64,000 nucleotides of DNA from Candidatus Protoclostridium gallicola. Its GTDB lineage: Bacteria > Bacillota > Clostridia > Christensenellales > Pumilibacteraceae. The notes below the pieces were generated by a model. That model was not told where the DNA came from and ran no database searches. It worked only from the letters and a program-made list of their open reading frames with translations. The stretch lies in NCBI GenBank assembly GCA_904387375.1, contig CAJFLE010000008.1:124001-188000 (forward strand). Direction: 5' to 3'. The position numbers and the translations under genes are program-made. Numbering within the stretch: the stretch's first letter is position 1; the number at the start of each line of letters is the position of its first letter. Of the stretch, positions 1-64,000 are shown in pieces.

Positions 1-556
1 CATAGCCGAGATTGAACGTTATCGTCGCTTCGGTCTGCTGCCACTTCGCATACAGCTGCAGGTTGCCCGTGACCGCCGCGCTGAAGTCGTATTCCGTCGT
101 CAGTCCCTGATCGGTATACCAGCCGACGAATACGTAGCCGTCGCGCGTCGGGGCCGTCGGTTCGGCGAGGGGCTGTCCCACCTGCGCCGTGCCCGTCTGC
201 GTTTCGGTGCCGTAGAGATAATACGTCACCGTCGCGGTGGACTGCACCCATTTGGCGCGGAGCGTTATGTCCGACGTGACGGGCGTATCGAAGGAATATT
301 CGTTCATGAACACCGCGTCGGTGTACCAGCCGTCGAACACGTAGCCGTCGCGCGTCGGATCCGCCGGGCGCGCCACCGTTTCCCCGCTCGCCACCTCGAC
401 GGCGGCGATCTGCTTATCCGCGGGGGCGTTGTAGCTGAGGTTGAACGTTACTCTGTAAGTATCGCCGCCGCCCGTTTCCGGTCCGCAGGCGCCAAAAAGG
501 CCTATCGCGGAGATCAGACACACGAGCACGACGATGAGTTTGGAAATTTTTCTCAT
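1..556 (-). CDS. Partial lipoprotein with InlB B-repeat (Listeria-Bacteroides repeat) domains; 3' end outside window
   Basis: Reverse-strand reading from ATG at 556: MRKISKLIVVLVCLISAIGLFGACGPETGG (lipobox), followed by repeats of the type RDGYVFDGWYTDAVFMNEYSFDTPVTSDITLRAKW and RDGYVFVGWYTDQGLTTEYDFSAAVTGNLQLYAKW. Not in the ORF track because it is truncated. Confidence 0.8.
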   Translation of the reverse strand, partial: MRKISKLIVVLVCLISAIGLFGACGPETGGGDTYRVTFNLSYNAPADKQIAAVEVASGETVARPADPTRDGYVFDGWYTDAVFMNEYSFDTPVTSDITLRAKWVQSTATVTYYLYGTETQTGTAQVGQPLAEPTAPTRDGYVFVGWYTDQGLTTEYDFSAAVTGNLQLYAKWQQTEATITFNLGY

Positions 557-683
557 AAAACATCTCCCTTTTGCTTGGTTTTCGGGCGGGATTGCGGAGC
601 TGTCCCCGCGCTCCCGCAAGGCGTCCCGCCGGCCGCGGCCTGCGCCGCAGCCGGCAGAACGAATCATGAGGGGCAAAATCGGA

Positions 684-3600
684 TTATTTCTGTCCTTTCT
701 TTATTCTGATTGCGACGAACAGTGCCGCGCAGAGTGCGAGTATGCCCGCGACTACGGATACCGTTCCGGCGATGTTGCCGCCGCAGCCGCCTTCACCGGT
801 CGTGCCGGGTTCGCCCTGAGGACCCTGGGGACCGGTTGCGCCCGTTTCGCCCTTAGGGCCTGCGGGTCCGGTTATGTCTTCGAGCGCGACGAGGTTGTTC
901 CACTCGGTGTCGCCTTCATAGCGCCACTGTATATGAGTATCGGTAACATGAAGTTCGATCTCTCTGCCGTCCGCGCCAGCGGGGCCGGAAGACGTGGGCA
1001 GAGCCACCGTAGCCTGATAACCGTTCTCGTACGTCACGACGACGTCGGTGCCGGATACCGCGACGCTCGTCACTCCGCCTTCGGGTGCGGAAGCCGTGCC
1101 GCCGATAACGATCTCGATCGTGTCGGTGTACGTTGCTGTGCGGGTGGTCGCGGTCAGCGTCACGGTGTACGTGCCCGGAGTAATCGGCGTGCCGGTTATA
1201 TCGCCCACCGAGGAGATGGACAGTCCGGAAGGCAGTCCTTCCGCGGTGATCTCGGCGTCTTCGTCCTCGAAAAGAACCACGGAAGCGAATGCCGTGCCTG
1301 CGGTGCCGTTTGTGAGAGATACGGTAAATCCGCTTGCGACGGAGATCGTCACTTCTTTCTCGTTCTCCACCCAGCCGTCGGCCATGGCGGTGACGGTCAC
1401 GGTGTAGTCGCCAGCCGTCAGCGGCGTGCCGGTCAGCGCGCCGTCGGAGGACATCGTTACGCCCTCGGGCAGCTCGCCTTCGGTCACTGAGTAGTTGACG
1501 TACTCGGCGCCTGTAATGCCGTCCTTGACAGCCACGGTGGCATTGCTTGCGGCAACGCCCTGCGTGAGTGCGATTTCGGCAGCGGCATCCGTCCAGCCGG
1601 ACGCGTCGACGCCGTTCTTGTTCATCTGCGTCTTGGAATGCATGTTGATGAAGATAGTCGCGTTCTTACGGGCAAGATACCACTGCAGATCGCCGATCTC
1701 TTCGATGCTGAGCATATTGCCGGAGGCTGGCTCCATCTTATCCGCCATCGAGTAAACGACGGTGCTCGTTTCGTCATCCCAAGTTCCGGAGAAGCCTTTG
1801 CCGCTGGACGTATCCATGTTGTCGTTGCCGACGCGGCCCATGAGGTCGCCGGGGGTGTAACGTCCGACCATCATATGGTTATCCGTCGTATACGACATAT
1901 CGGTCGCGCCCCACTCGCCTCTCATCAGCCCGGTAACGAAGTTATAGTTGATACCGTTATACATCGTGCCGATGTTGGCGTAGGAACCCATGAAGTAATT
2001 GGAGGTGCCTTCCTGAATCGCCATCTGGAAAGGCTTTGCATAGATCTCGCGTATGGTCTGCTCGGAAATCCAGGTGATCATTGCGGACACGCGGGGAGAC
2101 TGCTGGTCGTTGAGTATGCCGTGCTTGGTGCAGGTAGCGACGCCCTTCTCGCGCACGCCCTTGGTCATGTTCATGCCAATGAATCCGCAGAGCATGGGAT
2201 CGGTGGAGTAGAACTCGCCGTTTCTGCCCGCCCATACGGTACGGATTACCTGAACGGTGCCGCCCCACCATGCGTTGTTCGTACCTCTGAGAAGATACAT
2301 ACTGCCGATGATGCGTCCCTGTTTATATGCGATATCCTTATTCCACGTGGACGCGATCATGCCGTTGCATGCCCATCTGTATCCGCCCGCGTCGTTGGTG
2401 TTGTCGCCGCCGGACAGCGCGTTCATGCCTATTCTTTCAATTGCCCGTTTCTGTCCTCTGTTGATGAGCCACTCCATTTCGTTGTAAGTGAGCTGATCCA
2501 TGAAGGACTTCCACGCCTCGGCGCCCTCGCCGCCGTCATAAGGGCTGAGTCCGCTCATATCCGAAACCTTGGTCTCGGCCGCGGTTTCGGTGCCGTTGGG
2601 CGCCTGCGTCCAGCCTGCCATTTCGGCCTGCGCCGCCTTGAAGTCGTCTATCCAGGGGAAGTCGGTCGCGCCGTCTACGATCTTGACAGCGCCCGGAGTT
2701 CCCTCTTCGACGATTTCGCCGTCCAGGCTCCAGACGTCCTGGCCGTCCTGATAACGCTGACCTTCGAAATCTTCCGGAGTAGGATTATTGAAAGCGCCTG
2801 CGCTTACGTTATCGCCGGACAGCGGAGTCATATACGCCGGCTCGTTGAACGAAGTGATGCCCTCGCCAATCTGGAACTTGTGCCAGTATGCGATTCCTGT
2901 CAGCGCGTCCTTGGAAACGGTCATATCCTCTGCGGTGGGAGCCTGAGGGAAGGAAGTCGTGAAGCCGTCCGCTCTGGACATGAACGTCTGTTTTGCGGTT
3001 GCAGATTCGTTGAACTTGCGGTTGCCTTCTATGGTGTTGTCACGCACGGAAGAGAACACGCCGTTCTCGGGAGAGAAGAGGTTGCCCGTCTCGTTGCCCG
3101 AGAAGTCGTCGAGGAGCAGATATGCGTCAGCGTCCACCGTGAAGTCGACCGCGTCGTAATCGTCGTCTGTATTTTCCGCATCTGCAGTCATCCAGCTGTT
3201 GGACGAACCCATTGCGCGGAGCGACCAGTCGCCCGCCTCGATTATGTAGCCCTTGGTGTTACCGTCAGCGAGTCCGCGCCAGTCGTAGGAAGCCATATCC
3301 TGGATGTTGAAATCGATTTCGACGGTCTGGGAAGCGCCGGGCTGAAGCACGCCCGTCTTCTCGAAGCCGAGCAGCTTCACGTAAGGCTTCTCGACGGGAG
3401 CGTCGGCCGAATCGTAAGGAGCGGTGCTGTACAGCTGTACGGCCTCCTTGCCTGCCACGCCGCCGACGTTGGTGACCTTCACCGATACGGTGCCGCCCTT
3501 TATTTCGGCTTCATTGCCGGCGGAGGACTCGATGTCCACCTTTGCGAGCGAACCGCCGTCTTCAAGCGTGCCTTTATCCAGCGTGATACCCGTGATTTCG

Positions 3601-4979
3601 TACGCAAAGTCGGAACCGTAGCTCAGGCCGTAGCCGAACGGATAGACGACCGCGTCCCGATACCATTCGGTGCCGGCGTTGTGATCGACGTCATCCGCCG
3701 CGTTCATATCCGCAGCTTTGGTTTCGTAATACCAGTAATCGCGGTAGATATCCTCTTCGTAGTCGATACCGAAGATGCCGTAAGGATCGGGAGCTGCGGT
3801 CGCGCTTCCGCTGCGGCTCGCGGTAGTATAATTGTAGATATTATTGCGGGTGGTCGTATAGCTTTCTTCAGAGGCATCGTCGGCGTAACGGTAAGTGACT
3901 TTGGACAGTATTGCGTTTGCGTTCGTGTCCTCGACAACACCGTTCCCATCGAAAGTCATGGAGTTATAATCCGCATTGACCTGGTTGTTGAAGCCGACGT
4001 TCTGCCAGATAGGATCGGCGGTGTAGTCCTTAACGTAGATCTGATTGGTCTTGCCCGAAGGATTCGCGTCACCCGAAATGACGTTCGCCACACCCTTGAG
4101 ACCTACGGCGCCGGGACGGCTGATCATAAGTATGCCGTCGACGTCCGGATCGTTTTCGAGGTTATAGTACTCGATGGGAACGACCGCGTTGACGAGATAT
4201 ATGATCTTCTTGAAGCCCTGCTGCTTTACGTATTCGAGCAGCGCTTCTTCCTGGTTGGTCAGCATAAGCTCGTGCTTATACGTTTCGCTCTCGTCCTCGT
4301 TGGTCGCAAGGTCTGCATGCCAGTCGCTTTCAGCGTCCTCGAGCACCTGTTTTTCCGTAGCCGTAGTCCTTTCCGCGCCTACGCCCTTTCCGTTTAGTAC
4401 GGTATTGTGGTCGCCGGCGCCGGTGCCCTCGGTAAGATATCTCGTCACGGTAATGAACGCGACGTCCTTGTACTCGGCGAACGAACGCTCGACCGCAGGC
4501 GTGAAGTCGGATATTTCGTCCCTGCCTTGTGCCGAAGGGCTGTATTCATGATCTGCATAGAACGATTCGAGCGCGGGATTTACTCGATAACCCTCTTCGG
4601 CCAGCGCCTGCGCCATGCTGGTCACCTGCCCGTCGATTGCCACCGCGCCCCATCCCGAAGCGGCCGTGCCCTGCAGAGTATCCGAACTTATGCCGAACAC
4701 GCTCACGTGCTCCGTCCTTGCGACGGGAAGCGCGTTGTTGCTGTTTTTCAGAAGTATCGTTCCCTCCTCAGCCATCTGAATGTTCAGTTTCTTGGCTGCC
4801 TCCTGCGCTTCTGCGGTGGTCTCGTAATCGGGATAAAAATCACCGTTATTCTCCATCGTACTGAACGCGGAAGCGGTTCCGGCATAGCCGGTAACAAAAA
4901 GTCCCACGATTATCGACAGTACGAGGGCGAGCACTATCGACAAAAAGGCAAGACTTCTCGTCATTTTCCTTTTTTCCAT
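684..4979 (-). CDS. GH3-type glycoside hydrolase, permuted domain order, with two putative-Ig (He_PIG-like) domains, collagen-like GXY tract and C-terminal TM (GH3-1)
   Basis: AEEGTILLKNSNNALPV (GH3 C-domain start) near the N-terminus; YPFGYGLSYG FnIII junction; barrel motif CTKHGILNDQQSPR downstream; LPSGLSISSVGDITGTPITPGTYTVTLTA Ig-like repeats; GPAGPKGETGATGPQGPQGEPG; TM plus RIKKGQK tail. Confidence 0.9.
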   Translation of the reverse strand: MEKRKMTRSLAFLSIVLALVLSIIVGLFVTGYAGTASAFSTMENNGDFYPDYETTAEAQEAAKKLNIQMAEEGTILLKNSNNALPVARTEHVSVFGISSDTLQGTAASGWGAVAIDGQVTSMAQALAEEGYRVNPALESFYADHEYSPSAQGRDEISDFTPAVERSFAEYKDVAFITVTRYLTEGTGAGDHNTVLNGKGVGAERTTATEKQVLEDAESDWHADLATNEDESETYKHELMLTNQEEALLEYVKQQGFKKIIYLVNAVVPIEYYNLENDPDVDGILMISRPGAVGLKGVANVISGDANPSGKTNQIYVKDYTADPIWQNVGFNNQVNADYNSMTFDGNGVVEDTNANAILSKVTYRYADDASEESYTTTRNNIYNYTTASRSGSATAAPDPYGIFGIDYEEDIYRDYWYYETKAADMNAADDVDHNAGTEWYRDAVVYPFGYGLSYGSDFAYEITGITLDKGTLEDGGSLAKVDIESSAGNEAEIKGGTVSVKVTNVGGVAGKEAVQLYSTAPYDSADAPVEKPYVKLLGFEKTGVLQPGASQTVEIDFNIQDMASYDWRGLADGNTKGYIIEAGDWSLRAMGSSNSWMTADAENTDDDYDAVDFTVDADAYLLLDDFSGNETGNLFSPENGVFSSVRDNTIEGNRKFNESATAKQTFMSRADGFTTSFPQAPTAEDMTVSKDALTGIAYWHKFQIGEGITSFNEPAYMTPLSGDNVSAGAFNNPTPEDFEGQRYQDGQDVWSLDGEIVEEGTPGAVKIVDGATDFPWIDDFKAAQAEMAGWTQAPNGTETAAETKVSDMSGLSPYDGGEGAEAWKSFMDQLTYNEMEWLINRGQKRAIERIGMNALSGGDNTNDAGGYRWACNGMIASTWNKDIAYKQGRIIGSMYLLRGTNNAWWGGTVQVIRTVWAGRNGEFYSTDPMLCGFIGMNMTKGVREKGVATCTKHGILNDQQSPRVSAMITWISEQTIREIYAKPFQMAIQEGTSNYFMGSYANIGTMYNGINYNFVTGLMRGEWGATDMSYTTDNHMMVGRYTPGDLMGRVGNDNMDTSSGKGFSGTWDDETSTVVYSMADKMEPASGNMLSIEEIGDLQWYLARKNATIFINMHSKTQMNKNGVDASGWTDAAAEIALTQGVAASNATVAVKDGITGAEYVNYSVTEGELPEGVTMSSDGALTGTPLTAGDYTVTVTAMADGWVENEKEVTISVASGFTVSLTNGTAGTAFASVVLFEDEDAEITAEGLPSGLSISSVGDITGTPITPGTYTVTLTATTRTATYTDTIEIVIGGTASAPEGGVTSVAVSGTDVVVTYENGYQATVALPTSSGPAGADGREIELHVTDTHIQWRYEGDTEWNNLVALEDITGPAGPKGETGATGPQGPQGEPGTTGEGGCGGNIAGTVSVVAGILALCAALFVAIRIKKGQK

Positions 4980-5068
4980 TTCGGAAAACCTCCTGTAAAT
5001 TTTTTATAAACCCGGAATTTCTTCCGACTTTATCGTATGATAAGGGGCACTTTCCCCTGTCGGTTTCG

Positions 5069-5137
5069 AGTATAGCACGGCGGCGGGCGGAATTTCCGCC
5101 GCCGTGCAAAACCTGTCGGTTTTTATGCGAAACCTGT
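5069..5137 (-). promoter_or_regulatory. Candidate LytTR-type promoter of GH3-1
   Basis: Direct half-sites TGCAAAACCTGT (5105-5116) and TGCGAAACCTGT (5126-5137), 21-bp period; 30 bp to minus-strand extended -10 TGcTATACT (5069-5074). Confidence 0.6.
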
Positions 5138-5144
5138 TTTTTCG

Positions 5145-5555
5145 TTATTTTCCGCCGCGGCGCCGGAAAGGATTATCCATGAAGCAGATAACGATCTCGG
5201 CCGCGACGCAGAGCACCGTGCCTATAAGGATGAAGAACACGAGCTCTATTATGTTCCCGCCGCCGGACAGGCCGGGCAGGCCGTTGAGATAGTCGCCGAA
5301 CATCATGAGTCTGTTCTGAAAGAAGAAGGAGAACGCCAGCGACCAGAACGCGCAGGGCGCGAGCGGCAGCAGCGGAAAGTCCGTGAACATCTCGGCGATC
5401 CCGCACGCCGTGCCGAGCAGCAGCATGATAAAGACCACCGGAAGGAACGTCTTGTTCCCGCTCGCATATACAGCGTATACTATCGCGATGACGAGCGCCA
5501 ACGCGCTTGCACCCGCGTTAAGAAAGAATGCCGGTTTCCCGCGTCGGAATTTCAT
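5145..5555 (-). CDS. Small multi-TM membrane protein downstream of GH3-2
   Basis: 136 aa hydrophobic ORF overlapping the end of GH3-2 by 4 nt; no recognised family. Confidence 0.6.
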   Translation of the reverse strand: MKFRRGKPAFFLNAGASALALVIAIVYAVYASGNKTFLPVVFIMLLLGTACGIAEMFTDFPLLPLAPCAFWSLAFSFFFQNRLMMFGDYLNGLPGLSGGGNIIELVFFILIGTVLCVAAEIVICFMDNPFRRRGGK

Positions 5556-8554
5556 TGTTGCGCCTCCTTTTCCTTTTCTTTTTTACCGAATACGTACGAC
5601 AGCACGCTCATCGTCAGGCAGCCCGCCGTGCATACGGAGAGCAGCACGATGACGGCTATGATCAGTCCCTGCCACCACGGCAGCACGTCGGCGACGACGG
5701 AATCGTGGGTCAGGCCGTTTACGAGATTGGAATTGGCGAAAGAATAGTAGAACTGTTTGTTGGTCTCGCGCAATTTGCCGAGCAAATATCCGTCGTCGTT
5801 ATCCAATATCGCCTTCTTTATCTTGGGAGCGGCGAAGAAGTCCGCGCCCACGTTTATGCAGTACATGTCGTTGCCCGCCGCCTGCATCTCTATGGGGTGC
5901 TGATAGGCCTTGCCTGTCACGGCGTCGCTTATGATCACGCCGTTGAAGCCCCATTCGCCCGTCAGCAGATCCTCCTGCATGGCGGAACTCTGTCCGACGT
6001 ACGTGCAGCCTATGCGGCTGTACGTCGTCATGACGCCGAGCGCGCCGCCTATCGTGAACGCCGCCTCGAAGCCTTTGAGCGGCCCTTCGCGCAGCGTCTG
6101 TTCGGTCATGAACGTGCCCACGCCGTAGCGGTTGGTTTCCTGGTCGTTGGCGGCGAGGTGCTTGGGCGCGACGTTGATGCCCATCTTCTGCATCTCGTAC
6201 ACCTCGGTGCCGAGGAAGTAATAGTTGACAACGGCGTCCTCGCTGTAATACTCGTAATTTCTGCCCGAGTACGGCGTGCGGTGAAGGTTGGCCGCTGGCG
6301 ACCACATCTGGGTAGCGCCCGAATACAGGTTATCTTCGCCGAGGAAGCGACCGCGCTTTGCCGCGAGGTCAAGATTCCAGCTGGACGACAGCACCGTTTC
6401 CACGGGATAACACGTCGCTCCGCGGCGGTCGCCGTATATGTACGCCTGCTGCGCGCCGTCGGGGCCGTCGTTGTTCTTCTGCTCCGGCTTTGCCACGCTG
6501 ACCACGCCGCGGGTGCTGAAACTGTCGTCGAGCACGCGCACCATGTCGTCGATCGTGAGCTGGTTTAAGAACGCGTCCCACTTTTCGTCATCGTCGTAGG
6601 GCACGCCGTACATATCCACGAACCTGATGCCCGCGTCCTCGCCGAGCGTGAAATCGTCCACGCCGGGCGCGTCGTCGGGTTTTTCGTACGTATAGCCGTC
6701 AAGCTCTTTAAGCATGGCCTCGGTCGCCGCGACGGTCGTGGCTGAGGTGGGATAAGTATCCTTCCAGTTCTGACGGGTGAGGTACGTCACCGCGTCCTCC
6801 ACCCAATAATTGATATCCGCGTCGTCGAACAGGTTGGTCACACGGTTGCCCGTCTGCCTCGACGTTAAGAACGTTTCCTTATCCTCTTCGCGCGGCAGCG
6901 CTCTGGCGGCGGCCGCGTCGCCGGGCGCGGTCATGGCGGCGGCGTTCACCTGCACGCCCGCCGCGGCCTTTGCCGCGAGCACGTTGTTGAGCGCGTCGTG
7001 CACGTTATCGCCGATCGCGAAATAATAGTCGCCGCCGGACAGATAGTAGCCTTTGAGATTGGTATAATCGTAGCTTGCGAGCAGATACTCGTCCACGCGC
7101 ACTTCCACCGTTTCCGATTCGCCTTCCGCAAGTTCGCCGGTCTTGGCGAAGCCCGCCAGCTGGATCGCGGATTTCTCCACGAGGTTGGCGCGCTCGTAGT
7201 CGCCGTACGGCGTCTGCGCGTACAGGTGCACTACGTGCTTGCCGGGCATGCCGCTCTCGTTTTTCACCGTCACCGACGCGACGTATTCGCCGCTCGCAGC
7301 GTCGTAAGTCACGTCGTTCAGCGTCTGGGAGAAATCCGAATACGACAGGCCGTGGCCGAACGGATATATCACCTCGTCCGCGTACGTCCACGCCTCGCCG
7401 TCCGTCGAGCCTACGGGGTCGTCCGCGCCGTACCTGCCGAGCACGACGTCCTCGTATCTCGTTTCGTAATACTTATAGCCCTGGTATATTCCCTCGGCGT
7501 AGACGACGAGTTTGCCTTCGAACTGCGCCTGATCTGCGTACGTAAGCTCGTTGTAGTTGGTATAAGATATGTCGCCGAAGTTGACCATCGCGGGCGACGA
7601 AAGCGAATTCGAAGCATACGTTTCTATGAGCCTGCCCGAAGGATTGGCGTCGCCTTTAAGCAGGTTCGCCACACCCTCGAAGCCGCGCAGGCCCGGTCCG
7701 CCTATCCACATGCACGCGTCTATTCCGTACTCGTCGAGAAAGCCGAGTTCGAGCGGGTTGGTGGTATTAAGCAACAGTATGACCTTGGAAAAAGTGCCTG
7801 CGTCCTTATACTGCTTTACGAGCGACAGCATATCCTTTTCCGCGTCGTGAAGTTCGAGGTGCTTTTTGCCCTCGTAGTCGCTGACGGGAAGGTCGCGCGT
7901 TTCGCCGCCCTCGCGGGCGAGCATGATCACGGCGACGCTCTCCTCGAAACTGTTCTTTATTTCGTCCGTATAGAACGAAGCGGGCTCTTCGCCGAGCAGG
8001 AACGCCGTATCAGGGCTGCCCGTGCCGCCGCCTTTGCCGCCGCGATACGACGTGCTGGCGGCGTATGCGTCCACGAGCGTGCGGTTCACCGTGAACCCGG
8101 CGTCCTCCATGGCGTCGACGTATGTGACGAGGTTGGCCTGGCCGTCCGTCCACGCGCCGCCCGAGCGCGCCCGGTACAGCGGCTGCACGGTGGCGTGGCC
8201 GAACAGCGTCACTTTGCGCTCGTCCTCGCCGAGAGGAAGCGCTCCGCCGTCGTTTTTGAGCAGCACGGCGCCTTCCTCCTCTTCCGTAACGCAGTGCGCG
8301 TACTCGTCGACGAGCAGTTTTTCCAACCCTTCGTCGGACGGTACGCCGTTTTCGGTGTACGCGGTGCGGTATCTGTACGTCGCGGGGTCGGACGACAGCC
8401 CGCCTACTACCTCGCTCTGTTTCACGCCCAGCCCGTTGCTGATCTGCATCTCGTTCTGGAACGCCCATACCGACATTATACACGCGATACAAAGTATAAA
8501 AATAAGTATCGCCGTCGCGCTTTTCCAATTCTTCCTGAAAATCCGCATAGACAT
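5552..8554 (-). CDS. GH3-type glycoside hydrolase, permuted, TM at both ends (GH3-2)
   Basis: EEEGAVLLKNDGGALPL, YPFGHGLSYSDF, KHLAANDQETNR, GEWGFNGVIISDA; N-terminal and C-terminal hydrophobic segments. Confidence 0.92.
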   Translation of the reverse strand: MSMRIFRKNWKSATAILIFILCIACIMSVWAFQNEMQISNGLGVKQSEVVGGLSSDPATYRYRTAYTENGVPSDEGLEKLLVDEYAHCVTEEEEGAVLLKNDGGALPLGEDERKVTLFGHATVQPLYRARSGGAWTDGQANLVTYVDAMEDAGFTVNRTLVDAYAASTSYRGGKGGGTGSPDTAFLLGEEPASFYTDEIKNSFEESVAVIMLAREGGETRDLPVSDYEGKKHLELHDAEKDMLSLVKQYKDAGTFSKVILLLNTTNPLELGFLDEYGIDACMWIGGPGLRGFEGVANLLKGDANPSGRLIETYASNSLSSPAMVNFGDISYTNYNELTYADQAQFEGKLVVYAEGIYQGYKYYETRYEDVVLGRYGADDPVGSTDGEAWTYADEVIYPFGHGLSYSDFSQTLNDVTYDAASGEYVASVTVKNESGMPGKHVVHLYAQTPYGDYERANLVEKSAIQLAGFAKTGELAEGESETVEVRVDEYLLASYDYTNLKGYYLSGGDYYFAIGDNVHDALNNVLAAKAAAGVQVNAAAMTAPGDAAAARALPREEDKETFLTSRQTGNRVTNLFDDADINYWVEDAVTYLTRQNWKDTYPTSATTVAATEAMLKELDGYTYEKPDDAPGVDDFTLGEDAGIRFVDMYGVPYDDDEKWDAFLNQLTIDDMVRVLDDSFSTRGVVSVAKPEQKNNDGPDGAQQAYIYGDRRGATCYPVETVLSSSWNLDLAAKRGRFLGEDNLYSGATQMWSPAANLHRTPYSGRNYEYYSEDAVVNYYFLGTEVYEMQKMGINVAPKHLAANDQETNRYGVGTFMTEQTLREGPLKGFEAAFTIGGALGVMTTYSRIGCTYVGQSSAMQEDLLTGEWGFNGVIISDAVTGKAYQHPIEMQAAGNDMYCINVGADFFAAPKIKKAILDNDDGYLLGKLRETNKQFYYSFANSNLVNGLTHDSVVADVLPWWQGLIIAVIVLLSVCTAGCLTMSVLSYVFGKKEKEKEAQQ

Positions 8555-8607
8555 CTCCGTATCCGCGGCGCCGGTTGTAGCCGCAGATTATTATTCGTTG
8601 TGCATTC

Positions 8608-8676
8608 AGTCTAACACACCGATCGGGGGCGGAAACGCCGGCCTGCGAAATCTGTCGGTTTGACTGCGAAACCGGT
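8608..8676 (-). promoter_or_regulatory. Candidate LytTR-type promoter of GH3-2
   Basis: Half-sites TGCGAAATCTGT (8644-8655) and TGCGAAACCGGT (8665-8676), 21-bp period; 30 bp to minus-strand TGtTAGACT (8608-8613). Confidence 0.6.
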
Positions 8677-8686
8677 ATATTGCCGA

Positions 8687-8712
8687 AAAGACCTGCCCGG
8701 AGGCAGGTCTTT
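8687..8712 (-). terminator. Rho-independent terminator downstream of HK1
   Basis: Hairpin AAAGACCTGCC-TCCG-GGCAGGTCTTT followed by a short T run, just after the HK1 stop. Confidence 0.65.
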
Positions 8713-8718
8713 CGCTCG

Positions 8719-10020
8719 CTATCGCTCTATCGGCAGCAGTATCGTAAGAAAGAAAAGGTTGTCTTTCTGATCCACGTTCATATAGCCGTGGTATTTATCC
8801 ACGATGTAACGCATGCTTTTGAGCCCGAAGCCGTGACCGAGCTTGTCGTCCTTGGTCGTCACGATTTCGCTGCCCACTATTTTCAACGGCTCCTCGCAGT
8901 AGTTTTCTATGTATATGCGCAGCATGTTGCCCACATCGGACACGCGCATGGATATCTGGCGCTTTTCCTTGTCAGGATATTTGACGACGCACTCTATCGC
9001 GTTATCGATCGCATTGCCTACCAGAGAGAATATTTCGGTCGGTTCCATGAAATCCAGCGCCTTCGCGTCGGCAAGGAACACGAATTCTATGTCCTTCTGC
9101 TCGCAGTATATACACTTGTTCGCCAGCGTCGTGTCGAGCGCGGCGTTGCCCGTCTTGGGCATGCGCTCGTATATCATGACGTCACGTTCCAGCTTCTGTA
9201 TATACTTTTCCCGTTCCTCGCTGTTGATCGGGTCGCGCAGATACTGTATCTGATGCTTTAAGTCGTGGCACTTATAGTTGATGCTGTTGATGTTCTCCGC
9301 CACCATTTCGTACGTATCCTGCTCGCGGCGCAACAGCTCCTGCAATATGCGCTTGTCCTCCGCGAGCGTGTCCGTATTGTTTACGGAATAAAGCACGATA
9401 AACAGCAGGATACTGGCGATCGCGGAATACAGATTAATCGTGATATTTATGACGGCGAAATCTATATCGTTGATCTCGATAAGGTTGTTTATGACCTCAC
9501 GCACTATATAAACGATGATAAACGTTATTCCGCCCATTATGATCATCTTCCATGACTTCATGCCGGGTATAGGGTTGTCCTTCCGGAACACGAACAGAAA
9601 AAACGCGCCGACGTACGATACGGTGTAGCAGATGAAACTGAGCGCCATCCACATTGCGCTGCCGGCATCGACTGCAAACGCCTCGCGCAGCATCCACGTC
9701 ACGCACTCAGTCGTATGCTGCAGCAGAAACGCGCTTATGACGATAAACGCGACGCGCTTTAATTCGGTATCCAGCATGAAAACCAGCACGAGCACGGCCA
9801 CGGGGATGAGCACGAACGCCGGCACGAAGAAGAATCCCGCGAGCAGGACGTCGGGCACGAACCAGCCCGTGACGAGAAACACCGCCGCGCCCGCAGCAAA
9901 GCGCGGCCAGAAATGCGGACGCTTTTTGGTCTTGAATGAGAATAACCAGCCGGCGGCAAAAAGCTGCAGCGCGTAAGGAAACTGCGACGGTATTATGAAA
10001 TTCAGAAAGTCGAGAAACAT
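8719..10020 (-). CDS. AgrC-like GHKL-domain sensor histidine kinase (HK1)
   Basis: Multi-TM N-terminus; KCHDLKHQIQYL phosphoacceptor region; GNAIDNAIE N-box; HGFGLKSMRYIVDKY G-box. Confidence 0.9.
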   Translation of the reverse strand: MFLDFLNFIIPSQFPYALQLFAAGWLFSFKTKKRPHFWPRFAAGAAVFLVTGWFVPDVLLAGFFFVPAFVLIPVAVLVLVFMLDTELKRVAFIVISAFLLQHTTECVTWMLREAFAVDAGSAMWMALSFICYTVSYVGAFFLFVFRKDNPIPGMKSWKMIIMGGITFIIVYIVREVINNLIEINDIDFAVINITINLYSAIASILLFIVLYSVNNTDTLAEDKRILQELLRREQDTYEMVAENINSINYKCHDLKHQIQYLRDPINSEEREKYIQKLERDVMIYERMPKTGNAALDTTLANKCIYCEQKDIEFVFLADAKALDFMEPTEIFSLVGNAIDNAIECVVKYPDKEKRQISMRVSDVGNMLRIYIENYCEEPLKIVGSEIVTTKDDKLGHGFGLKSMRYIVDKYHGYMNVDQKDNLFFLTILLPIER

Positions 10021-10030
10021 CGCAGCCTCC

Positions 10031-10744
10031 TCAATACACGAACTTGCGGTAACTCGTGAACCTGCGCATGAATTCCTTTTTACGGTTGCGCGAGATCGGA
10101 ATCTTGTTTTCGCCTATCATCAGGTAATCGTTGCCCAGCATCGTCACGTATGCGGGATTGATGAGAAAGGAAACGTCGCAGCGCAGGAACCCGAACTCAC
10201 TGAGTATCTGTTCCGCTTTCGTCATGCTTATTAGTTTTTTGAAGTCCCCTTTCGTGGCGTGAAAATAAACGTAATGATTGACGCTTTCGGCGTACAGTAT
10301 CTCGTTAGCCGTGACATACTGCGTCAGGCCGTCTTCACCCACGAGTTTAAACACGGCCTGTCTGTTCTTGCGGCTGTAATTGATGGCCTTTTCCAGCTTC
10401 ATGCTGAATTTCAGATACTGAATGGGTTTGACGAGAAAGTCCATGGCATCCACGGAGTAGCCTTCGATGGCGTATTGAACCATGATACTCACGAATATGA
10501 GCGGCACGACCGAATCCAGTTTGCGAAGCTCCTTAGCCGTTTCCATGCCGTTGATATGCGGCATGTCTATATCCATGAACACGCAGTCGTACTCGCCCAC
10601 ATTGTATTCGTCGATAAAGGTCAGTCCCTCCGTGAACCATCTGGTTTCGATCTTTTCGTTCTTCTCGCGCTCGTATCTTCCGATCAGCTCTTTGAGCCGC
10701 TGGAACGACTCTTTTTCGTCTTCGACTATCGCTATTTTTACCAT
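10031..10744 (-). CDS. LytTR-family response regulator (RR1)
   Basis: VKIAIVEDEKES receiver, CVFMDIDMP, C-terminal LytTR (FLINPAYVTMLGNDYLMIGENKIPISRNRKKEF). Start reassigned to 10744 (RBS GGAGGGG) instead of 10834. Confidence 0.9.
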   Translation of the reverse strand: MVKIAIVEDEKESFQRLKELIGRYEREKNEKIETRWFTEGLTFIDEYNVGEYDCVFMDIDMPHINGMETAKELRKLDSVVPLIFVSIMVQYAIEGYSVDAMDFLVKPIQYLKFSMKLEKAINYSRKNRQAVFKLVGEDGLTQYVTANEILYAESVNHYVYFHATKGDFKKLISMTKAEQILSEFGFLRCDVSFLINPAYVTMLGNDYLMIGENKIPISRNRKKEFMRRFTSYRKFVY

Positions 10745-10792
10745 AATTCTCCCCTCCTTTCCGCAGGCTCCCGGGTAATCGCGGCGTGCGGT

Positions 10793-10816
10793 TCCGTAAA
10801 AGTATAGGTTTACGGA
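10793..10816. repeat. Inverted repeat TCCGTAAA-N8-TTTACGGA in the RR1 upstream region
   Basis: Perfect 8-bp arms read directly. Confidence 0.6.
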
Positions 10817-10856
10817 GACATAAAAACTTGCCAAAATCGCGCAAACTATGATAGAC

Positions 10857-10872
10857 TTTTATCCGGATAAAA
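10857..10872. repeat. 16-bp perfect palindrome TTTTATCCGGATAAAA between RR1 and the serine recombinase
   Basis: Read directly from sequence. Confidence 0.6.
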
Positions 10873-10932
10873 AGTTTTCCGGCCGCGGAATATCGGTTTC
10901 TGCTATTATATATAGAAAAGGAGACTTTTTCG

Positions 10933-11538
10933 ATGACATACGCCTACGCGCGCGTTTCGGCGCGTGACCAGAACCTTTCCCGACAGATCGAGGCATTTTC
11001 CGCGCTCGGTATCGACAGCAGATATATATTCTGCGACAAAAAAAGCGGCAAGGATTTCGACCGCAGCAACTATATGCGCATGATCAGAAGACTCAGATGC
11101 GGAGATCTGCTCGTTATCAAATCGATAGACCGGCTGGGCCGCAACTATACCATGATCATAGAAGAGTGGAGCCGCATAACGAAAAAAATACGCGCGAATA
11201 TCCTCGTGCTCGATATGCCCCTGCTGGACACGCGCACCGGCGCCGATACGCTCGTCGGCAAGTTCATTTCAGACATAGTGCTGCAAATCCTGTCCTTCGT
11301 CGCCGAAAACGAACGCGAAAATATACGCGCCCGGCAGGCGGAAGGCATAGCCGCGGCAAAGAAAAAAGGCGTCCGTTTCGGACGCCCCAGAAAAGTCTAC
11401 ACTTCCGAGTTCATCGACATCGTCAAAAATTATAAAGCCGGAAACATCTCTCTTTCGCAGGCGCTTTCCGCGTCGCGTATGACGCCCGGAAACTTCTATC
11501 ACCACTGCAAAATCGTGAGCGAAAATTATCTGAAATAA
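10933..11538 (+). CDS. Serine recombinase (resolvase/invertase family)
   Basis: TYAYARVSARDQNLSRQ catalytic Ser motif; LVIKSIDRLGRNY; ENERENIRARQAEGIAAAKKKGVRFGRP. Confidence 0.93.
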   Translation: MTYAYARVSARDQNLSRQIEAFSALGIDSRYIFCDKKSGKDFDRSNYMRMIRRLRCGDLLVIKSIDRLGRNYTMIIEEWSRITKKIRANILVLDMPLLDTRTGADTLVGKFISDIVLQILSFVAENERENIRARQAEGIAAAKKKGVRFGRPRKVYTSEFIDIVKNYKAGNISLSQALSASRMTPGNFYHHCKIVSENYLK

Positions 11539-11706
11539 ATATGTATATTACAAGTTCAATTAATTTCAATTGTCAGCTATTACTACAATTAATTTTTTCA
11601 TATTCTTTACCTCCACATACATTAAACCGCTCTCATCTGCTTAATGGGAGAAACTCTTACACGATCTGAGTCCTTTTGTCATCCTCATCGGCTTTAGCCT
11701 TCACTG

Positions 11707-11731
11707 AACCCCGCGACTATCGCGGGGTTTT
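11707..11731 (+). terminator. Hairpin terminator AACCCCGCGA-CTA-TCGCGGGGTTTT
   Basis: 10-bp perfect stem plus T run. Confidence 0.7.
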
Positions 11732-11745
11732 CCGTTTACAATAAA

Positions 11746-11770
11746 TGAACCCGGGTAAATACCGGGCTCA
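11746..11770 (-). terminator. Hairpin terminator at the end of the EPS operon
   Basis: Minus-strand TGAGCCCGGTATTTACCCGGGTTCATTT stem-loop downstream of rfbC. Confidence 0.55.
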
Positions 11771-11847
11771 TTGCCGATTGATTAAATTACCGCGTAAAAC
11801 TCTTGCTGCGCCGTATTAATAAGCGTGCTATCCGTTGTCGTACGCAG

Positions 11848-12456
11848 TTACTGCAATAGGTTTCCGATTAACGTTCCCCACCCTTTATCCTTTTCGCTGA
11901 GATTAAGCGGGGTTCCGTCTGACAGAGCATATCCGGAAGGATCCGCGCTGCCGGTATATTCGCCCGTCACTTCCGGCCAGCAAATTCCTATTTCCGGATC
12001 ATTCCATGCTATCCCGCCTTCGTCTCCCGGATGATAGAAATCCGTTACTTTGTAACAAAACTCCGCAGTGTCGCTCAGCACCAAAAACCCGTGCGCAAAG
12101 CCTTCCGAAATATAAAACTGCTTCTTGTTCTCTTCGCTCAGCTCTATTCCGTACCACTTGCCGTATGTCGCGCTTCCCTTACGCATATCCACTGCCACGT
12201 CGTACACGCGGCCTTTGATCACACGGACAAGCTTTCCCTGCGGATGATTTATCTGGTAATGCAGCCCCCGCAATACGCCTTTGATGCTCATTGACTGGTT
12301 ATCCTGCACAAATTCCATATTCAGCCCCGCTTCTTCCATATCGCGTCTGTTATACGTTTCCATGAAATATCCGCGCGCGTCGCCGTGTACTGCCGGGGTT
12401 ATTACATACAGCCCTTCTATTCCGCCTGCGTTCTTTTCTACTTTTATCTGTCCCAT
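11848..12456 (-). CDS. rfbC: dTDP-4-dehydrorhamnose 3,5-epimerase
   Basis: GVLRGLHYQINHPQGKLVRVIKGRVYDVAVD; FAHGFLVLSDTAEFCYKVTDFY. Confidence 0.95.
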   Translation of the reverse strand: MGQIKVEKNAGGIEGLYVITPAVHGDARGYFMETYNRRDMEEAGLNMEFVQDNQSMSIKGVLRGLHYQINHPQGKLVRVIKGRVYDVAVDMRKGSATYGKWYGIELSEENKKQFYISEGFAHGFLVLSDTAEFCYKVTDFYHPGDEGGIAWNDPEIGICWPEVTGEYTGSADPSGYALSDGTPLNLSEKDKGWGTLIGNLLQ

Positions 12457-12457
12457 T

Positions 12458-13318
12458 TCAGTATCCGAGCTCCTTCATATACCTGTCAAGCGCGTCTCTC
12501 CAGTCCGGCAACGGTGTAAAACCGTTCTTTACCAGCTTGCTCTTATCCAGCCGGCTGTTAAACGGACGTCTGGCTTTCGAAAGTCCGTACTCAGCGGTAG
12601 TAACCGGCACTACCTTTGTCGCATATCCCGCGCGGCGGAATATTTCACACGCAAAATCGTACCAGCTTATATATCCGCCCTCGTTCGTTGCATGGTAATA
12701 TCCGTATTTTTCGCTCTCCGCCATATCCGTCAGCAACCGTGCAAGATCGTACGTGTATGTCGGCGTTCCTATCTGATCGTTTACCACGCGCACCGTATCG
12801 TACTTTTGCCCGAGGCTTAACATTGTCTTTATGAAATTCTTGCCGTTCACGCCGAACACCCACGCTATACGCACGATAAAATACTTTTTCAGCGTGTCGG
12901 CTACGGCGAGTTCGCCATCGAGCTTGGTCTGACCATATACGTTCAGCGGGCTGTACGCCTTGCAATCCGGCTCCCACGGTTTATCCCCCTGGCCGTCGAA
13001 GACATAGTCGGTGGATATATATATCATTTTACAGTCCAGCTTTTTGCAGACGTCGGCGATGTTCCGCGTACCGTCCGCATTCACGGCACGCACTTTCGCT
13101 ATGTTTTCTTCCTCTTCGGCCGCATCCACCGCAGTCCATGCCGCGCAATGTACAACGACGTCCGGCGAGGCCTCCGTAATAACACTGTCTACTGCCGCCG
13201 CATCGGTTATGTCCATATCCTCTATATCCACGCCGATGACTTCATAACCGCGCTTTCTGCATTCGTTCGACACGTCGTGACCGAGCTGACCTTTTACTCC
13301 CGTAACGAATATCCTCAT
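12458..13318 (-). CDS. rfbD: dTDP-4-dehydrorhamnose reductase
   Basis: MRIFVTGVKGQLGHDV; STDYVFDG; start reassigned to 13318. Confidence 0.94.
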   Translation of the reverse strand: MRIFVTGVKGQLGHDVSNECRKRGYEVIGVDIEDMDITDAAAVDSVITEASPDVVVHCAAWTAVDAAEEEENIAKVRAVNADGTRNIADVCKKLDCKMIYISTDYVFDGQGDKPWEPDCKAYSPLNVYGQTKLDGELAVADTLKKYFIVRIAWVFGVNGKNFIKTMLSLGQKYDTVRVVNDQIGTPTYTYDLARLLTDMAESEKYGYYHATNEGGYISWYDFACEIFRRAGYATKVVPVTTAEYGLSKARRPFNSRLDKSKLVKNGFTPLPDWRDALDRYMKELGY

Positions 13319-13319
13319 T

Positions 13320-14339
13320 TTATCTGTTCCCGTACATTTTTTCATAATACTTCTCGTACTCGCCGCTTATGATGTTTTCCCACCACTCGCGGTGTTCCAG
13401 ATACCAGCGTATCGTTTTCTTTATGCCGTCCTCGAACGGCGTTTCCGGCAGCCAGCCCAGTTCGTTATGTATCTTTGTCGGATCGATCGCATAACGCATG
13501 TCGTGACCTTTGCGGTCCGTTACATACGTGATCAAGCTCTCGGGCTTACCCAGCTCGCGGCAGATGATCCGCACTATATCTATATTCCGCTTTTCGTTAT
13601 GTCCTCCGACATTGTATACCTCGCCTTCCCGACCTTTATGAATTATGAGATCGATCGCCTTACAATGATCTTCGACATACAGCCAGTCGCGCACGTTCTC
13701 CCCGCGACCGTATACCGGCAACGGCTTGTCGTGCAGTGCATTGACTAACATCAGCGGGATAAGCTTCTCCGGGAAATGATACGGTCCGTAATTGTTGGAA
13801 CAGCGGCTGATCGTCACCGGCAACCCGTATGTGCGATGATACGCCAGTACCAGCAGATCCGCCGCGGCTTTCGAACTGCTGTACGGACTGCTCGTATGCA
13901 GCGGCGTTTCCTCCGTGAAAAACATATCCGGACGATCCAGCGGCAGGTCGCCGTATACCTCGTCCGTCGATACCTGATGATAGCGTTTTATCCCGTATTT
14001 CCGGCATGCATCCATAAGTACCGCTGTGCCGATGATGTTTGTCTGCAAAAATATGCCCGGATCCTCTATACTGCGGTCGACATGGCTCTCTGCGGCAAAG
14101 TTCACCACTATGTCCGGCTTTTCCTCCTCGAAGAGTCCGTACACCGCCTCACGATCGCAGATGTCCGCTTTCACGAAACGGAAATTCGGCTTGTCCATGA
14201 CTTCCGCAAGCGTGGACAAGTTCCCCGCGTACGTCAGTTTATCCAGACATATTATTCTGTACTCGGGATATGTTCTCAGCATATGGAAGACAAAATTACT
14301 TCCGATGAATCCCGCTCCGCCCGTTATGATGATTGTCAT
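13320..14339 (-). CDS. rfbB: dTDP-glucose 4,6-dehydratase
   Basis: IIITGGAGFIGSNFVFHML; HQVSTDEVYGDL; RCSNNYGPYHFPEKLIPL. Confidence 0.96.
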   Translation of the reverse strand: MTIIITGGAGFIGSNFVFHMLRTYPEYRIICLDKLTYAGNLSTLAEVMDKPNFRFVKADICDREAVYGLFEEEKPDIVVNFAAESHVDRSIEDPGIFLQTNIIGTAVLMDACRKYGIKRYHQVSTDEVYGDLPLDRPDMFFTEETPLHTSSPYSSSKAAADLLVLAYHRTYGLPVTISRCSNNYGPYHFPEKLIPLMLVNALHDKPLPVYGRGENVRDWLYVEDHCKAIDLIIHKGREGEVYNVGGHNEKRNIDIVRIICRELGKPESLITYVTDRKGHDMRYAIDPTKIHNELGWLPETPFEDGIKKTIRWYLEHREWWENIISGEYEKYYEKMYGNR

Positions 14340-14349
14340 TATGCGCTCC

Positions 14350-15246
14350 TTAATATAATCCGTCGAGGTACTTGCCGTCTATAATGGCTTTCAGATACTG
14401 CCCGTACTGGTTGTTCTTCATCGTCTCGCATATCTCCGTCAGACGCGCCTTATCTATCCAGCCGTTCAGATACGCAATCTCTTCCAGGCACGCGATTTTC
14501 CGATGCTGATGAGTTTCCATCGTACGCACGAAATTTGTCGCGTCGACAAGGCTCTCGTGCGTACCGGTATCCAGCCACGTGAAGCCCTGCCCCAATATCT
14601 CGACATGCAGTTCGCCGCCGGCAAGATAAATGCGGTTCAGATCGGTAATTTCATACTCGCCGCGCGCCGACGGTTTCAGCCCTTTGGCATACTCCACGAC
14701 GCGGTTGTCGTAAAAATACAGTCCAGTCACGCAATAGTTGCTTTTCGGCTTTTTCGGTTTCTCTTTGATAGATACCGCTTTCCCGCTGCCGTCGAACTCC
14801 ACAATACCGAACCTCTCCGGATCGTCCACATAGTATCCGAATATAGTCGCGCCTCTGCCGCTCTCCGCATTATGTACCGCTGCCTTCAATCGCTTATTCA
14901 GTCCATGCCCCGCAAAAATATTGTCCCCGAGCACCATAGCTACGCTGTCGTTCCCGATAAACTTCTCGCCGATCACGAACGCCTGCGCCAGTCCGTCCGG
15001 CGACGGCTGAACGGCATACCTCAGACGTATTCCCAGTCTCCAGCCGTCGGACAGCAGCGCCTCGAAACGCGGCGTATCTTCCGGCGTGGATATAATGAGT
15101 ATATCTCTTATCCCGGCATTCATCAGCACGGACAGCGGATAATATATCATGGGTTTGTCGTATACGGGCAACAACTGCTTACTCGTCACCCGCGTCAGCG
15201 GATACAGCCGAGTACCCGAACCTCCCGCCAATATTATTCCTTTCAT
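14350..15246 (-). CDS. rfbA: Glucose-1-phosphate thymidylyltransferase
   Basis: [39 protein letters not shown]. Confidence 0.96.
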
Positions 15247-15257
15247 GAATGTTCTCC

Positions 15258-16670
15258 TTACGATCTTTTAAACCGGCGCAGAAGCCCGGACAATTGTCGA
15301 ATATTAAGCAACAGATACACGAGCAGCGCGCCGCCGTATACGGCACAGCCGATCCACAAATCCAACATGCTTGCACACAGAATAAATCCAGCAGTCATTG
15401 CCGCCTCGAGAATGAAAGGCAGAACCATGCGCACGCGTATCGTTTTCAGTACCACGATTTCCGAAGCGATCGACGACAGCATCAATGTGACGACGACGCC
15501 TATGAGTACGGTTTCCAAACTGTCGAAAACAAATGCGCCCAGACAGGAAACGACGGCAGACACCGCGAAAGACGCAACATTGATCACAAGCATTGCCCGC
15601 TCTTTGCGATACGCCTTCAGATAATTGTTAGTAAGCAGATTTATCTTTGACGAATATATGATAATCGGCAGCAGATAACCGAGATACACCAAACTTTCGG
15701 AGTATGCCGGCAGCCACATTGACAAAAGCCAGCATCCCGGAAAATACAAAATCATCGCAGACACAAGCAACGGGCTCATAACTCCGCGTATGTTTTTATA
15801 TACTCCGGGCAGCTTGTCCTGTTCCAATCTCTTCAGTGACGGAAACAGAACCACGCTCGCCGCACTCACAAAAGTCAGGAACACGTTTGATATACTGAAA
15901 GCAAAAGACACCTTGCCGAACACCAATGCGTCCCAATGCCATTGAACTATCATCTTCGCGCCGCCCACGATAAACATCGCAGACCAATTGGCAATCACGA
16001 GATTGATGCCCGCGGCAAGATTAGTCTTCATCTCCGACAGCGTCGGTTTTATTCCGAAACTTTTGCCGAAATACATACCGCGGTTGAAAAATGCAGTCAC
16101 CAGAATACCGATTATGTCGCCGGCAAGATCCGCGACGCAATACCATACGAAATCGTTGACGCCGCACGCAAGAAGAATCACAACGATAATCCCGTATGCC
16201 ACGCGTTGCAGAATTATAAGGATTGCATATCTGTTTATGCGATTGGTTATCTGAAAAGTATACGAGACGTATGTAACGACATTTTTCGTGAGGACACCGA
16301 TGGCCACGAGAATCACGGTGCTTCCTGCCACCCCGTCGAGCGCGACGACTGCCACCACCACGGCCGCGGCGGCAATTATGCTCATAAAAACAAGCATTAC
16401 ATGCAGCTGCGACCGGATACGCGCCTTATCCAGCTCCTCGTAATCATACTGCGAGTAGCGCAACACTATTCCGTCAAGCAGCCCGAAATGAAGTATACCG
16501 ACATAGCCGACATACATGACATAAGTCTGCCAGTAAGCATACTGGTATTCGTCAATAAATTTCGGCACGATAAGCGTCAGCAGAAAACTAACCGCCATAG
16601 AGATAAGCTGAACGGTGATCGATATGATGATATTAGACGCCAGTCTTTTTTTCGTTATCTGTTGTGCCAT
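15258..16670 (-). CDS. Polysaccharide flippase (Wzx/MATE-MVF type)
   Basis: 470 aa, ~12 hydrophobic segments, located in the polysaccharide operon. Confidence 0.8.
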
Positions 16671-16689
16671 ATTAAATAATATAAATGTT

Positions 16690-17907
16690 TCAAATTTTTA
16701 TAGTATTATTGGGCGATAATAAAGATATGACACTCCGACACTTATATTGTTTTATTCTATTCGCATTAAATGCTTCTATATATTCAAACACAAGCAATGT
16801 AATACCTGTGGATGAATATAAAAACGGATTTGTGTAAGCTATAATCAAATAACATAAATACGGTAATGTTTCCGTATATTTATGTCGCAAAATTAATCTA
16901 TATAAAGGGTAAATATACATATATAACATAGGAATAAAACATATTAATCCCACTTGCCGTAATAAATTCCAATATGACAATTCAATATTAGAAACTAACG
17001 CATTTCTCCCATAAGAATAAAATTCTGCACTATATCCGCTGCCAACTATCAATGAAAGAGGATCCTGATTCCATACTTCCAGTATACCCTGTAAATGTCC
17101 ACTTCTAACATCATCAGAACTGCTCTTCCGTACAAATATATCAATGATTAAATCAAAATTATTTAAGGCCATAAATAGAAAAACTAATAATAATATAAAT
17201 ACGGCTAAAATTTTTTTATATAGTCTTTTTTGGACAAAAATAAAATAAATAGATAATGCTATTAATAATATAAATATGTTTGCTCGCGTTCCACTTAATA
17301 CCAAAGCGATAATTGCCAATATTGATAGCCAATAATGTTTATCTCTTAGCGAATAAAAAAGTAAAATAAATAACAATGGTGATGTCTTAAGAAAAATCAT
17401 ATAATATATAGGCAAGTGACTCCCCTTTCCCACCATGGCGTTTTCTGTTTCTACAAGCCACAATAAAATTGGATTATCATTTAAATCAATAATTTGTATA
17501 ATATCTAATAATCCCATCAAGCAAACGAATACAGCCATTAATGATAAAATAAAGCAGAAATATTTTTTAAAACTTAATTTCCTTTTTTTTATGATTAAAT
17601 ATAACAATAGAATATATCCAGGATATCCCATTTTAATATTATTCAATACTACGCCTGTATTGACAATAGAACAAAAAATTGTTATGCATGTCAAAACAAA
17701 GCCACAATAAAAAATTAATTTTTCATCGGCCCCATTCAAGCTCAAAAAACAAGTTATATTAATTACATATAACAGTATTAATGAAATAATTTTCAAATTA
17801 AAATTATCATTGGGTAAAAAAACTACATTAAATAAATATATAAATAATAATAAATTATTAATTTTATTTATCATGCAATATTTACATGAAAAAATCATTT
17901 TAGTCAT
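16690..17907 (-). CDS. Wzy-like polysaccharide polymerase
   Basis: 405 aa multi-TM protein in a very AT-rich segment between flippase and GTs. Confidence 0.7.
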   Translation of the reverse strand: MTKMIFSCKYCMINKINNLLLFIYLFNVVFLPNDNFNLKIISLILLYVINITCFLSLNGADEKLIFYCGFVLTCITIFCSIVNTGVVLNNIKMGYPGYILLLYLIIKKRKLSFKKYFCFILSLMAVFVCLMGLLDIIQIIDLNDNPILLWLVETENAMVGKGSHLPIYYMIFLKTSPLLFILLFYSLRDKHYWLSILAIIALVLSGTRANIFILLIALSIYFIFVQKRLYKKILAVFILLLVFLFMALNNFDLIIDIFVRKSSSDDVRSGHLQGILEVWNQDPLSLIVGSGYSAEFYSYGRNALVSNIELSYWNLLRQVGLICFIPMLYMYIYPLYRLILRHKYTETLPYLCYLIIAYTNPFLYSSTGITLLVFEYIEAFNANRIKQYKCRSVISLLSPNNTIKI

Positions 17908-17908
17908 A

Positions 17909-18823
17909 TCAAATTAAATCCATATGAATTAAAAGTTTTAAATATATATCCCTAATTCCACCGACCGAGAATAAGGTTGATTGTAAAAATTTTTGTTTTA
18001 ATTTTTTTTCTTTATAGTATGATGATACCATATTTAAAATATCTTTTACATCATCATCTATATATTCATAATATACATTTAAAAGTGATTTTGCACTTAA
18101 ACTACGAACACGTCTATCAATCGTTAGCATTCTATTTAATTTAGTAAAAAAACTTTTGACACCTCCCTTTGTAGCACCAATAACGTTATTTCCATGTTGT
18201 CTATAATACATTGTTGGATTATGATCATATAAAACAATGCCCATCATTGCTATAATTTTATGCACAAGCCAATCATGCATTATCACATAATTATTATCAA
18301 TATCATACGAAGTCAACAAATTTTTAGCATAATGATTAAAAACAAATGTACACCCAGGAGCCAAGCTATAGATAAGGGCATGCGCAAAGTCAGTATATAC
18401 TTTGTTTCTAGTATTATTCTTTATCGGATTTAGACTGGCATCAGTAACCGTAACTGAACTACAATATAATATTGGTTGGTTTTGATTACTGAGAGATTGA
18501 ATTGTGTTAACTGCGCGAGATAATTTATCAGTAAACCATATGTCATCTTGATCGCAAAAAGCATAATAATCAGCATCAGGACAATGATTTAATAAATGCC
18601 AAAAACTTTTAGCTGGTTTAATATTGACTCCAGTATACCAATTTAAATTTTTCTGTTTTTTATACTCTTGTAAAATATTTTGAGTATTGTCTGATGAGCC
18701 ATCATCGCGCACAAATATCAAAATTTCTGCATTGTTACAAAGGTCTTGAGCTAAAATACTGTCAAGCTGAGATTGTAAAAATTTTTCGCCGTTATAAGTA
18801 GATAAAAGAACTATTACTTTCAT
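17909..18823 (-). CDS. Glycosyltransferase family 2 (rhamnosyltransferase-like)
   Basis: VIVLLSTYNGEKFLQSQLDSIL; RDDGSSDNT; YAFCDQDDIWFTDKL. Confidence 0.9.
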   Translation of the reverse strand: MKVIVLLSTYNGEKFLQSQLDSILAQDLCNNAEILIFVRDDGSSDNTQNILQEYKKQKNLNWYTGVNIKPAKSFWHLLNHCPDADYYAFCDQDDIWFTDKLSRAVNTIQSLSNQNQPILYCSSVTVTDASLNPIKNNTRNKVYTDFAHALIYSLAPGCTFVFNHYAKNLLTSYDIDNNYVIMHDWLVHKIIAMMGIVLYDHNPTMYYRQHGNNVIGATKGGVKSFFTKLNRMLTIDRRVRSLSAKSLLNVYYEYIDDDVKDILNMVSSYYKEKKLKQKFLQSTLFSVGGIRDIYLKLLIHMDLI

Positions 18824-18838
18824 TATAAAATCTCACTA

Positions 18839-19924
18839 CTAAATTAAACTACAAATTTTCTCATTAATTATACTTTGATCAAATCTGCGTGCGGCCAAGA
18901 GATGACTATTATTACCAAATTGATGCAACAAATTATGGTCAATCAAAAAAGCCTCTATCTTATTTACCAAATCCTCTACATTCTGTTTTTCAACCAAAAA
19001 ACCGTTGTAACCATCTATTACGGTATCCCTGCACCCTACATTATTCGTAGTTATAATCGCGCGGCCAACAGCTTCCGCTTCCATAATAGACATAGGCAAA
19101 CCTTCTCCATAATAAGAAGGTAATATAAAAACAGAACAGTCCTCTAAAAACGGTCGAACATCATCTGTGGTACCCAAATAATTAATTGAACCGTCGGATA
19201 TAAACTCTTGTATATCGGCTATTTTCAGATCACCCTCCGCGCCTAAGTAATTAAAAACAGCTTCTGGGTATTTTTGTTTAACTATTCTTGCCGCTTTGCA
19301 ATACTCAATTACGCCTTTTGTACGTAACATTCTCGCCACCATCAAAAAGGTATTATATTTTCTCAAAGTACGGTATGCAAATCTTTCCAAGTCAACTCCT
19401 ATTCCGTTTATATGCACACATTGAGAATGAGTAGCAATACACTTGTTTATAAATTCGGTTTTATCGTCATTATTCAAAAAGAATATTTTATCGACCGAGC
19501 GCATTGATTTTTTATACATTCGGCAAACGACCCAACGTATAAAACGCCATTTTATGCTATTATATATAAAGACATCGCCAAGCCCCTCAACCATAGCAAA
19601 TATTCTGTTTACGCCTACCTTTTTGGCGCTCAACGTTCCTATAATATTAGGTTTTAACATAAACGTAAAAACCAAATCAGGTTTTATTTTGTTTATAATT
19701 TTTATATAGTAATGCTTTAAAGCAAAAAATTTAAATGGATTAATGCTTCTATTTGATTGAGGAATGCAATAAAATTCCACACCCATGCGCTCTATATCGT
19801 CTTTATATATTTGGTCAAACGCAATAACCTGAATTGTATGTCCAAGGCTCTGCATTTTTTTTATAAGGCCATATCTAAAACCCTTGACTGACGCCGAGGT
19901 CGTACATATCATAAGTATTTTCAT
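18839..19924 (-). CDS. Glycosyltransferase family 4
   Basis: MVARMLRTKGVIEYCKAARIVKQKYPEA; LPSYYGEGLPMSIMEAEAVGRAIITTNNVGCRD. Confidence 0.9.
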   Translation of the reverse strand: MKILMICTTSASVKGFRYGLIKKMQSLGHTIQVIAFDQIYKDDIERMGVEFYCIPQSNRSINPFKFFALKHYYIKIINKIKPDLVFTFMLKPNIIGTLSAKKVGVNRIFAMVEGLGDVFIYNSIKWRFIRWVVCRMYKKSMRSVDKIFFLNNDDKTEFINKCIATHSQCVHINGIGVDLERFAYRTLRKYNTFLMVARMLRTKGVIEYCKAARIVKQKYPEAVFNYLGAEGDLKIADIQEFISDGSINYLGTTDDVRPFLEDCSVFILPSYYGEGLPMSIMEAEAVGRAIITTNNVGCRDTVIDGYNGFLVEKQNVEDLVNKIEAFLIDHNLLHQFGNNSHLLAARRFDQSIINEKICSLI

Positions 19925-20607
19925 ACGCTATAATCCAATAATTTTAAAATATCGAATATCGATGCAATGTTATCAATAATATAATCCGGTTCGACGTTAT
20001 CTAAATAGTCTTCTTTTGCGTAAAAACCGTTGCTCATGAATCTGACTGTCGTTATAGGTATATATTGTTTTACTGCAAAATCTTTCCGCGGGTTATCTCC
20101 TATATACAATAAGTTTGATATATCTATATTCAATCTTTGCGCCATCAATATAAAAGATGCCGGATTGGGCTTTCGGTACCCGACGCCGCCCAAAGCATCC
20201 GTAACAATGATTTCATCCATATACTCGTGCAGTTGCAACGCTTTTATCTTCTGCGCTTGCTGGATACTTCTTCCGTCAGTAATCAATCCGATTTTATATT
20301 TTCCATGCCGTAATATTTTCAATGTGGAAACGATATCCGGCGGTAACGATATCCTCGGATAATGATTACGATAAACGGCCGCAATATCGGAAATATCATC
20401 ATCTGAAAAAACTATATTTTCATCTTTCAGAAGTCTATCGTAAACATTATTTTTATCTAAGGAAAACAATTTCAATAATTTCTCATAGGCTTTTTCTATC
20501 CCATACTTATTCATTAAAAAATCTGCTACCGTTCGAAAACCTGACAATACATAATCATATTCACGATATAAAGTATCGTCCAAATCAAATATTATTGCTT
20601 TTATCAA
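19921..20607 (-). CDS. HAD-superfamily hydrolase
   Basis: AIIFDLDDTLYREYDYV; IGLITDGRSIQQAQKI; YIGDNPRKDF. Confidence 0.9.
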   Translation of the reverse strand: MIKAIIFDLDDTLYREYDYVLSGFRTVADFLMNKYGIEKAYEKLLKLFSLDKNNVYDRLLKDENIVFSDDDISDIAAVYRNHYPRISLPPDIVSTLKILRHGKYKIGLITDGRSIQQAQKIKALQLHEYMDEIIVTDALGGVGYRKPNPASFILMAQRLNIDISNLLYIGDNPRKDFAVKQYIPITTVRFMSNGFYAKEDYLDNVEPDYIIDNIASIFDILKLLDYSV

Positions 20608-22280
20608 TTCTTTTCTATCCTTATACTGCTGTCGAAACGGGAAAAGATAACACCGTTCTCATAATTTTCATTGTATTTAAGTTTTTGACCCATTAATATT
20701 CGGTAAAGGTTTTCACAACTATCTGCGCCGGCCATAATACTCATCGGAGCGCCGCCTCCGAATCTCGGATTGATTTCTATATATTTTACCGTATTATCAT
20801 CACATAAAAAGCATTGTACTGTTATGTGCCCGATAAATCCAAATGATGTCACAAGCCGTTTGACGTTGTCTATAACGATTCGGTTTTTATCAATTTTGCC
20901 TTTTAGTATTTCACCGCCACGTGTTGCCAGACGCACCCTCGGAACTATCGTAATTATATTACCGTCAAAATCCGAAAAACAATCAACCGTGTATTCACGT
21001 CCGGATATAAATTCCTGCACAATAGGATCCGGAATATATTCGACAAAGAACTTTAATTCATATTCATTCTTTACTTTAAACGTATTGATACTCGAACTAC
21101 CGTTCCTTGGTTTTATAAATAGCGGAAACGTATATTGTTGGACTGCAGACGTCGAAGAAGTAAAAATATGTGGACAATCAAAGCCATGCGTCGTAAAGTA
21201 TTCTGCTGTTTTCAGTTTATCGCAGCAAACGGATACAACGGCCGCATCGGAAATCATAACTTTTGCCTTGGTGTTTTTTTGTATAAAATCTTTATTTTCG
21301 GCAAGTATTTCCAGTTCGGTATCGATAGTCGGTATAATAAGTGAAACATTCTCATTGTTGCAAAGTTCTATAACGGCGTTCAAATAGTCCTTATCAAATA
21401 TTTTCGGTATAATATAATGTTTATCCGCAAAATACAATGCAGGCGCAGTATCTGATATGTCTGCAGCTATTATTGCCCCGTTTATGTTTAATCGTTTAGC
21501 TGCATTTTTAAAGCAATTAACAAGTTCGACACGTCTTCCGGCACTTAAAATTAAAACATTGATTTGCTTATTTTGTTTGTTTGCCGTACCCTTAAAAAAT
21601 TCCATAGTCGCCTGTCCTTCCTGCGAGATCCCTTTTCTTGAAAATACTGATATTACCGTTTTACAAATTATTTGTAAATCCATTACAAGAGAAAACTTAT
21701 TAACATATTCGATATCCTTTTTAAATTTATCCTCCCATGAGATTGCATTACGTCCTGATGTTTGTGCCAACCCGGTCAAACCGGGACGAACATTATGTCT
21801 TTGACGTTGCTCTTCTGTATATAGATCCAAGTACTGCACAAGCAACGGGCGCGGACCGACTATGCTCATTTGTCCGACAAAAATATTAAACAGTTCCGGA
21901 AGCTCGTCCAGCGAAGTGCTGCGTAGTATTCTGCCGTAACGCGTAAGACGCTTTTCGTCCGGGAGCAGATTCCCGTCGGAATCCTTTTCGCATGTCATGG
22001 TACGAAATTTAATGAGCCTGAATATTTTTTCGTCTTTTCCCGGGCGAAGCTGCGTAAAAAACGGATTGCCTTTCATTTTCACCGCCCCGAGTACTATAAG
22101 CACGAGAAATACCGGCGACAGGGCAGCGATACCGATACCGCTCAGCACAATATCGTAAAATCTTTTGAAAAACCGTCTGTACAGCAATGCCGACAAAAGT
22201 ATCCATACGGCGGCGGCAAGTATGCAAATAATCAGAACTCCCCACCACGTCGATATTAATGTTTCAAAAAATTCTTTCAT
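20604..22280 (-). CDS. Fusion: initiating monotopic sugar phosphate transferase (PglC/WcaJ-like) + ATP-grasp ligase domain
   Basis: N-terminal RFYDIVLSGIGIAALSP..FFTQLRPGKDEKIFRLIKFRTM..TSLDELPELFNIFVGQMSIVGPRPL; C-terminal VLILSAGRRVELVNCFKNAAKR..LFIKPRNGSSSINTFKVKNEYEL..YIEINPRFGGGAPMSI. Start reassigned to 22280 (MKEFFETL). Confidence 0.9.
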   Translation of the reverse strand: MKEFFETLISTWWGVLIICILAAAVWILLSALLYRRFFKRFYDIVLSGIGIAALSPVFLVLIVLGAVKMKGNPFFTQLRPGKDEKIFRLIKFRTMTCEKDSDGNLLPDEKRLTRYGRILRSTSLDELPELFNIFVGQMSIVGPRPLLVQYLDLYTEEQRQRHNVRPGLTGLAQTSGRNAISWEDKFKKDIEYVNKFSLVMDLQIICKTVISVFSRKGISQEGQATMEFFKGTANKQNKQINVLILSAGRRVELVNCFKNAAKRLNINGAIIAADISDTAPALYFADKHYIIPKIFDKDYLNAVIELCNNENVSLIIPTIDTELEILAENKDFIQKNTKAKVMISDAAVVSVCCDKLKTAEYFTTHGFDCPHIFTSSTSAVQQYTFPLFIKPRNGSSSINTFKVKNEYELKFFVEYIPDPIVQEFISGREYTVDCFSDFDGNIITIVPRVRLATRGGEILKGKIDKNRIVIDNVKRLVTSFGFIGHITVQCFLCDDNTVKYIEINPRFGGGAPMSIMAGADSCENLYRILMGQKLKYNENYENGVIFSRFDSSIRIEKN

Positions 22281-23410
22281 TTGCAAAAACAACTTTTTAT
22301 GATATCGATCACTCCGTTTTGCTCGTCTTCGGTCATTTTGATATCCGACGGAAGGCACAGCCCTCGTGCAAAAATGTCCTCGTCGACAGGTCGCTCATCT
22401 GCAAAAATAAAATCGTTATGCATAAATACCGGCTGCATGTGCATCGGCTTCCATATCGGTCTGGATTCGATGCCGCAGGACGCAAGTTTTTCGTATACCG
22501 TCATGGGCGAAACATCACAGTTATTGTCGATCAACATACATGAAAGCCAAAAATTCGGCCGCGTATACGGGAGATAAGGATTCATTGTCACCGGCAGACC
22601 TGCAAACGCCCGTTTATATCCGAAATATATTTTTTCTTTCAGTTCGCGGTGTTCTTCCAGATGCAACAGCTGTCCCCTGCCTATTCCGGCAACCACATTG
22701 GACATACGATAGTTGTAGCCTATTTCTTTATGCTGATACCACGGCGCTTTCTCTCTGGATTGAGTAGCCCAGAAAAATGCCTTGTTTCTTGCGCTTTCGT
22801 CTGCCGTAATAAGCATACCCCCGCCCGACGTCGTAATAATTTTATTTCCGTTGAAGCTTATTGCATTGTAATTCCCGAATGTACCGGTCTCTCGGTTCCG
22901 ATACGTCGCCGACAGAGATTCTGCGGCATCTTCGATCAGCACCGCATTATGCGCTTTGCAAATTTCAATTATTTCGTCAAGCTTTGCAGGAGTACCGTAA
23001 AGATGTGCGAGTACCACGACTTTGGCATCCGGATATTTTTCGAAAGCCTTTTCCAACGCGCGCGGATCCATGTTCCACGTTTCCCGTTCGGAGTCTACAA
23101 ACACCTGAATCCCGCCCTCGTATGAAACGGGATTGACCGTCGCCGAAAATGTCATATCGGAGCAAAGTACCGTATCGCCGCGTTTGACGCCCGCAAGTTT
23201 CACGGCCAAGTGCAGCGCGGAAGTTCCGGAACATAACGCAAGAGTATAAAAGTGTTCGGATATTCCGCGTCCGAGATAATCGCTCATTTCACTTTCGAAA
23301 CCGTCGCAGTTGAATCCGAGCGGAGCTATCCAGTTCCTGTCGAACGCCTCTTGTACGAATTTCATTTCTTCGCCGTGCATAGTGGGCGATGAAAGTAATA
23401 TCTTATTCAT
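22277..23410 (-). CDS. DegT/DnrJ/EryC1/StrS aminotransferase (PglE-like)
   Basis: LCSGTSALHLAVKLAGVKRGD; VLIEDAAESLSATY; ISFNGNKIITTSGGGML. Confidence 0.93.
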   Translation of the reverse strand: MNKILLSSPTMHGEEMKFVQEAFDRNWIAPLGFNCDGFESEMSDYLGRGISEHFYTLALCSGTSALHLAVKLAGVKRGDTVLCSDMTFSATVNPVSYEGGIQVFVDSERETWNMDPRALEKAFEKYPDAKVVVLAHLYGTPAKLDEIIEICKAHNAVLIEDAAESLSATYRNRETGTFGNYNAISFNGNKIITTSGGGMLITADESARNKAFFWATQSREKAPWYQHKEIGYNYRMSNVVAGIGRGQLLHLEEHRELKEKIYFGYKRAFAGLPVTMNPYLPYTRPNFWLSCMLIDNNCDVSPMTVYEKLASCGIESRPIWKPMHMQPVFMHNDFIFADERPVDEDIFARGLCLPSDIKMTEDEQNGVIDIIKSCFCK

Positions 23411-23414
23411 ATAA

Positions 23415-25250
23415 TTACGCTTCCTTCTTCCTTCGGTACGTGGGAACCAGCTCGGCGATCACGTCACGGATGCTCTCCGATTCGCCGCGAGCGGCGGCTT
23501 CGAGCCTGCCGAGCATGAGTTTAAGGAAATCCTCGTCGAGCGGTATGGGGCGCGCTATGTTGATCAGACCGTTGGCGGTGGTCTGCAATCCTTCCTCGTC
23601 CATGAGACGTTCCTCATACAGTTTTTCGCCCGGACGCAGCCCCGTGAACTTTATTTCGATATCCGTGCCCGGCTCATAACCGGACAGCCGTATAAGGTTG
23701 AGCGCGAGGTCGTATATGCGCACCGGCTCGCCCATATCCAGCACGAAAATCTGACCGCCTTTGGCGTACGCGCCCGCCTGAAGTATGAGCATGACCGCTT
23801 CGGGTATAGTCATGAAATACCTGATGATATCCGGATGCGTCACGGTCACCGGACCGCCCTCGCGGATCTGTTCGCGGAACAGCGGTATGACCGAGCCGTT
23901 CGATCCGAGCACGTTGCCGAAACGCACGGCGACGAAATTGGTATTTGTGCTGTGCCGGCCTATCGTCTGAATTATCATTTCGCAGATGCGCTTGGTCGCG
24001 CCCATGACGTTGGTCGGATTGACGGCCTTGTCCGTGGATATCTGCACGAATGTCTTCGCGCCGTATTTGTCCGCCATAAGCGCGCAGTTGAGCGTACCGA
24101 ACACGTTGTTCTTGACCGCCTCGTTCGGACTCGTTTCCATGAGCGGAACATGCTTATGCGCCGCCGCGTTGAATACGATATCCGGCTTATACGTGCCGAA
24201 TACGTTTTCGATTTTCGTTTTATCCCGCACGCTGGCGATAAGCGTGAGCAGATCGAGGTCGGGATGCCGCCGTTTAAGTTCCTGTTCTATTTCGTATGCG
24301 TTGTTCTCGTATATATCGAGAATGATCAGCCGCCCCGGTCTGTGCGTCGCGATCTGGCGGCACAGCTCGCTGCCTATGGATCCGCCGCCGCCCGTAACGA
24401 GAATGGTCTGTCCTTCGATATATCCCATGATCTCGTCGAGATTGACGGTAATCTGCTCGCGGCCGAGCAGGTCGGTTATATCCACCTCGCGCAACGCGGC
24501 TATCGTGGCCTCTCCGCTGACGAGCTGGTAAACGCCGGGCAGGATCTTCACCTTGCACTTCGTCTGCTTGCATATGTCCACGACGCGCGAAATCTCTTTC
24601 TTGCCGACAGACGGAATGGCGATGAGTATTTCCTCGATGTTGTATTTCGCGGCCATTCTGGGAATGTCCGCCGACGTGCCCACTATGCGCACGTTGGATA
24701 TCGAGCGTCCGACCTTGCCCGTATCGTCGTCCACGATACATACCGGCAGATATTTGATCTTGTCCGTGGTCTGCATTTCGCGCACCAGTGCGGTGCCGGC
24801 GCTGCCACCGCCCACTATCATGGCGCGGACCGTTCCCGGTTTGCCGCGGCGGAACAGAATGTAATATACAGCCAGCAGCAGTCTTTTGGCGAATCTCGAC
24901 AGAAGCACGAGATTGAGCAGCACGACGCTGTACGTCAGACAAGTCTGCACATCAACTGTACGGAATGCCAGCGAATATATCACATTGCATATACAAACGC
25001 CGAGTACTGCGGCACATACGCGCAGCGCGTCTATGATACCCGCCGAGCCGTAGATGATATTGTACAGTCTGAATATTACGAAAAAGATGCCGGCAAAGCC
25101 TATATTGGCAATGTACCACCACAGCGTCAGCAGGTCGAACGTTACCGCGCCTTCCGAGAAAAGCATGGCAAGCAGGATGGACAGCGTGACGCTTACGAGA
25201 TCGCACAGCACCGCAATAACGGTATTTCTTGTTCTTCCGTGTTTTTTCAT
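23415..25250 (-). CDS. Membrane-anchored nucleoside-diphosphate-sugar 4,6-dehydratase (CapD/PglF-like)
   Basis: N-terminal TMs; ILVTGGGGSIGSELCRQI; FNAAAHKHVPLMETSPNEAVKNNVFGT; ISTDKAVNPTNVMGATKR. Confidence 0.94.
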   Translation of the reverse strand: MKKHGRTRNTVIAVLCDLVSVTLSILLAMLFSEGAVTFDLLTLWWYIANIGFAGIFFVIFRLYNIIYGSAGIIDALRVCAAVLGVCICNVIYSLAFRTVDVQTCLTYSVVLLNLVLLSRFAKRLLLAVYYILFRRGKPGTVRAMIVGGGSAGTALVREMQTTDKIKYLPVCIVDDDTGKVGRSISNVRIVGTSADIPRMAAKYNIEEILIAIPSVGKKEISRVVDICKQTKCKVKILPGVYQLVSGEATIAALREVDITDLLGREQITVNLDEIMGYIEGQTILVTGGGGSIGSELCRQIATHRPGRLIILDIYENNAYEIEQELKRRHPDLDLLTLIASVRDKTKIENVFGTYKPDIVFNAAAHKHVPLMETSPNEAVKNNVFGTLNCALMADKYGAKTFVQISTDKAVNPTNVMGATKRICEMIIQTIGRHSTNTNFVAVRFGNVLGSNGSVIPLFREQIREGGPVTVTHPDIIRYFMTIPEAVMLILQAGAYAKGGQIFVLDMGEPVRIYDLALNLIRLSGYEPGTDIEIKFTGLRPGEKLYEERLMDEEGLQTTANGLINIARPIPLDEDFLKLMLGRLEAAARGESESIRDVIAELVPTYRRKKEA

Positions 25251-25269
25251 ATGTCAGTATTCCGTCCTC

Positions 25270-27105
25270 TCACTCGACCGTCACACTCTTTGCCAGATTT
25301 CTGGGCTTGTCCACGTCAAGTCCCCTTGCGACGCTGACGTAATAGCCCAAAAGCTGCAGAGGTATGACCGCTAGACTGGCTGCAAACCTGCCGTCGGTTA
25401 CCGGTATGTATACCGTGAAATCCGCCGTGTTCTCTATATTGTAATTGCCGTAGCTCGTCAGCCCCATGAGATACGCGCCGCGACTCTTGGCCTCGGTCAT
25501 GTTGCTGACTGTCTTTTCGTACAACTTCTCCTGCGTAAGAATACCTATGACCAGCGTTCCGTCCTCTATAAGACTGATGGTACCGTGTTTCAGTTCGCCG
25601 GCGGCGTACGCTTCGGAGTGAATATAACTTATCTCCTTCATTTTAAGGCTGCCTTCCAGACTAACGGCATAATCTATGCCGCGGCCGATAAAGAAGATAT
25701 CTTTCGCGTTGGAATATTTGGACGCGAACCACTGTATGCGCCCTTTGTCTTCGAGCAGGCGCTCGATTTTGTCCGGCAGCGTGCGCAGTTCCGTCACGAG
25801 TGACATCCGTTCTTCCGCCGTTATGCGGCCGCGCAGCTCGGCAAGTCTGATTGCGAGAAGATAACCGACTATGAGCTGGGCGCTGTACGCCTTCGTCGTC
25901 GCGACGGATATTTCCGGACCCGCGACCGTCATCATGACGTGATCCGCTTCGCGGGCTATCGAGGAGTCGCGCACGTTGACGACGGCAAGAGTACGCATAC
26001 CGCGGCGGGACGCTTCGCGCAGCGCGGCGAGGCTGTCCGCCGTTTCGCCCGACTGACTTATCACGACTACGAGTCCGTCCTCTTCTAGAATGGGGTTGCG
26101 ATACCGGAATTCGGACGCCAGCTCCACGCGCACGGGAATGCCGGCAAGGTCCTCGATGACGTACTGCGCCGCCACGCCCGCATGATAAGCGGAGCCGCAC
26201 GCGGCTATATATATCCGCCCGACTTTGCCGAGTATGTCGTCCGTCAGCCCCGCGCGGGACAGATCGACGGAATCGCCGTCCAGATACGCGCACAGCGTAT
26301 CGCGCACCACGCGCGGCTGTTCGTGTATCTCCTTCATCATGAAATGCTCGTAGCCGCCTTTTTCCGCGGACTCGGCGTCCCACCTGATTTCGGTCTGCTC
26401 TTTGCTTATCTCTTCGCGATCTATATTATAGAACGTTACCGCGCCGCTTTCCAGCCTGGCGATTTCCAGGTTGCCTATATAATACACGCGTCTGGTATAT
26501 TTGAGTATTGCGGGCACGTCGGAAGCGAGATACGACTCTCCGCCGTTTACGCCTATTATCATGGGGCTGTCCTTGCGCGCGGCGTATATGCAGCCGGGCG
26601 CGTCGGCGAACATAACGGCGATTGCGTAAGAGCCGCGCGAGCGCAGCATGAAACGCGACATCGCCTCGACCGGATCGCCGGACTTGCGGTAATAGTAATC
26701 TATAAGCTTTGTCGCGACCTCGGTATCCGTCTGCGAATAGAACTTATATCCGCTGCGGCTCAGCTTGTCTTTGAGTTCGGAATAGTTCTCTATTATTCCG
26801 TTGTGCACGGCGATGACGTTGCCGTCGTCGCTGCAGTGAGGGTGAGCGTTTTCCTCGCTCGGTTCGCCGTGCGTAGCCCACCGCGTGTGCCCTATACCGC
26901 ACGTGCCCTTCATCGAAAGTCCGCCGTTCACCTTTGCGGACAGCACGCCGAGATTACCGCGGGCTTTGACGATTTCCGTCTTTGCGATGCCGTCGCGCAC
27001 CGCCAGCCCCGCGGAGTCGTACCCGCGATATTCCAGTTTTTTCAGTCCCTCGAGCAATATGGGCGCAGCCTGCCTGCCGCCCGAATATCCCACAATTCCG
27101 CACAT
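25270..27105 (-). CDS. glmS: Glutamine--fructose-6-phosphate aminotransferase
   Basis: MCGIVGYSGGRQAAPILLEGLKKLEYRGYDSAGLAV; HTRWATHGEPSEENAHPH; C-terminal LAKSVTVE. Confidence 0.97.
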   Translation of the reverse strand: MCGIVGYSGGRQAAPILLEGLKKLEYRGYDSAGLAVRDGIAKTEIVKARGNLGVLSAKVNGGLSMKGTCGIGHTRWATHGEPSEENAHPHCSDDGNVIAVHNGIIENYSELKDKLSRSGYKFYSQTDTEVATKLIDYYYRKSGDPVEAMSRFMLRSRGSYAIAVMFADAPGCIYAARKDSPMIIGVNGGESYLASDVPAILKYTRRVYYIGNLEIARLESGAVTFYNIDREEISKEQTEIRWDAESAEKGGYEHFMMKEIHEQPRVVRDTLCAYLDGDSVDLSRAGLTDDILGKVGRIYIAACGSAYHAGVAAQYVIEDLAGIPVRVELASEFRYRNPILEEDGLVVVISQSGETADSLAALREASRRGMRTLAVVNVRDSSIAREADHVMMTVAGPEISVATTKAYSAQLIVGYLLAIRLAELRGRITAEERMSLVTELRTLPDKIERLLEDKGRIQWFASKYSNAKDIFFIGRGIDYAVSLEGSLKMKEISYIHSEAYAAGELKHGTISLIEDGTLVIGILTQEKLYEKTVSNMTEAKSRGAYLMGLTSYGNYNIENTADFTVYIPVTDGRFAASLAVIPLQLLGYYVSVARGLDVDKPRNLAKSVTVE

Positions 27106-27145
27106 ATGCGTCTCCGGTTTTATATTTCACCGTTTCCCCGTTCCG

Positions 27146-28534
27146 TTACTTTGCTTCGTATCCTTTGCGCCTGATTACGTCCGCGACGTATTCCGCACAG
27201 CAGCGGCACATCTCTTCCGTTTCCGCTTCCGCCATGACGCGGATAAGCGGTTCGGTGCCCGATTCCCGCAGCAGCAGCCTGCCACGTCCGCTCAGTCTGC
27301 GTTCCGCTTCGGCGGCCGCCGCGATCACGTCCTCGTCGTTCATGACCGCGTCCTTGTCGTTCACTCTGACGTTTATGAGCAGCTGCGGATATATCTTCAA
27401 CGGCGCCGCAAGCTTGCCGAGCGTCGTTTTCTTGGCGATTACGACTTCCATCATTTTCAGACTGGTCAGAATACCGTCGCCCGTCGTGGCGTATTTGGAA
27501 AAGATTATATGCCCCGACTGTTCTCCGCCCAGCCTGTTGCCGTTTCTGACCATATAATCATGCACGAATTTGTCGCCGACCGCCGTCTTTGCATATCCGA
27601 TTCCGATCTCGTCGAAAGCTTTGTAAAGCCCGAAATTGGACATCACGGTCGTCACTACGGTATTGCCTAAAAGCTTGCCGCGCTCTTTCATATACCTTCC
27701 GTATATGTAAAGGATATGGTCGCCGGTGACAACGTTGCCGTTTTCGTCCACGCACAGACATCGATCGGCATCCCCGTCGTACGCGAAACCTATATCCAGA
27801 CTGTTTTCCCGCACCAACCGCTGCAGCCCGTCTATATGCGTCGAGCCCGCGTTTTTGTTTATGTTGAGTCCGTCCGGCTCCGCATTTATTACGTACGTAG
27901 TTGCGCCGAGAGCGTCGAACACGGATTTCGCTATATTCCAGGCGCTGCCGTTGGCGCAGTCCAGCCCGACGCGCATACCGCGGAACGAGTACACTCCCAG
28001 CGAGATCAGATATCCTATATATCTGTTACGTCCGGACGCGTAATCCACCGTGCGCCCTATCTTTTCTCCGGTCGCGTACGGCAGTTCGCCGTACTTTTTT
28101 CCGAACGCCTCCAGCTTGCCGTCGATATAGTCTTCGATGAGCGATAATGTTTTGTCGTCCATTTTTTCGCCCTGGCCGTTAAGCAGTTTGATTCCGTTAT
28201 CGTAGTACGGGTTGTGACTGGCGGATATCATTATACCGCAGTCGAACGCGTCCACACGGGCGACGTAAGCCACGGACGGCGTGGTGGTCACATGCAGCAG
28301 GTACGCGTCCGCGCCCGACGCCGTCAGTCCGGATACCAGAGTATACTCGAACATATAACTCGAGCGGCGCGTGTCTTTGCCTATCACGATACGCGGCGCC
28401 GTTTCGTCGCCGGCGCGGCGTTTTAGTTCGCCGTAATACCAGCCCAGAAAACGACCTATCCTGTACGCGTGTTCGGCCGTCAGATTGACGTTGGCTTCAC
28501 CGCGGAAGCCGTCTGTTCCGAAATACCGACCCAT
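27146..28534 (-). CDS. glmM: Phosphoglucosamine mutase
   Basis: MGRYFGTDGFRGEANVNLT; MISASHNPYYDNGIKL; FAYDGDADRCLCVDENG. Confidence 0.96.
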   Translation of the reverse strand: MGRYFGTDGFRGEANVNLTAEHAYRIGRFLGWYYGELKRRAGDETAPRIVIGKDTRRSSYMFEYTLVSGLTASGADAYLLHVTTTPSVAYVARVDAFDCGIMISASHNPYYDNGIKLLNGQGEKMDDKTLSLIEDYIDGKLEAFGKKYGELPYATGEKIGRTVDYASGRNRYIGYLISLGVYSFRGMRVGLDCANGSAWNIAKSVFDALGATTYVINAEPDGLNINKNAGSTHIDGLQRLVRENSLDIGFAYDGDADRCLCVDENGNVVTGDHILYIYGRYMKERGKLLGNTVVTTVMSNFGLYKAFDEIGIGYAKTAVGDKFVHDYMVRNGNRLGGEQSGHIIFSKYATTGDGILTSLKMMEVVIAKKTTLGKLAAPLKIYPQLLINVRVNDKDAVMNDEDVIAAAAEAERRLSGRGRLLLRESGTEPLIRVMAEAETEEMCRCCAEYVADVIRRKGYEAK

Positions 28535-29220
28535 TATCCCTCCTCATGGGTGAATTTTTCTTTTCGTTTAATTACTGCGGAGTCGTTTTTGACGATGCAG
28601 TCTGCGGGATATACGCCGCGCAGCGAAGTCAGAGGATAAACGCTCGTTCTCCGGCCCAATATCGTCCCCGGATTAAGCACGCTGTTGCAGCCGATCTCCG
28701 CATAGTCGCCTATCATGGCGCCGAACTTCTTCAGTCCCGTCGTTATCCTTTCCCCGCCGCAACGCACCGTTACGGCGCTTCTGTCGCCTTTGACGTTTGA
28801 CGTTATAGATCCCGCTCCCATATGCGCTTTATGACCGAGTATGCTGTCGCCCACATAGTTATAGTGCGGTACCTGCACGCCGTCGAACAGTATGACGTTT
28901 TTCAGTTCCACCGAGTTACCTATCACGCAGTTTCTGCCCACGAGAGCGCTGCCGCGTACGAAAGCGCAGTGCCGTACTTCAGTGCCCTCTCCTATGATGC
29001 ACGGTGCGCCGAGGTATGCCGTCGGAGCAACCCGTGCGCTGCGGTGCACCCATACTTCCGGAGCGACTTCGGTATAATCGCCGCCGAGAGTCTTACCGAG
29101 CGCGGCGACCAGCTCCTTTATTCCGGCCAGCGCTTCCCACGGACGGACATACCCCGACAGATATTCCGCCGCCGCAGTATATTCAAGATCGAACAGCTCT
29201 GCCGTTTCCGGTACTTTCAC
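28534..29220 (-). CDS. Left-handed beta-helix (hexapeptide) transferase, GlmU C-terminal-like, no nucleotidyltransferase domain
   Basis: VWVHRSARVAPTAYLGAPCIIGEGTEVRHCAFVRGSALVGRNCVIGNSVELKN; GAGSITSNVKGD. Confidence 0.85.
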   Translation of the reverse strand: MKVPETAELFDLEYTAAAEYLSGYVRPWEALAGIKELVAALGKTLGGDYTEVAPEVWVHRSARVAPTAYLGAPCIIGEGTEVRHCAFVRGSALVGRNCVIGNSVELKNVILFDGVQVPHYNYVGDSILGHKAHMGAGSITSNVKGDRSAVTVRCGGERITTGLKKFGAMIGDYAEIGCNSVLNPGTILGRRTSVYPLTSLRGVYPADCIVKNDSAVIKRKEKFTHEEG

Positions 29221-31510
29221 TTCCGCCTCCGTTTGTTTTCTTTCCCGATGGAACCCATTCCATGCCTATTTCGTCCAGCCGCGCTTTGCGCTCGTCTGAC
29301 AGCGTGCCGTTGCGATATGACACCCGCTGCACGCTTATCCACTTTTCCAGATCGACGCCGCCGACGCCGTAGTGCTGCGGCGGGCGCAGATTTCCGTATC
29401 TGCGATAGTATTCTGCGGCGAGCGCGTACCGCGTTTCCCATGCGTCCGCTTTCGGCGCGAATCCTATTTCTTTCAGCCTCCCGAGTTTCGCCACGGAAAG
29501 ACTGCCGCGCGCCGCCCGATAGCGCTGTACGCTCAGCCATTTGCCCAGCGCAACGCCGTCTGTTTTATACCCGACCGGAATATCGAGATTGCCGTGCTCG
29601 GAGTAATACTTTGCAGCCAGCGCGTACTTTTCCGACCACGCTTTATCCCCGGCGTTTTCCCATGACATACCGATTTTATCCAGTCGCATGCGCTGTTCGT
29701 CGGTCAGACTTTTCTGTCTTGCGCGCAGCGAGCGCAGCCACGACCCCAGCTGAACGCCGTCGTCCGTTCTGTAGCCGGACGGTACGGCGAGATTGCCGCA
29801 GGCCTCGTAATATTTTTCCGCCGCCCGCATATTGCGTTCCCAAAGGCTGCCCGATTTGTCCCATATCATGCCGAGTTCGTCCAACATGGAGATACGTTCG
29901 GGCGTAAGCGTACCGACGGTTATGTTACCGGCGCGCTTCTGACGAAGATTGGCGACCCATACGCCGAGAGCGAAACCGCTTTTCGTACGGTACGACACGG
30001 GGACGTCGAGATCCCCGCGTTCCGCTTTATACCGGCGGGCCTCGGCGTAACCGCGTGCAAATGCGATATCGCTGCGGCTGTCCCATATCATGCCTATGGC
30101 GGTCAGCCGTTTTATCTGACTGTCGGTCAGCACCCCGCGGCGGCAGCCGCTCCTGACCGCCCGCTGAGTATTTATCCAGCTCCCGAGCGGAAGACCGTCC
30201 GGAGTCCGGTAACGCTTCGGAACGGCAAGATTGCCGTGTTCCTCCGCGTATGCGCGCGCGACGGCGAACATTTCGTCCCACGACGCGGACAGCGTATCCT
30301 CCAACGCGTCAAACAGCCGGCGGCATTCGCGCACTTCGTCGATTACGGTAAAGCGCTCGTTGATTACGAAAGCGTTCTCACCGGTCATACGGTAATACCC
30401 TATCGCATGCTCCATTTCCGACTCTATGGCGCCCACACTGTAAAGGTTTTCGAAATTATCGACGATATCAAAGATTACGGGCGCGCCGCCGGACGCGGAA
30501 AGCGCACGGCCTATCTGCTGTTTGTACACTATGGGCGACACCGTGGGACGGAACAGTATTACGCCGCTTACGCCGCTTACGTGCACGCCCTCGTTGAGCA
30601 TATCTATCGCATACAGCAATTTCAGATGATCGCTGTCGTCGCTTTTGAATGCCGCGAAACTTTTCGCCGATACCGGGTCGTCGGAATATACGCGGTATAT
30701 GCGTGGAGACGGATCCACCTTGCCGAACATCTCTCCGGCTCGCGAAATCATTTCGTCCATGTGCCGCGCATCCGAACAGAACACTATATATCTGCCGCGG
30801 CGGTCTGTCATGCGTCTGTCGAACACGACGTCGAGTCCGTCCGCTTTATCCAGCGCCCGACGCAATGCGTCGAGGTATTTCTCTGCGGCATTTCTTGCCG
30901 CTGGATTTTTGGCGCGCCGTACTCTGCGTTCGTATTTTCCCAGTTCTTTGCGGCAGGAATAGAGTGCGGTAACGTATACCGGCGGTCGGAGTATGCCTCG
31001 CACTATCGCTTCGCCGAGCGTCATTTCGCTCGCCACGCAGCCGCCGAACAGTTCTTCCGCCATATCTCGACGGGAATCGAGATAACGTATGCTTGTTGCC
31101 GACAGTCCGACGAACGGCACCGCCGGAAACATCGCGATGAGCCGTTTCACGCTCCTGCCCCATTCTGCCGCGCCCGCGCGGTGAAATTCGTCGAGAACGA
31201 TCAGATCGGGGGCGAGATTACGCATTTCCGCATCGGTAGAATGCATCAGACGGGCGTATGTACGGAACGTAATATTGCCCGGAGCGCTTCCGCAAGCCGA
31301 GCGCACCGCTTCGAGCTGCGTACGGAATATATACTCGCTCGGCGACAGCCAGAGCACGCTTCCGCCGGCATACTTTTCGGCAAGGGCAAATCCTATGAAC
31401 GATTTCCCGGTACCCGTCGGATGGATAACGGCGGCGCGTCCTTCGCGCTGCAGCATGGCAAACGCAGCCTCGCAGGCCGTTCGATTGTGCTCAAACAGTT
31501 CTACCGCCAT
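29183..31510 (-). CDS. DEAD/DEAH superfamily II helicase with five C-terminal helicase-associated (HA) repeats
   Basis: IHPTGTGKSFIGFALA Walker A; VLDEFHRAGAAEW; RPTVSPIVYKQQIGRAL motif VI-like; five repeats of the form A.YY..HGNLDIPVGYKT.DGV.LG.W....R. Confidence 0.9.
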   Translation of the reverse strand: MAVELFEHNRTACEAAFAMLQREGRAAVIHPTGTGKSFIGFALAEKYAGGSVLWLSPSEYIFRTQLEAVRSACGSAPGNITFRTYARLMHSTDAEMRNLAPDLIVLDEFHRAGAAEWGRSVKRLIAMFPAVPFVGLSATSIRYLDSRRDMAEELFGGCVASEMTLGEAIVRGILRPPVYVTALYSCRKELGKYERRVRRAKNPAARNAAEKYLDALRRALDKADGLDVVFDRRMTDRRGRYIVFCSDARHMDEMISRAGEMFGKVDPSPRIYRVYSDDPVSAKSFAAFKSDDSDHLKLLYAIDMLNEGVHVSGVSGVILFRPTVSPIVYKQQIGRALSASGGAPVIFDIVDNFENLYSVGAIESEMEHAIGYYRMTGENAFVINERFTVIDEVRECRRLFDALEDTLSASWDEMFAVARAYAEEHGNLAVPKRYRTPDGLPLGSWINTQRAVRSGCRRGVLTDSQIKRLTAIGMIWDSRSDIAFARGYAEARRYKAERGDLDVPVSYRTKSGFALGVWVANLRQKRAGNITVGTLTPERISMLDELGMIWDKSGSLWERNMRAAEKYYEACGNLAVPSGYRTDDGVQLGSWLRSLRARQKSLTDEQRMRLDKIGMSWENAGDKAWSEKYALAAKYYSEHGNLDIPVGYKTDGVALGKWLSVQRYRAARGSLSVAKLGRLKEIGFAPKADAWETRYALAAEYYRRYGNLRPPQHYGVGGVDLEKWISVQRVSYRNGTLSDERKARLDEIGMEWVPSGKKTNGGGSESTGNGRAVRS

Positions 31511-31522
31511 TGTTCCTCCGCG

Positions 31523-31551
31523 GCGGCGCTTAATAATATATTAAGCGCCGC
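31523..31551. repeat. 29-bp palindromic recombinase-type site, copy 1
   Basis: GCGGCGCTTAATAATATATTAAGCGCCGC: 11-bp arms GCGGCGCTTAA / TTAAGCGCCGC and asymmetric centre TAATATA. Confidence 0.8.
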
Positions 31552-31586
31552 TTTCGACATAATTCAACATCCGATTTATTCAATAT

Positions 31587-31615
31587 ATTTTATCATAGCG
31601 TTTTTTTTAAGTCAA
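31587..31615 (-). promoter_or_regulatory. Sigma-A-type promoter inside the candidate invertible segment, pointing into the EPS operon
   Basis: Minus strand: -35 TTGACT (31610-31615), 17-bp spacer, -10 TAAAAT (31587-31592). Confidence 0.7.
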
Positions 31616-31723
31616 GATATTGCTTACACTATTTTATCTTTCCCGAATATACCACATACCGGTCACATATCTTTCACAATTAATCCGAAAAAAACACTTA
31701 ACGCGTCGTCACGCATCACCGTG

Positions 31724-31752
31724 GCGGCGCTTAATATATTATTAAGCGCCGC
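31724..31752. repeat. 29-bp palindromic recombinase-type site, copy 2 (exact reverse complement of copy 1)
   Basis: GCGGCGCTTAATATATTATTAAGCGCCGC. Confidence 0.8.
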
Positions 31753-31755
31753 TTT

Positions 31756-32694
31756 TCAGATATCGGGCGGATAAAAAGTGCGGTCGATGAGTTTAACCGC
31801 ACGGCGTTTTGTTTCCGCCATGCTGTGCAGATATTTGTTCATCGTCACGTGTGTATTTTTGTGACCGAGCAGTTCGCTTATAGTTTTGACGTCCACGCCG
31901 CATTCTATACCGCGGGTCGCAAAAGTATGACGCAAAGAGTGAAATCCAATATGTCTGACGCCTATGCCGGCAAGAAATCGTTCGAACCGGTGCTGATATG
32001 CCCGGACCGTAAGCGGACCTTTTCCGTCGCTCACGACATATTCGGAACCCGAAGAGTCCCGGAGTTTTCCGAGAACCGAGGCGAGCGCCGACGACACCGG
32101 TATGCGGCGGACGGACGACGCCGATTTGGGCAGATCGGTATGCTCGACGTATACGCCGTTCAATCTGAACCGGCACACGGTTTTATTCACATTGATGATC
32201 CGCGCACGCAGATCCACGTCTTTCCACAGCAGCGACAGCAATTCTCCGATGCGAAGTCCGGTATGCAATGCTATGACTATTCCTATATAAGCGCCGCCGC
32301 GTTTCATGGCGCAGGTTTCGACAAGCCTTTGTTCGCGTGCGGACAGAACCGACACCGGTTTGCTGCATTCCCTGGCGCGCACCACGAGGTCGCACGGGTT
32401 GGACCTGATATGTCCGAAACGTACCGCGCACCCGAAAGCGTTCCGCACGACGGCGAATATCATATTTACGCTGCGGGCGGACAGCGGCGCCCCCGTGCGC
32501 AGATTGCCGCGCAGCAGTTTGCCGCTCATGAATATCTGCAATACATCCGGCGTGACGGCGTCGAGTTCGAGTCCGCCCAGTTCCGGCATTATGTGGTTGT
32601 CGATCACACCGCGGTAAATACTTTGCGTATGCGGTTTCACACGCAGGCGCATACGTTCATCCAGCCAGAAATTCAGCCATTCTTTTGTAGTCAT
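31756..32694 (-). CDS. Tyrosine recombinase / phage-integrase family
   Basis: ALHTGLRIGELLSLLWKDVD; FHSLRHTFATRGIE; LLGHKNTHVTMNKYLHS (R..HxxR..Y catalytic set). Confidence 0.95.
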   Translation of the reverse strand: MTTKEWLNFWLDERMRLRVKPHTQSIYRGVIDNHIMPELGGLELDAVTPDVLQIFMSGKLLRGNLRTGAPLSARSVNMIFAVVRNAFGCAVRFGHIRSNPCDLVVRARECSKPVSVLSAREQRLVETCAMKRGGAYIGIVIALHTGLRIGELLSLLWKDVDLRARIINVNKTVCRFRLNGVYVEHTDLPKSASSVRRIPVSSALASVLGKLRDSSGSEYVVSDGKGPLTVRAYQHRFERFLAGIGVRHIGFHSLRHTFATRGIECGVDVKTISELLGHKNTHVTMNKYLHSMAETKRRAVKLIDRTFYPPDI

Positions 32695-32884
32695 AAAAAA
32701 ACCTCCGTAAAACGATATGATTATTATAACGCTTTACGAAGGTTTTCGGTTCCGTATATTAATAATATGCCAATCAATACGCTGAATCTCGATAAATAAT
32801 CCGCAGTGCGAATAAAACCGTGGTTCATAAGTATTTCAGTATTTATAAATTCCGCTTTACTATTCCTGTTATTATTTCATTGCA

Positions 32885-34207
32885 TCAGACTGCCAAGAAA
32901 GCATCCGGATTGGGTATAATCAAATCGATTACAAACATGCCCTTTTCCGCCTCCACGACACATGTACCTCTGTACTTCTCAACGATGCTGCGTATGCTTT
33001 TAAGTCCGAAGCCGTGATAGGCCTTATCGTCCTTGGTCGTTTCGGGCAAACCGTTTTTGAATACGAGTCTGCCGACATAAAAATTCTCGAAATGAACGAA
33101 CGTATTGTGGCCTTTTTCGCAGACATTGACGCCGATATATCTTTTCTCACGAGGAAGCATGCTGACCGCTTCTATTGCATTATCTATCGCGTTGCCGAAC
33201 AAAGAATAGATATCCGTATCCGACATAAAAGATACCGCCGCGCCGTTTGCAACGCATGTGAGATCTATGTCGCGTCCCTGGCACAGCAGCCGACGGCCGG
33301 TCAGAACGACATCGAGCGCGTCGTTACCCGTTTTTACGGTGGAATCGTATATATCCACGGCCTTTTTAATTTCGCTGAACTCGCTTGCGTTCAGTTTGCT
33401 TTCTATTGCCGCAAGCTGATATTTCAGGTCGTGACATTTTATATTTATCATATCGCGCGTCGCCTTCTCTTTCAGATACTGATCGCGCTCTTCGTGCAGC
33501 AGACGCTGCGCCAGATCCCGTTCCCCTTCCATTGCCTTGGTGGCATACAGACCGAATTCCATGAACAGACCGAGCAGACAGGCGATCATTGCGAACAAAT
33601 TTATTCCGACGGTTATGATAACGTTATCCGTTTCGCGGGCGACGGGAAACACGAGCTTATACAGATATACGGTCAGAAACAATACCAGAGTGGATACCAC
33701 CACCTGCAGTTTGTTGTCGACCGTCACATTCTGATTTATACGCAGCGTACGCCGCAGTATAAGAAAATAGAAAGCCACGAATACGGCTATATAACATGCC
33801 GTCAGCGTAAGGTAATCGGCAGCCCGCGACACGTCGGCGCCGGCGGCTCTGACAGACAGCGTGATGACCCGGTATATGTTGAACGCTATGTGTTGAAGGC
33901 AGTATCCCGCCGTTCCGGCAAAAAGCGCCGACCAGAAATCGCAGCAGAAACAGCACATGGTTGCGGCAACCGTCAGCGCAAACAGCAGGAAGCACTGGCT
34001 TGTATCCCAGGCGAACAGACCTCTCAGCCCTGAAAATTCGTTTATAAAGTTCCAGCCGAGCGCAGTCCCAAGAATAACGAGTATGCACACCGTACAGCGT
34101 ACGGCAAAACGGCGCCGCCGTTCCATCTTATGCACGATCAAAGCCACTATGGCTATGAGCGCGATCGGGAAATTGAAAGTAAGCCACAAAAATCTCGTCA
34201 CATCCAC
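32885..34207 (-). CDS. AgrC-like GHKL histidine kinase (HK2)
   Basis: INIKCHDLKYQLAAIE; FGNAIDNAIEAV; YHGFGLKSIRSIVEKY. Confidence 0.9.
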   Translation of the reverse strand: MDVTRFLWLTFNFPIALIAIVALIVHKMERRRRFAVRCTVCILVILGTALGWNFINEFSGLRGLFAWDTSQCFLLFALTVAATMCCFCCDFWSALFAGTAGYCLQHIAFNIYRVITLSVRAAGADVSRAADYLTLTACYIAVFVAFYFLILRRTLRINQNVTVDNKLQVVVSTLVLFLTVYLYKLVFPVARETDNVIITVGINLFAMIACLLGLFMEFGLYATKAMEGERDLAQRLLHEERDQYLKEKATRDMINIKCHDLKYQLAAIESKLNASEFSEIKKAVDIYDSTVKTGNDALDVVLTGRRLLCQGRDIDLTCVANGAAVSFMSDTDIYSLFGNAIDNAIEAVSMLPREKRYIGVNVCEKGHNTFVHFENFYVGRLVFKNGLPETTKDDKAYHGFGLKSIRSIVEKYRGTCVVEAEKGMFVIDLIIPNPDAFLAV

Positions 34208-34233
34208 ATGAAATCCCTCCCCTCTTCGGTTTC

Positions 34234-34944
34234 TTAGCGGATATTCCGACCCCAGTATGCCGCAAGATCGGATAAAAACTGTTTCTTCTTATGTCGGCTT
34301 ACCGCCAGACATATATCGCCCAGCCGCACGTCGTTCTGAATTACATCGGTAACGTATTTCAGATTTACCGTATAACATCGGTTGCATCTGGAAAACCCCC
34401 TGCCCAGCAATTCCTTTTCCGCATTGGTCAGCGTTATTCTGGACGTAAAATCCCCGTGTGCAGTATGATAGACGACGTTGTTGTCAAATACTTCGAGATA
34501 AATTATATCGCCGATTCCTATTCTGCGTACGGCGCCGTCGACCGTATTGACCAAAACGGATTTGTCACGGCTTTCTATGAGCGGAACGGCCTTGCGCATC
34601 ACGGTTTCGAGATTGGCGTATTTAATCGGTTTAAGCAGATAGTTAAGCGCGCCGACGCCGTAGCCGTCGATTGCGTACTGCGCGAGGAAAGTAACGAAAA
34701 CGATAATGACGTCGTCGTCCTTTTCCCGCAGTTTCCGCGCCGCGGTAAGACCGTCCATCAGAGGCATCTCTATATCCATGAATACGATATCGTATTCGGG
34801 AACGTATGTCTCTATAAAATCCATTCCGTTCCCGAAAACGCGCAGACGGATTTCTTGGCTGCAGGAATTACCGAATTTCCGCAGATATTCGGAAATTATA
34901 CGCACGCTGTTTTCGTCGTCTTCAACTACGGCTATCCGGATCAT
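34234..34944 (-). CDS. LytTR-family response regulator (RR2)
   Basis: IRIAVVEDDENSV; IVFMDIEMPLMDGLTAA; LytTR domain RGFSRCNRCYTVNLKYVTDV. Confidence 0.92.
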   Translation of the reverse strand: MIRIAVVEDDENSVRIISEYLRKFGNSCSQEIRLRVFGNGMDFIETYVPEYDIVFMDIEMPLMDGLTAARKLREKDDDVIIVFVTFLAQYAIDGYGVGALNYLLKPIKYANLETVMRKAVPLIESRDKSVLVNTVDGAVRRIGIGDIIYLEVFDNNVVYHTAHGDFTSRITLTNAEKELLGRGFSRCNRCYTVNLKYVTDVIQNDVRLGDICLAVSRHKKKQFLSDLAAYWGRNIR

Positions 34945-34968
34945 CGTTTCTCCTTTATTTATGGATTA

Positions 34969-35037
34969 ATATTAACATAATAAACGAACGATTTGTTACC
35001 CGTCGTGGCGAAATGTCGATTTGGCGTGGTGAAATGC
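34969..35037 (-). promoter_or_regulatory. Candidate LytTR-type autoregulated promoter of RR2
   Basis: Half-sites GTGGCGAAATGT (35005-35016) and GTGGTGAAATGC (35026-35037), 21-bp period; 32 bp from GGCG to minus-strand TGtTAATAT (34969-34974). Confidence 0.55.
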
Positions 35038-35135
35038 AATCTGCGCCCGGGGTTACACAATCGATTATATCATCGGCATAATAAAATGTCAATATGCAGT
35101 TTTTTCGGCACCTCGGAAAGGCAACCGTCCGGCGA

Positions 35136-35175
35136 AAAAGAAACGGCTTCTTCCCGAGGGAAAAAACCGTTTCGG
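35136..35175 (-). terminator. Terminator downstream of GH3-3
   Basis: Minus-strand hairpin GAAACGGTTTTTTCCC..GGGAAGAAGCCGTTTC followed by TTTTT. Confidence 0.65.
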
Positions 35176-35208
35176 GCAGATGAGGCTCTGCCCTGATGAG
35201 GGGCGTAT

Positions 35209-38200
35209 TTATTCTGCTGTATCATCGTCCTCGGCGGAAAGAGCCGGCTTGCCGCCCTTAAGCGCGCCGCGGACTGCAAATACTCCCCATACCGCGAGGC
35301 CGACTGCGACGGCACAATCGACGATTATCAATATTATCGTCCAGTACGGCAATGAATAATCCACGATTTCCGCATTCATCGCATTGGAGTTTATTACCGT
35401 ATAGAACACGTTTTTGGCGCAGTCACGCAGTACGACCGCATCGGCGGTACTGCCCGCGTCGAAATCGTTCCACGCCAAATTGTTACGGTTATTAAGGTTG
35501 AGATCGCCGCCTGCGTATGCCATTTGTCTGGGGTCCATGTACGCGCCGCTGTTGAAGTCGCAGATAACCGTGCCGCGGAAGCCCCATTCGTTCCTGAGGA
35601 TCTCGGTGAGCAGCCGGTAATCTCCGCCCGTCCAGCGCGTTCCGATTCTGTTGAACGAACTCATTATTGCGCGCGTTCCGCCCTCTTTGACCGCTATCTC
35701 GAACGGCCTGAGGTATATCTCACGCATTGCCTGTTCGGTAGTCCAGACGCACACGCCGTTATTGGACCGGTGCGTTTCCTGATCGTTGAGCGCGAAATGT
35801 TTGATGAAGCAGTATACGCCTTTGCTCTGGCAGCCGCGTATCTGCGCCGCAGCCATCTTCCCCGTCAGCAGGCCGTCCTCCGACATATACTCGAAGTTGC
35901 GCCCGCCGAAAGGACTGCGGTGTATGTTCGCTCCAGGCGCGTACCACCCCGAGTACGGCATCCCGTTCCCCCGGCCGTCAGCGCCCCATATACCTTCGTT
36001 GCCCACCATGCGGCCGAACTCTTCCGCTATCTCTTCGCTCCACGTACTCGCTACCGTCATCTGCGACGCGTAATAACACGTCCCCCAGTACGTTCCGTCC
36101 GTGAGCATGAAGTTCACGAATCCCGCGGGTCCGTCCGTGTCGTTCGTCAGAGGTTTGCCGATTTTTTCTATTTCGGCTGATTTGAACGCGCCGTAATTGA
36201 ACATATTCAGCAGCTGATCGGTGCCGCACTGTTCGAGCAAGGTATTCCAGCGGGCGTCGTCGTATGCCACGAAGGGCAAATATTTTTCCGACTCCGGCGT
36301 ACCCTCGGCGAACGCGTATACCCCGTCGGCATTCGTCACCATATCGCGGAACATGATTTCGGCAGGCTCGTCGAACCACGGCATCTCCATTGAATCGAAA
36401 TCCGAGGGATTATTGTGAGTCTTGTCTTCCAGCGCCGCTATAAACGCGGCGTCGGCGGAGCCGTCCGCTCTGACGGAAGGCCATGTACCTTCCCAGTCGC
36501 TGCGTGAAAGTCCTTTGCGCGTTTTGCCGTCCACCGTCACGTCCGACAGCTGGGTATCCGCGTCGAAATATCCGTTTTCGCAATCGGTGTACCGTGCGGA
36601 CACCGCGTTGCCGGTCACGGGATCTTTTTCATACCGCGCCGCAGGCGACGAGAACGGAATCGGTCTGCTGCGGTCGTGCGCATTTTCGCTTACGTAAAGC
36701 GCGTATCCGCTTCCCGCTTCCAGCTCGTAACCGCTGCATCCGTTATCGTTGACGTCGTAGCAGTCGAACGAAGCCAGATAATAAGGATCGAACGTGAGAG
36801 TCACCTCTTCTTCGCCGCCCGGCGCTATCGGTCCGGTCTTCTCGAAGTCGACAAGCACCGTTTCGGGTTTTTCGATACCGCCGTCGGTGTAAGGCGCGTG
36901 GGCGTAAAGCTGCACGACATCCCGTCCGGCGACGTCGCCGTCATTGCGGACGGTCACCGTTATTTCGTATTTGCCGTCCGGCTCTATGGTTTTGCCCGAG
37001 ATCTGCGAAGCGTCCACCGTCCAGGTAAAATCGGTATAGTCCAGCCCGTAGCCGAACGGATATATGACGTTGGCGTCATACCATTCTTCGCCGTCCGTGA
37101 CTCCGCGCGTTTCGTAATATCTGTAACCGACGTACACGCTCTCTTCGTAATCCACGAAATAATAAGGCTGTGCTGTCAAGGTGCCGTCACCGTCCGCCGT
37201 GCCGTATTGATCGCCCCAAAGCACGTCATTTTCCGGATCGGCGGTGACGAGATTATCGCCGAAATTGCTCCACGTGGGATCCTTCGTGAAATCCGCCGCG
37301 AACGTATCCGTCGTGCGACCGGAGGGGTTCACTTCGCCGTTCAATATACGGCCGAGTGCCATGATGCCGGTGTTGCCCGGGAATCCCGTCCAGACGGCGG
37401 CGTCGACGCCGTATTTCTCCTCGTCCATGAATCCGAGCTCCATGAAAGTGCCGGCGTTCACGATGAGGATCAAAGGTTTGCCCGTGAACGCACTGCGCAC
37501 CGCTTCCAGAAGCGCGCGCTCGTTGGCGTCGAGCCGCAGATAGTGGTCGTCTTCAGACGCCGCGCCTTCGGCACCCTTCATGCTGCGCGGCAGGTCGAAG
37601 CCCTCGCCGCCCATGCGCGACACCACCACGATTGCCGCGTCGGTATACTCGCCTATATACCCCGCCACTCCGCCGTTATAACGGGACAGCGGCGTTTCGT
37701 ATGTAGGCACGGTCACGGTCTTGCCGTCGTCGAGATTGGAATTTTCCGGTTTCGCCGGTCGGGACGGACCGGACGCGCCGTCGTTCTCGTAAAACTCGCG
37801 CAGCGCGGGATTGACGTCGTAACCCGCGGCAGTCAGGCTGTCGTACAGGTCGCTGGCGCCTTCTCCGCCTCCTCCGCCGCCCGAACCCGAGCCGCCGTAT
37901 ACGAAATTGACCGAGTTTTTTCCGAACACGCTGATCTTCGGACGGACGGAAACGGATTCGTCGCTGACGGGAGTTTTCAGCGGCAGGACGTCGTTTTCGT
38001 TGCGAAGCAGCACAAAGCCTTCCTCGCATATCTTTTCATTGAACGCGTTCGCCGCTTCCAGCGTATCCTCCTTACTTTCGTAATCGGGCAGATAAACGGA
38101 TTCTATGCCGTCCGCGAACACCGGCCGCTTGCCTCCGAGAACGCTGGAAAAGGTTTCGAAAAACACGGTCGCCGACAGTACGGTTACGACAGCGAGCAGA

Positions 38201-38274
38201 ACCACGAGCGCGCACGTCACGATAAACCATACTCTCGAATGCTGCTTTTTCCAAATCGTTTTAACGAATTTCAT
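35209..38274 (-). CDS. GH3-type glycoside hydrolase, permuted, TM at both ends (GH3-3)
   Basis: CEEGFVLLRNENDVLPL; YPFGYGLDYTDF; PGANIHRSPFGGRNFEYMSEDG; KHFALNDQETHR; NEWGFRGTVICDF. Confidence 0.93.
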   Translation of the reverse strand: MKFVKTIWKKQHSRVWFIVTCALVVLLAVVTVLSATVFFETFSSVLGGKRPVFADGIESVYLPDYESKEDTLEAANAFNEKICEEGFVLLRNENDVLPLKTPVSDESVSVRPKISVFGKNSVNFVYGGSGSGGGGGGEGASDLYDSLTAAGYDVNPALREFYENDGASGPSRPAKPENSNLDDGKTVTVPTYETPLSRYNGGVAGYIGEYTDAAIVVVSRMGGEGFDLPRSMKGAEGAASEDDHYLRLDANERALLEAVRSAFTGKPLILIVNAGTFMELGFMDEEKYGVDAAVWTGFPGNTGIMALGRILNGEVNPSGRTTDTFAADFTKDPTWSNFGDNLVTADPENDVLWGDQYGTADGDGTLTAQPYYFVDYEESVYVGYRYYETRGVTDGEEWYDANVIYPFGYGLDYTDFTWTVDASQISGKTIEPDGKYEITVTVRNDGDVAGRDVVQLYAHAPYTDGGIEKPETVLVDFEKTGPIAPGGEEEVTLTFDPYYLASFDCYDVNDNGCSGYELEAGSGYALYVSENAHDRSRPIPFSSPAARYEKDPVTGNAVSARYTDCENGYFDADTQLSDVTVDGKTRKGLSRSDWEGTWPSVRADGSADAAFIAALEDKTHNNPSDFDSMEMPWFDEPAEIMFRDMVTNADGVYAFAEGTPESEKYLPFVAYDDARWNTLLEQCGTDQLLNMFNYGAFKSAEIEKIGKPLTNDTDGPAGFVNFMLTDGTYWGTCYYASQMTVASTWSEEIAEEFGRMVGNEGIWGADGRGNGMPYSGWYAPGANIHRSPFGGRNFEYMSEDGLLTGKMAAAQIRGCQSKGVYCFIKHFALNDQETHRSNNGVCVWTTEQAMREIYLRPFEIAVKEGGTRAIMSSFNRIGTRWTGGDYRLLTEILRNEWGFRGTVICDFNSGAYMDPRQMAYAGGDLNLNNRNNLAWNDFDAGSTADAVVLRDCAKNVFYTVINSNAMNAEIVDYSLPYWTIILIIVDCAVAVGLAVWGVFAVRGALKGGKPALSAEDDDTAE

Positions 38275-38290
38275 TTTTCGGAACCTCCGC

Positions 38291-39646
38291 TCACGGCTTC
38301 CAGGGCAGACCGCGGGTGCCGTCCCAGATCGGCACTTCGGCCGTGGTAAGTTTTATGCAGTCGATTACGGGCGCTATCGCCGCGTATGTCGAACCGGCTG
38401 AAGGCTGTTTGTTGTTCAGCGTAACGAGCTCTATCGTATTGTCGCCCTTTTCGAACGTCATGTTCGTGCCTATTGTCACGTCCACCCACTCGCCGGGCGT
38501 ACCGTCGGCCACGCATTCCAGCCTGACAGGACCGGCATAATCAACAAACGTGCCGTTGACTCTGACGCCGTACAGCTCTGAATCGATCTCAGTCACTTCG
38601 GGAATATCCGCCGACATGCGTACGACGAGCGTGACGTCCTCTGCTCTCTCGCTGAAATCGATATGAAAATCGAGCACTATGTCCTGCTTATACAGGAAGC
38701 CCACGTACTGCATGTTGCTTGCGTTGGGATCCGTAACTATCATATCCTTGCCCGCGGCGGTGCCGGAATAGCCCGGGCCGCTCTTTTGCGACAGATCTAT
38801 ATGCTCGGCCTCGAAAACGTAAGTATCCGTTCCCGTTTCCGACCTCGTCCATTTGGCATATATGGTCTTGTCCGAGTCGAGCGGTTTTGTAAAGTCGAAC
38901 GTTTCGGTGCATGCGGCGTCGGCATACCAGCCCTCGAAAACAAATTTGTCGCGCACGGGTACGGCGGGCGCACGAGGAGCCTCGCCGCTCTGCATCTTCA
39001 TATCGAGAGAATCGATGCCGTCGTAGTTGAAATCCAGCGTAAGCTCTACGCTGTCGCCCGCGATCCAGAGTGCATACAAAACTATACTCTCGTTTACGGG
39101 CGTATCGAAATCGTAAAGATACGTCATCGTTTCGTCCGTGTACCAGCCCTCGAAAGTATACTCGGTGCCGTCGCCGCGGGCGGGCCTCTCAGGCGTTTCG
39201 GGTTCGGATACCTTCGTTCCCTTGTTCACGGGTTCGATGACGTCCTCTGCGCCGTCGTAATTGTAATCAAATGTAACCGAAAGTCCTTCTATTTTCACCG
39301 TAATCTTGAAAGTGGTGCGCGCGCCGCCGTATCTGACGGTAATCGTTTTCTGTCCTGCCGTCGACATGTTTATATCCGCGGTGTTCACTTCCAGACGCGA
39401 ATCGGCAAGTTCGAGTACCTCGGAGCTGTTGTCATCGTAATACACGGTCACACGTCCTCCGTCGAGAGAAATTTCCTCTCCCGTATAGTATTCGGTTTTC
39501 GAAGGCATTGTTGTTACTTCCAGCTTTTCCGCGGTTTTTTCGTCGGCGGGCGGCGTTTTCTGCCCGCACGCGGCAAGCGCGAATATTAACATGCATGCAA
39601 TGAAAGATACAAGTATAAACGAAACGAAATATTTTTTCTTGCTCAT
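38291..39646 (-). CDS. Lipoprotein: bacterial Ig-like + InlB B-repeats + C-terminal CBM6/35-like domain
   Basis: LIFALAACGQKTPP lipobox; two EGWYtDe..DF.tPv...I.lYAkW repeats; DTYVFEAEHIDLSQKSGPGYSGTAAGKDM...CIKLTTAEV. Confidence 0.8.
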   Translation of the reverse strand: MSKKKYFVSFILVSFIACMLIFALAACGQKTPPADEKTAEKLEVTTMPSKTEYYTGEEISLDGGRVTVYYDDNSSEVLELADSRLEVNTADINMSTAGQKTITVRYGGARTTFKITVKIEGLSVTFDYNYDGAEDVIEPVNKGTKVSEPETPERPARGDGTEYTFEGWYTDETMTYLYDFDTPVNESIVLYALWIAGDSVELTLDFNYDGIDSLDMKMQSGEAPRAPAVPVRDKFVFEGWYADAACTETFDFTKPLDSDKTIYAKWTRSETGTDTYVFEAEHIDLSQKSGPGYSGTAAGKDMIVTDPNASNMQYVGFLYKQDIVLDFHIDFSERAEDVTLVVRMSADIPEVTEIDSELYGVRVNGTFVDYAGPVRLECVADGTPGEWVDVTIGTNMTFEKGDNTIELVTLNNKQPSAGSTYAAIAPVIDCIKLTTAEVPIWDGTRGLPWKP

Positions 39647-39666
39647 AGCTAACTCCTCTATATGAT

Positions 39667-39700
39667 CGCGGTACGGCTCAACGGTATGAGCCGTACCGCG
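39667..39700. repeat. Intercistronic 14-bp perfect inverted repeat between GH3-4 and the lipoprotein
   Basis: CGCGGTACGGCTCA-ACGGTA-TGAGCCGTACCGCG, no T run. Confidence 0.6.
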
Positions 39701-39716
39701 TCATCGTTTCCGTCGA

Positions 39717-42700
39717 TTATTCCACGACTATTTTAAGTTTCCAATGCACGGTAAGTCCTTCTATGGACGACAGATCGGAATAATATCCCGTATCCGCCGT
39801 ACCTTGCAGCATTTCGGCATTTTCCTCTTTAGTCAGTACGATAGCCTGGCCCCGCACGCGGTTGCCGAAGCCTCCGAGATTATACCCCTTGATGCGTATG
39901 CGCATCAGCAGTGTATACGTCCCTTTCTCCACCGCCGCGTTGTTTTTCAGCATAAGTCGGTTTCCTTCGAGCGTCAGACCGTCGGGAAGCTCCGAATCGG
40001 TGAAATAATCTTTCGGCACGGAAGGTTTTGCCCATACGAGCAGCGGATCGCCGTCGTAGCCTGACAGGTCGACCAGAGATATCTCGTAATCGGCCGCGTC
40101 GGGAACGTCTATTTCCACCGTCTTGCTTACGCCGCTTTCGAAGTGCGCTTCCACTTCGTCGCCGTCGATCCAGCCGTTATTGTTCGCGATACTGTTCGCA
40201 TGCACGTACAGCACGCGCTGCGCTGCGGTTCGAACGGCATAATACAGCGTGGGACTTGCCACCGTGTTGAATTCCGCCTGAGGAATGGTGCCCTGGGCGA
40301 GATCGGCGGCGGTATCGTCGGCGTCGGCATGCACCAGGGGCAGCTGAAGCTCGGGATCCCATATGCCGCGGTTGAGTCCGTTGTACTCTATGCCTTTGAG
40401 TCTCCACGTCGTATCGCTGGGATTGTAGCCGGTGTAGTCGTCGTCGCCGAGAATCTGATCGAGTCCGGCGCGGACCATCAGCGTAATGGGCATGTAAGAG
40501 CGAATGAAGTTATCGGTGGTGGTGAAGCCCTTGAATCCCCACTCGTGACGATACAGTTCGGTCAGCAGCGCATAGTTGCAGCCGGAGACTACGTCGCCGA
40601 TGCGGTTGTAAGAAGTCATGGTGCCGAGCGAGCCGGCCTTGACTGCCATCTCGAAGTTGGGGATGTACACTTCTCGTATCGTCTGCTCGTCCACCCAGGT
40701 GCATATGCCGCCTTCCACGTCGCGGTAGTATTCCTGGTCGTTGAGGAACATATGCTTGATGTGACTGACCAGCCCCTTGGACGCCATGCCCTTAACTACG
40801 GCGGCTGCGATCAGTCCGCCCTGCACGCCGTCCTGACTGTAATATTCGAAATTACGTCCGGAGAACGGGCTGCGATGAATGTTCGCAGACGTACCGAAGA
40901 ACAGAGGGGTGGATGCGAAGATACCCTGGTTGCCGAACGCCCTGCCCTGTTCATATGCGAGGTCGACGTTGTAGGTCGCCGCGACGATGACCGCCGTGGG
41001 CCAGCACGTTCCCCATATAGGCTGCTGATTGGCTCCGCTTCCGCGGGCGCCGAGACGCATCTGTCCGGATCCGTCGCGTGCCACAGCGCGCGGCTTGCCT
41101 ATGGAAGGCATTTCGGGGCTGCCGAACATATTCGCGCCTTTTGTGACGAGATTGCACAGTTCGGTCCACGTAAGCTGGTTCATAAAGGTTTCCCACAATT
41201 TGGAGCCTGCATCGGTAGGCTGCGTCACGACGCCGTTTTCGTCGATACGCGCCTCCGTATATTCGATGCCAGCCATGTCGCGGAGCTTTATGTCCTGCGG
41301 CTCGTACTCCTCCATATGGTAGTAATATCTCTTGAGCATCGTGTTTTCGCCGTTGGTGACGGGAACTTCGCGCACGCCTTCGGAACCTTCGGGGCCGTAC
41401 TGGTCGTGCTGACTCCATGTTTCGGGCACGCTTTCGACATACCAGGGGTCTGACTCCTCATCCTGATAATTGTCGTACGAGATCTGTCCGTTCAGATAGT
41501 CGTGGTATTCCCCGGTAATGGTACGATCCGCCTTGGACACCGGTTCGGGAAGTTCCAGACCGTCGGCACGGGAAATCATGTGTTCTTCAAGAGAGTCGTT
41601 TACGGTCGAGAATTCGCCGGTAAAGACCGGTTTGACCTCTGCGCCCGTCGTGGGGTCTGTGGTACATCTGACGCCGTCTTCACCCACGGTACGCGTGACC
41701 GTAAGCGAACGGTCGTGCGAATTGCGCGAAGCGTATATTTTATACTCGCCCTGTTCGAGTTCGTAGCCCTCAAAGCCGTTGCCGTTGATGTCGTCGGCAT
41801 CGAACGACGCGAGATCGCGCGCGATAATCGTAAGTTTGAGCGTCTGGCTCTCGCCCGGCTGCAGAAGATCGGTCTTTGCGTAGGTTTCGAGGTTCTTCGA
41901 CGCTTTTTCGATACCGCCCTTCTTATAAGGAGGCTCCGAATAAATCTGCACTACATCCTTGCCCGCGCGCTCGCCGACATTCGTGACCTTGACGCGCAGC
42001 GTGATTTCCTGCTCGGGATCGGTCAGCTGCCCCTTGGGCGGCGTCTGCACCAGTTCCCATCTGAAATCGGTATAGGACAGACCGTAGCCGAACGGATAAG
42101 TAACCGTTTCGTCATACCATGCGTCGCCGTCATTGCCGTCGGTCGTATCGGCCGCATTCATATCGTCGCGCTTGGTTTCGGCATATCTGTAACCCATGTA
42201 AATGCCCTCGCGGTATTCGAGCGTGTGATGTTTCGTGCGCGTTCCGTCCGCGAGATAATACGACATATCGAGATCTTCGTCTCCGAGATGAGCATTGTTA
42301 CCGACGTTATACCACGTGGGATCCTTTGTGAAGTCTGACCACCAGAGATCCACCGTGCGGCCGGACGGGTTCACATCACCGGTCAGTATGGAGCCGACCG
42401 CTTTGAATCCGCTCGCGCCCGGGCCGCCTATCCACAGAATGGCGTCGATATCCGGGTCGTTCTGCAGCTCGTCGATCTGCATGATGTTCGACGAGTTGAT
42501 AAGTACGATAACCTTATCGAAGTTGGCTTTCGCTTCCGCGACCATCGCCTTCTCGTTCTTATCGAGCATGAGAATGTGTTCTTTCGTCGGATCGTCGTAT
42601 CCCTCGTTGTACGTCATTTCACCGGTAGAGTCGTTCATCGTGCCGTAGATTTTGAGGTCCGAGCCTTCGGATCCGCCGCGGGCGAACACGAGCAGCGCCG

Positions 42701-43325
42701 CGTCGCCGTACTCGTCATACGAATTGCGCTGAGTCTCGGTAATAGCCGAAGCGTCTATCTCACGTCCTCCGACGCCGTAATCCGTAGTGCTCAAAAAATC
42801 CCACATTGTCGGATTGACTTCCAGTCCCGCCTGCTCGAAGCCGGGTTTCAGATTGGTTGCGGGAATACCCCAGCTGCCGGGAAATCCCACGCCGGCGCCC
42901 GAACCGGTATAGACGCAGTCATACGCGCGTTTGCTGAGCGGAGTGATTTTCGAGCCTTTCGCAAGAGGCAGCGCCGGCTCGCCGTCCGTTTCGCTGTTTT
43001 TCAGCATGACGATTCCTTCTTCGGCTATACGCAGCGAAATCTGCTCGTCATGTTCCATCTGGGAGTACATATCCTCGTAATCGGTAAAAAATTTGCCTGC
43101 ACTGCCGGATACCGTGCCTCCCGTTCCAGGTTCTCCCTGTTCCCCCTGTTCGCCCTGAGGTCCTTGCGGGCCGGTCGGTCCCTGAGGTCCTGCGGGCCCT
43201 TGCGGACCGGCGGGTCCCATCGGGCCTTCCGTTCCGCCGCATCCCACGGCGGTCAGTGTGAGAATTACGCAAAGCAAAACCGTCATGAGAATTCCGAACA
43301 AACTTTTCGTTTTTCGTGATTTCAT
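39717..43325 (-). CDS. Lipoprotein GH3-type glycoside hydrolase with N-terminal collagen-like GXY tract (GH3-4)
   Basis: LLCVILTLTAVGCGGTEGPMGPAGPQGPAGPQGPTGPQGPQGEQGEQGEPG; AEEGIVMLKNSETDGEPALPL; TSANIHRSPFSGRNFEYYSQDG; KHMFLNDQEYYR. Confidence 0.93.
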   Translation of the reverse strand: MKSRKTKSLFGILMTVLLCVILTLTAVGCGGTEGPMGPAGPQGPAGPQGPTGPQGPQGEQGEQGEPGTGGTVSGSAGKFFTDYEDMYSQMEHDEQISLRIAEEGIVMLKNSETDGEPALPLAKGSKITPLSKRAYDCVYTGSGAGVGFPGSWGIPATNLKPGFEQAGLEVNPTMWDFLSTTDYGVGGREIDASAITETQRNSYDEYGDAALLVFARGGSEGSDLKIYGTMNDSTGEMTYNEGYDDPTKEHILMLDKNEKAMVAEAKANFDKVIVLINSSNIMQIDELQNDPDIDAILWIGGPGASGFKAVGSILTGDVNPSGRTVDLWWSDFTKDPTWYNVGNNAHLGDEDLDMSYYLADGTRTKHHTLEYREGIYMGYRYAETKRDDMNAADTTDGNDGDAWYDETVTYPFGYGLSYTDFRWELVQTPPKGQLTDPEQEITLRVKVTNVGERAGKDVVQIYSEPPYKKGGIEKASKNLETYAKTDLLQPGESQTLKLTIIARDLASFDADDINGNGFEGYELEQGEYKIYASRNSHDRSLTVTRTVGEDGVRCTTDPTTGAEVKPVFTGEFSTVNDSLEEHMISRADGLELPEPVSKADRTITGEYHDYLNGQISYDNYQDEESDPWYVESVPETWSQHDQYGPEGSEGVREVPVTNGENTMLKRYYYHMEEYEPQDIKLRDMAGIEYTEARIDENGVVTQPTDAGSKLWETFMNQLTWTELCNLVTKGANMFGSPEMPSIGKPRAVARDGSGQMRLGARGSGANQQPIWGTCWPTAVIVAATYNVDLAYEQGRAFGNQGIFASTPLFFGTSANIHRSPFSGRNFEYYSQDGVQGGLIAAAVVKGMASKGLVSHIKHMFLNDQEYYRDVEGGICTWVDEQTIREVYIPNFEMAVKAGSLGTMTSYNRIGDVVSGCNYALLTELYRHEWGFKGFTTTDNFIRSYMPITLMVRAGLDQILGDDDYTGYNPSDTTWRLKGIEYNGLNRGIWDPELQLPLVHADADDTAADLAQGTIPQAEFNTVASPTLYYAVRTAAQRVLYVHANSIANNNGWIDGDEVEAHFESGVSKTVEIDVPDAADYEISLVDLSGYDGDPLLVWAKPSVPKDYFTDSELPDGLTLEGNRLMLKNNAAVEKGTYTLLMRIRIKGYNLGGFGNRVRGQAIVLTKEENAEMLQGTADTGYYSDLSSIEGLTVHWKLKIVVE

Positions 43326-43370
43326 TCTTATTCCTCCTTTCGAATTTTACGGATTTCTCCGTACGAACGA

Positions 43371-43438
43371 AGTGTAACACATCGCGGCGGCGTTTGCTCG
43401 GAAATGTGGCGAACTGCCGGAATAAAAGGGCGAACGGC
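43371..43438 (-). promoter_or_regulatory. Candidate LytTR-type promoter of GH3-4
   Basis: GGCGAACTGCC (43408-43418) and GGCGAACGGC (43429-43438), 21-bp period; 31 bp to minus-strand TGtTACACT (43371-43376). Confidence 0.55.
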
Positions 43439-43512
43439 AGCATAAGAAAAAACCGCACGATATACGTGCGGCTATGAAATGTGTGATTATGCAAAAAACA
43501 GGTCGGTTTTAA

Positions 43513-44037
43513 TCAGTCATCCACTGCAACATAATTATACCGCGGCTCGGCGACGAGCACCATGTCGACGTCCTGCAGGGCTTTAATCGCCTCGACGACT
43601 TTGTCCTTGCCCGGAACTTTCAGTTTCACTTCGAGCATCACGCGGTACGTGGGGCCGACCGATTCGCCCGGTTTTACGGCAAACAACTCGGCAACGTTAT
43701 CCGTATCGAGATTGTCCACACGCCACAGCTCCAAGATCACCTGATGATAACTGTAGACGCTGCCCGGAACGCACGTTCCGCTGTGCTTGCCGTCGAGTAT
43801 GATTACGACCGTGTCGTCCTCGAAATCCTCGTCAGGCGACGGAATGCGCGCGCTTTCGCGCGTCCGGCGGTCATACTCTTCGCTTTCTTCGTAATTGGCT
43901 TTATCGCCCGGATTCGGGAAATAATTTCCGTAAATCTCGTCGCTTCCGTCATCCGCGCCCGCGCATGCGGAAAAACACATCGCCGCCAGCAGCGAAAGCG
44001 CCGTGACAAGAACGAGAATTCTGGCAATCTTCTTCAT
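43513..44037 (-). CDS. Small lipoprotein, C-terminal segment weakly resembling protease-inhibitor/propeptide I9-like fold
   Basis: LAAMCFSACAG lipobox; VVEAIKALQDVDMVLVAEPRYNYVA. Confidence 0.6.
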   Translation of the reverse strand: MKKIARILVLVTALSLLAAMCFSACAGADDGSDEIYGNYFPNPGDKANYEESEEYDRRTRESARIPSPDEDFEDDTVVIILDGKHSGTCVPGSVYSYHQVILELWRVDNLDTDNVAELFAVKPGESVGPTYRVMLEVKLKVPGKDKVVEAIKALQDVDMVLVAEPRYNYVAVDD

Positions 44038-44093
44038 TCCGTTTCTCCTTTATATCAGTATAACACCGAAACGGATATTTGTCAATACCGGAT

Positions 44094-44933
44094 TTATTTC
44101 CCCGTCAGGACAATGCGGGCGCGGGCGGCGGGATCGTTGCGGATGATTTCGCCGACGTCCGGCACACGGATAACGCCTGCGCGCGGGTTCTTGATGCTGA
44201 TCACGGGCGTGGTCACGGTCGCGTCGACCTCGGATTTTTCGAAACACAGATCGGAGTCGGTGAGTTCGCAGTTTATGAGTTTCAGATTGCGGCAGTAGCA
44301 GAACGGCTGCGTGCCGGAGATGCGGCAGTTTTCGAGCGTCAGACCGTCCGAGTACCAGGCGAGATATTCCCCGCGCACGTCGCAGTTGCGGACGGTCACG
44401 TTGCGGCAGTGCCAGAACGCGTCCTTGGTGTCGAACGAGCAGTTTTCGAAAACGGCGTTCTTTATATACTGAAAAGAATACTTGCCGCGGAAGCGCAGGC
44501 CGCGCATATCGAGATTCTCGGCGCGCAGGAAAAAGTACTCGCTCTCCGCCGAGCAGTCGCGCAGTACGGCGCCGTCCGTCGACCAGCCGAACTCGGGCGA
44601 TATTATGTCGCACCTTTCCAGCCGGACGTTACGGCACTCGCGCAGCGCCTTTATGCCGTGCATTTTCGTGTCCTCTATCGTGATGTCTTCCGAATACCAC
44701 AGCGCGGCGCGGCAGTTTTCCGTCATGTCCGAGCGGCGCACGGCGACGTTGCGGTCGTGCCAGAACGGGTAGCGCAGATTGAAAAAGCAGTCCTCGGCAA
44801 CAATGTCCGCGCTCTCCTTGAACGCGCTTTCGCCGTCGGCAGGGCCGTCGAACCTGCACCGCCGTACCGTCACGCCGCGGCTGCCGTACAGCGCCCGCTC
44901 GGCGTCAAAAGTTTTGTCTTCGATTATTTCCAT
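44094..44933 (-). CDS. DUF3737-like right-handed beta-helix protein
   Basis: Short repeats such as VTVRNCDVRGEYLAWYSDGLTLENCRISGTQPFCYCRNLKLINCEL; start at MEIIEDKTFDAE. Confidence 0.75.
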   Translation of the reverse strand: MEIIEDKTFDAERALYGSRGVTVRRCRFDGPADGESAFKESADIVAEDCFFNLRYPFWHDRNVAVRRSDMTENCRAALWYSEDITIEDTKMHGIKALRECRNVRLERCDIISPEFGWSTDGAVLRDCSAESEYFFLRAENLDMRGLRFRGKYSFQYIKNAVFENCSFDTKDAFWHCRNVTVRNCDVRGEYLAWYSDGLTLENCRISGTQPFCYCRNLKLINCELTDSDLCFEKSEVDATVTTPVISIKNPRAGVIRVPDVGEIIRNDPAARARIVLTGK

Positions 44934-44935
44934 AG

Positions 44936-45181
44936 TCAGTATTTTCCGTCGCACCCGTCCGGGCAGCGCCCGCCGCGGATGCGGTAAATGAGATAGTCCA
45001 GACAGCGCAGTTTATCCCGCGCGCAGTGCAGCTCTCCGAGCAGTCCCTTCCTGTATTCTTCGAGCAGTCGGAGCTGCGCGGCGGTGTCGCCCGCCTCGCC
45101 CAGCGCCCCGAAGCGGGACACCAGCTCCTCACCGCACCCCGCGTCGCACAGATTGCATATTACAGTTTCGTCCGCTTTCAT
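44936..45181 (-). CDS. Small Cys-rich hypothetical protein upstream of the DUF3737-like gene
   Basis: 81 aa; MKADETVICNLCDAGCGEELVSRFGALGEAGDTAAQLRLLEEYRKGLL. Confidence 0.6.
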   Translation of the reverse strand: MKADETVICNLCDAGCGEELVSRFGALGEAGDTAAQLRLLEEYRKGLLGELHCARDKLRCLDYLIYRIRGGRCPDGCDGKY

Positions 45182-45305
45182 ATCCGGCCTCCGTTACCGT
45201 TATTATATAGCCGCGCCGCGGTTATGTCAAATACCTATATAGAATATCTACGCATAGTTGACGGCTATATGTGTTTCGTGATATAATATATGCGGAGGAA
45301 AGAAC

Positions 45306-46202
45306 ATGGAGCTGAGAGAACTGAGATACTTCCTTGCCGTCGCGCAGGAGCAGAGCATCACCAAAGCCGCGGAATACCTGTACATAGCGCAGCCCAGCCT
45401 GTCCAAGCAGATGCAGAACCTGGAAAAGGAAATAGGCCGCCCGCTGTTCGTGCGGGGCAGCCGTAAAATAACGCTGACGGAAACGGGCATGCTGCTGAAA
45501 AAGCGCGCCGAGGAAATGATGGATCTGTACGAAAAAACGGAAGCGGAGATCTCCGCGCCGGAAGGCGACATCTGCGGCGACGTACATATAGGCAGCGGAG
45601 AAAGCTATGCCGTGCGCACCGTCGCCAAAGCGGCGAAAGAGGTCATGCTCGAGCACCCGCGCATCAAGTTCGATTTTTTCAGCGGCGACGCCAACGACGT
45701 CACCGAAAAGCTGGACAAAGGACTCCTGGATTTCGGCATACTCGTGGACTACGCCGATCTGTCAGAATATAATTCCATGCGGCTGCCGCTCGCGGACAGC
45801 TGGGGCGTGCTCATGAGAAAGGACAGCCCGCTTGCGGAAAAGGACACCGTCGCGCCCGAGGACTTAAGCGGGCAGCCGCTGATATGCTCGCAGCAGTCCA
45901 TGGAAAAGCACGGCGTGATCAAGCAGTGGTTCGGAGAGATTTCCGACCTGAACGTCAGGGCGAAAGTCAATCTCGTATACAACGCGTCGGTGCTCGTACG
46001 CGAAGACGTGGGCTATGCGGTCACGCTGGCGCGGCTCGTCAACACCACGGGCGACAGCGACCTTTGCTTCCGCCCCATCTCGCCCGCCATCGAAACGCAT
46101 CTCGACATCGTATGGAAAAAATACGCGGTGTTTTCCAAGCCGTCCGAATGTTTCTTGAACAAACTGCGCGAAATTCTGCGCTCCGAAGCTCCCGCGTCGT
46201 AA
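45306..46202 (+). CDS. LysR-family transcriptional regulator
   Basis: MELRELRYFLAVAQEQSITKAAEYLYIAQPSLSKQMQNLEKEIGRPLFVRGSRKITLTETG. Confidence 0.95.
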   Translation: MELRELRYFLAVAQEQSITKAAEYLYIAQPSLSKQMQNLEKEIGRPLFVRGSRKITLTETGMLLKKRAEEMMDLYEKTEAEISAPEGDICGDVHIGSGESYAVRTVAKAAKEVMLEHPRIKFDFFSGDANDVTEKLDKGLLDFGILVDYADLSEYNSMRLPLADSWGVLMRKDSPLAEKDTVAPEDLSGQPLICSQQSMEKHGVIKQWFGEISDLNVRAKVNLVYNASVLVREDVGYAVTLARLVNTTGDSDLCFRPISPAIETHLDIVWKKYAVFSKPSECFLNKLREILRSEAPAS

Positions 46203-46306
46203 GATATTGACATTTTTACCGATTACGGTATATAATAAACGTACGGTCTGACGCACGCGGTATAAAATCCGCGATTGCGGAAAATATCCTTTCGGAGGTT
46301 ATTATC

Positions 46307-47119
46307 ATGAAAAAGTATCTGTCCAAAATAACCGCGATAATAAGCGGCATATTCGGGCTCACGTTCATAATCCTGCTCATCTGCACGGCGTTCGGCGGAC
46401 TGAGCGCGGAGGATTTCGACAACGGGCTCGTCAAGGCGCTGCTGTTCGTGTTCGGCGGCTGCTATCTGCTCGTGACCGCGGCGGCGATCGCGCTGCAGTT
46501 CGGCGACCGCGTCACGGTGCGCGAGGTGCAGGTCGCCCAGGGCGACGGAGGCAACATCAAGGTCACGCCCGCCGTGGTGCGCTCGCTCATCAAAAAGAAC
46601 ATAAGCGTGCTCGACGGCATAAAGTTCCGCCGTCTGCACCTCTTCCTCACCGAGTTCGGAGTGCAGATCACCGTCGTGGTCGCATACTCCGACGGCCGGC
46701 GCGTGGAAGAGACGGGCGCTTTCCTGCAAAAGCTCATCACCGACGTATGCGAGCGCGAGCTTGACCTGTCCTTCCATAAGATAAACATCAGGGTCGTCGG
46801 CTTCAAGTCGGTGTATATCCCCGACGTCGCTGCGCTCGAAGCGGAAACGCAGTCCGCTCTCGGCAAGCAGCCCGTCATACGCGACGACAACGTCGATCCC
46901 GTGTACGTGAACGCGGACGCAGAAGCGCAGGCGGAAGAGCCGGCACAGACCGCGGAGCCCGATAATCCCGCGGCGGAAGCGGAAAACGCCGCGCCGATCG
47001 CTGCGGACGAGGACGCCCCTTCGGCCGAGACGCATGAGCCGGAAGAAGAGACGGCCGAAAAAGAGGAAATCGCAGCCGCCGAAAGCAAAGGCGACGATAC
47101 CGACGGCGAAAACGCCTGA
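46307..47119 (+). CDS. AmaP-like / alkaline-shock-type membrane protein with acidic C-terminal tail
   Basis: Two TMs then IKVTPAVVRSLIKKNISVLDGIKFRRLHLFLTEFGVQITVVVAYSDG; Ala/Glu-rich tail. Confidence 0.6.
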   Translation: MKKYLSKITAIISGIFGLTFIILLICTAFGGLSAEDFDNGLVKALLFVFGGCYLLVTAAAIALQFGDRVTVREVQVAQGDGGNIKVTPAVVRSLIKKNISVLDGIKFRRLHLFLTEFGVQITVVVAYSDGRRVEETGAFLQKLITDVCERELDLSFHKINIRVVGFKSVYIPDVAALEAETQSALGKQPVIRDDNVDPVYVNADAEAQAEEPAQTAEPDNPAAEAENAAPIAADEDAPSAETHEPEEETAEKEEIAAAESKGDDTDGENA

Positions 47120-47162
47120 ACATAAGTCATGCGAAAAATCCGGAGCAGTGCTCCGGATTTTT

Positions 47163-48494
47163 TCATTTCGGCGGAATCGGAATCATTATATCGACGGAAA
47201 AGACGTTGTCCGCCCACGACATGCGCATTTCCCCGCCGTACCTTTCCACGAGATACCTGATACTGCGCACGCCGAAGCCGTGATACTGCTTGTTCTGCTT
47301 TCTCGTCAGCGGCAGGCCGTCGTCGAACTCCGGCGGCCTGGAACAATAATTGTGGATATGTATGACAAGCATCTGCCTTTCCCTGCGCACGTTGAGGCTG
47401 ATGATGCGCTTGTCCTCGTCCTCGGCGACTACCGCCTCGACGGCGTTGTCTATGAGATTGCCGAACAGCGACGAAATGTCCGCGGGCTTCATGCAGCCGA
47501 GCGCGTCGCCGTCGACTATGTACGTGAACGAAACGGACTTGCCCGTTATCGTCGGATACACGTTCATTATGATGAGGTCGAAGACCTCGTTGCCCGTTTT
47601 GACGAGCGAATCGTATATCGTGAACGAATCGTACAAACTCTTTATGATCTCCTTCTTGTCCTCCGAGTCGCTGTTTTCCAGCCTGCCCAGCTGGTATTTC
47701 AGGTCGTGGCACTTGATATTGATCATATCGACGGTGCTCTTGCTGAGCTCGTTCTTTCTGGCCTCCATCTTCAGCATCTGTTCGAGCGCGAGGTTATCCT
47801 CTTTAAGCTTGTTCTCCTTGAAATAGCCCATTTGCAGCCACAGGCACAGCGTGCAGCCGAACAGCGCGTATACCGAGCAGATTATGCTTGTCGTGAAAGA
47901 ATTCACGGGCGCGCCCATGCCGTAAGACTTCATGATATTGAGCACCATGCAGATGATGAGATTTATGGCGGACACGATCAGAACGCGCTTATCCGAATAG
48001 ACCATGCGGTTTTTTGCCAGCACCGGGCGCACGACAAGCAAAAAGATAAGAAAGATAAGAAAAAGCTTCAAGGCGATGTTGACGGCGAAAAGCCTCACCA
48101 TATAATCCAGCTGTATTCCCACTGCCGACAGAATGAACATGGGCACTGTCACGAAAATATTCGCGATATGCTCGACGGAATATCCCGCGATACACAGAAA
48201 GACGGCGTCGCGCAGCCCTATGCGCCAGCACAGCATGACCAGCGGCACGGACACGAAGAACATGACGGCGAAATATCCTATCTGAAAAAAGTAACGCATC
48301 AGATCGGAAAGGTAATTGTCTATAAACGCGGCGAAAAATCCGAAGCCGAATCCCGCCGCGGGATAGACGACGACGTACACGAGCAGGCGCAGCGGGAAAT
48401 ATCGTCTGCGCGGCCGGGTATACAGGAAAATCGTTTCGCTGGCAATCAGCGCGAGCAGATAAGTAAGCGAAGAAATCGGAATGGAAGGCATCAC
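47163..48494 (-). CDS. AgrC-like GHKL histidine kinase (HK3)
   Basis: INIKCHDLKYQLGRLE; FGNLIDNAVEAV; YHGFGVRSIRYLVERY; overlaps RR3 by 4 nt. Confidence 0.9.
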   Translation of the reverse strand: MMPSIPISSLTYLLALIASETIFLYTRPRRRYFPLRLLVYVVVYPAAGFGFGFFAAFIDNYLSDLMRYFFQIGYFAVMFFVSVPLVMLCWRIGLRDAVFLCIAGYSVEHIANIFVTVPMFILSAVGIQLDYMVRLFAVNIALKLFLIFLIFLLVVRPVLAKNRMVYSDKRVLIVSAINLIICMVLNIMKSYGMGAPVNSFTTSIICSVYALFGCTLCLWLQMGYFKENKLKEDNLALEQMLKMEARKNELSKSTVDMINIKCHDLKYQLGRLENSDSEDKKEIIKSLYDSFTIYDSLVKTGNEVFDLIIMNVYPTITGKSVSFTYIVDGDALGCMKPADISSLFGNLIDNAVEAVVAEDEDKRIISLNVRRERQMLVIHIHNYCSRPPEFDDGLPLTRKQNKQYHGFGVRSIRYLVERYGGEMRMSWADNVFSVDIMIPIPPK

Positions 48495-49204
48495 GCGCCT
48501 CCTTTTCCGATCCAGTTCATGAGGTCGTTCATAAACTCCTTGCGTCTCGGCCGCGCGAGCGGCAGCTCGTCGCCGCCCACGAACACCGACGTCTGCGTCG
48601 TTCTGTCCACATACCGCAGGTTCACCAGACAGCCGTTGATGCAGCGGGAAAAACTACCACCCCCCCCCAGTTCAGCCTCGACTTCGTGCAGAGAACCCCT
48701 GGCTCGGTATTCGCCGCGGGCGGTATGATATATCAGATAGTTGGAATTTTTCTCGATATAATATATATCCGTTTCGGCAAGGCGCACCGTTTCGGTGGAC
48801 GACACGTTTATCATGACCTGCCTGACGGTTCTGCCCGGCCGCACGAAAGCGCGTTTCAGGCAGTCCGCCACGCGGAAATACGAAATGGGCTTGATTACGT
48901 AATCGAGCGCCGCCACCTCGTAGCCGCGCAACGCGTACTGCACCATGTTGGTGACGAAAATTATGCATACGTACGGGTCGACGTCGCGCAGCTTATGCGC
49001 AACCTCGATGCCGCTGAGTATGGGCATTTCAATGTCCAGAAATACGACGTCCGCCTCCGGACGGTAATTGCTCAGAAAATCTATGCCGTCCTTGTACAAA
49101 CGGACGGAAATACTCTCCTTACGCTCCTCCACGAAACGCTCCACGCATTTTTTCAGCCTTTCGGCGTCCGCGGCGGAGTCCTCCACTATGCACACCTGTC
49201 TCAT
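48491..49204 (-). CDS. LytTR-family response regulator (RR3) containing a G9 homopolymer in the LytTR domain
   Basis: MRQVCIVEDSAADAERL; VFLDIEMPILSGIEV; EVEAELGGGGSFSRCINGCLVNLRYVD. Start reassigned to 49204 by RBS. Confidence 0.92.
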   Translation of the reverse strand: MRQVCIVEDSAADAERLKKCVERFVEERKESISVRLYKDGIDFLSNYRPEADVVFLDIEMPILSGIEVAHKLRDVDPYVCIIFVTNMVQYALRGYEVAALDYVIKPISYFRVADCLKRAFVRPGRTVRQVMINVSSTETVRLAETDIYYIEKNSNYLIYHTARGEYRARGSLHEVEAELGGGGSFSRCINGCLVNLRYVDRTTQTSVFVGGDELPLARPRRKEFMNDLMNWIGKGGA

Positions 49205-49322
49205 AATCCCCATCTCCTTTGTTTTGATTATTATATCACCGTTTCCCGTCCGGGTCAATCCCCCCCCGAAATATCGGCAGAAACGGCAAAAAGGGCGCCG
49301 CCGATACGGCGCCCCGCATGCC

Positions 49323-49988
49323 TTATGCCTGTTTCTTTTCTCTCAGTATACGCACGAACAACACCGTGTTCAGTGCGCACAGCGCCGCCGAAAATATCAT
49401 TTCGACGAGCAGTTTGATTCCGCCGTATGCCATGAAGTCATAGGTGCGGAAGCCGTACGGCTCCACGTGCGACAGCATGGAGAACACTATGATCGCGAAC
49501 CAGATCACCGTTATGAGTTCCACGGCCGCGACCGACACGGACAGATATTTCGCTATCGTGCGCGTTATATTCTTTTTAAGCGCCAGGTCGACAATATACG
49601 CCGCTATCATGAGCAGAGGGGTCACGAACAGAAATACGGTCAGTATCATGGTTATGACGCCCAGTCCGTCCGCCGCCGCGCTCGCTTCGGTGACGCCCAT
49701 GACGACGCGCCACTGCGCCGAGAACAGCTGCGCCGGAATAAAACCGGTGCTCAGATGCGACAGCGTATAGTCGAGACCGAAGAAGAAGCTGACTTTCGAC
49801 GTTCCGTCGCTCGCTCCGGACACGCCGACCCTGCCGTATCTCATGAAATGCTCCGCCCCGTTGCCGAGAGAATCCCAGATGATCAGCGGGAAGAACAGCG
49901 CGAACAGCAGGAGTACGCCGGAAACCGAAATAAGTGCGATTTTCAGTCTTTTGTTCACTTTTTCGGGGTTCTTGTTTTTTTCTTTCAT
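49323..49988 (-). CDS. Multi-TM membrane protein
   Basis: 221 aa with four hydrophobic segments, downstream of GH3-5/lipoprotein. Confidence 0.65.
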   Translation of the reverse strand: MKEKNKNPEKVNKRLKIALISVSGVLLLFALFFPLIIWDSLGNGAEHFMRYGRVGVSGASDGTSKVSFFFGLDYTLSHLSTGFIPAQLFSAQWRVVMGVTEASAAADGLGVITMILTVFLFVTPLLMIAAYIVDLALKKNITRTIAKYLSVSVAAVELITVIWFAIIVFSMLSHVEPYGFRTYDFMAYGGIKLLVEMIFSAALCALNTVLFVRILREKKQA

Positions 49989-50011
49989 ACAGACTCCTAA
50001 GCAACCGACGG

Positions 50012-50039
50012 CGGTACCGCGCGCATGCGCGCGGTACCG
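50012..50039. repeat. 28-bp perfect palindrome, intercistronic
   Basis: CGGTACCGCGCGCATGCGCGCGGTACCG between 50061 and 49988. Confidence 0.7.
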
Positions 50040-50060
50040 GACGTCACGGTTGCGTTTGTT

Positions 50061-50999
50061 TTATTCCTCTGCCGTCCATTGAGCCTTGACGGTCAGATCC
50101 CATGAAACCATCGTGTACTTGTCGCCGGCGTTTGCGGAAACGTTTTCGGAGGCGGCGATCTGCCAGCCGCCGAACACATATCCTTCGCGCGTGAATGTAC
50201 ATGCGGGCATCGTAACTTCCTCGCCCGATTTCGCGCTTATCGGAGCCTGCTCTCCATCTCCGCCGTTGGCATCGAACGTCAAAGTGAATTCGGGTTCGGC
50301 GGGCAGTGTTATCGAGGTACCGAACTCGTCGTTATACGCCTTGATAAGCTCGTATCTCGAAATATGGTTGCGGTGATATTTCAGGCTGCCGCCGCGGTCG
50401 GACTGATGCGAGAACGTCCAAGAGAAGCATCTCTCGTCGCTCGTATCGATTTCCACCGCCTCGTTCAGCGTTCTGCCGTCCTGGGTGACGAGCGTCATCT
50501 TGAGCGCGCCGCCGCTGTCCAGATCCCATGTGCCGGCAAGCGAGGAGTACATCGCTTTGCCCGTCGCTTCCGCCTCCCATGTCTTGTCGGCATAGAAGTG
50601 CGTGAACGCGGGGGTGGGACCGAGGTCGCCTTTGCCGGGCATGAAGAAGTTACCGGCGTTCTCGCAGTAACTCACCGCAAGCTCGACGCCCTGGAACACC
50701 GCGGTGAGCGTTATATCCGAGTTGCCCATTACGACCGTTTCGCCGTTCTCGTAGAAGTTGCCTTCCGAATCGTTCCAGCCGATCTGCACGCAGTGAGGCA
50801 TCGACGCGTCCGTCATCGCAGGGACGGTAAATTCCGCATACTGTTCGTATGAAGCGGTTTCGGGCAGCGTGCCCGTCGCGCCGTCGGGAAGCAGATAGGT
50901 CACTTTATATCCGCCGCCGCAGCCCGCAAAGACCGCAACGGACGCCGCCATCAGCGCTGCGACCGCAACGCATATCAAGAATGTTCTGATTTTTTTCAT
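50061..50999 (-). CDS. Lipoprotein with InlB B-repeat domains
   Basis: AASVAVFAGCGGGYKVTYLLPDGATG lipobox; FTLTFDANGGDGEQAPISAKSGEEVTMPACTFTREGYVFGGWQI..VKAQW. Confidence 0.8.
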   Translation of the reverse strand: MKKIRTFLICVAVAALMAASVAVFAGCGGGYKVTYLLPDGATGTLPETASYEQYAEFTVPAMTDASMPHCVQIGWNDSEGNFYENGETVVMGNSDITLTAVFQGVELAVSYCENAGNFFMPGKGDLGPTPAFTHFYADKTWEAEATGKAMYSSLAGTWDLDSGGALKMTLVTQDGRTLNEAVEIDTSDERCFSWTFSHQSDRGGSLKYHRNHISRYELIKAYNDEFGTSITLPAEPEFTLTFDANGGDGEQAPISAKSGEEVTMPACTFTREGYVFGGWQIAASENVSANAGDKYTMVSWDLTVKAQWTAEE

Positions 51000-51013
51000 T
51001 TTCCTCTCCTCCG

Positions 51014-53980
51014 TCAGTTATTCATCGCTCCGTGAGCTTTGCCGTCGCGCTTTTTCAGCACTACGGACACGACGATCATGGCGATGCCCGCGGCTGTGAG
51101 TACGGCAAAGACGACTATCAGCGTTATGAGGCCGACCTGCCACCAGGGCATGATTTCCACGACCCGCGCATTGGCGGACAGACCGTTCATTGCCGCGCTA
51201 CGGGACGAACCGTACAGCATTCTGTGAGCGGCTTCGACGAGAGCGTTGACGATTACGGGGTCGTTGCGGTAGAGGTCGCTGGTAAGCAGACCGTACGAGT
51301 ACGGGTTGAGCGTGGTGTGCAGCCACATCGTCGTACCGCCGAGCAGACCGTCGATGACGTCCTGATGGTCGACTTCGTACATATCCGTGACGATATTGCC
51401 TTCGAAGCCGCACTCGTTGTAGAGGAAGCCGAGCTGCGAGCCGTAGTGTTCGCCCGACCAAAGCATGCCTATGCGGTTGAACGAGTTCATGAAGCCCATT
51501 CCGCCGAACAGCGTCACCGTGTATTCGAAGCCGGGCAGATAGGTTTCGCGGATCGTCTGCTCGTTCGCCCAGGTGGCGATGCCGTGTCTGTGGTCTTCCT
51601 GATCGTTGAGGAAGTAGTGCTTGCAGAAGCATACGCTGCCCATTTCGGTCATGCCCTTGACGGCATATCCGCAAGCCATACCCGTGATGTAAGCGTCTTC
51701 AGAGAAGTATTCGCCGTTACGTCCGGAGTACGGAGAACGGTGGATGTTGGGGCTGAAACCGTAAAGTCCGACGGCCTTGACCGTGTCGGTGGACGCGTGC
51801 AGGTTCTGTTCGCCCTCGATAATGCCGATTCTGTACATTATATCGCTGTTGAACGTAGCCGCGCGCATGTCGCCGGACGGGAAGTCGGTGCCGAGCAATC
51901 CGGTAGCGGTGAACGGATTGACGCGGCCCATCGACGAATCCTGGTCGGTCTGCTGCAGTTTGCCCACGCTGCCGACCGCGCGCGAACCGTACCAGCAGTC
52001 CATAACCAGCGCGGCGGTTTCCTCGTAAGTCATCTGCTCGAGCAGTCTGTACCACATGGGATCGTCATAAGGCGTATCCATGAACATCGCGAGCGTAAGA
52101 CCGTTTCTGACGCCGAATTTGGGCATCTCGGTATTCGCCTGCTCCTCCGGATCCGCCACGTAAGTGACGGGACGGGCCTGATTGACCATGTCGTCGTTAT
52201 ACTTTACTCTGTACGTCTCGGTAGGCAGCGTCCCCTCCCAGTCGCTCCTCGAAACGTATGTGATGTCGTTGGTCTTGGACGCGGCCTCGTCCCTGTTGAG
52301 GTCGGCGACGTCGAAAAGGTTGACGACGTCCACGCCGGTGGCGTAAGACTTCGAGAAGATTTCGGTATCGCGCGAAGCCACGTTATAGGTATATACCAGA
52401 TCCGCATCGCCCGCGGCGTCCATCTTGCCGCCCGAAGTGCCGTAAGACTTCTTGGCGAGGATGTTGTTCACCGCGTCATGCGAGGAACCTGCGACCGTGA
52501 AGTAATAGTCGCCCTCGTCGAGGATATAGGTGCCCGCGCCGTTGGAGTCGTAAGTGCGCAGCTGCCACTTGGGAATGCTTATTTTGACGGTCTCGCTCTC
52601 GCCCGAACCGAGCGCTTCGGAGGTCTTGCCGAAACCGACCAGATTTACGGACGCCTGTTCGATGCCGTTGGTTTTTGCGTATTCGGTGTAAGGCTTCTGC
52701 AGATATATGAGCACCGAATGCTTGCCCGCGGGGCCGCTTTCGTTCTTGACGCTGACGCTGATTTCGAACTGTCCGTCGGCCTCGGTCACCGTGAAGCCGC
52801 TGTAAGACCAATCGGAGTACGACAGACCGTAGCCGAACGGATATGCGACATAACCGTCGTAATCGAATTCACCGGTCTTGGGCGTGCCCATGACGTAGTC
52901 TTCGTATCTCGTTTCGTAATACTTGTAGCCGAGATAAATGCCTTCCTGATAGACGACGCTGTCATCCCAGTCGTCGCCCTGCGGGTTATCGTTATACTCG
53001 TAATTGAGGCGTTTGACTTCGTCCACGAGGCTCGCCGTGGCGCCGGAAAGATCGCCGTCCACCGCGCCGTAGTTTTTCATGACCGGATTGTCCATATTGT
53101 TCATGTACACGGTATCCACCAGTCTGCCCGAAGGATTGACCGAGCCCTCGAGGATGTTGACGAGTCCCTCGGTGCCGTAATCCTTGCTTGCCTGACCCAT
53201 CCAGATGCAGGCGTCGATGCCGTACTGCGGATCGTTTATGAAATCGCCGTTAATCATATTGCTCGTGTTGATTATCACGAGTATTTTCTTGAACGCGCCC
53301 GAATCTTTGAGCGCTTTCACGCCCTTCATCATTTCGATCTCCGTGGTGGCTATATCGAGATAGTCGCCGTCGGGGAATTCGGTTGCATTCGCGGTATTGA
53401 GCGCCCAGCCGTTAGGATGCGCGCAGTCCGTGCCCTCGCCCGCGCGGCGGCCGAGCGTTATGATCGCCACGTCGCCCGACGCCGAGGATGCGGGAGCCGC
53501 CCATGCGGGCAGATTGACGGTCGTTCTCGCCGTCGATTTTGCGGCCGCATAGTAATCCCATACCTCTTCGTTCACGGTATATCCGGCCTCTTCAAGCTTC
53601 GTATTCAACGAAGTTATGTACTGAGGCCCGGCGTTGCCGAATACCGTGATGTTCTTATCCGAAGCCGTGAGCGGAAGCGCGCTCGCCTCGTTTTTGAGGA
53701 GCACGGTGCCCTCTTCGATAATGCTGCGGTAAAGATCCCTGCCGTCCTTAACGAGTTTCTCTTCCCCCGTCTGATCGTAAGTGTAGTCGCTCTTGAAGTA
53801 TTCGGTGTCGATGGTATCCTCGTCAACGCGCACGATGGTCGACGTTGCGGCATTGAGCATCGAGTTGATCGCCGGGGCGAAGTAGTTCGCGACGGCAGTG
53901 CCTATGATGAAAACCACCAATAAAAATGCGAACACTCCCGTCAGGATCGCCCATAAGAGCGTCTTTTTCAGAATTTTCAT
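51014..53980 (-). CDS. GH3-type glycoside hydrolase, permuted, TM at both ends (GH3-5)
   Basis: IEEGTVLLKNEASALPL; YPFGYGLSYSDW; FSPNIHRSPYSGRNGEYFSEDA; KHYFLNDQEDHR; NECGFEGNIVTDM. Confidence 0.93.
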   Translation of the reverse strand: MKILKKTLLWAILTGVFAFLLVVFIIGTAVANYFAPAINSMLNAATSTIVRVDEDTIDTEYFKSDYTYDQTGEEKLVKDGRDLYRSIIEEGTVLLKNEASALPLTASDKNITVFGNAGPQYITSLNTKLEEAGYTVNEEVWDYYAAAKSTARTTVNLPAWAAPASSASGDVAIITLGRRAGEGTDCAHPNGWALNTANATEFPDGDYLDIATTEIEMMKGVKALKDSGAFKKILVIINTSNMINGDFINDPQYGIDACIWMGQASKDYGTEGLVNILEGSVNPSGRLVDTVYMNNMDNPVMKNYGAVDGDLSGATASLVDEVKRLNYEYNDNPQGDDWDDSVVYQEGIYLGYKYYETRYEDYVMGTPKTGEFDYDGYVAYPFGYGLSYSDWSYSGFTVTEADGQFEISVSVKNESGPAGKHSVLIYLQKPYTEYAKTNGIEQASVNLVGFGKTSEALGSGESETVKISIPKWQLRTYDSNGAGTYILDEGDYYFTVAGSSHDAVNNILAKKSYGTSGGKMDAAGDADLVYTYNVASRDTEIFSKSYATGVDVVNLFDVADLNRDEAASKTNDITYVSRSDWEGTLPTETYRVKYNDDMVNQARPVTYVADPEEQANTEMPKFGVRNGLTLAMFMDTPYDDPMWYRLLEQMTYEETAALVMDCWYGSRAVGSVGKLQQTDQDSSMGRVNPFTATGLLGTDFPSGDMRAATFNSDIMYRIGIIEGEQNLHASTDTVKAVGLYGFSPNIHRSPYSGRNGEYFSEDAYITGMACGYAVKGMTEMGSVCFCKHYFLNDQEDHRHGIATWANEQTIRETYLPGFEYTVTLFGGMGFMNSFNRIGMLWSGEHYGSQLGFLYNECGFEGNIVTDMYEVDHQDVIDGLLGGTTMWLHTTLNPYSYGLLTSDLYRNDPVIVNALVEAAHRMLYGSSRSAAMNGLSANARVVEIMPWWQVGLITLIVVFAVLTAAGIAMIVVSVVLKKRDGKAHGAMNN

Positions 53981-54040
53981 TTTTTACCTCCTGTATATTT
54001 CCCGGTTCGTCGCCGCGCTGCCGGCTTGCGGGCGGCAAAA

Positions 54041-54069
54041 CAGGTATGCCACGGGTCGCGGCATACCTG
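54041..54069. repeat. Inverted repeat CAGGTATGCC-N9-GGCATACCTG upstream of GH3-5
   Basis: 10-bp perfect arms adjacent to minus-strand TATAAT (54071-54076). Confidence 0.6.
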
Positions 54070-54148
54070 CATTATAACACTGCTTTTGGGCTTTGGATTA
54101 TTTTTGTTACTTAACGCGGCAATACGGTTGCAACTTATCGCGCGTTTG

Positions 54149-54178
54149 CAATCCGTAACCGGAAAACGTCAATCCGTA
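54149..54178 (-). promoter_or_regulatory. Direct repeat CAATCCGTA x2, 21-bp period, upstream of GH3-5
   Basis: CAATCCGTA at 54149-54157 and 54170-54178. Confidence 0.45.
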
Positions 54179-54192
54179 CCGACGGCATAAAA

Positions 54193-54236
54193 ACGGAACG
54201 CGCCAAGCGGCATAAGCCTGACCTGACGCGTTCCGT
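54193..54236 (-). terminator. Terminator of the pst operon
   Basis: Minus strand ACGGAACGCG...CGCGTTCCGTTTTT. Confidence 0.7.
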
Positions 54237-54260
54237 ATTATAGAGTATGTGTGGGCTTGT

Positions 54261-54896
54261 TTACGCCGGCTTTTTGGTGCCGGTAACCACGTACGACGTC
54301 CATTCCGCGATATTGGTCGCGTGGTCGCCGATACGTTCGAGATACTTGCCGATCATGAGCAGATTGAGCAGATCCTCAACGTCGTATCCGGATTTAACCC
54401 AGTCGGACAGTTTGAGCTTGAGTTTATCGAATGCGGTGTCGACGGCGTCGTCGCGGGCGATGATCTTCTCCGCCCTGTCCAGATCGCGGCCGACGAAGGA
54501 TTCGAGCGCGCCGCGTATCATGAATTCGCAGTCAGCGGCCATTTCGTCAAGTTCCGGCACGTGTATTTCCGATTTGCACTTGCCGGCCGTTTCCGCAATG
54601 TCGCGCACCTGGTCGCCTATGCGTTCCATATCGACGACGATGTTCATGACGCTGACGATGAAGCGCATGTCCGAAGCGACGGGCTGCTGCGTGAGCAGAA
54701 GCAGGCTGCACAGCCTGTCTATCTCGTCCAGCTTGACGTCGGTGCGGCCTTCGACTTTTGTCGCGTCCCTGATGCTTTCGGCGCTGCGGGAAGCAATGGC
54801 CTCGCGCGCGTCCTTGAAACCGCTTATGATCAGCCCGCCCATTTTGCCGAGCAGATCCTCCAGCTCGCTGAGCTGCTGCATATAATGAGTTCTCAT
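54261..54896 (-). CDS. phoU: Phosphate signalling complex protein PhoU
   Basis: [54 protein letters not shown]. Confidence 0.95.
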
Positions 54897-55714
54897 CCGA
54901 ACCTCCCTGAGATGTATCTTTCTGTTTCCGCCTTGACGGGCGCGGAGAATATCTGCTGCGTTTCTCCGTACTCGATTACTTCGCCGAGCAGGAAGAACGC
55001 CGTCTTATCCGATATACGCGCCGCCTGCTGCATGTTGTGAGTGACTATGACTATGGTGACAGACTTTTTCAGTTCGTCGCACAGCTCCTCGATTTTACCC
55101 GTGGAAATGGGGTCGAGCGCGCTCGTGGGTTCGTCCATGAGGAGTATCGCCGGATCCGCCGCCAGGGCGCGAGCGATGCACAGACGCTGCTGCTGTCCGC
55201 CGGACAGGCCGAGCGCCGATTTGTTGAGTCTGTCTTTCAGTTCGTCCCACATAGCGGCTTTACGGAGCGAGCTCTCGACTATGCCGTCGAGCGTCTTTTT
55301 GTCCCTGATGCCGAATATGCGCGGCGCATACGCTATATTGTCGTAAACGCTCTTCGGGAACGGATTGGGTTTCTGGAAGACCATTCCGACGTTTTTGCGG
55401 AGCATGGGGAGATTGACGCCGGGAGCGTATATGTCCTGGCCGCCTATCTCTATCTTGCCCGTTATTCTGCAACCCGGGACGAGATCGTTCATGCGGTTGA
55501 GTGACTTGAGCACCGTGCTTTTGCCGCAGCCCGAAGGCCCTATGAACGCAGTTATCTCTCCCTTCTTTATTTCCAGCGAAACGTCCTTGATGGCATGGAA
55601 CTGGGTATACCACAGATCCATGTGATCGATGTTTATGGCGACGTCGCGCGTGAAATCGAAATCTTTTACGCTGTTTTTAGTTTTATCTTTTCTTTCGGTT
55701 TTTTTGTTTTCCAT
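54893..55714 (-). CDS. pstB: Phosphate ABC transporter ATP-binding protein
   Basis: [56 protein letters not shown]. Confidence 0.97.
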
Positions 55715-57480
55715 TTTCTCTCTCCGCCGAGGAAATATTCTATAAGGCCGAGCGCCACGTAAATGGCGACTACGAGTATTATGAGTATAAACGCCATCGC
55801 ATACGCCTTATTCGCATCGGTTGCCGTACGTCCTTCCGTCGCAAAGGTATAGACCATGACCGAGAACGTGCCGCCCGGGCTGAGCAGCCAGTTCGAAGGA
55901 AAGTTGCGCGTACTGCCCGACGTGAACAGAAGCGCAGCCGATTCGCCTACTATACGTCCGATGGACAGCACTCCTGCCGTCAGCATTCCCGCCAGCGCCT
56001 GAGGCAGTATGACGTGCATCAGCGTATACAGCTTGCTCGCGCCGCATGCCAGACTGGCCTCGCGCAGCGAGTCCGGAATCGCGATCAGACTTTCCTCGAC
56101 CGAACGCACTATCGTCGGCAGTATCATCAGCGACATGGTCAGTCCGCCGGCGAGCAGACTGTATTTCAGTCCCATCAGATTGACGAACAGTATATTGCCG
56201 AACAGACCGAATATGATGGACGGAATGCCCGAAAGCGTATCCGTAAACAGTCGTATTGCCCTGACTATCTTGCTGCCGGGTTTCGCGTACTCGTTCAGAT
56301 ATACCGCGGCGCACGTGCCTATGGGGAAAGCTATTATCAAAGAAATGAAGATGATCGTAAACGTGTTTACGAAAGCCGGCCATATCGCGGGCGTCGAGCC
56401 GTCTATGCCGAATACGTATCCTATGTTCGGCACGCCTCTTATTATAACATAAAGCAATATTCCCACCAAGGAAATCAGCACTATCGCCGACAAAACATAG
56501 CTTACGTATTTGCCTATGACGCTGAACAGGCCTTTCTGCCGGTATTCCGCTTTAGTGTCCGTCACTCCCGCCATTTTCCGGAGCCGCGCGCTGCCTTTCG
56601 AATCCTTTTTGAGGAAGCTGATCGAAAGATTTATTATGAGTATGAATACGAGCAGCACGAAACCGGTGGCGATGAGCGCATTGCGGTGAAGACCGGACGC
56701 ATAGCTCATTTCCAGAGCGATGTTCGCGGTCAGCGTTCTTATGCTGGAAAGCAGTCCGCTGGGAAAACTGGTGGAGTTTCCGCACACCATGATAACCGCC
56801 ATCGTCTCGCCTATCGCGCGGCCGGTGCCCATAATCAAACCGGATATGACGCCGGAGCGCGCCGCAGGAAGCATGACCGTGAATATAGCCTGTTCCTTGG
56901 TGGCTCCGAGCGCGAGCGCGCCTTCGTAATAGGGCTCGGGTACGCTTCTGAGCGCGTTCTTGGACATGCTGGCAACCGTCGGCAGTATCATGAGCATTAG
57001 CACGAGGCTGCTCGGCAGTATGCCCGATCCGCTGTCGGTGTTGAACATTACGCGCAGCGCCGGCACCAGCACCGTCATTCCGAAGAAGCCGAATATGACC
57101 GACGGTACGCCCGCGAACACGTTTATAATCTGTTCGAACGGTTTTTTGAACTTTTCGGGGCACCAGTATACGAGGAACAGCGCCGCAAATACGCCGAGAA
57201 TGCCGCCGAGGATGAGCGCGCCGAACGTGACGCACAGCGACCCTACGAGCATGGGCAGTATGCCGAATCTTTCGGAAGCTTCCAGGTTAGTGTTCGTCGG
57301 GTTCCAGTTCGTGCCGAAAAGGAAATTGAACACTCCGATTTCGGCCAGCGCTGGTATCGACGATACGAGTATGAATATTATTATTCCGAATACCGCCACA
57401 ATGGAAAAGGCGGCGCAGGCAAAGAATACCCACTTTTCCGCCATTCCGTTGTGTGAGGCTTTTTTCTCAACCTTTTTCAT
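55666..57480 (-). CDS. Fused phosphate ABC transporter permeases PstC-PstA
   Basis: 604 aa with two permease modules: [18 protein letters not shown] (first) and [33 protein letters not shown] (second). Confidence 0.93.
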
Positions 57481-57499
57481 GTAAGTAAAGCCGTTGTTA

Positions 57500-58345
57500 T
57501 CAGATACTGATGTAACCTTCTGCGGTGACTATCGCCTGGCCTTCGTCGCTGAGAATGTAATCGACGAAATCCTGAGCCGCGTCGGTAAGTCCGCCTTCGG
57601 GTATCACGAGGTTAAACGGTCTGGACAGTTTGTACGTGCCGTTGGAAACGTTGTCCGTCGTTGCGGCTACGCCCTCGAAAGATACGGTCTTGATCGTGTC
57701 GTCGACGGAACCCATGGATATGTAACCGATGCTGTTTGCGTTGCCTGCCACGGACTCTTTGACGAGGTTGGTGCCGTTGAACAGGTCTATGCCTTCCGCA
57801 TATCCGTTAGTAAGCTCGGCAAGCGTCTCGTCGTCTGCATTGGCAATCAGCTCGTCGAACGCGCCGCGCGTACCCGAACCTGCCTCTCTGCCGTATGCGG
57901 TGGTGATAACCGTCTGTATAGCGGTGCGGCTTGCGTACATATCGTACACTTCCTGCATGGTAACGTTCGTGACGGTGCAGTCTTTGTGAACGATGAGCGC
58001 GATACCGTCGTCTGCGATCTTGGTCGCGGTCACACCCGATTTGGTTTCTTCGTCCGTAAGCTCACGGGACGCCATACCGAAGTCAACGGTTCCGTTGATA
58101 GCGTCGGTAACGCCGGCGCTGCTGCCCGACTCGGTAACGTTGATCGTCACATCATGATCTTCGTTATATGCGTCGATCAACTTCTCCATAAGAGGGGAAA
58201 CGGACGTCGATCCCGAGATATTGATGGTCGTTTCGCCGCAGCCCGTGAATGCCACGGTAGCGAAACATACCGTAAGTGCGGCAACTGCTACGAGCAGAAC
58301 TGCCATGATTTTGCTTTTCGTTTTCATTTCTTCTGTCTCCTTCAT
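57500..58345 (-). CDS. pstS: Phosphate-binding lipoprotein
   Basis: TINISGSTSVSPLMEKLIDAYNE; GSSAGVTDAINGTVDFGMASRELTDEE; ATVAFTGCG lipobox. Confidence 0.95.
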   Translation of the reverse strand: MKETEEMKTKSKIMAVLLVAVAALTVCFATVAFTGCGETTINISGSTSVSPLMEKLIDAYNEDHDVTINVTESGSSAGVTDAINGTVDFGMASRELTDEETKSGVTATKIADDGIALIVHKDCTVTNVTMQEVYDMYASRTAIQTVITTAYGREAGSGTRGAFDELIANADDETLAELTNGYAEGIDLFNGTNLVKESVAGNANSIGYISMGSVDDTIKTVSFEGVAATTDNVSNGTYKLSRPFNLVIPEGGLTDAAQDFVDYILSDEGQAIVTAEGYISI

Positions 58346-58371
58346 TTAAGTACCCCTATTTTAACATCAAC

Positions 58372-58422
58372 TTGTAACAAAGTTGTTTCAAATTGTAAAC
58401 AACTTGTAAACTTTTTGTAAAC
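58372..58422 (-). promoter_or_regulatory. Pho-box-like repeats upstream of pstS
   Basis: GTTTACAA (minus strand) repeated with 11-bp period (TTGTAAAC at 58393, 58404, 58415 on the + strand) plus degenerate upstream copies. Confidence 0.75.
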
Positions 58423-58643
58423 TCTTTTTTACAAATGTGATGAAACGGTGAAAATTATGATAGGAAGGTGAAAGCAAAATAAAGTATAAGAAATTCTAAT
58501 CCGATTATAATCTTATGAGCGAAAGAAAATATTGCTTTTTGTTTCCTCGTCTGTTATACTTAATTACGGCAGTCACGGCGGACGTTTTCTGCCGGAGACT
58601 CATATCTCCGTTTATATATTATATATAATGAAAAGGAAATCAC

Positions 58644-59975
58644 ATGGCTGAACAGGCAAAAAAGAAGAAGCGCGGTAAAATAGCGCTGTATATCGTATAC
58701 GGAGCTCTGACCGTATTCGTGCTCGTACTCATACTCTCGCTGAACAACATAGGAGAAATCCTCGATACGTTGGCGACGGCGCACGTCGGATACGTATTCG
58801 CGGCGCTGGGAATGCTGCTGCTCTATCTGGCGCTCAGTCCGCTGTCGCTGTGCATGCTGACGCGCTCGCGCAAGAACAAAATTTCTTTCGGCAAGACGTA
58901 CGTCATCGGCATGACTGAACACTTTTTCAACGGCATCACTCCCTTCTCGACGGGCGGCCAGCCTTTCCAGGCGTATTCCTACGCGCGCTCGGGCGTAAAA
59001 GTGTCCGAATCCACAAGCCTGCTTATCATGAACTTCCTCGTCATGATGATAGCGTCCAACATCTTCGCCGCCTGCGCGCTGTTCTACTTCACGCGCTTTG
59101 CGCTCAATGCGGCGATGACTGTCGTGGCAATCGTCGGATTTTCCATAAACTTCGCCGTGCTGCTCTGCACCGTCGTTATCGCGACGAGCAAAACGGTGCG
59201 CCGTTTTCTGATGTGGTGCGTGCGTCTGCTGTGCAAGATCAAGTTCATCGGCAAATTTTTAAAGCCTCAGGAAGAAAAGCTCGCCGCGTATTTCGAGCAG
59301 GTGCAGATAGTTTTCAAGGATCTCGCGAAAAAGCCGATAACCTTCACCGGCTGTCTGGTTGCGAAACTCGCCGCTTTCGCCGCGCAGTACGCGATAACGT
59401 TTTTCATTATCCGCGCGCTGCACATAGACGTGGGCTGGGATCAGATGTTTTTCGTAATGTGCGGCACTGCGTTCGCCACGACGATGTGCGTGTTCCTCCC
59501 CACCCCCGGCGCCAGCGGCGGCGTCGAACTGGCGTTTGCCATGGTTTTCTCGTCCATAATAGGCACGAGCACGGAACCCGGCTCGGTGGCGTACGGCGGC
59601 ATGCTCATGTGGCGGCTCATGACCTATTATCTCGCGATGCTCATCAGCCTGATGTTCTATCTCGGATTCGAAATCCAGTATAACGTGGCGCGCAGACGCG
59701 GCGAAGCGATAGAAGTCGCGGAAGAAGCCGACGGACAGCCCGTCCCCGCGACGGAAAGCGCGCAGCCAGAACTTCCCTACGTCGAAATGCCTGCCGAAAC
59801 CGAAGAACCGGCTCCGGCAGAAACCGGAAACGCAGAGTCCGCGGAGATCACCGAAACCGCGTTAAATCCGGTACCGGAAACCGCCGCCGTAACAGAAAAC
59901 GACGCGGTCGAAGCGCACAAAGAAAACGCGGCTCCGGAAGAGAACGAAAATACCGATAAAGGGGAACAATTTTGA
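58644..59975 (+). CDS. UPF0104 / lysylphosphatidylglycerol synthase TM-region family protein
   Basis: LIMNFLVMMIASNIFAA; TPFSTGGQPFQAYSYARSGVKVSESTSLL; FLPTPGASGGVELAF. Confidence 0.88.
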   Translation: MAEQAKKKKRGKIALYIVYGALTVFVLVLILSLNNIGEILDTLATAHVGYVFAALGMLLLYLALSPLSLCMLTRSRKNKISFGKTYVIGMTEHFFNGITPFSTGGQPFQAYSYARSGVKVSESTSLLIMNFLVMMIASNIFAACALFYFTRFALNAAMTVVAIVGFSINFAVLLCTVVIATSKTVRRFLMWCVRLLCKIKFIGKFLKPQEEKLAAYFEQVQIVFKDLAKKPITFTGCLVAKLAAFAAQYAITFFIIRALHIDVGWDQMFFVMCGTAFATTMCVFLPTPGASGGVELAFAMVFSSIIGTSTEPGSVAYGGMLMWRLMTYYLAMLISLMFYLGFEIQYNVARRRGEAIEVAEEADGQPVPATESAQPELPYVEMPAETEEPAPAETGNAESAEITETALNPVPETAAVTENDAVEAHKENAAPEENENTDKGEQF

Positions 59976-60799
59976 TACACGTTTGTTACAATCTGAACTC
60001 TAAAATTTTCGACGGACTACAGCTTTCGGCAATGTCGATAGCAAAGCATTCGAGCGAACCGGTGCAGTTTCACATACTGTCCGCCGATTTAAGTCATCTT
60101 AAACCCGAATGGACGTCGGTTACCGCGCAACAGGCGGAATTGCTGAACGCCGCGATCAGAACATACGACGAGCGGCACGACGCGGAGCTTATCGACTGCG
60201 CCGGAGAATATGCGAAATATCTGGCGGACGGAAGAAACCGGATGTCCATTTACACCCCGTACAATCTGTTCCGCCTGTTCCTCGACGTAATCGAACTGAA
60301 AGGCAATCCGGACAAGATAATATATATCGATACGGACACCATGTGCCGCAGGGACATCAAAGAGCTTTGGGACGTGGATATTAACGATTACGAATTTGCC
60401 GCCGCGCTGGATTTCATGGGCAAAAAATGGATAAACAAGAACTACTGCAATGCGGGAGTATTGTATATCAACCTGAAAAAAGTAAAGGAAACCGGACTCT
60501 GGACGAAAGCGAGGCAGCGCGTTCACGACAAAACGATGGCCATGCCCGACCAGTCCGCCCTTCACGACCTTGCAACTTTCAAGCTCGTCCTGCCGGACAA
60601 GTTCAACGAACAGCGGACAATAAAGGAAGATACCGTCATCAAGCACTTCTGCAAGGGCATAAAATTCTATCTGTTTATCCCGAGGGTGTACAATTACAAG
60701 CAGTGGCAGCGCGACAAAGTACATAAAAAGCTGAAGATTCACGACTTCGACGACATATACGGCGATTTCGACGCAATTATGGCAAAACACGGCCGGTAA
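59972..60799 (+). CDS. Glycosyltransferase family 8
   Basis: KIIYIDTDTMCRRDIKELWDVD; NKNYCNAGVLYINLKKVKETG; MPDQSALHDL. Confidence 0.92.
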   Translation: MIHVCYNLNSKIFDGLQLSAMSIAKHSSEPVQFHILSADLSHLKPEWTSVTAQQAELLNAAIRTYDERHDAELIDCAGEYAKYLADGRNRMSIYTPYNLFRLFLDVIELKGNPDKIIYIDTDTMCRRDIKELWDVDINDYEFAAALDFMGKKWINKNYCNAGVLYINLKKVKETGLWTKARQRVHDKTMAMPDQSALHDLATFKLVLPDKFNEQRTIKEDTVIKHFCKGIKFYLFIPRVYNYKQWQRDKVHKKLKIHDFDDIYGDFDAIMAKHGR

Positions 60800-60822
60800 T
60801 CCCGACCGCGAGCGGGGAAAGA

Positions 60823-61653
60823 ATGATACACATCTGTTACAACGTCAACGGAAAAATATTCAGGGGGCTGCTCATGAGCGCGCTGTCCGTGGCAAAGCAT
60901 TCGTCGCAGCCGGTATACTTTCACATACTGTCCATGGATCTGCCCGAGCGCGATCCGGGCTGGGTCAGCCTGTCCGACGAACGGCTCGCCATCTTCCGCG
61001 AAGCGGTAGGCTCCGCGGCGCCGGGCAGCAAGGTCGAGCAGATCGACTGCCGCGGATACTACGAGGAATATTTCGCGGGCGGGAAAAACCAGCGGTCTTT
61101 TTATACTCCGTACGCGCAGCTCCGCCTCTTCCTCGACCTCATTACGCCGGACGGAGATCCGGACAAAATAATCTATCTCGACGCCGACACCATGTGCCGG
61201 AGGGACATTTCCGAACTGTGGGACGTTGACATTTCCGCATACGAATTCGGAGCGTCGCTCGACGCCGCGGGGCGGTATTGGATAGACGAAAACTACTGCA
61301 ACTCCGGCGTCATGCTCATCAACCTGCGCCGCATCCGTAAAACCGGACTGTTCGCCGAAACCCGCAGGCAGGTCAACCGCCGTACCATGTTCATGCCCGA
61401 CCAGTCCGCGCTCAACGACCTTGCCGAAAGCAAGCTCGTGCTTCCCCGCCGCTTCAACGAACAGCGCGCCATACGCGACGACACGGTCATAAAACACTTC
61501 TGCCGCTGGCTCAGGTTTTATCCCCTGTGGGTAAAGATGTTCAACTACAAGCAGTGGCAGGTGGACGAGGTGCACAAAAAGCTGAAAATCCACGACTTCG
61601 ACGACGTATACGACGACATAAAAGAACTGGAAAAGAAATATGCTCTCGAATAA
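60823..61653 (+). CDS. Glycosyltransferase family 8 (tandem paralog)
   Basis: KIIYLDADTMCRRDISELWDVD; DENYCNSGVMLINLRRI; MPDQSALNDL. Confidence 0.92.
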   Translation: MIHICYNVNGKIFRGLLMSALSVAKHSSQPVYFHILSMDLPERDPGWVSLSDERLAIFREAVGSAAPGSKVEQIDCRGYYEEYFAGGKNQRSFYTPYAQLRLFLDLITPDGDPDKIIYLDADTMCRRDISELWDVDISAYEFGASLDAAGRYWIDENYCNSGVMLINLRRIRKTGLFAETRRQVNRRTMFMPDQSALNDLAESKLVLPRRFNEQRAIRDDTVIKHFCRWLRFYPLWVKMFNYKQWQVDEVHKKLKIHDFDDVYDDIKELEKKYALE

Positions 61654-61731
61654 AAATACAAAACGAAACGGGTTCCGCAGGACTGCGGAACCCGTTTTGT
61701 CGCATTGATATGCGTTTTGTAGAGGAAGTCG

Positions 61732-64000
61732 TCATAAAGAACGTCTGCCGCGTTCTTTTACGAAATTGATTATCCAAACGATGCAGAACGCCGCTGCGCT
61801 CCAGATGAATAACGTCATTGCGACACGTGTGACTACCGGAACGGCTATTTCCCATGCCGGAGTCACTACGATTATAGACGACTCTCCGGTAAATCCGTTC
61901 ATCGTGTTGCTATTGACGACGGTATACAGTATCTTGTGCGCGGCATCTCTCATTGCCCAAGCAAGCTCCCCGTATCCCGTTTTGTAATTCTGGAAATTGA
62001 GATAGTTGCCGTCTTTATCCGTCTTATACGGATCGTTGCCTGCCGGCTGCCCGTCAGGCAGGTCGTTTCCGTTAAGTACGCCTTGAATAGGACTGCAATA
62101 AAGTCTGCCCGAGTTGTAATCTGATACAACGTATCCCCTCATTCCGTATTCCGCGCGAAGAACCTTATTGCAGAAACCTTGCGCGCCTGCCCATTTTGCA
62201 CCCATACGGTTCATACCCGTCATTACGCCGAGAACTGAGTTCGGAGTGAGTTCTCGATCCACCTCGACGGCAACCTCGATCGCCCTGCCGTATATTTCGC
62301 GGATAGACTGTTCGTTTGCCCAGGTATTAACGCCCGCACGATGCGTTTCCTGATCGTTAAGTATAGCGTGTTTCATCAGGACGAACATACCAAGCTTATG
62401 TGAACCGGCGGCTTCGTTGCCGGCAGCCATACCTGTAAGAAAACCGTCTTCGCTGTAATACTCGAAAGCTCTCCCGCAGTATGCGCCTCTGTGTATGTTC
62501 ACACCGAGCCCGTATTGCCGTTGTAACCCGCCCATATTCCTTCTTCGCCGGCCTGCTCGCCAAGTTTTCTCATGAATTCGACGTTGTATGTGGCGGCAAC
62601 GATGCCGTTACATACGAATGTCGCGGGCTTTCTGCCCATATTTTCGGGATCGCGCGTCTCCGCAAAACCGCGGAATCCGCTTTGGCTCGGCAATCCGCCG
62701 TCTGCTCGTGAAAGAACGGGACCGAGCCCGCCGTTTTGCTGCGATGAACTCGGGGCGACTATGGATTCAACGGCGTTGGTAAACCGCAGCCCCTCCTGAA
62801 GCAGATAGCACGTTTCGTCCCAGGTCATACGATTAAGCAGGGTTTCCCACAACGGATCGTTGTAATCCTTTCCTTTCAGATAAATGAGTTTTATCTCGTC
62901 GAAGGCTTCGCCCTCGTCAAAGAAGCCGACTTCTCCGTATGTGGGATACGGAATATTATCCTGCGGTGCGGGAGCGCATACCTGAGCGTCTGCGAGAGCC
63001 TGCGTCGCCGTCAACGCGATTTTTTTGCCGTATGTTCCCGCCCAATCGCTTCTTGTGATATAAACCTGCTGCGTTTCATCCTGAGAGAATATTCCGGCCT
63101 TTTTGAAATCCACATCATCGAACTGATTGGTTATACCGTCGACTCCGTAATTGACTTCCGCGCCTTCGTACGCGGGCGGAACCGTGTTTTCGTTTTCGAT
63201 GAAATCGTTCGACGAATACGTTTTATTGTCGTATGCAAAGTACTTACTCCAGACGAGGTTCTTGTCGCCTTGGCCTCTGCGGTCGTTAAACGCCATTTTA
63301 TCCGTATCGACGGCTACGCCGTTGTCCGCCTTGTATTTGAGTAGATTGTTTACGGCGTCATGAGAATCCTTTGCGACCGTCAGGAGATATTTATCGTCGG
63401 CGTTGTCAGATCCTATAACGTACGTTTTTTCGACATTTGCGTCATATGCGGCAAAATACTTTTCTCGCACGGTTATCGTTGCCGGCACCGTAGCTTTTGC
63501 CGGCACCTCGACCTTAGTGAAACCGATAAGTTCGACCGCCGCTTTTTCTACGCCGTTTTCGATATCCTTAGCCGTATACGGTTTCTGCAGATAAACCTGT
63601 ACCACCTCCTTGCCGTCGGTGTCGGAAGTGTTCGTGACGTTGACCGTAACGGTATACGTTGCGTCATCGTTTTCCGTCACTTGCATATCCGAATATTCGA
63701 ACTCGGAATAGCTGAGGCCGTAGCCGAACGGATACGTAACTACTTTTTCGTAATCGTAGTCGCCGGTTTTGGCGCGGCCGGTCACGTAATCCTCATATCT
63801 CGTTTCGGTGTATTTGTTACCGTTGTAAATTCCTTCCTGATATACAAGATAGTATTTATCGTCGTATTCGTTGTTGAGCGTGGTCTGATATCCTTTGAGA
63901 ATGTCGGAATTCGCATATTCTATTGCCCCGTAATTGTAATATACCGGATTGTATTTACTGTGAGCCCAGAATGTATCCGCGGTTCTGCCTGAAGGATTGA
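61732..64000 (-). pseudogene. GH3-type glycoside hydrolase (GH3-6), partial at the window edge and split by an apparent -1 nt frameshift near 62510
   Basis: ORFs 62499..63785 (open to the window end: NPSGRTADTFWAHSKYNPVYYNYG...) and 61732..62535 overlap. Together they reconstitute EEGIWAGYNGNTG/LGVNIHRGAYCGRAFEYYSEDG. Confidence 0.75.

Follow-up and report, generated by a model that had tools for sequence, protein, structure and literature searches.

A candidate invertible promoter beside a tyrosine recombinase at the head of a polysaccharide operon in Candidatus Protoclostridium gallicola

Organization of the locus

The window, a 64,000-nucleotide stretch of the genome of Candidatus Protoclostridium gallicola (contig CAJFLE010000008.1, positions 124,001 to 188,000), contained a tyrosine recombinase gene, two inverted repeats enclosing a predicted promoter, and a run of polysaccharide genes headed by a helicase gene (Table 1). 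The expected 16 minus-strand genes, running from 31510 to 11848 with gaps of no more than 40 bp, were borne out. Pfam annotation also supported their assignment to EPS or capsule synthesis; judged by its gene content, the operon is of the Wzx/Wzy type for a capsule or exopolysaccharide, with rhamnose genes, and its Wzy_C match was under the curated cut-off (30.1 vs 31.7 bits). The HA-repeat helicase carried the helicase motifs HPTGTGKS, DEFH, SAT, and QQIGRAL.

Pairs of a LytTR response regulator and a GHKL kinase were located on both sides of the operon (window 5552–10834 and 32885–43325), and were 34% and 30% mutually identical. Family 3 glycoside hydrolases, about 30% identical, were also present in both of these regions.

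Table 1. Features of the candidate switch and of the polysaccharide operon (window coordinates)
Feature	Position	Strand	Details
Tyrosine recombinase, candidate invertase	31756..32694	-	312 aa; SAM-like N-terminal PF14659 and PF00589; Pfam E 4e-26
Recombinase-proximal inverted repeat	31724..31752		29 bp, 13-bp arms, centre TAT on + strand; 3 bp past recombinase stop
Candidate invertible segment	31552..31723		172 bp; layout matched in dozens of relatives
Predicted sigma-A promoter	31587..31615	-	TTGACT-17-TAAAAT, extended -10; faces operon, ON as drawn
Operon-proximal inverted repeat	31523..31551		29 bp, inside 5' leader, 12 bp from helicase ATG
HA-repeat SF2 helicase, first gene of the operon	29183..31510	-	775 aa, five HA repeats; PF03457 E 2.8e-93, ResIII, Helicase_C
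Hexapeptide-repeat transferase	28534..29220	-	Pfam
Phosphoglucomutase/phosphomannomutase	27146..28534	-	Pfam
GlmS-like glutamine amidotransferase, two SIS domains	25270..27105	-	Pfam
Polysacc_synt_2 nucleotide-sugar dehydratase/epimerase	23415..25250	-	Pfam E 8e-119
DegT/DnrJ/EryC1 aminotransferase	22277..23410	-	Pfam
Initiating sugar transferase (Bac_transf) fused to ATP-grasp	20604..22358	-	Pfam
HAD phosphatase, glycosyltransferases of GT group 1 and GT family 2, Wzy-type O-antigen polymerase/ligase-like	16690..20607	-	Pfam
Wzx-type flippase (Polysacc_synt)	15258..16670	-	Pfam
dTDP-rhamnose genes: nucleotidyltransferase, dehydratase, RmlD, RmlC	11848..15246	-	Pfam

Inverted repeats and predicted promoter

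The two 29-mers were exact reverse complements (100%) with 172 bp in between, at the positions given in the original prediction, and the distances predicted from them were also right, with the helicase ATG (31510) and the recombinase stop (31756) 12 bp and 3 bp from the nearer site. In 100 shuffles, no chance match to the pair was obtained with up to 3 mismatches. Each site had been described as 11-bp inverted arms around an asymmetric 7-bp centre. The inverted arms and the asymmetric centre stood, with a small refinement of the lengths: the maximal palindrome per site consisted of 13-bp arms around a centre of 3 bp, which reads ATA at one site and TAT at the other, so the asymmetry of the site is carried by the central 3 bp only. 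In the leader RNA, the operon-proximal repeat would form a 13-bp stem.

With its centre left free, the 25-bp core was found only at these two sites of the 1.8 Mb genome, even when 3 mismatches were allowed. Therefore, the 29-mers do not belong to a repeat or terminator family scattered over the genome, and genome-wide occurrence, which had been named as an outcome against the switch, was ruled out. The exact 29-mer was not found in viral contigs.

The sigma-A promoter proposed on the minus strand (31615–31587) was confirmed in the sequence, and an extended -10 TG was added to it. This promoter matched 10 of the 12 consensus positions and was the best of the region by sequence alone, scoring 9.9 vs 7.2 for the best of the other strand; promoter-like matches as a class were not above chance in the region (3 observed vs 2.2 expected).

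Tyrosine recombinase

The domains of the recombinase were the SAM-like and catalytic domains found in phage-type integrases. Alignment of 29 recombinase relatives showed that R148, K190, H252-xx-R255, H278, and Y288 were invariant, and the R-K-HxxR-H-Y residue set was intact in the window recombinase. The closest solved sequences were those of the "Int protein" (6emy, 6emz, and 6en0). Relatives with about 40% identity were common in the Pumilibacteraceae and the order; no recombinase at least 50% identical to that of the window was found, and no relatives were found in viral contigs. When genome contigs were queried with the single sequence, no relatives were obtained, while the alignment query did find them.

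A second recombinase of the family was present in the same genome (L033, contig C4, 7949–8860). It was 41% identical and had no clear repeat pair past its stop.

Homologous cassettes in related genomes

Repeat pairs were scanned from 40 bases before to 500 bases after the stop codon of each gene. A pair scoring at least 12 was present past the stop in 64 of the 108 recombinase relatives, compared with 14 of 250 control gene ends; about 40% of the relatives had no clear pair there. The pair usually started within about 50 bp of the recombinase stop, and its inner length was mostly 100–190 bp. Site sequences varied between cassettes, and most had palindromic cores (for example, CTATT-GTTGT-AATAG and GAATA-ACA-TATTC). 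The conserved order of the cassette was recombinase, inverted repeat, promoter, inverted repeat, and payload. In the 58 clean cassettes, the best sigma-A promoter pointed towards the recombinase in 35, away from it in 20, and was undecided in 3.

Comparative analysis of a cassette of Pumilibacter muris (L038) with that of a close relative (L099) showed that the flanks were collinear at 93–95% identity, whereas the part enclosed by the 19-bp repeats aligned, at 93%, in the opposite direction. The promoter faced the payload in L099 and the recombinase in L038. Because the remaining alignments were all collinear, the difference is a local inversion bounded exactly by the repeats. Since no recombinase with 50% identity or more was found, the inverted example comes from a recombinase that shares 42% identity with that of the window and has different sites. 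P. muris, a cultured species, belongs to the same family as the window's organism (NCBI placement: Clostridia, Pumilibacteraceae), and a cassette of the same layout (L135) heads its HA-helicase polysaccharide operon.

The first payload genes encoded surface proteins with List_Bact_rpt and LRR, Ig-like proteins, lipoproteins, DNA methyltransferases, a LytTR regulator, a NusG-family protein (L037), and HA helicases, and a lipobox-like motif was present in 19 of 49. That the payloads were often surface proteins or DNA methyltransferases matches what is expected of phase-variable genes. Methyltransferase-like first payloads (MmeI-type, EcoRI-type) were located in L011, L063, L085, and L124 and in L023 and L056; the type in each cassette was judged by N-terminal sequences, and families were only counted. 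The sequences of these cassettes suggest phase-variable DNA methylation or restriction. The cassette of L037 (8318–14262) headed the NusG-family gene, which had genes for AAA ATPases and a trypsin-like peptidase behind it instead of polysaccharide genes.

Proposed inversion of the promoter segment

The original reading of the locus as a recombinase-linked promoter switch was supported by the conserved cassette order, by the two promoter orientations across relatives, and by the inverted sister cassette, together with the anatomy of the locus and the uniqueness of its sites in the genome. These comparisons make it highly likely that segment 31552–31723 is an invertible promoter switching the polysaccharide operon, and the locus most likely functions as an ON/OFF switch for that operon. 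The tyrosine recombinase would pair both 29-bp sites and invert the enclosed 172 bp. In the drawn orientation (ON), transcription from the promoter would cross the near site and continue into the HA helicase gene and the Wzx/Wzy/rhamnose operon; in the inverted orientation (OFF), it would enter the recombinase gene at its 3' end, leaving the operon without this promoter. We infer that the recombinase acts on the 29-mers, that the segment flips at the window's locus, and that expression follows its orientation. Since promoter inversion would toggle the operon ON and OFF, surface polysaccharide would be switched on and off at random among cells.

The palindromes might instead act as transcription terminators or attenuator hairpins with an insulating role for the recombinase gene and for the operon, and no inversion would take place. 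A 13-bp RNA stem is possible at each site, and TTTT follows the plus-strand copy beside the recombinase end. However, termination does not require two sites to be exact inverted 29-bp copies with swapped centres, the core of the sites occurs nowhere else in the genome, the T-runs outside the sites of the relatives were inconsistent (17 of 58 in the terminator sense vs 7 of 58 in the other), and a sister cassette was found inverted, so this explanation is very improbable. A role of the T-runs in ending antisense transcripts was also considered and rejected as weak on the same counts. The kinship of the recombinase family with the integrases of integrative elements (6emz and relatives) would be consistent with attachment sites of a mobile element inserted by the recombinase, the inverted pair being incidental. 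Against this stand the enclosure of nothing but a promoter, the constant position of the repeat with respect to the recombinase stop in dozens of relatives whose payloads are unrelated, and the inverted orientation of the sites, in which recombination gives inversion and not excision; such an origin is extremely unlikely.

It is also unlikely that a formerly active switch is now locked ON, with the recombinase inactive on the sites or unexpressed. The ON orientation was the only one seen in the one genome of the species compared, a draft assembly of 28 contigs, which would fit a locked switch, but the recombinase frame was intact with all catalytic residues present, and the complete complementarity of both sites gave no sign of decay.

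Comparison with known promoter switches

Mpi of Bacteroides fragilis is a serine recombinase acting on many loci, while the promoter switch proposed here has an adjacent tyrosine recombinase and a site pair that is unique in the genome. The PSA-type loci of B. fragilis, with Mpi and UpxY/UpxZ, resemble it in the ON/OFF promoter inversion that heads polysaccharide operons (cited in PMC12118408 and PMC11892184). In Bacteroidales, promoter inversion ahead of capsule operons is well established, also at loci that have a tyrosine-type invertase or integrase next to them and an UpxY or NusG gene first (PMC12118408). Site-specific integrases or tyrosine-type invertases lie upstream of the capsule loci of Parabacteroides distasonis and Bacteroides xylanisolvens (PMC12118408); the original prediction was therefore wrong to take the adjacent tyrosine recombinase as a difference from known capsule switches. 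The loci of these two species share with the window a recombinase gene, an invertible promoter in inverted repeats, a polysaccharide operon, and a first gene that is not a sugar enzyme, and the inverted repeats are palindromic in P. distasonis, as in the window. They differ in site sequences and in the length of the segment, which is 172 bp in the window and about 290–345 bp in these species (PMC12118408). UpxY or NusG comes first in these species (PMC12118408), whereas the first gene of the window's operon is not an antiterminator of the UpxY/NusG family but the HA-repeat SF2 helicase, in a Clostridia host. The real difference from known capsule switches is this first-position helicase together with the Clostridia host.

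Clostridioides difficile also belongs to the Clostridia, and the short promoter segment of its pdcB switch is 174 bp long with 19-bp repeats (PMC9286219). RecV inverts the flg and cmr switches of this species, and the pdcB recombinase was not identified there (PMC9286219, PMC7446863). The payloads in C. difficile are flagella, regulators, and a phosphodiesterase, whereas the window payload is a polysaccharide operon (PMC9286219, PMC7446863). Another study described inverton group 139 and tyrosine invertase group 35 in gut Clostridia, with flipping observed in culture, and Clostridia invertons linked to a nearby tyrosine recombinase flipped in gut communities (PMC11892184). By that description, the window shares with them a candidate Clostridia inverton and a neighbouring tyrosine-type recombinase, and helicases are not mentioned in the main text of that study (PMC11892184).

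The inversion principle is already known. What is new is the host group and the recombinase family with private sites, and most of all an HA helicase that keeps recurring. Phase-variable capsules have been best studied in Bacteroidales, and the window cassette would extend their logic to poorly known gut Clostridia. Across uncultured members of this group, a portable recombinase and promoter cassette appears to drive genes for surface proteins and DNA methyltransferases and, in the window, an entire polysaccharide operon.

HA-repeat helicases and inversion systems

Relatives of the HA helicase were rare, occurring in 8 of 297 genomes of the order (E <= 1e-40) and 8 of 392 genomes of the class (E <= 1e-60), with the window's genome included in each count. 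An inversion architecture was located directly ahead of the HA helicase in 15 of the 16 assessable Clostridia loci; L143, L151, L171, L172, and L185, where a contig end cut the upstream region, were left uncounted. The window, L135/L137 (one element in two genomes), and L049 had a recombinase of the window family and a segment of 127–172 bp (type a). L150, L168, and, weakly, L149 (12-bp arms) had a different, XerC-like recombinase and a segment of 240–295 bp (type b). In L164, L165, L166, and L169, a recombinase 28–34% identical lay inside a segment of 1.3–1.5 kb with inverted sites of 20–23 bp (type c), and L140, L154, and L167 had a repeat pair with no adjoining recombinase found (type d). 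Two loci found after the pattern had been noted both fitted it: L183 had a XerC-like recombinase and a 216-bp segment, and L184 a 1.4-kb segment around the recombinase. No inversion system was present in the upstream region of L170, a distant helicase homologue (33% identical).

Among the control genes, whose true background is lower since they include payload genes of switches, a short upstream pair scored at least 12 in 28 of 200 and at least 15 in 8 of 200, and a long pair at least 18 in 0 of 80. Nine of the 15 positive loci had a short pair of at least 15, five had a long pair of at least 18, and one (L149) reached only 12.

The self-flipping cassettes (L164, 6531–8021; L165, 5706–7009; L166, 1021–2332; L169, 4923–6458; L184, 6388–7852) had the recombinase gene between perfect or near-perfect inverted palindromic sites of 20–23 bp. 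The enclosed recombinase had the same direction as the helicase in L164, L165, L166, and L169, and the opposite direction in L184. L164 and L165 come from the same genome as L184, so type (c) occurs in both orientations. In L140 (G043:C14), the repeat pair upstream of the HA helicase was CACCTATTATTGTAAT, and the promoter faced away from the operon; as no recombinase adjoins it, this pair would be served in trans, if it flips.

Where the downstream sequence was long enough, the helicase gene was followed by that of an initiating sugar transferase or by another polysaccharide gene. The downstream sequence of L049, L154, and L167 ended too early for the payload to be judged, and the single gene read behind the helicase in L169, a dehydrogenase/cytidylyltransferase, was not diagnostic. 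The loci do not count as fully independent, because helicase and sugar transferase may move as a unit. However, the switches differed in design and in their recombinases, so a single inherited cassette does not account for the association of the helicase with switching.

It is possible, though less likely than not, that the HA helicase works for the switched operon itself. Tentatively, HA helicases could be a dedicated part of phase-variable polysaccharide operons of Clostridia, acting as an ON-only regulator required for, or governing, expression of the switched operon. By analogy, the helicase might then possibly be a translocase doing the job of the UpxY/UpxZ or NusG antiterminators of Bacteroidales. 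It might help RNA polymerase along the long operon, or control other polysaccharide loci. Its recurrence behind at least three switch designs points to an unstudied regulator and poses a concrete, testable question. No paper placing an HA helicase at this position was found in a literature search from which subscription papers were largely absent, and a search on PF03457 gave nothing relevant. An AlphaFold model of the helicase built from two sequences was of low confidence (pLDDT 53, pTM 0.28). A defence role was also considered: the PADLOC matches (PbeA, type IV restriction) were weak and mostly on the generic SF2 helicase core, so this reading was not supported.

In two genomes counted as different species, the HA-helicase switch regions L004 (G031:C5) and L005 (G014:C3) were 99.94% identical over 3.4 kb and diverged upstream of the recombinase. 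Their near-identity perhaps reflects a recent transfer.
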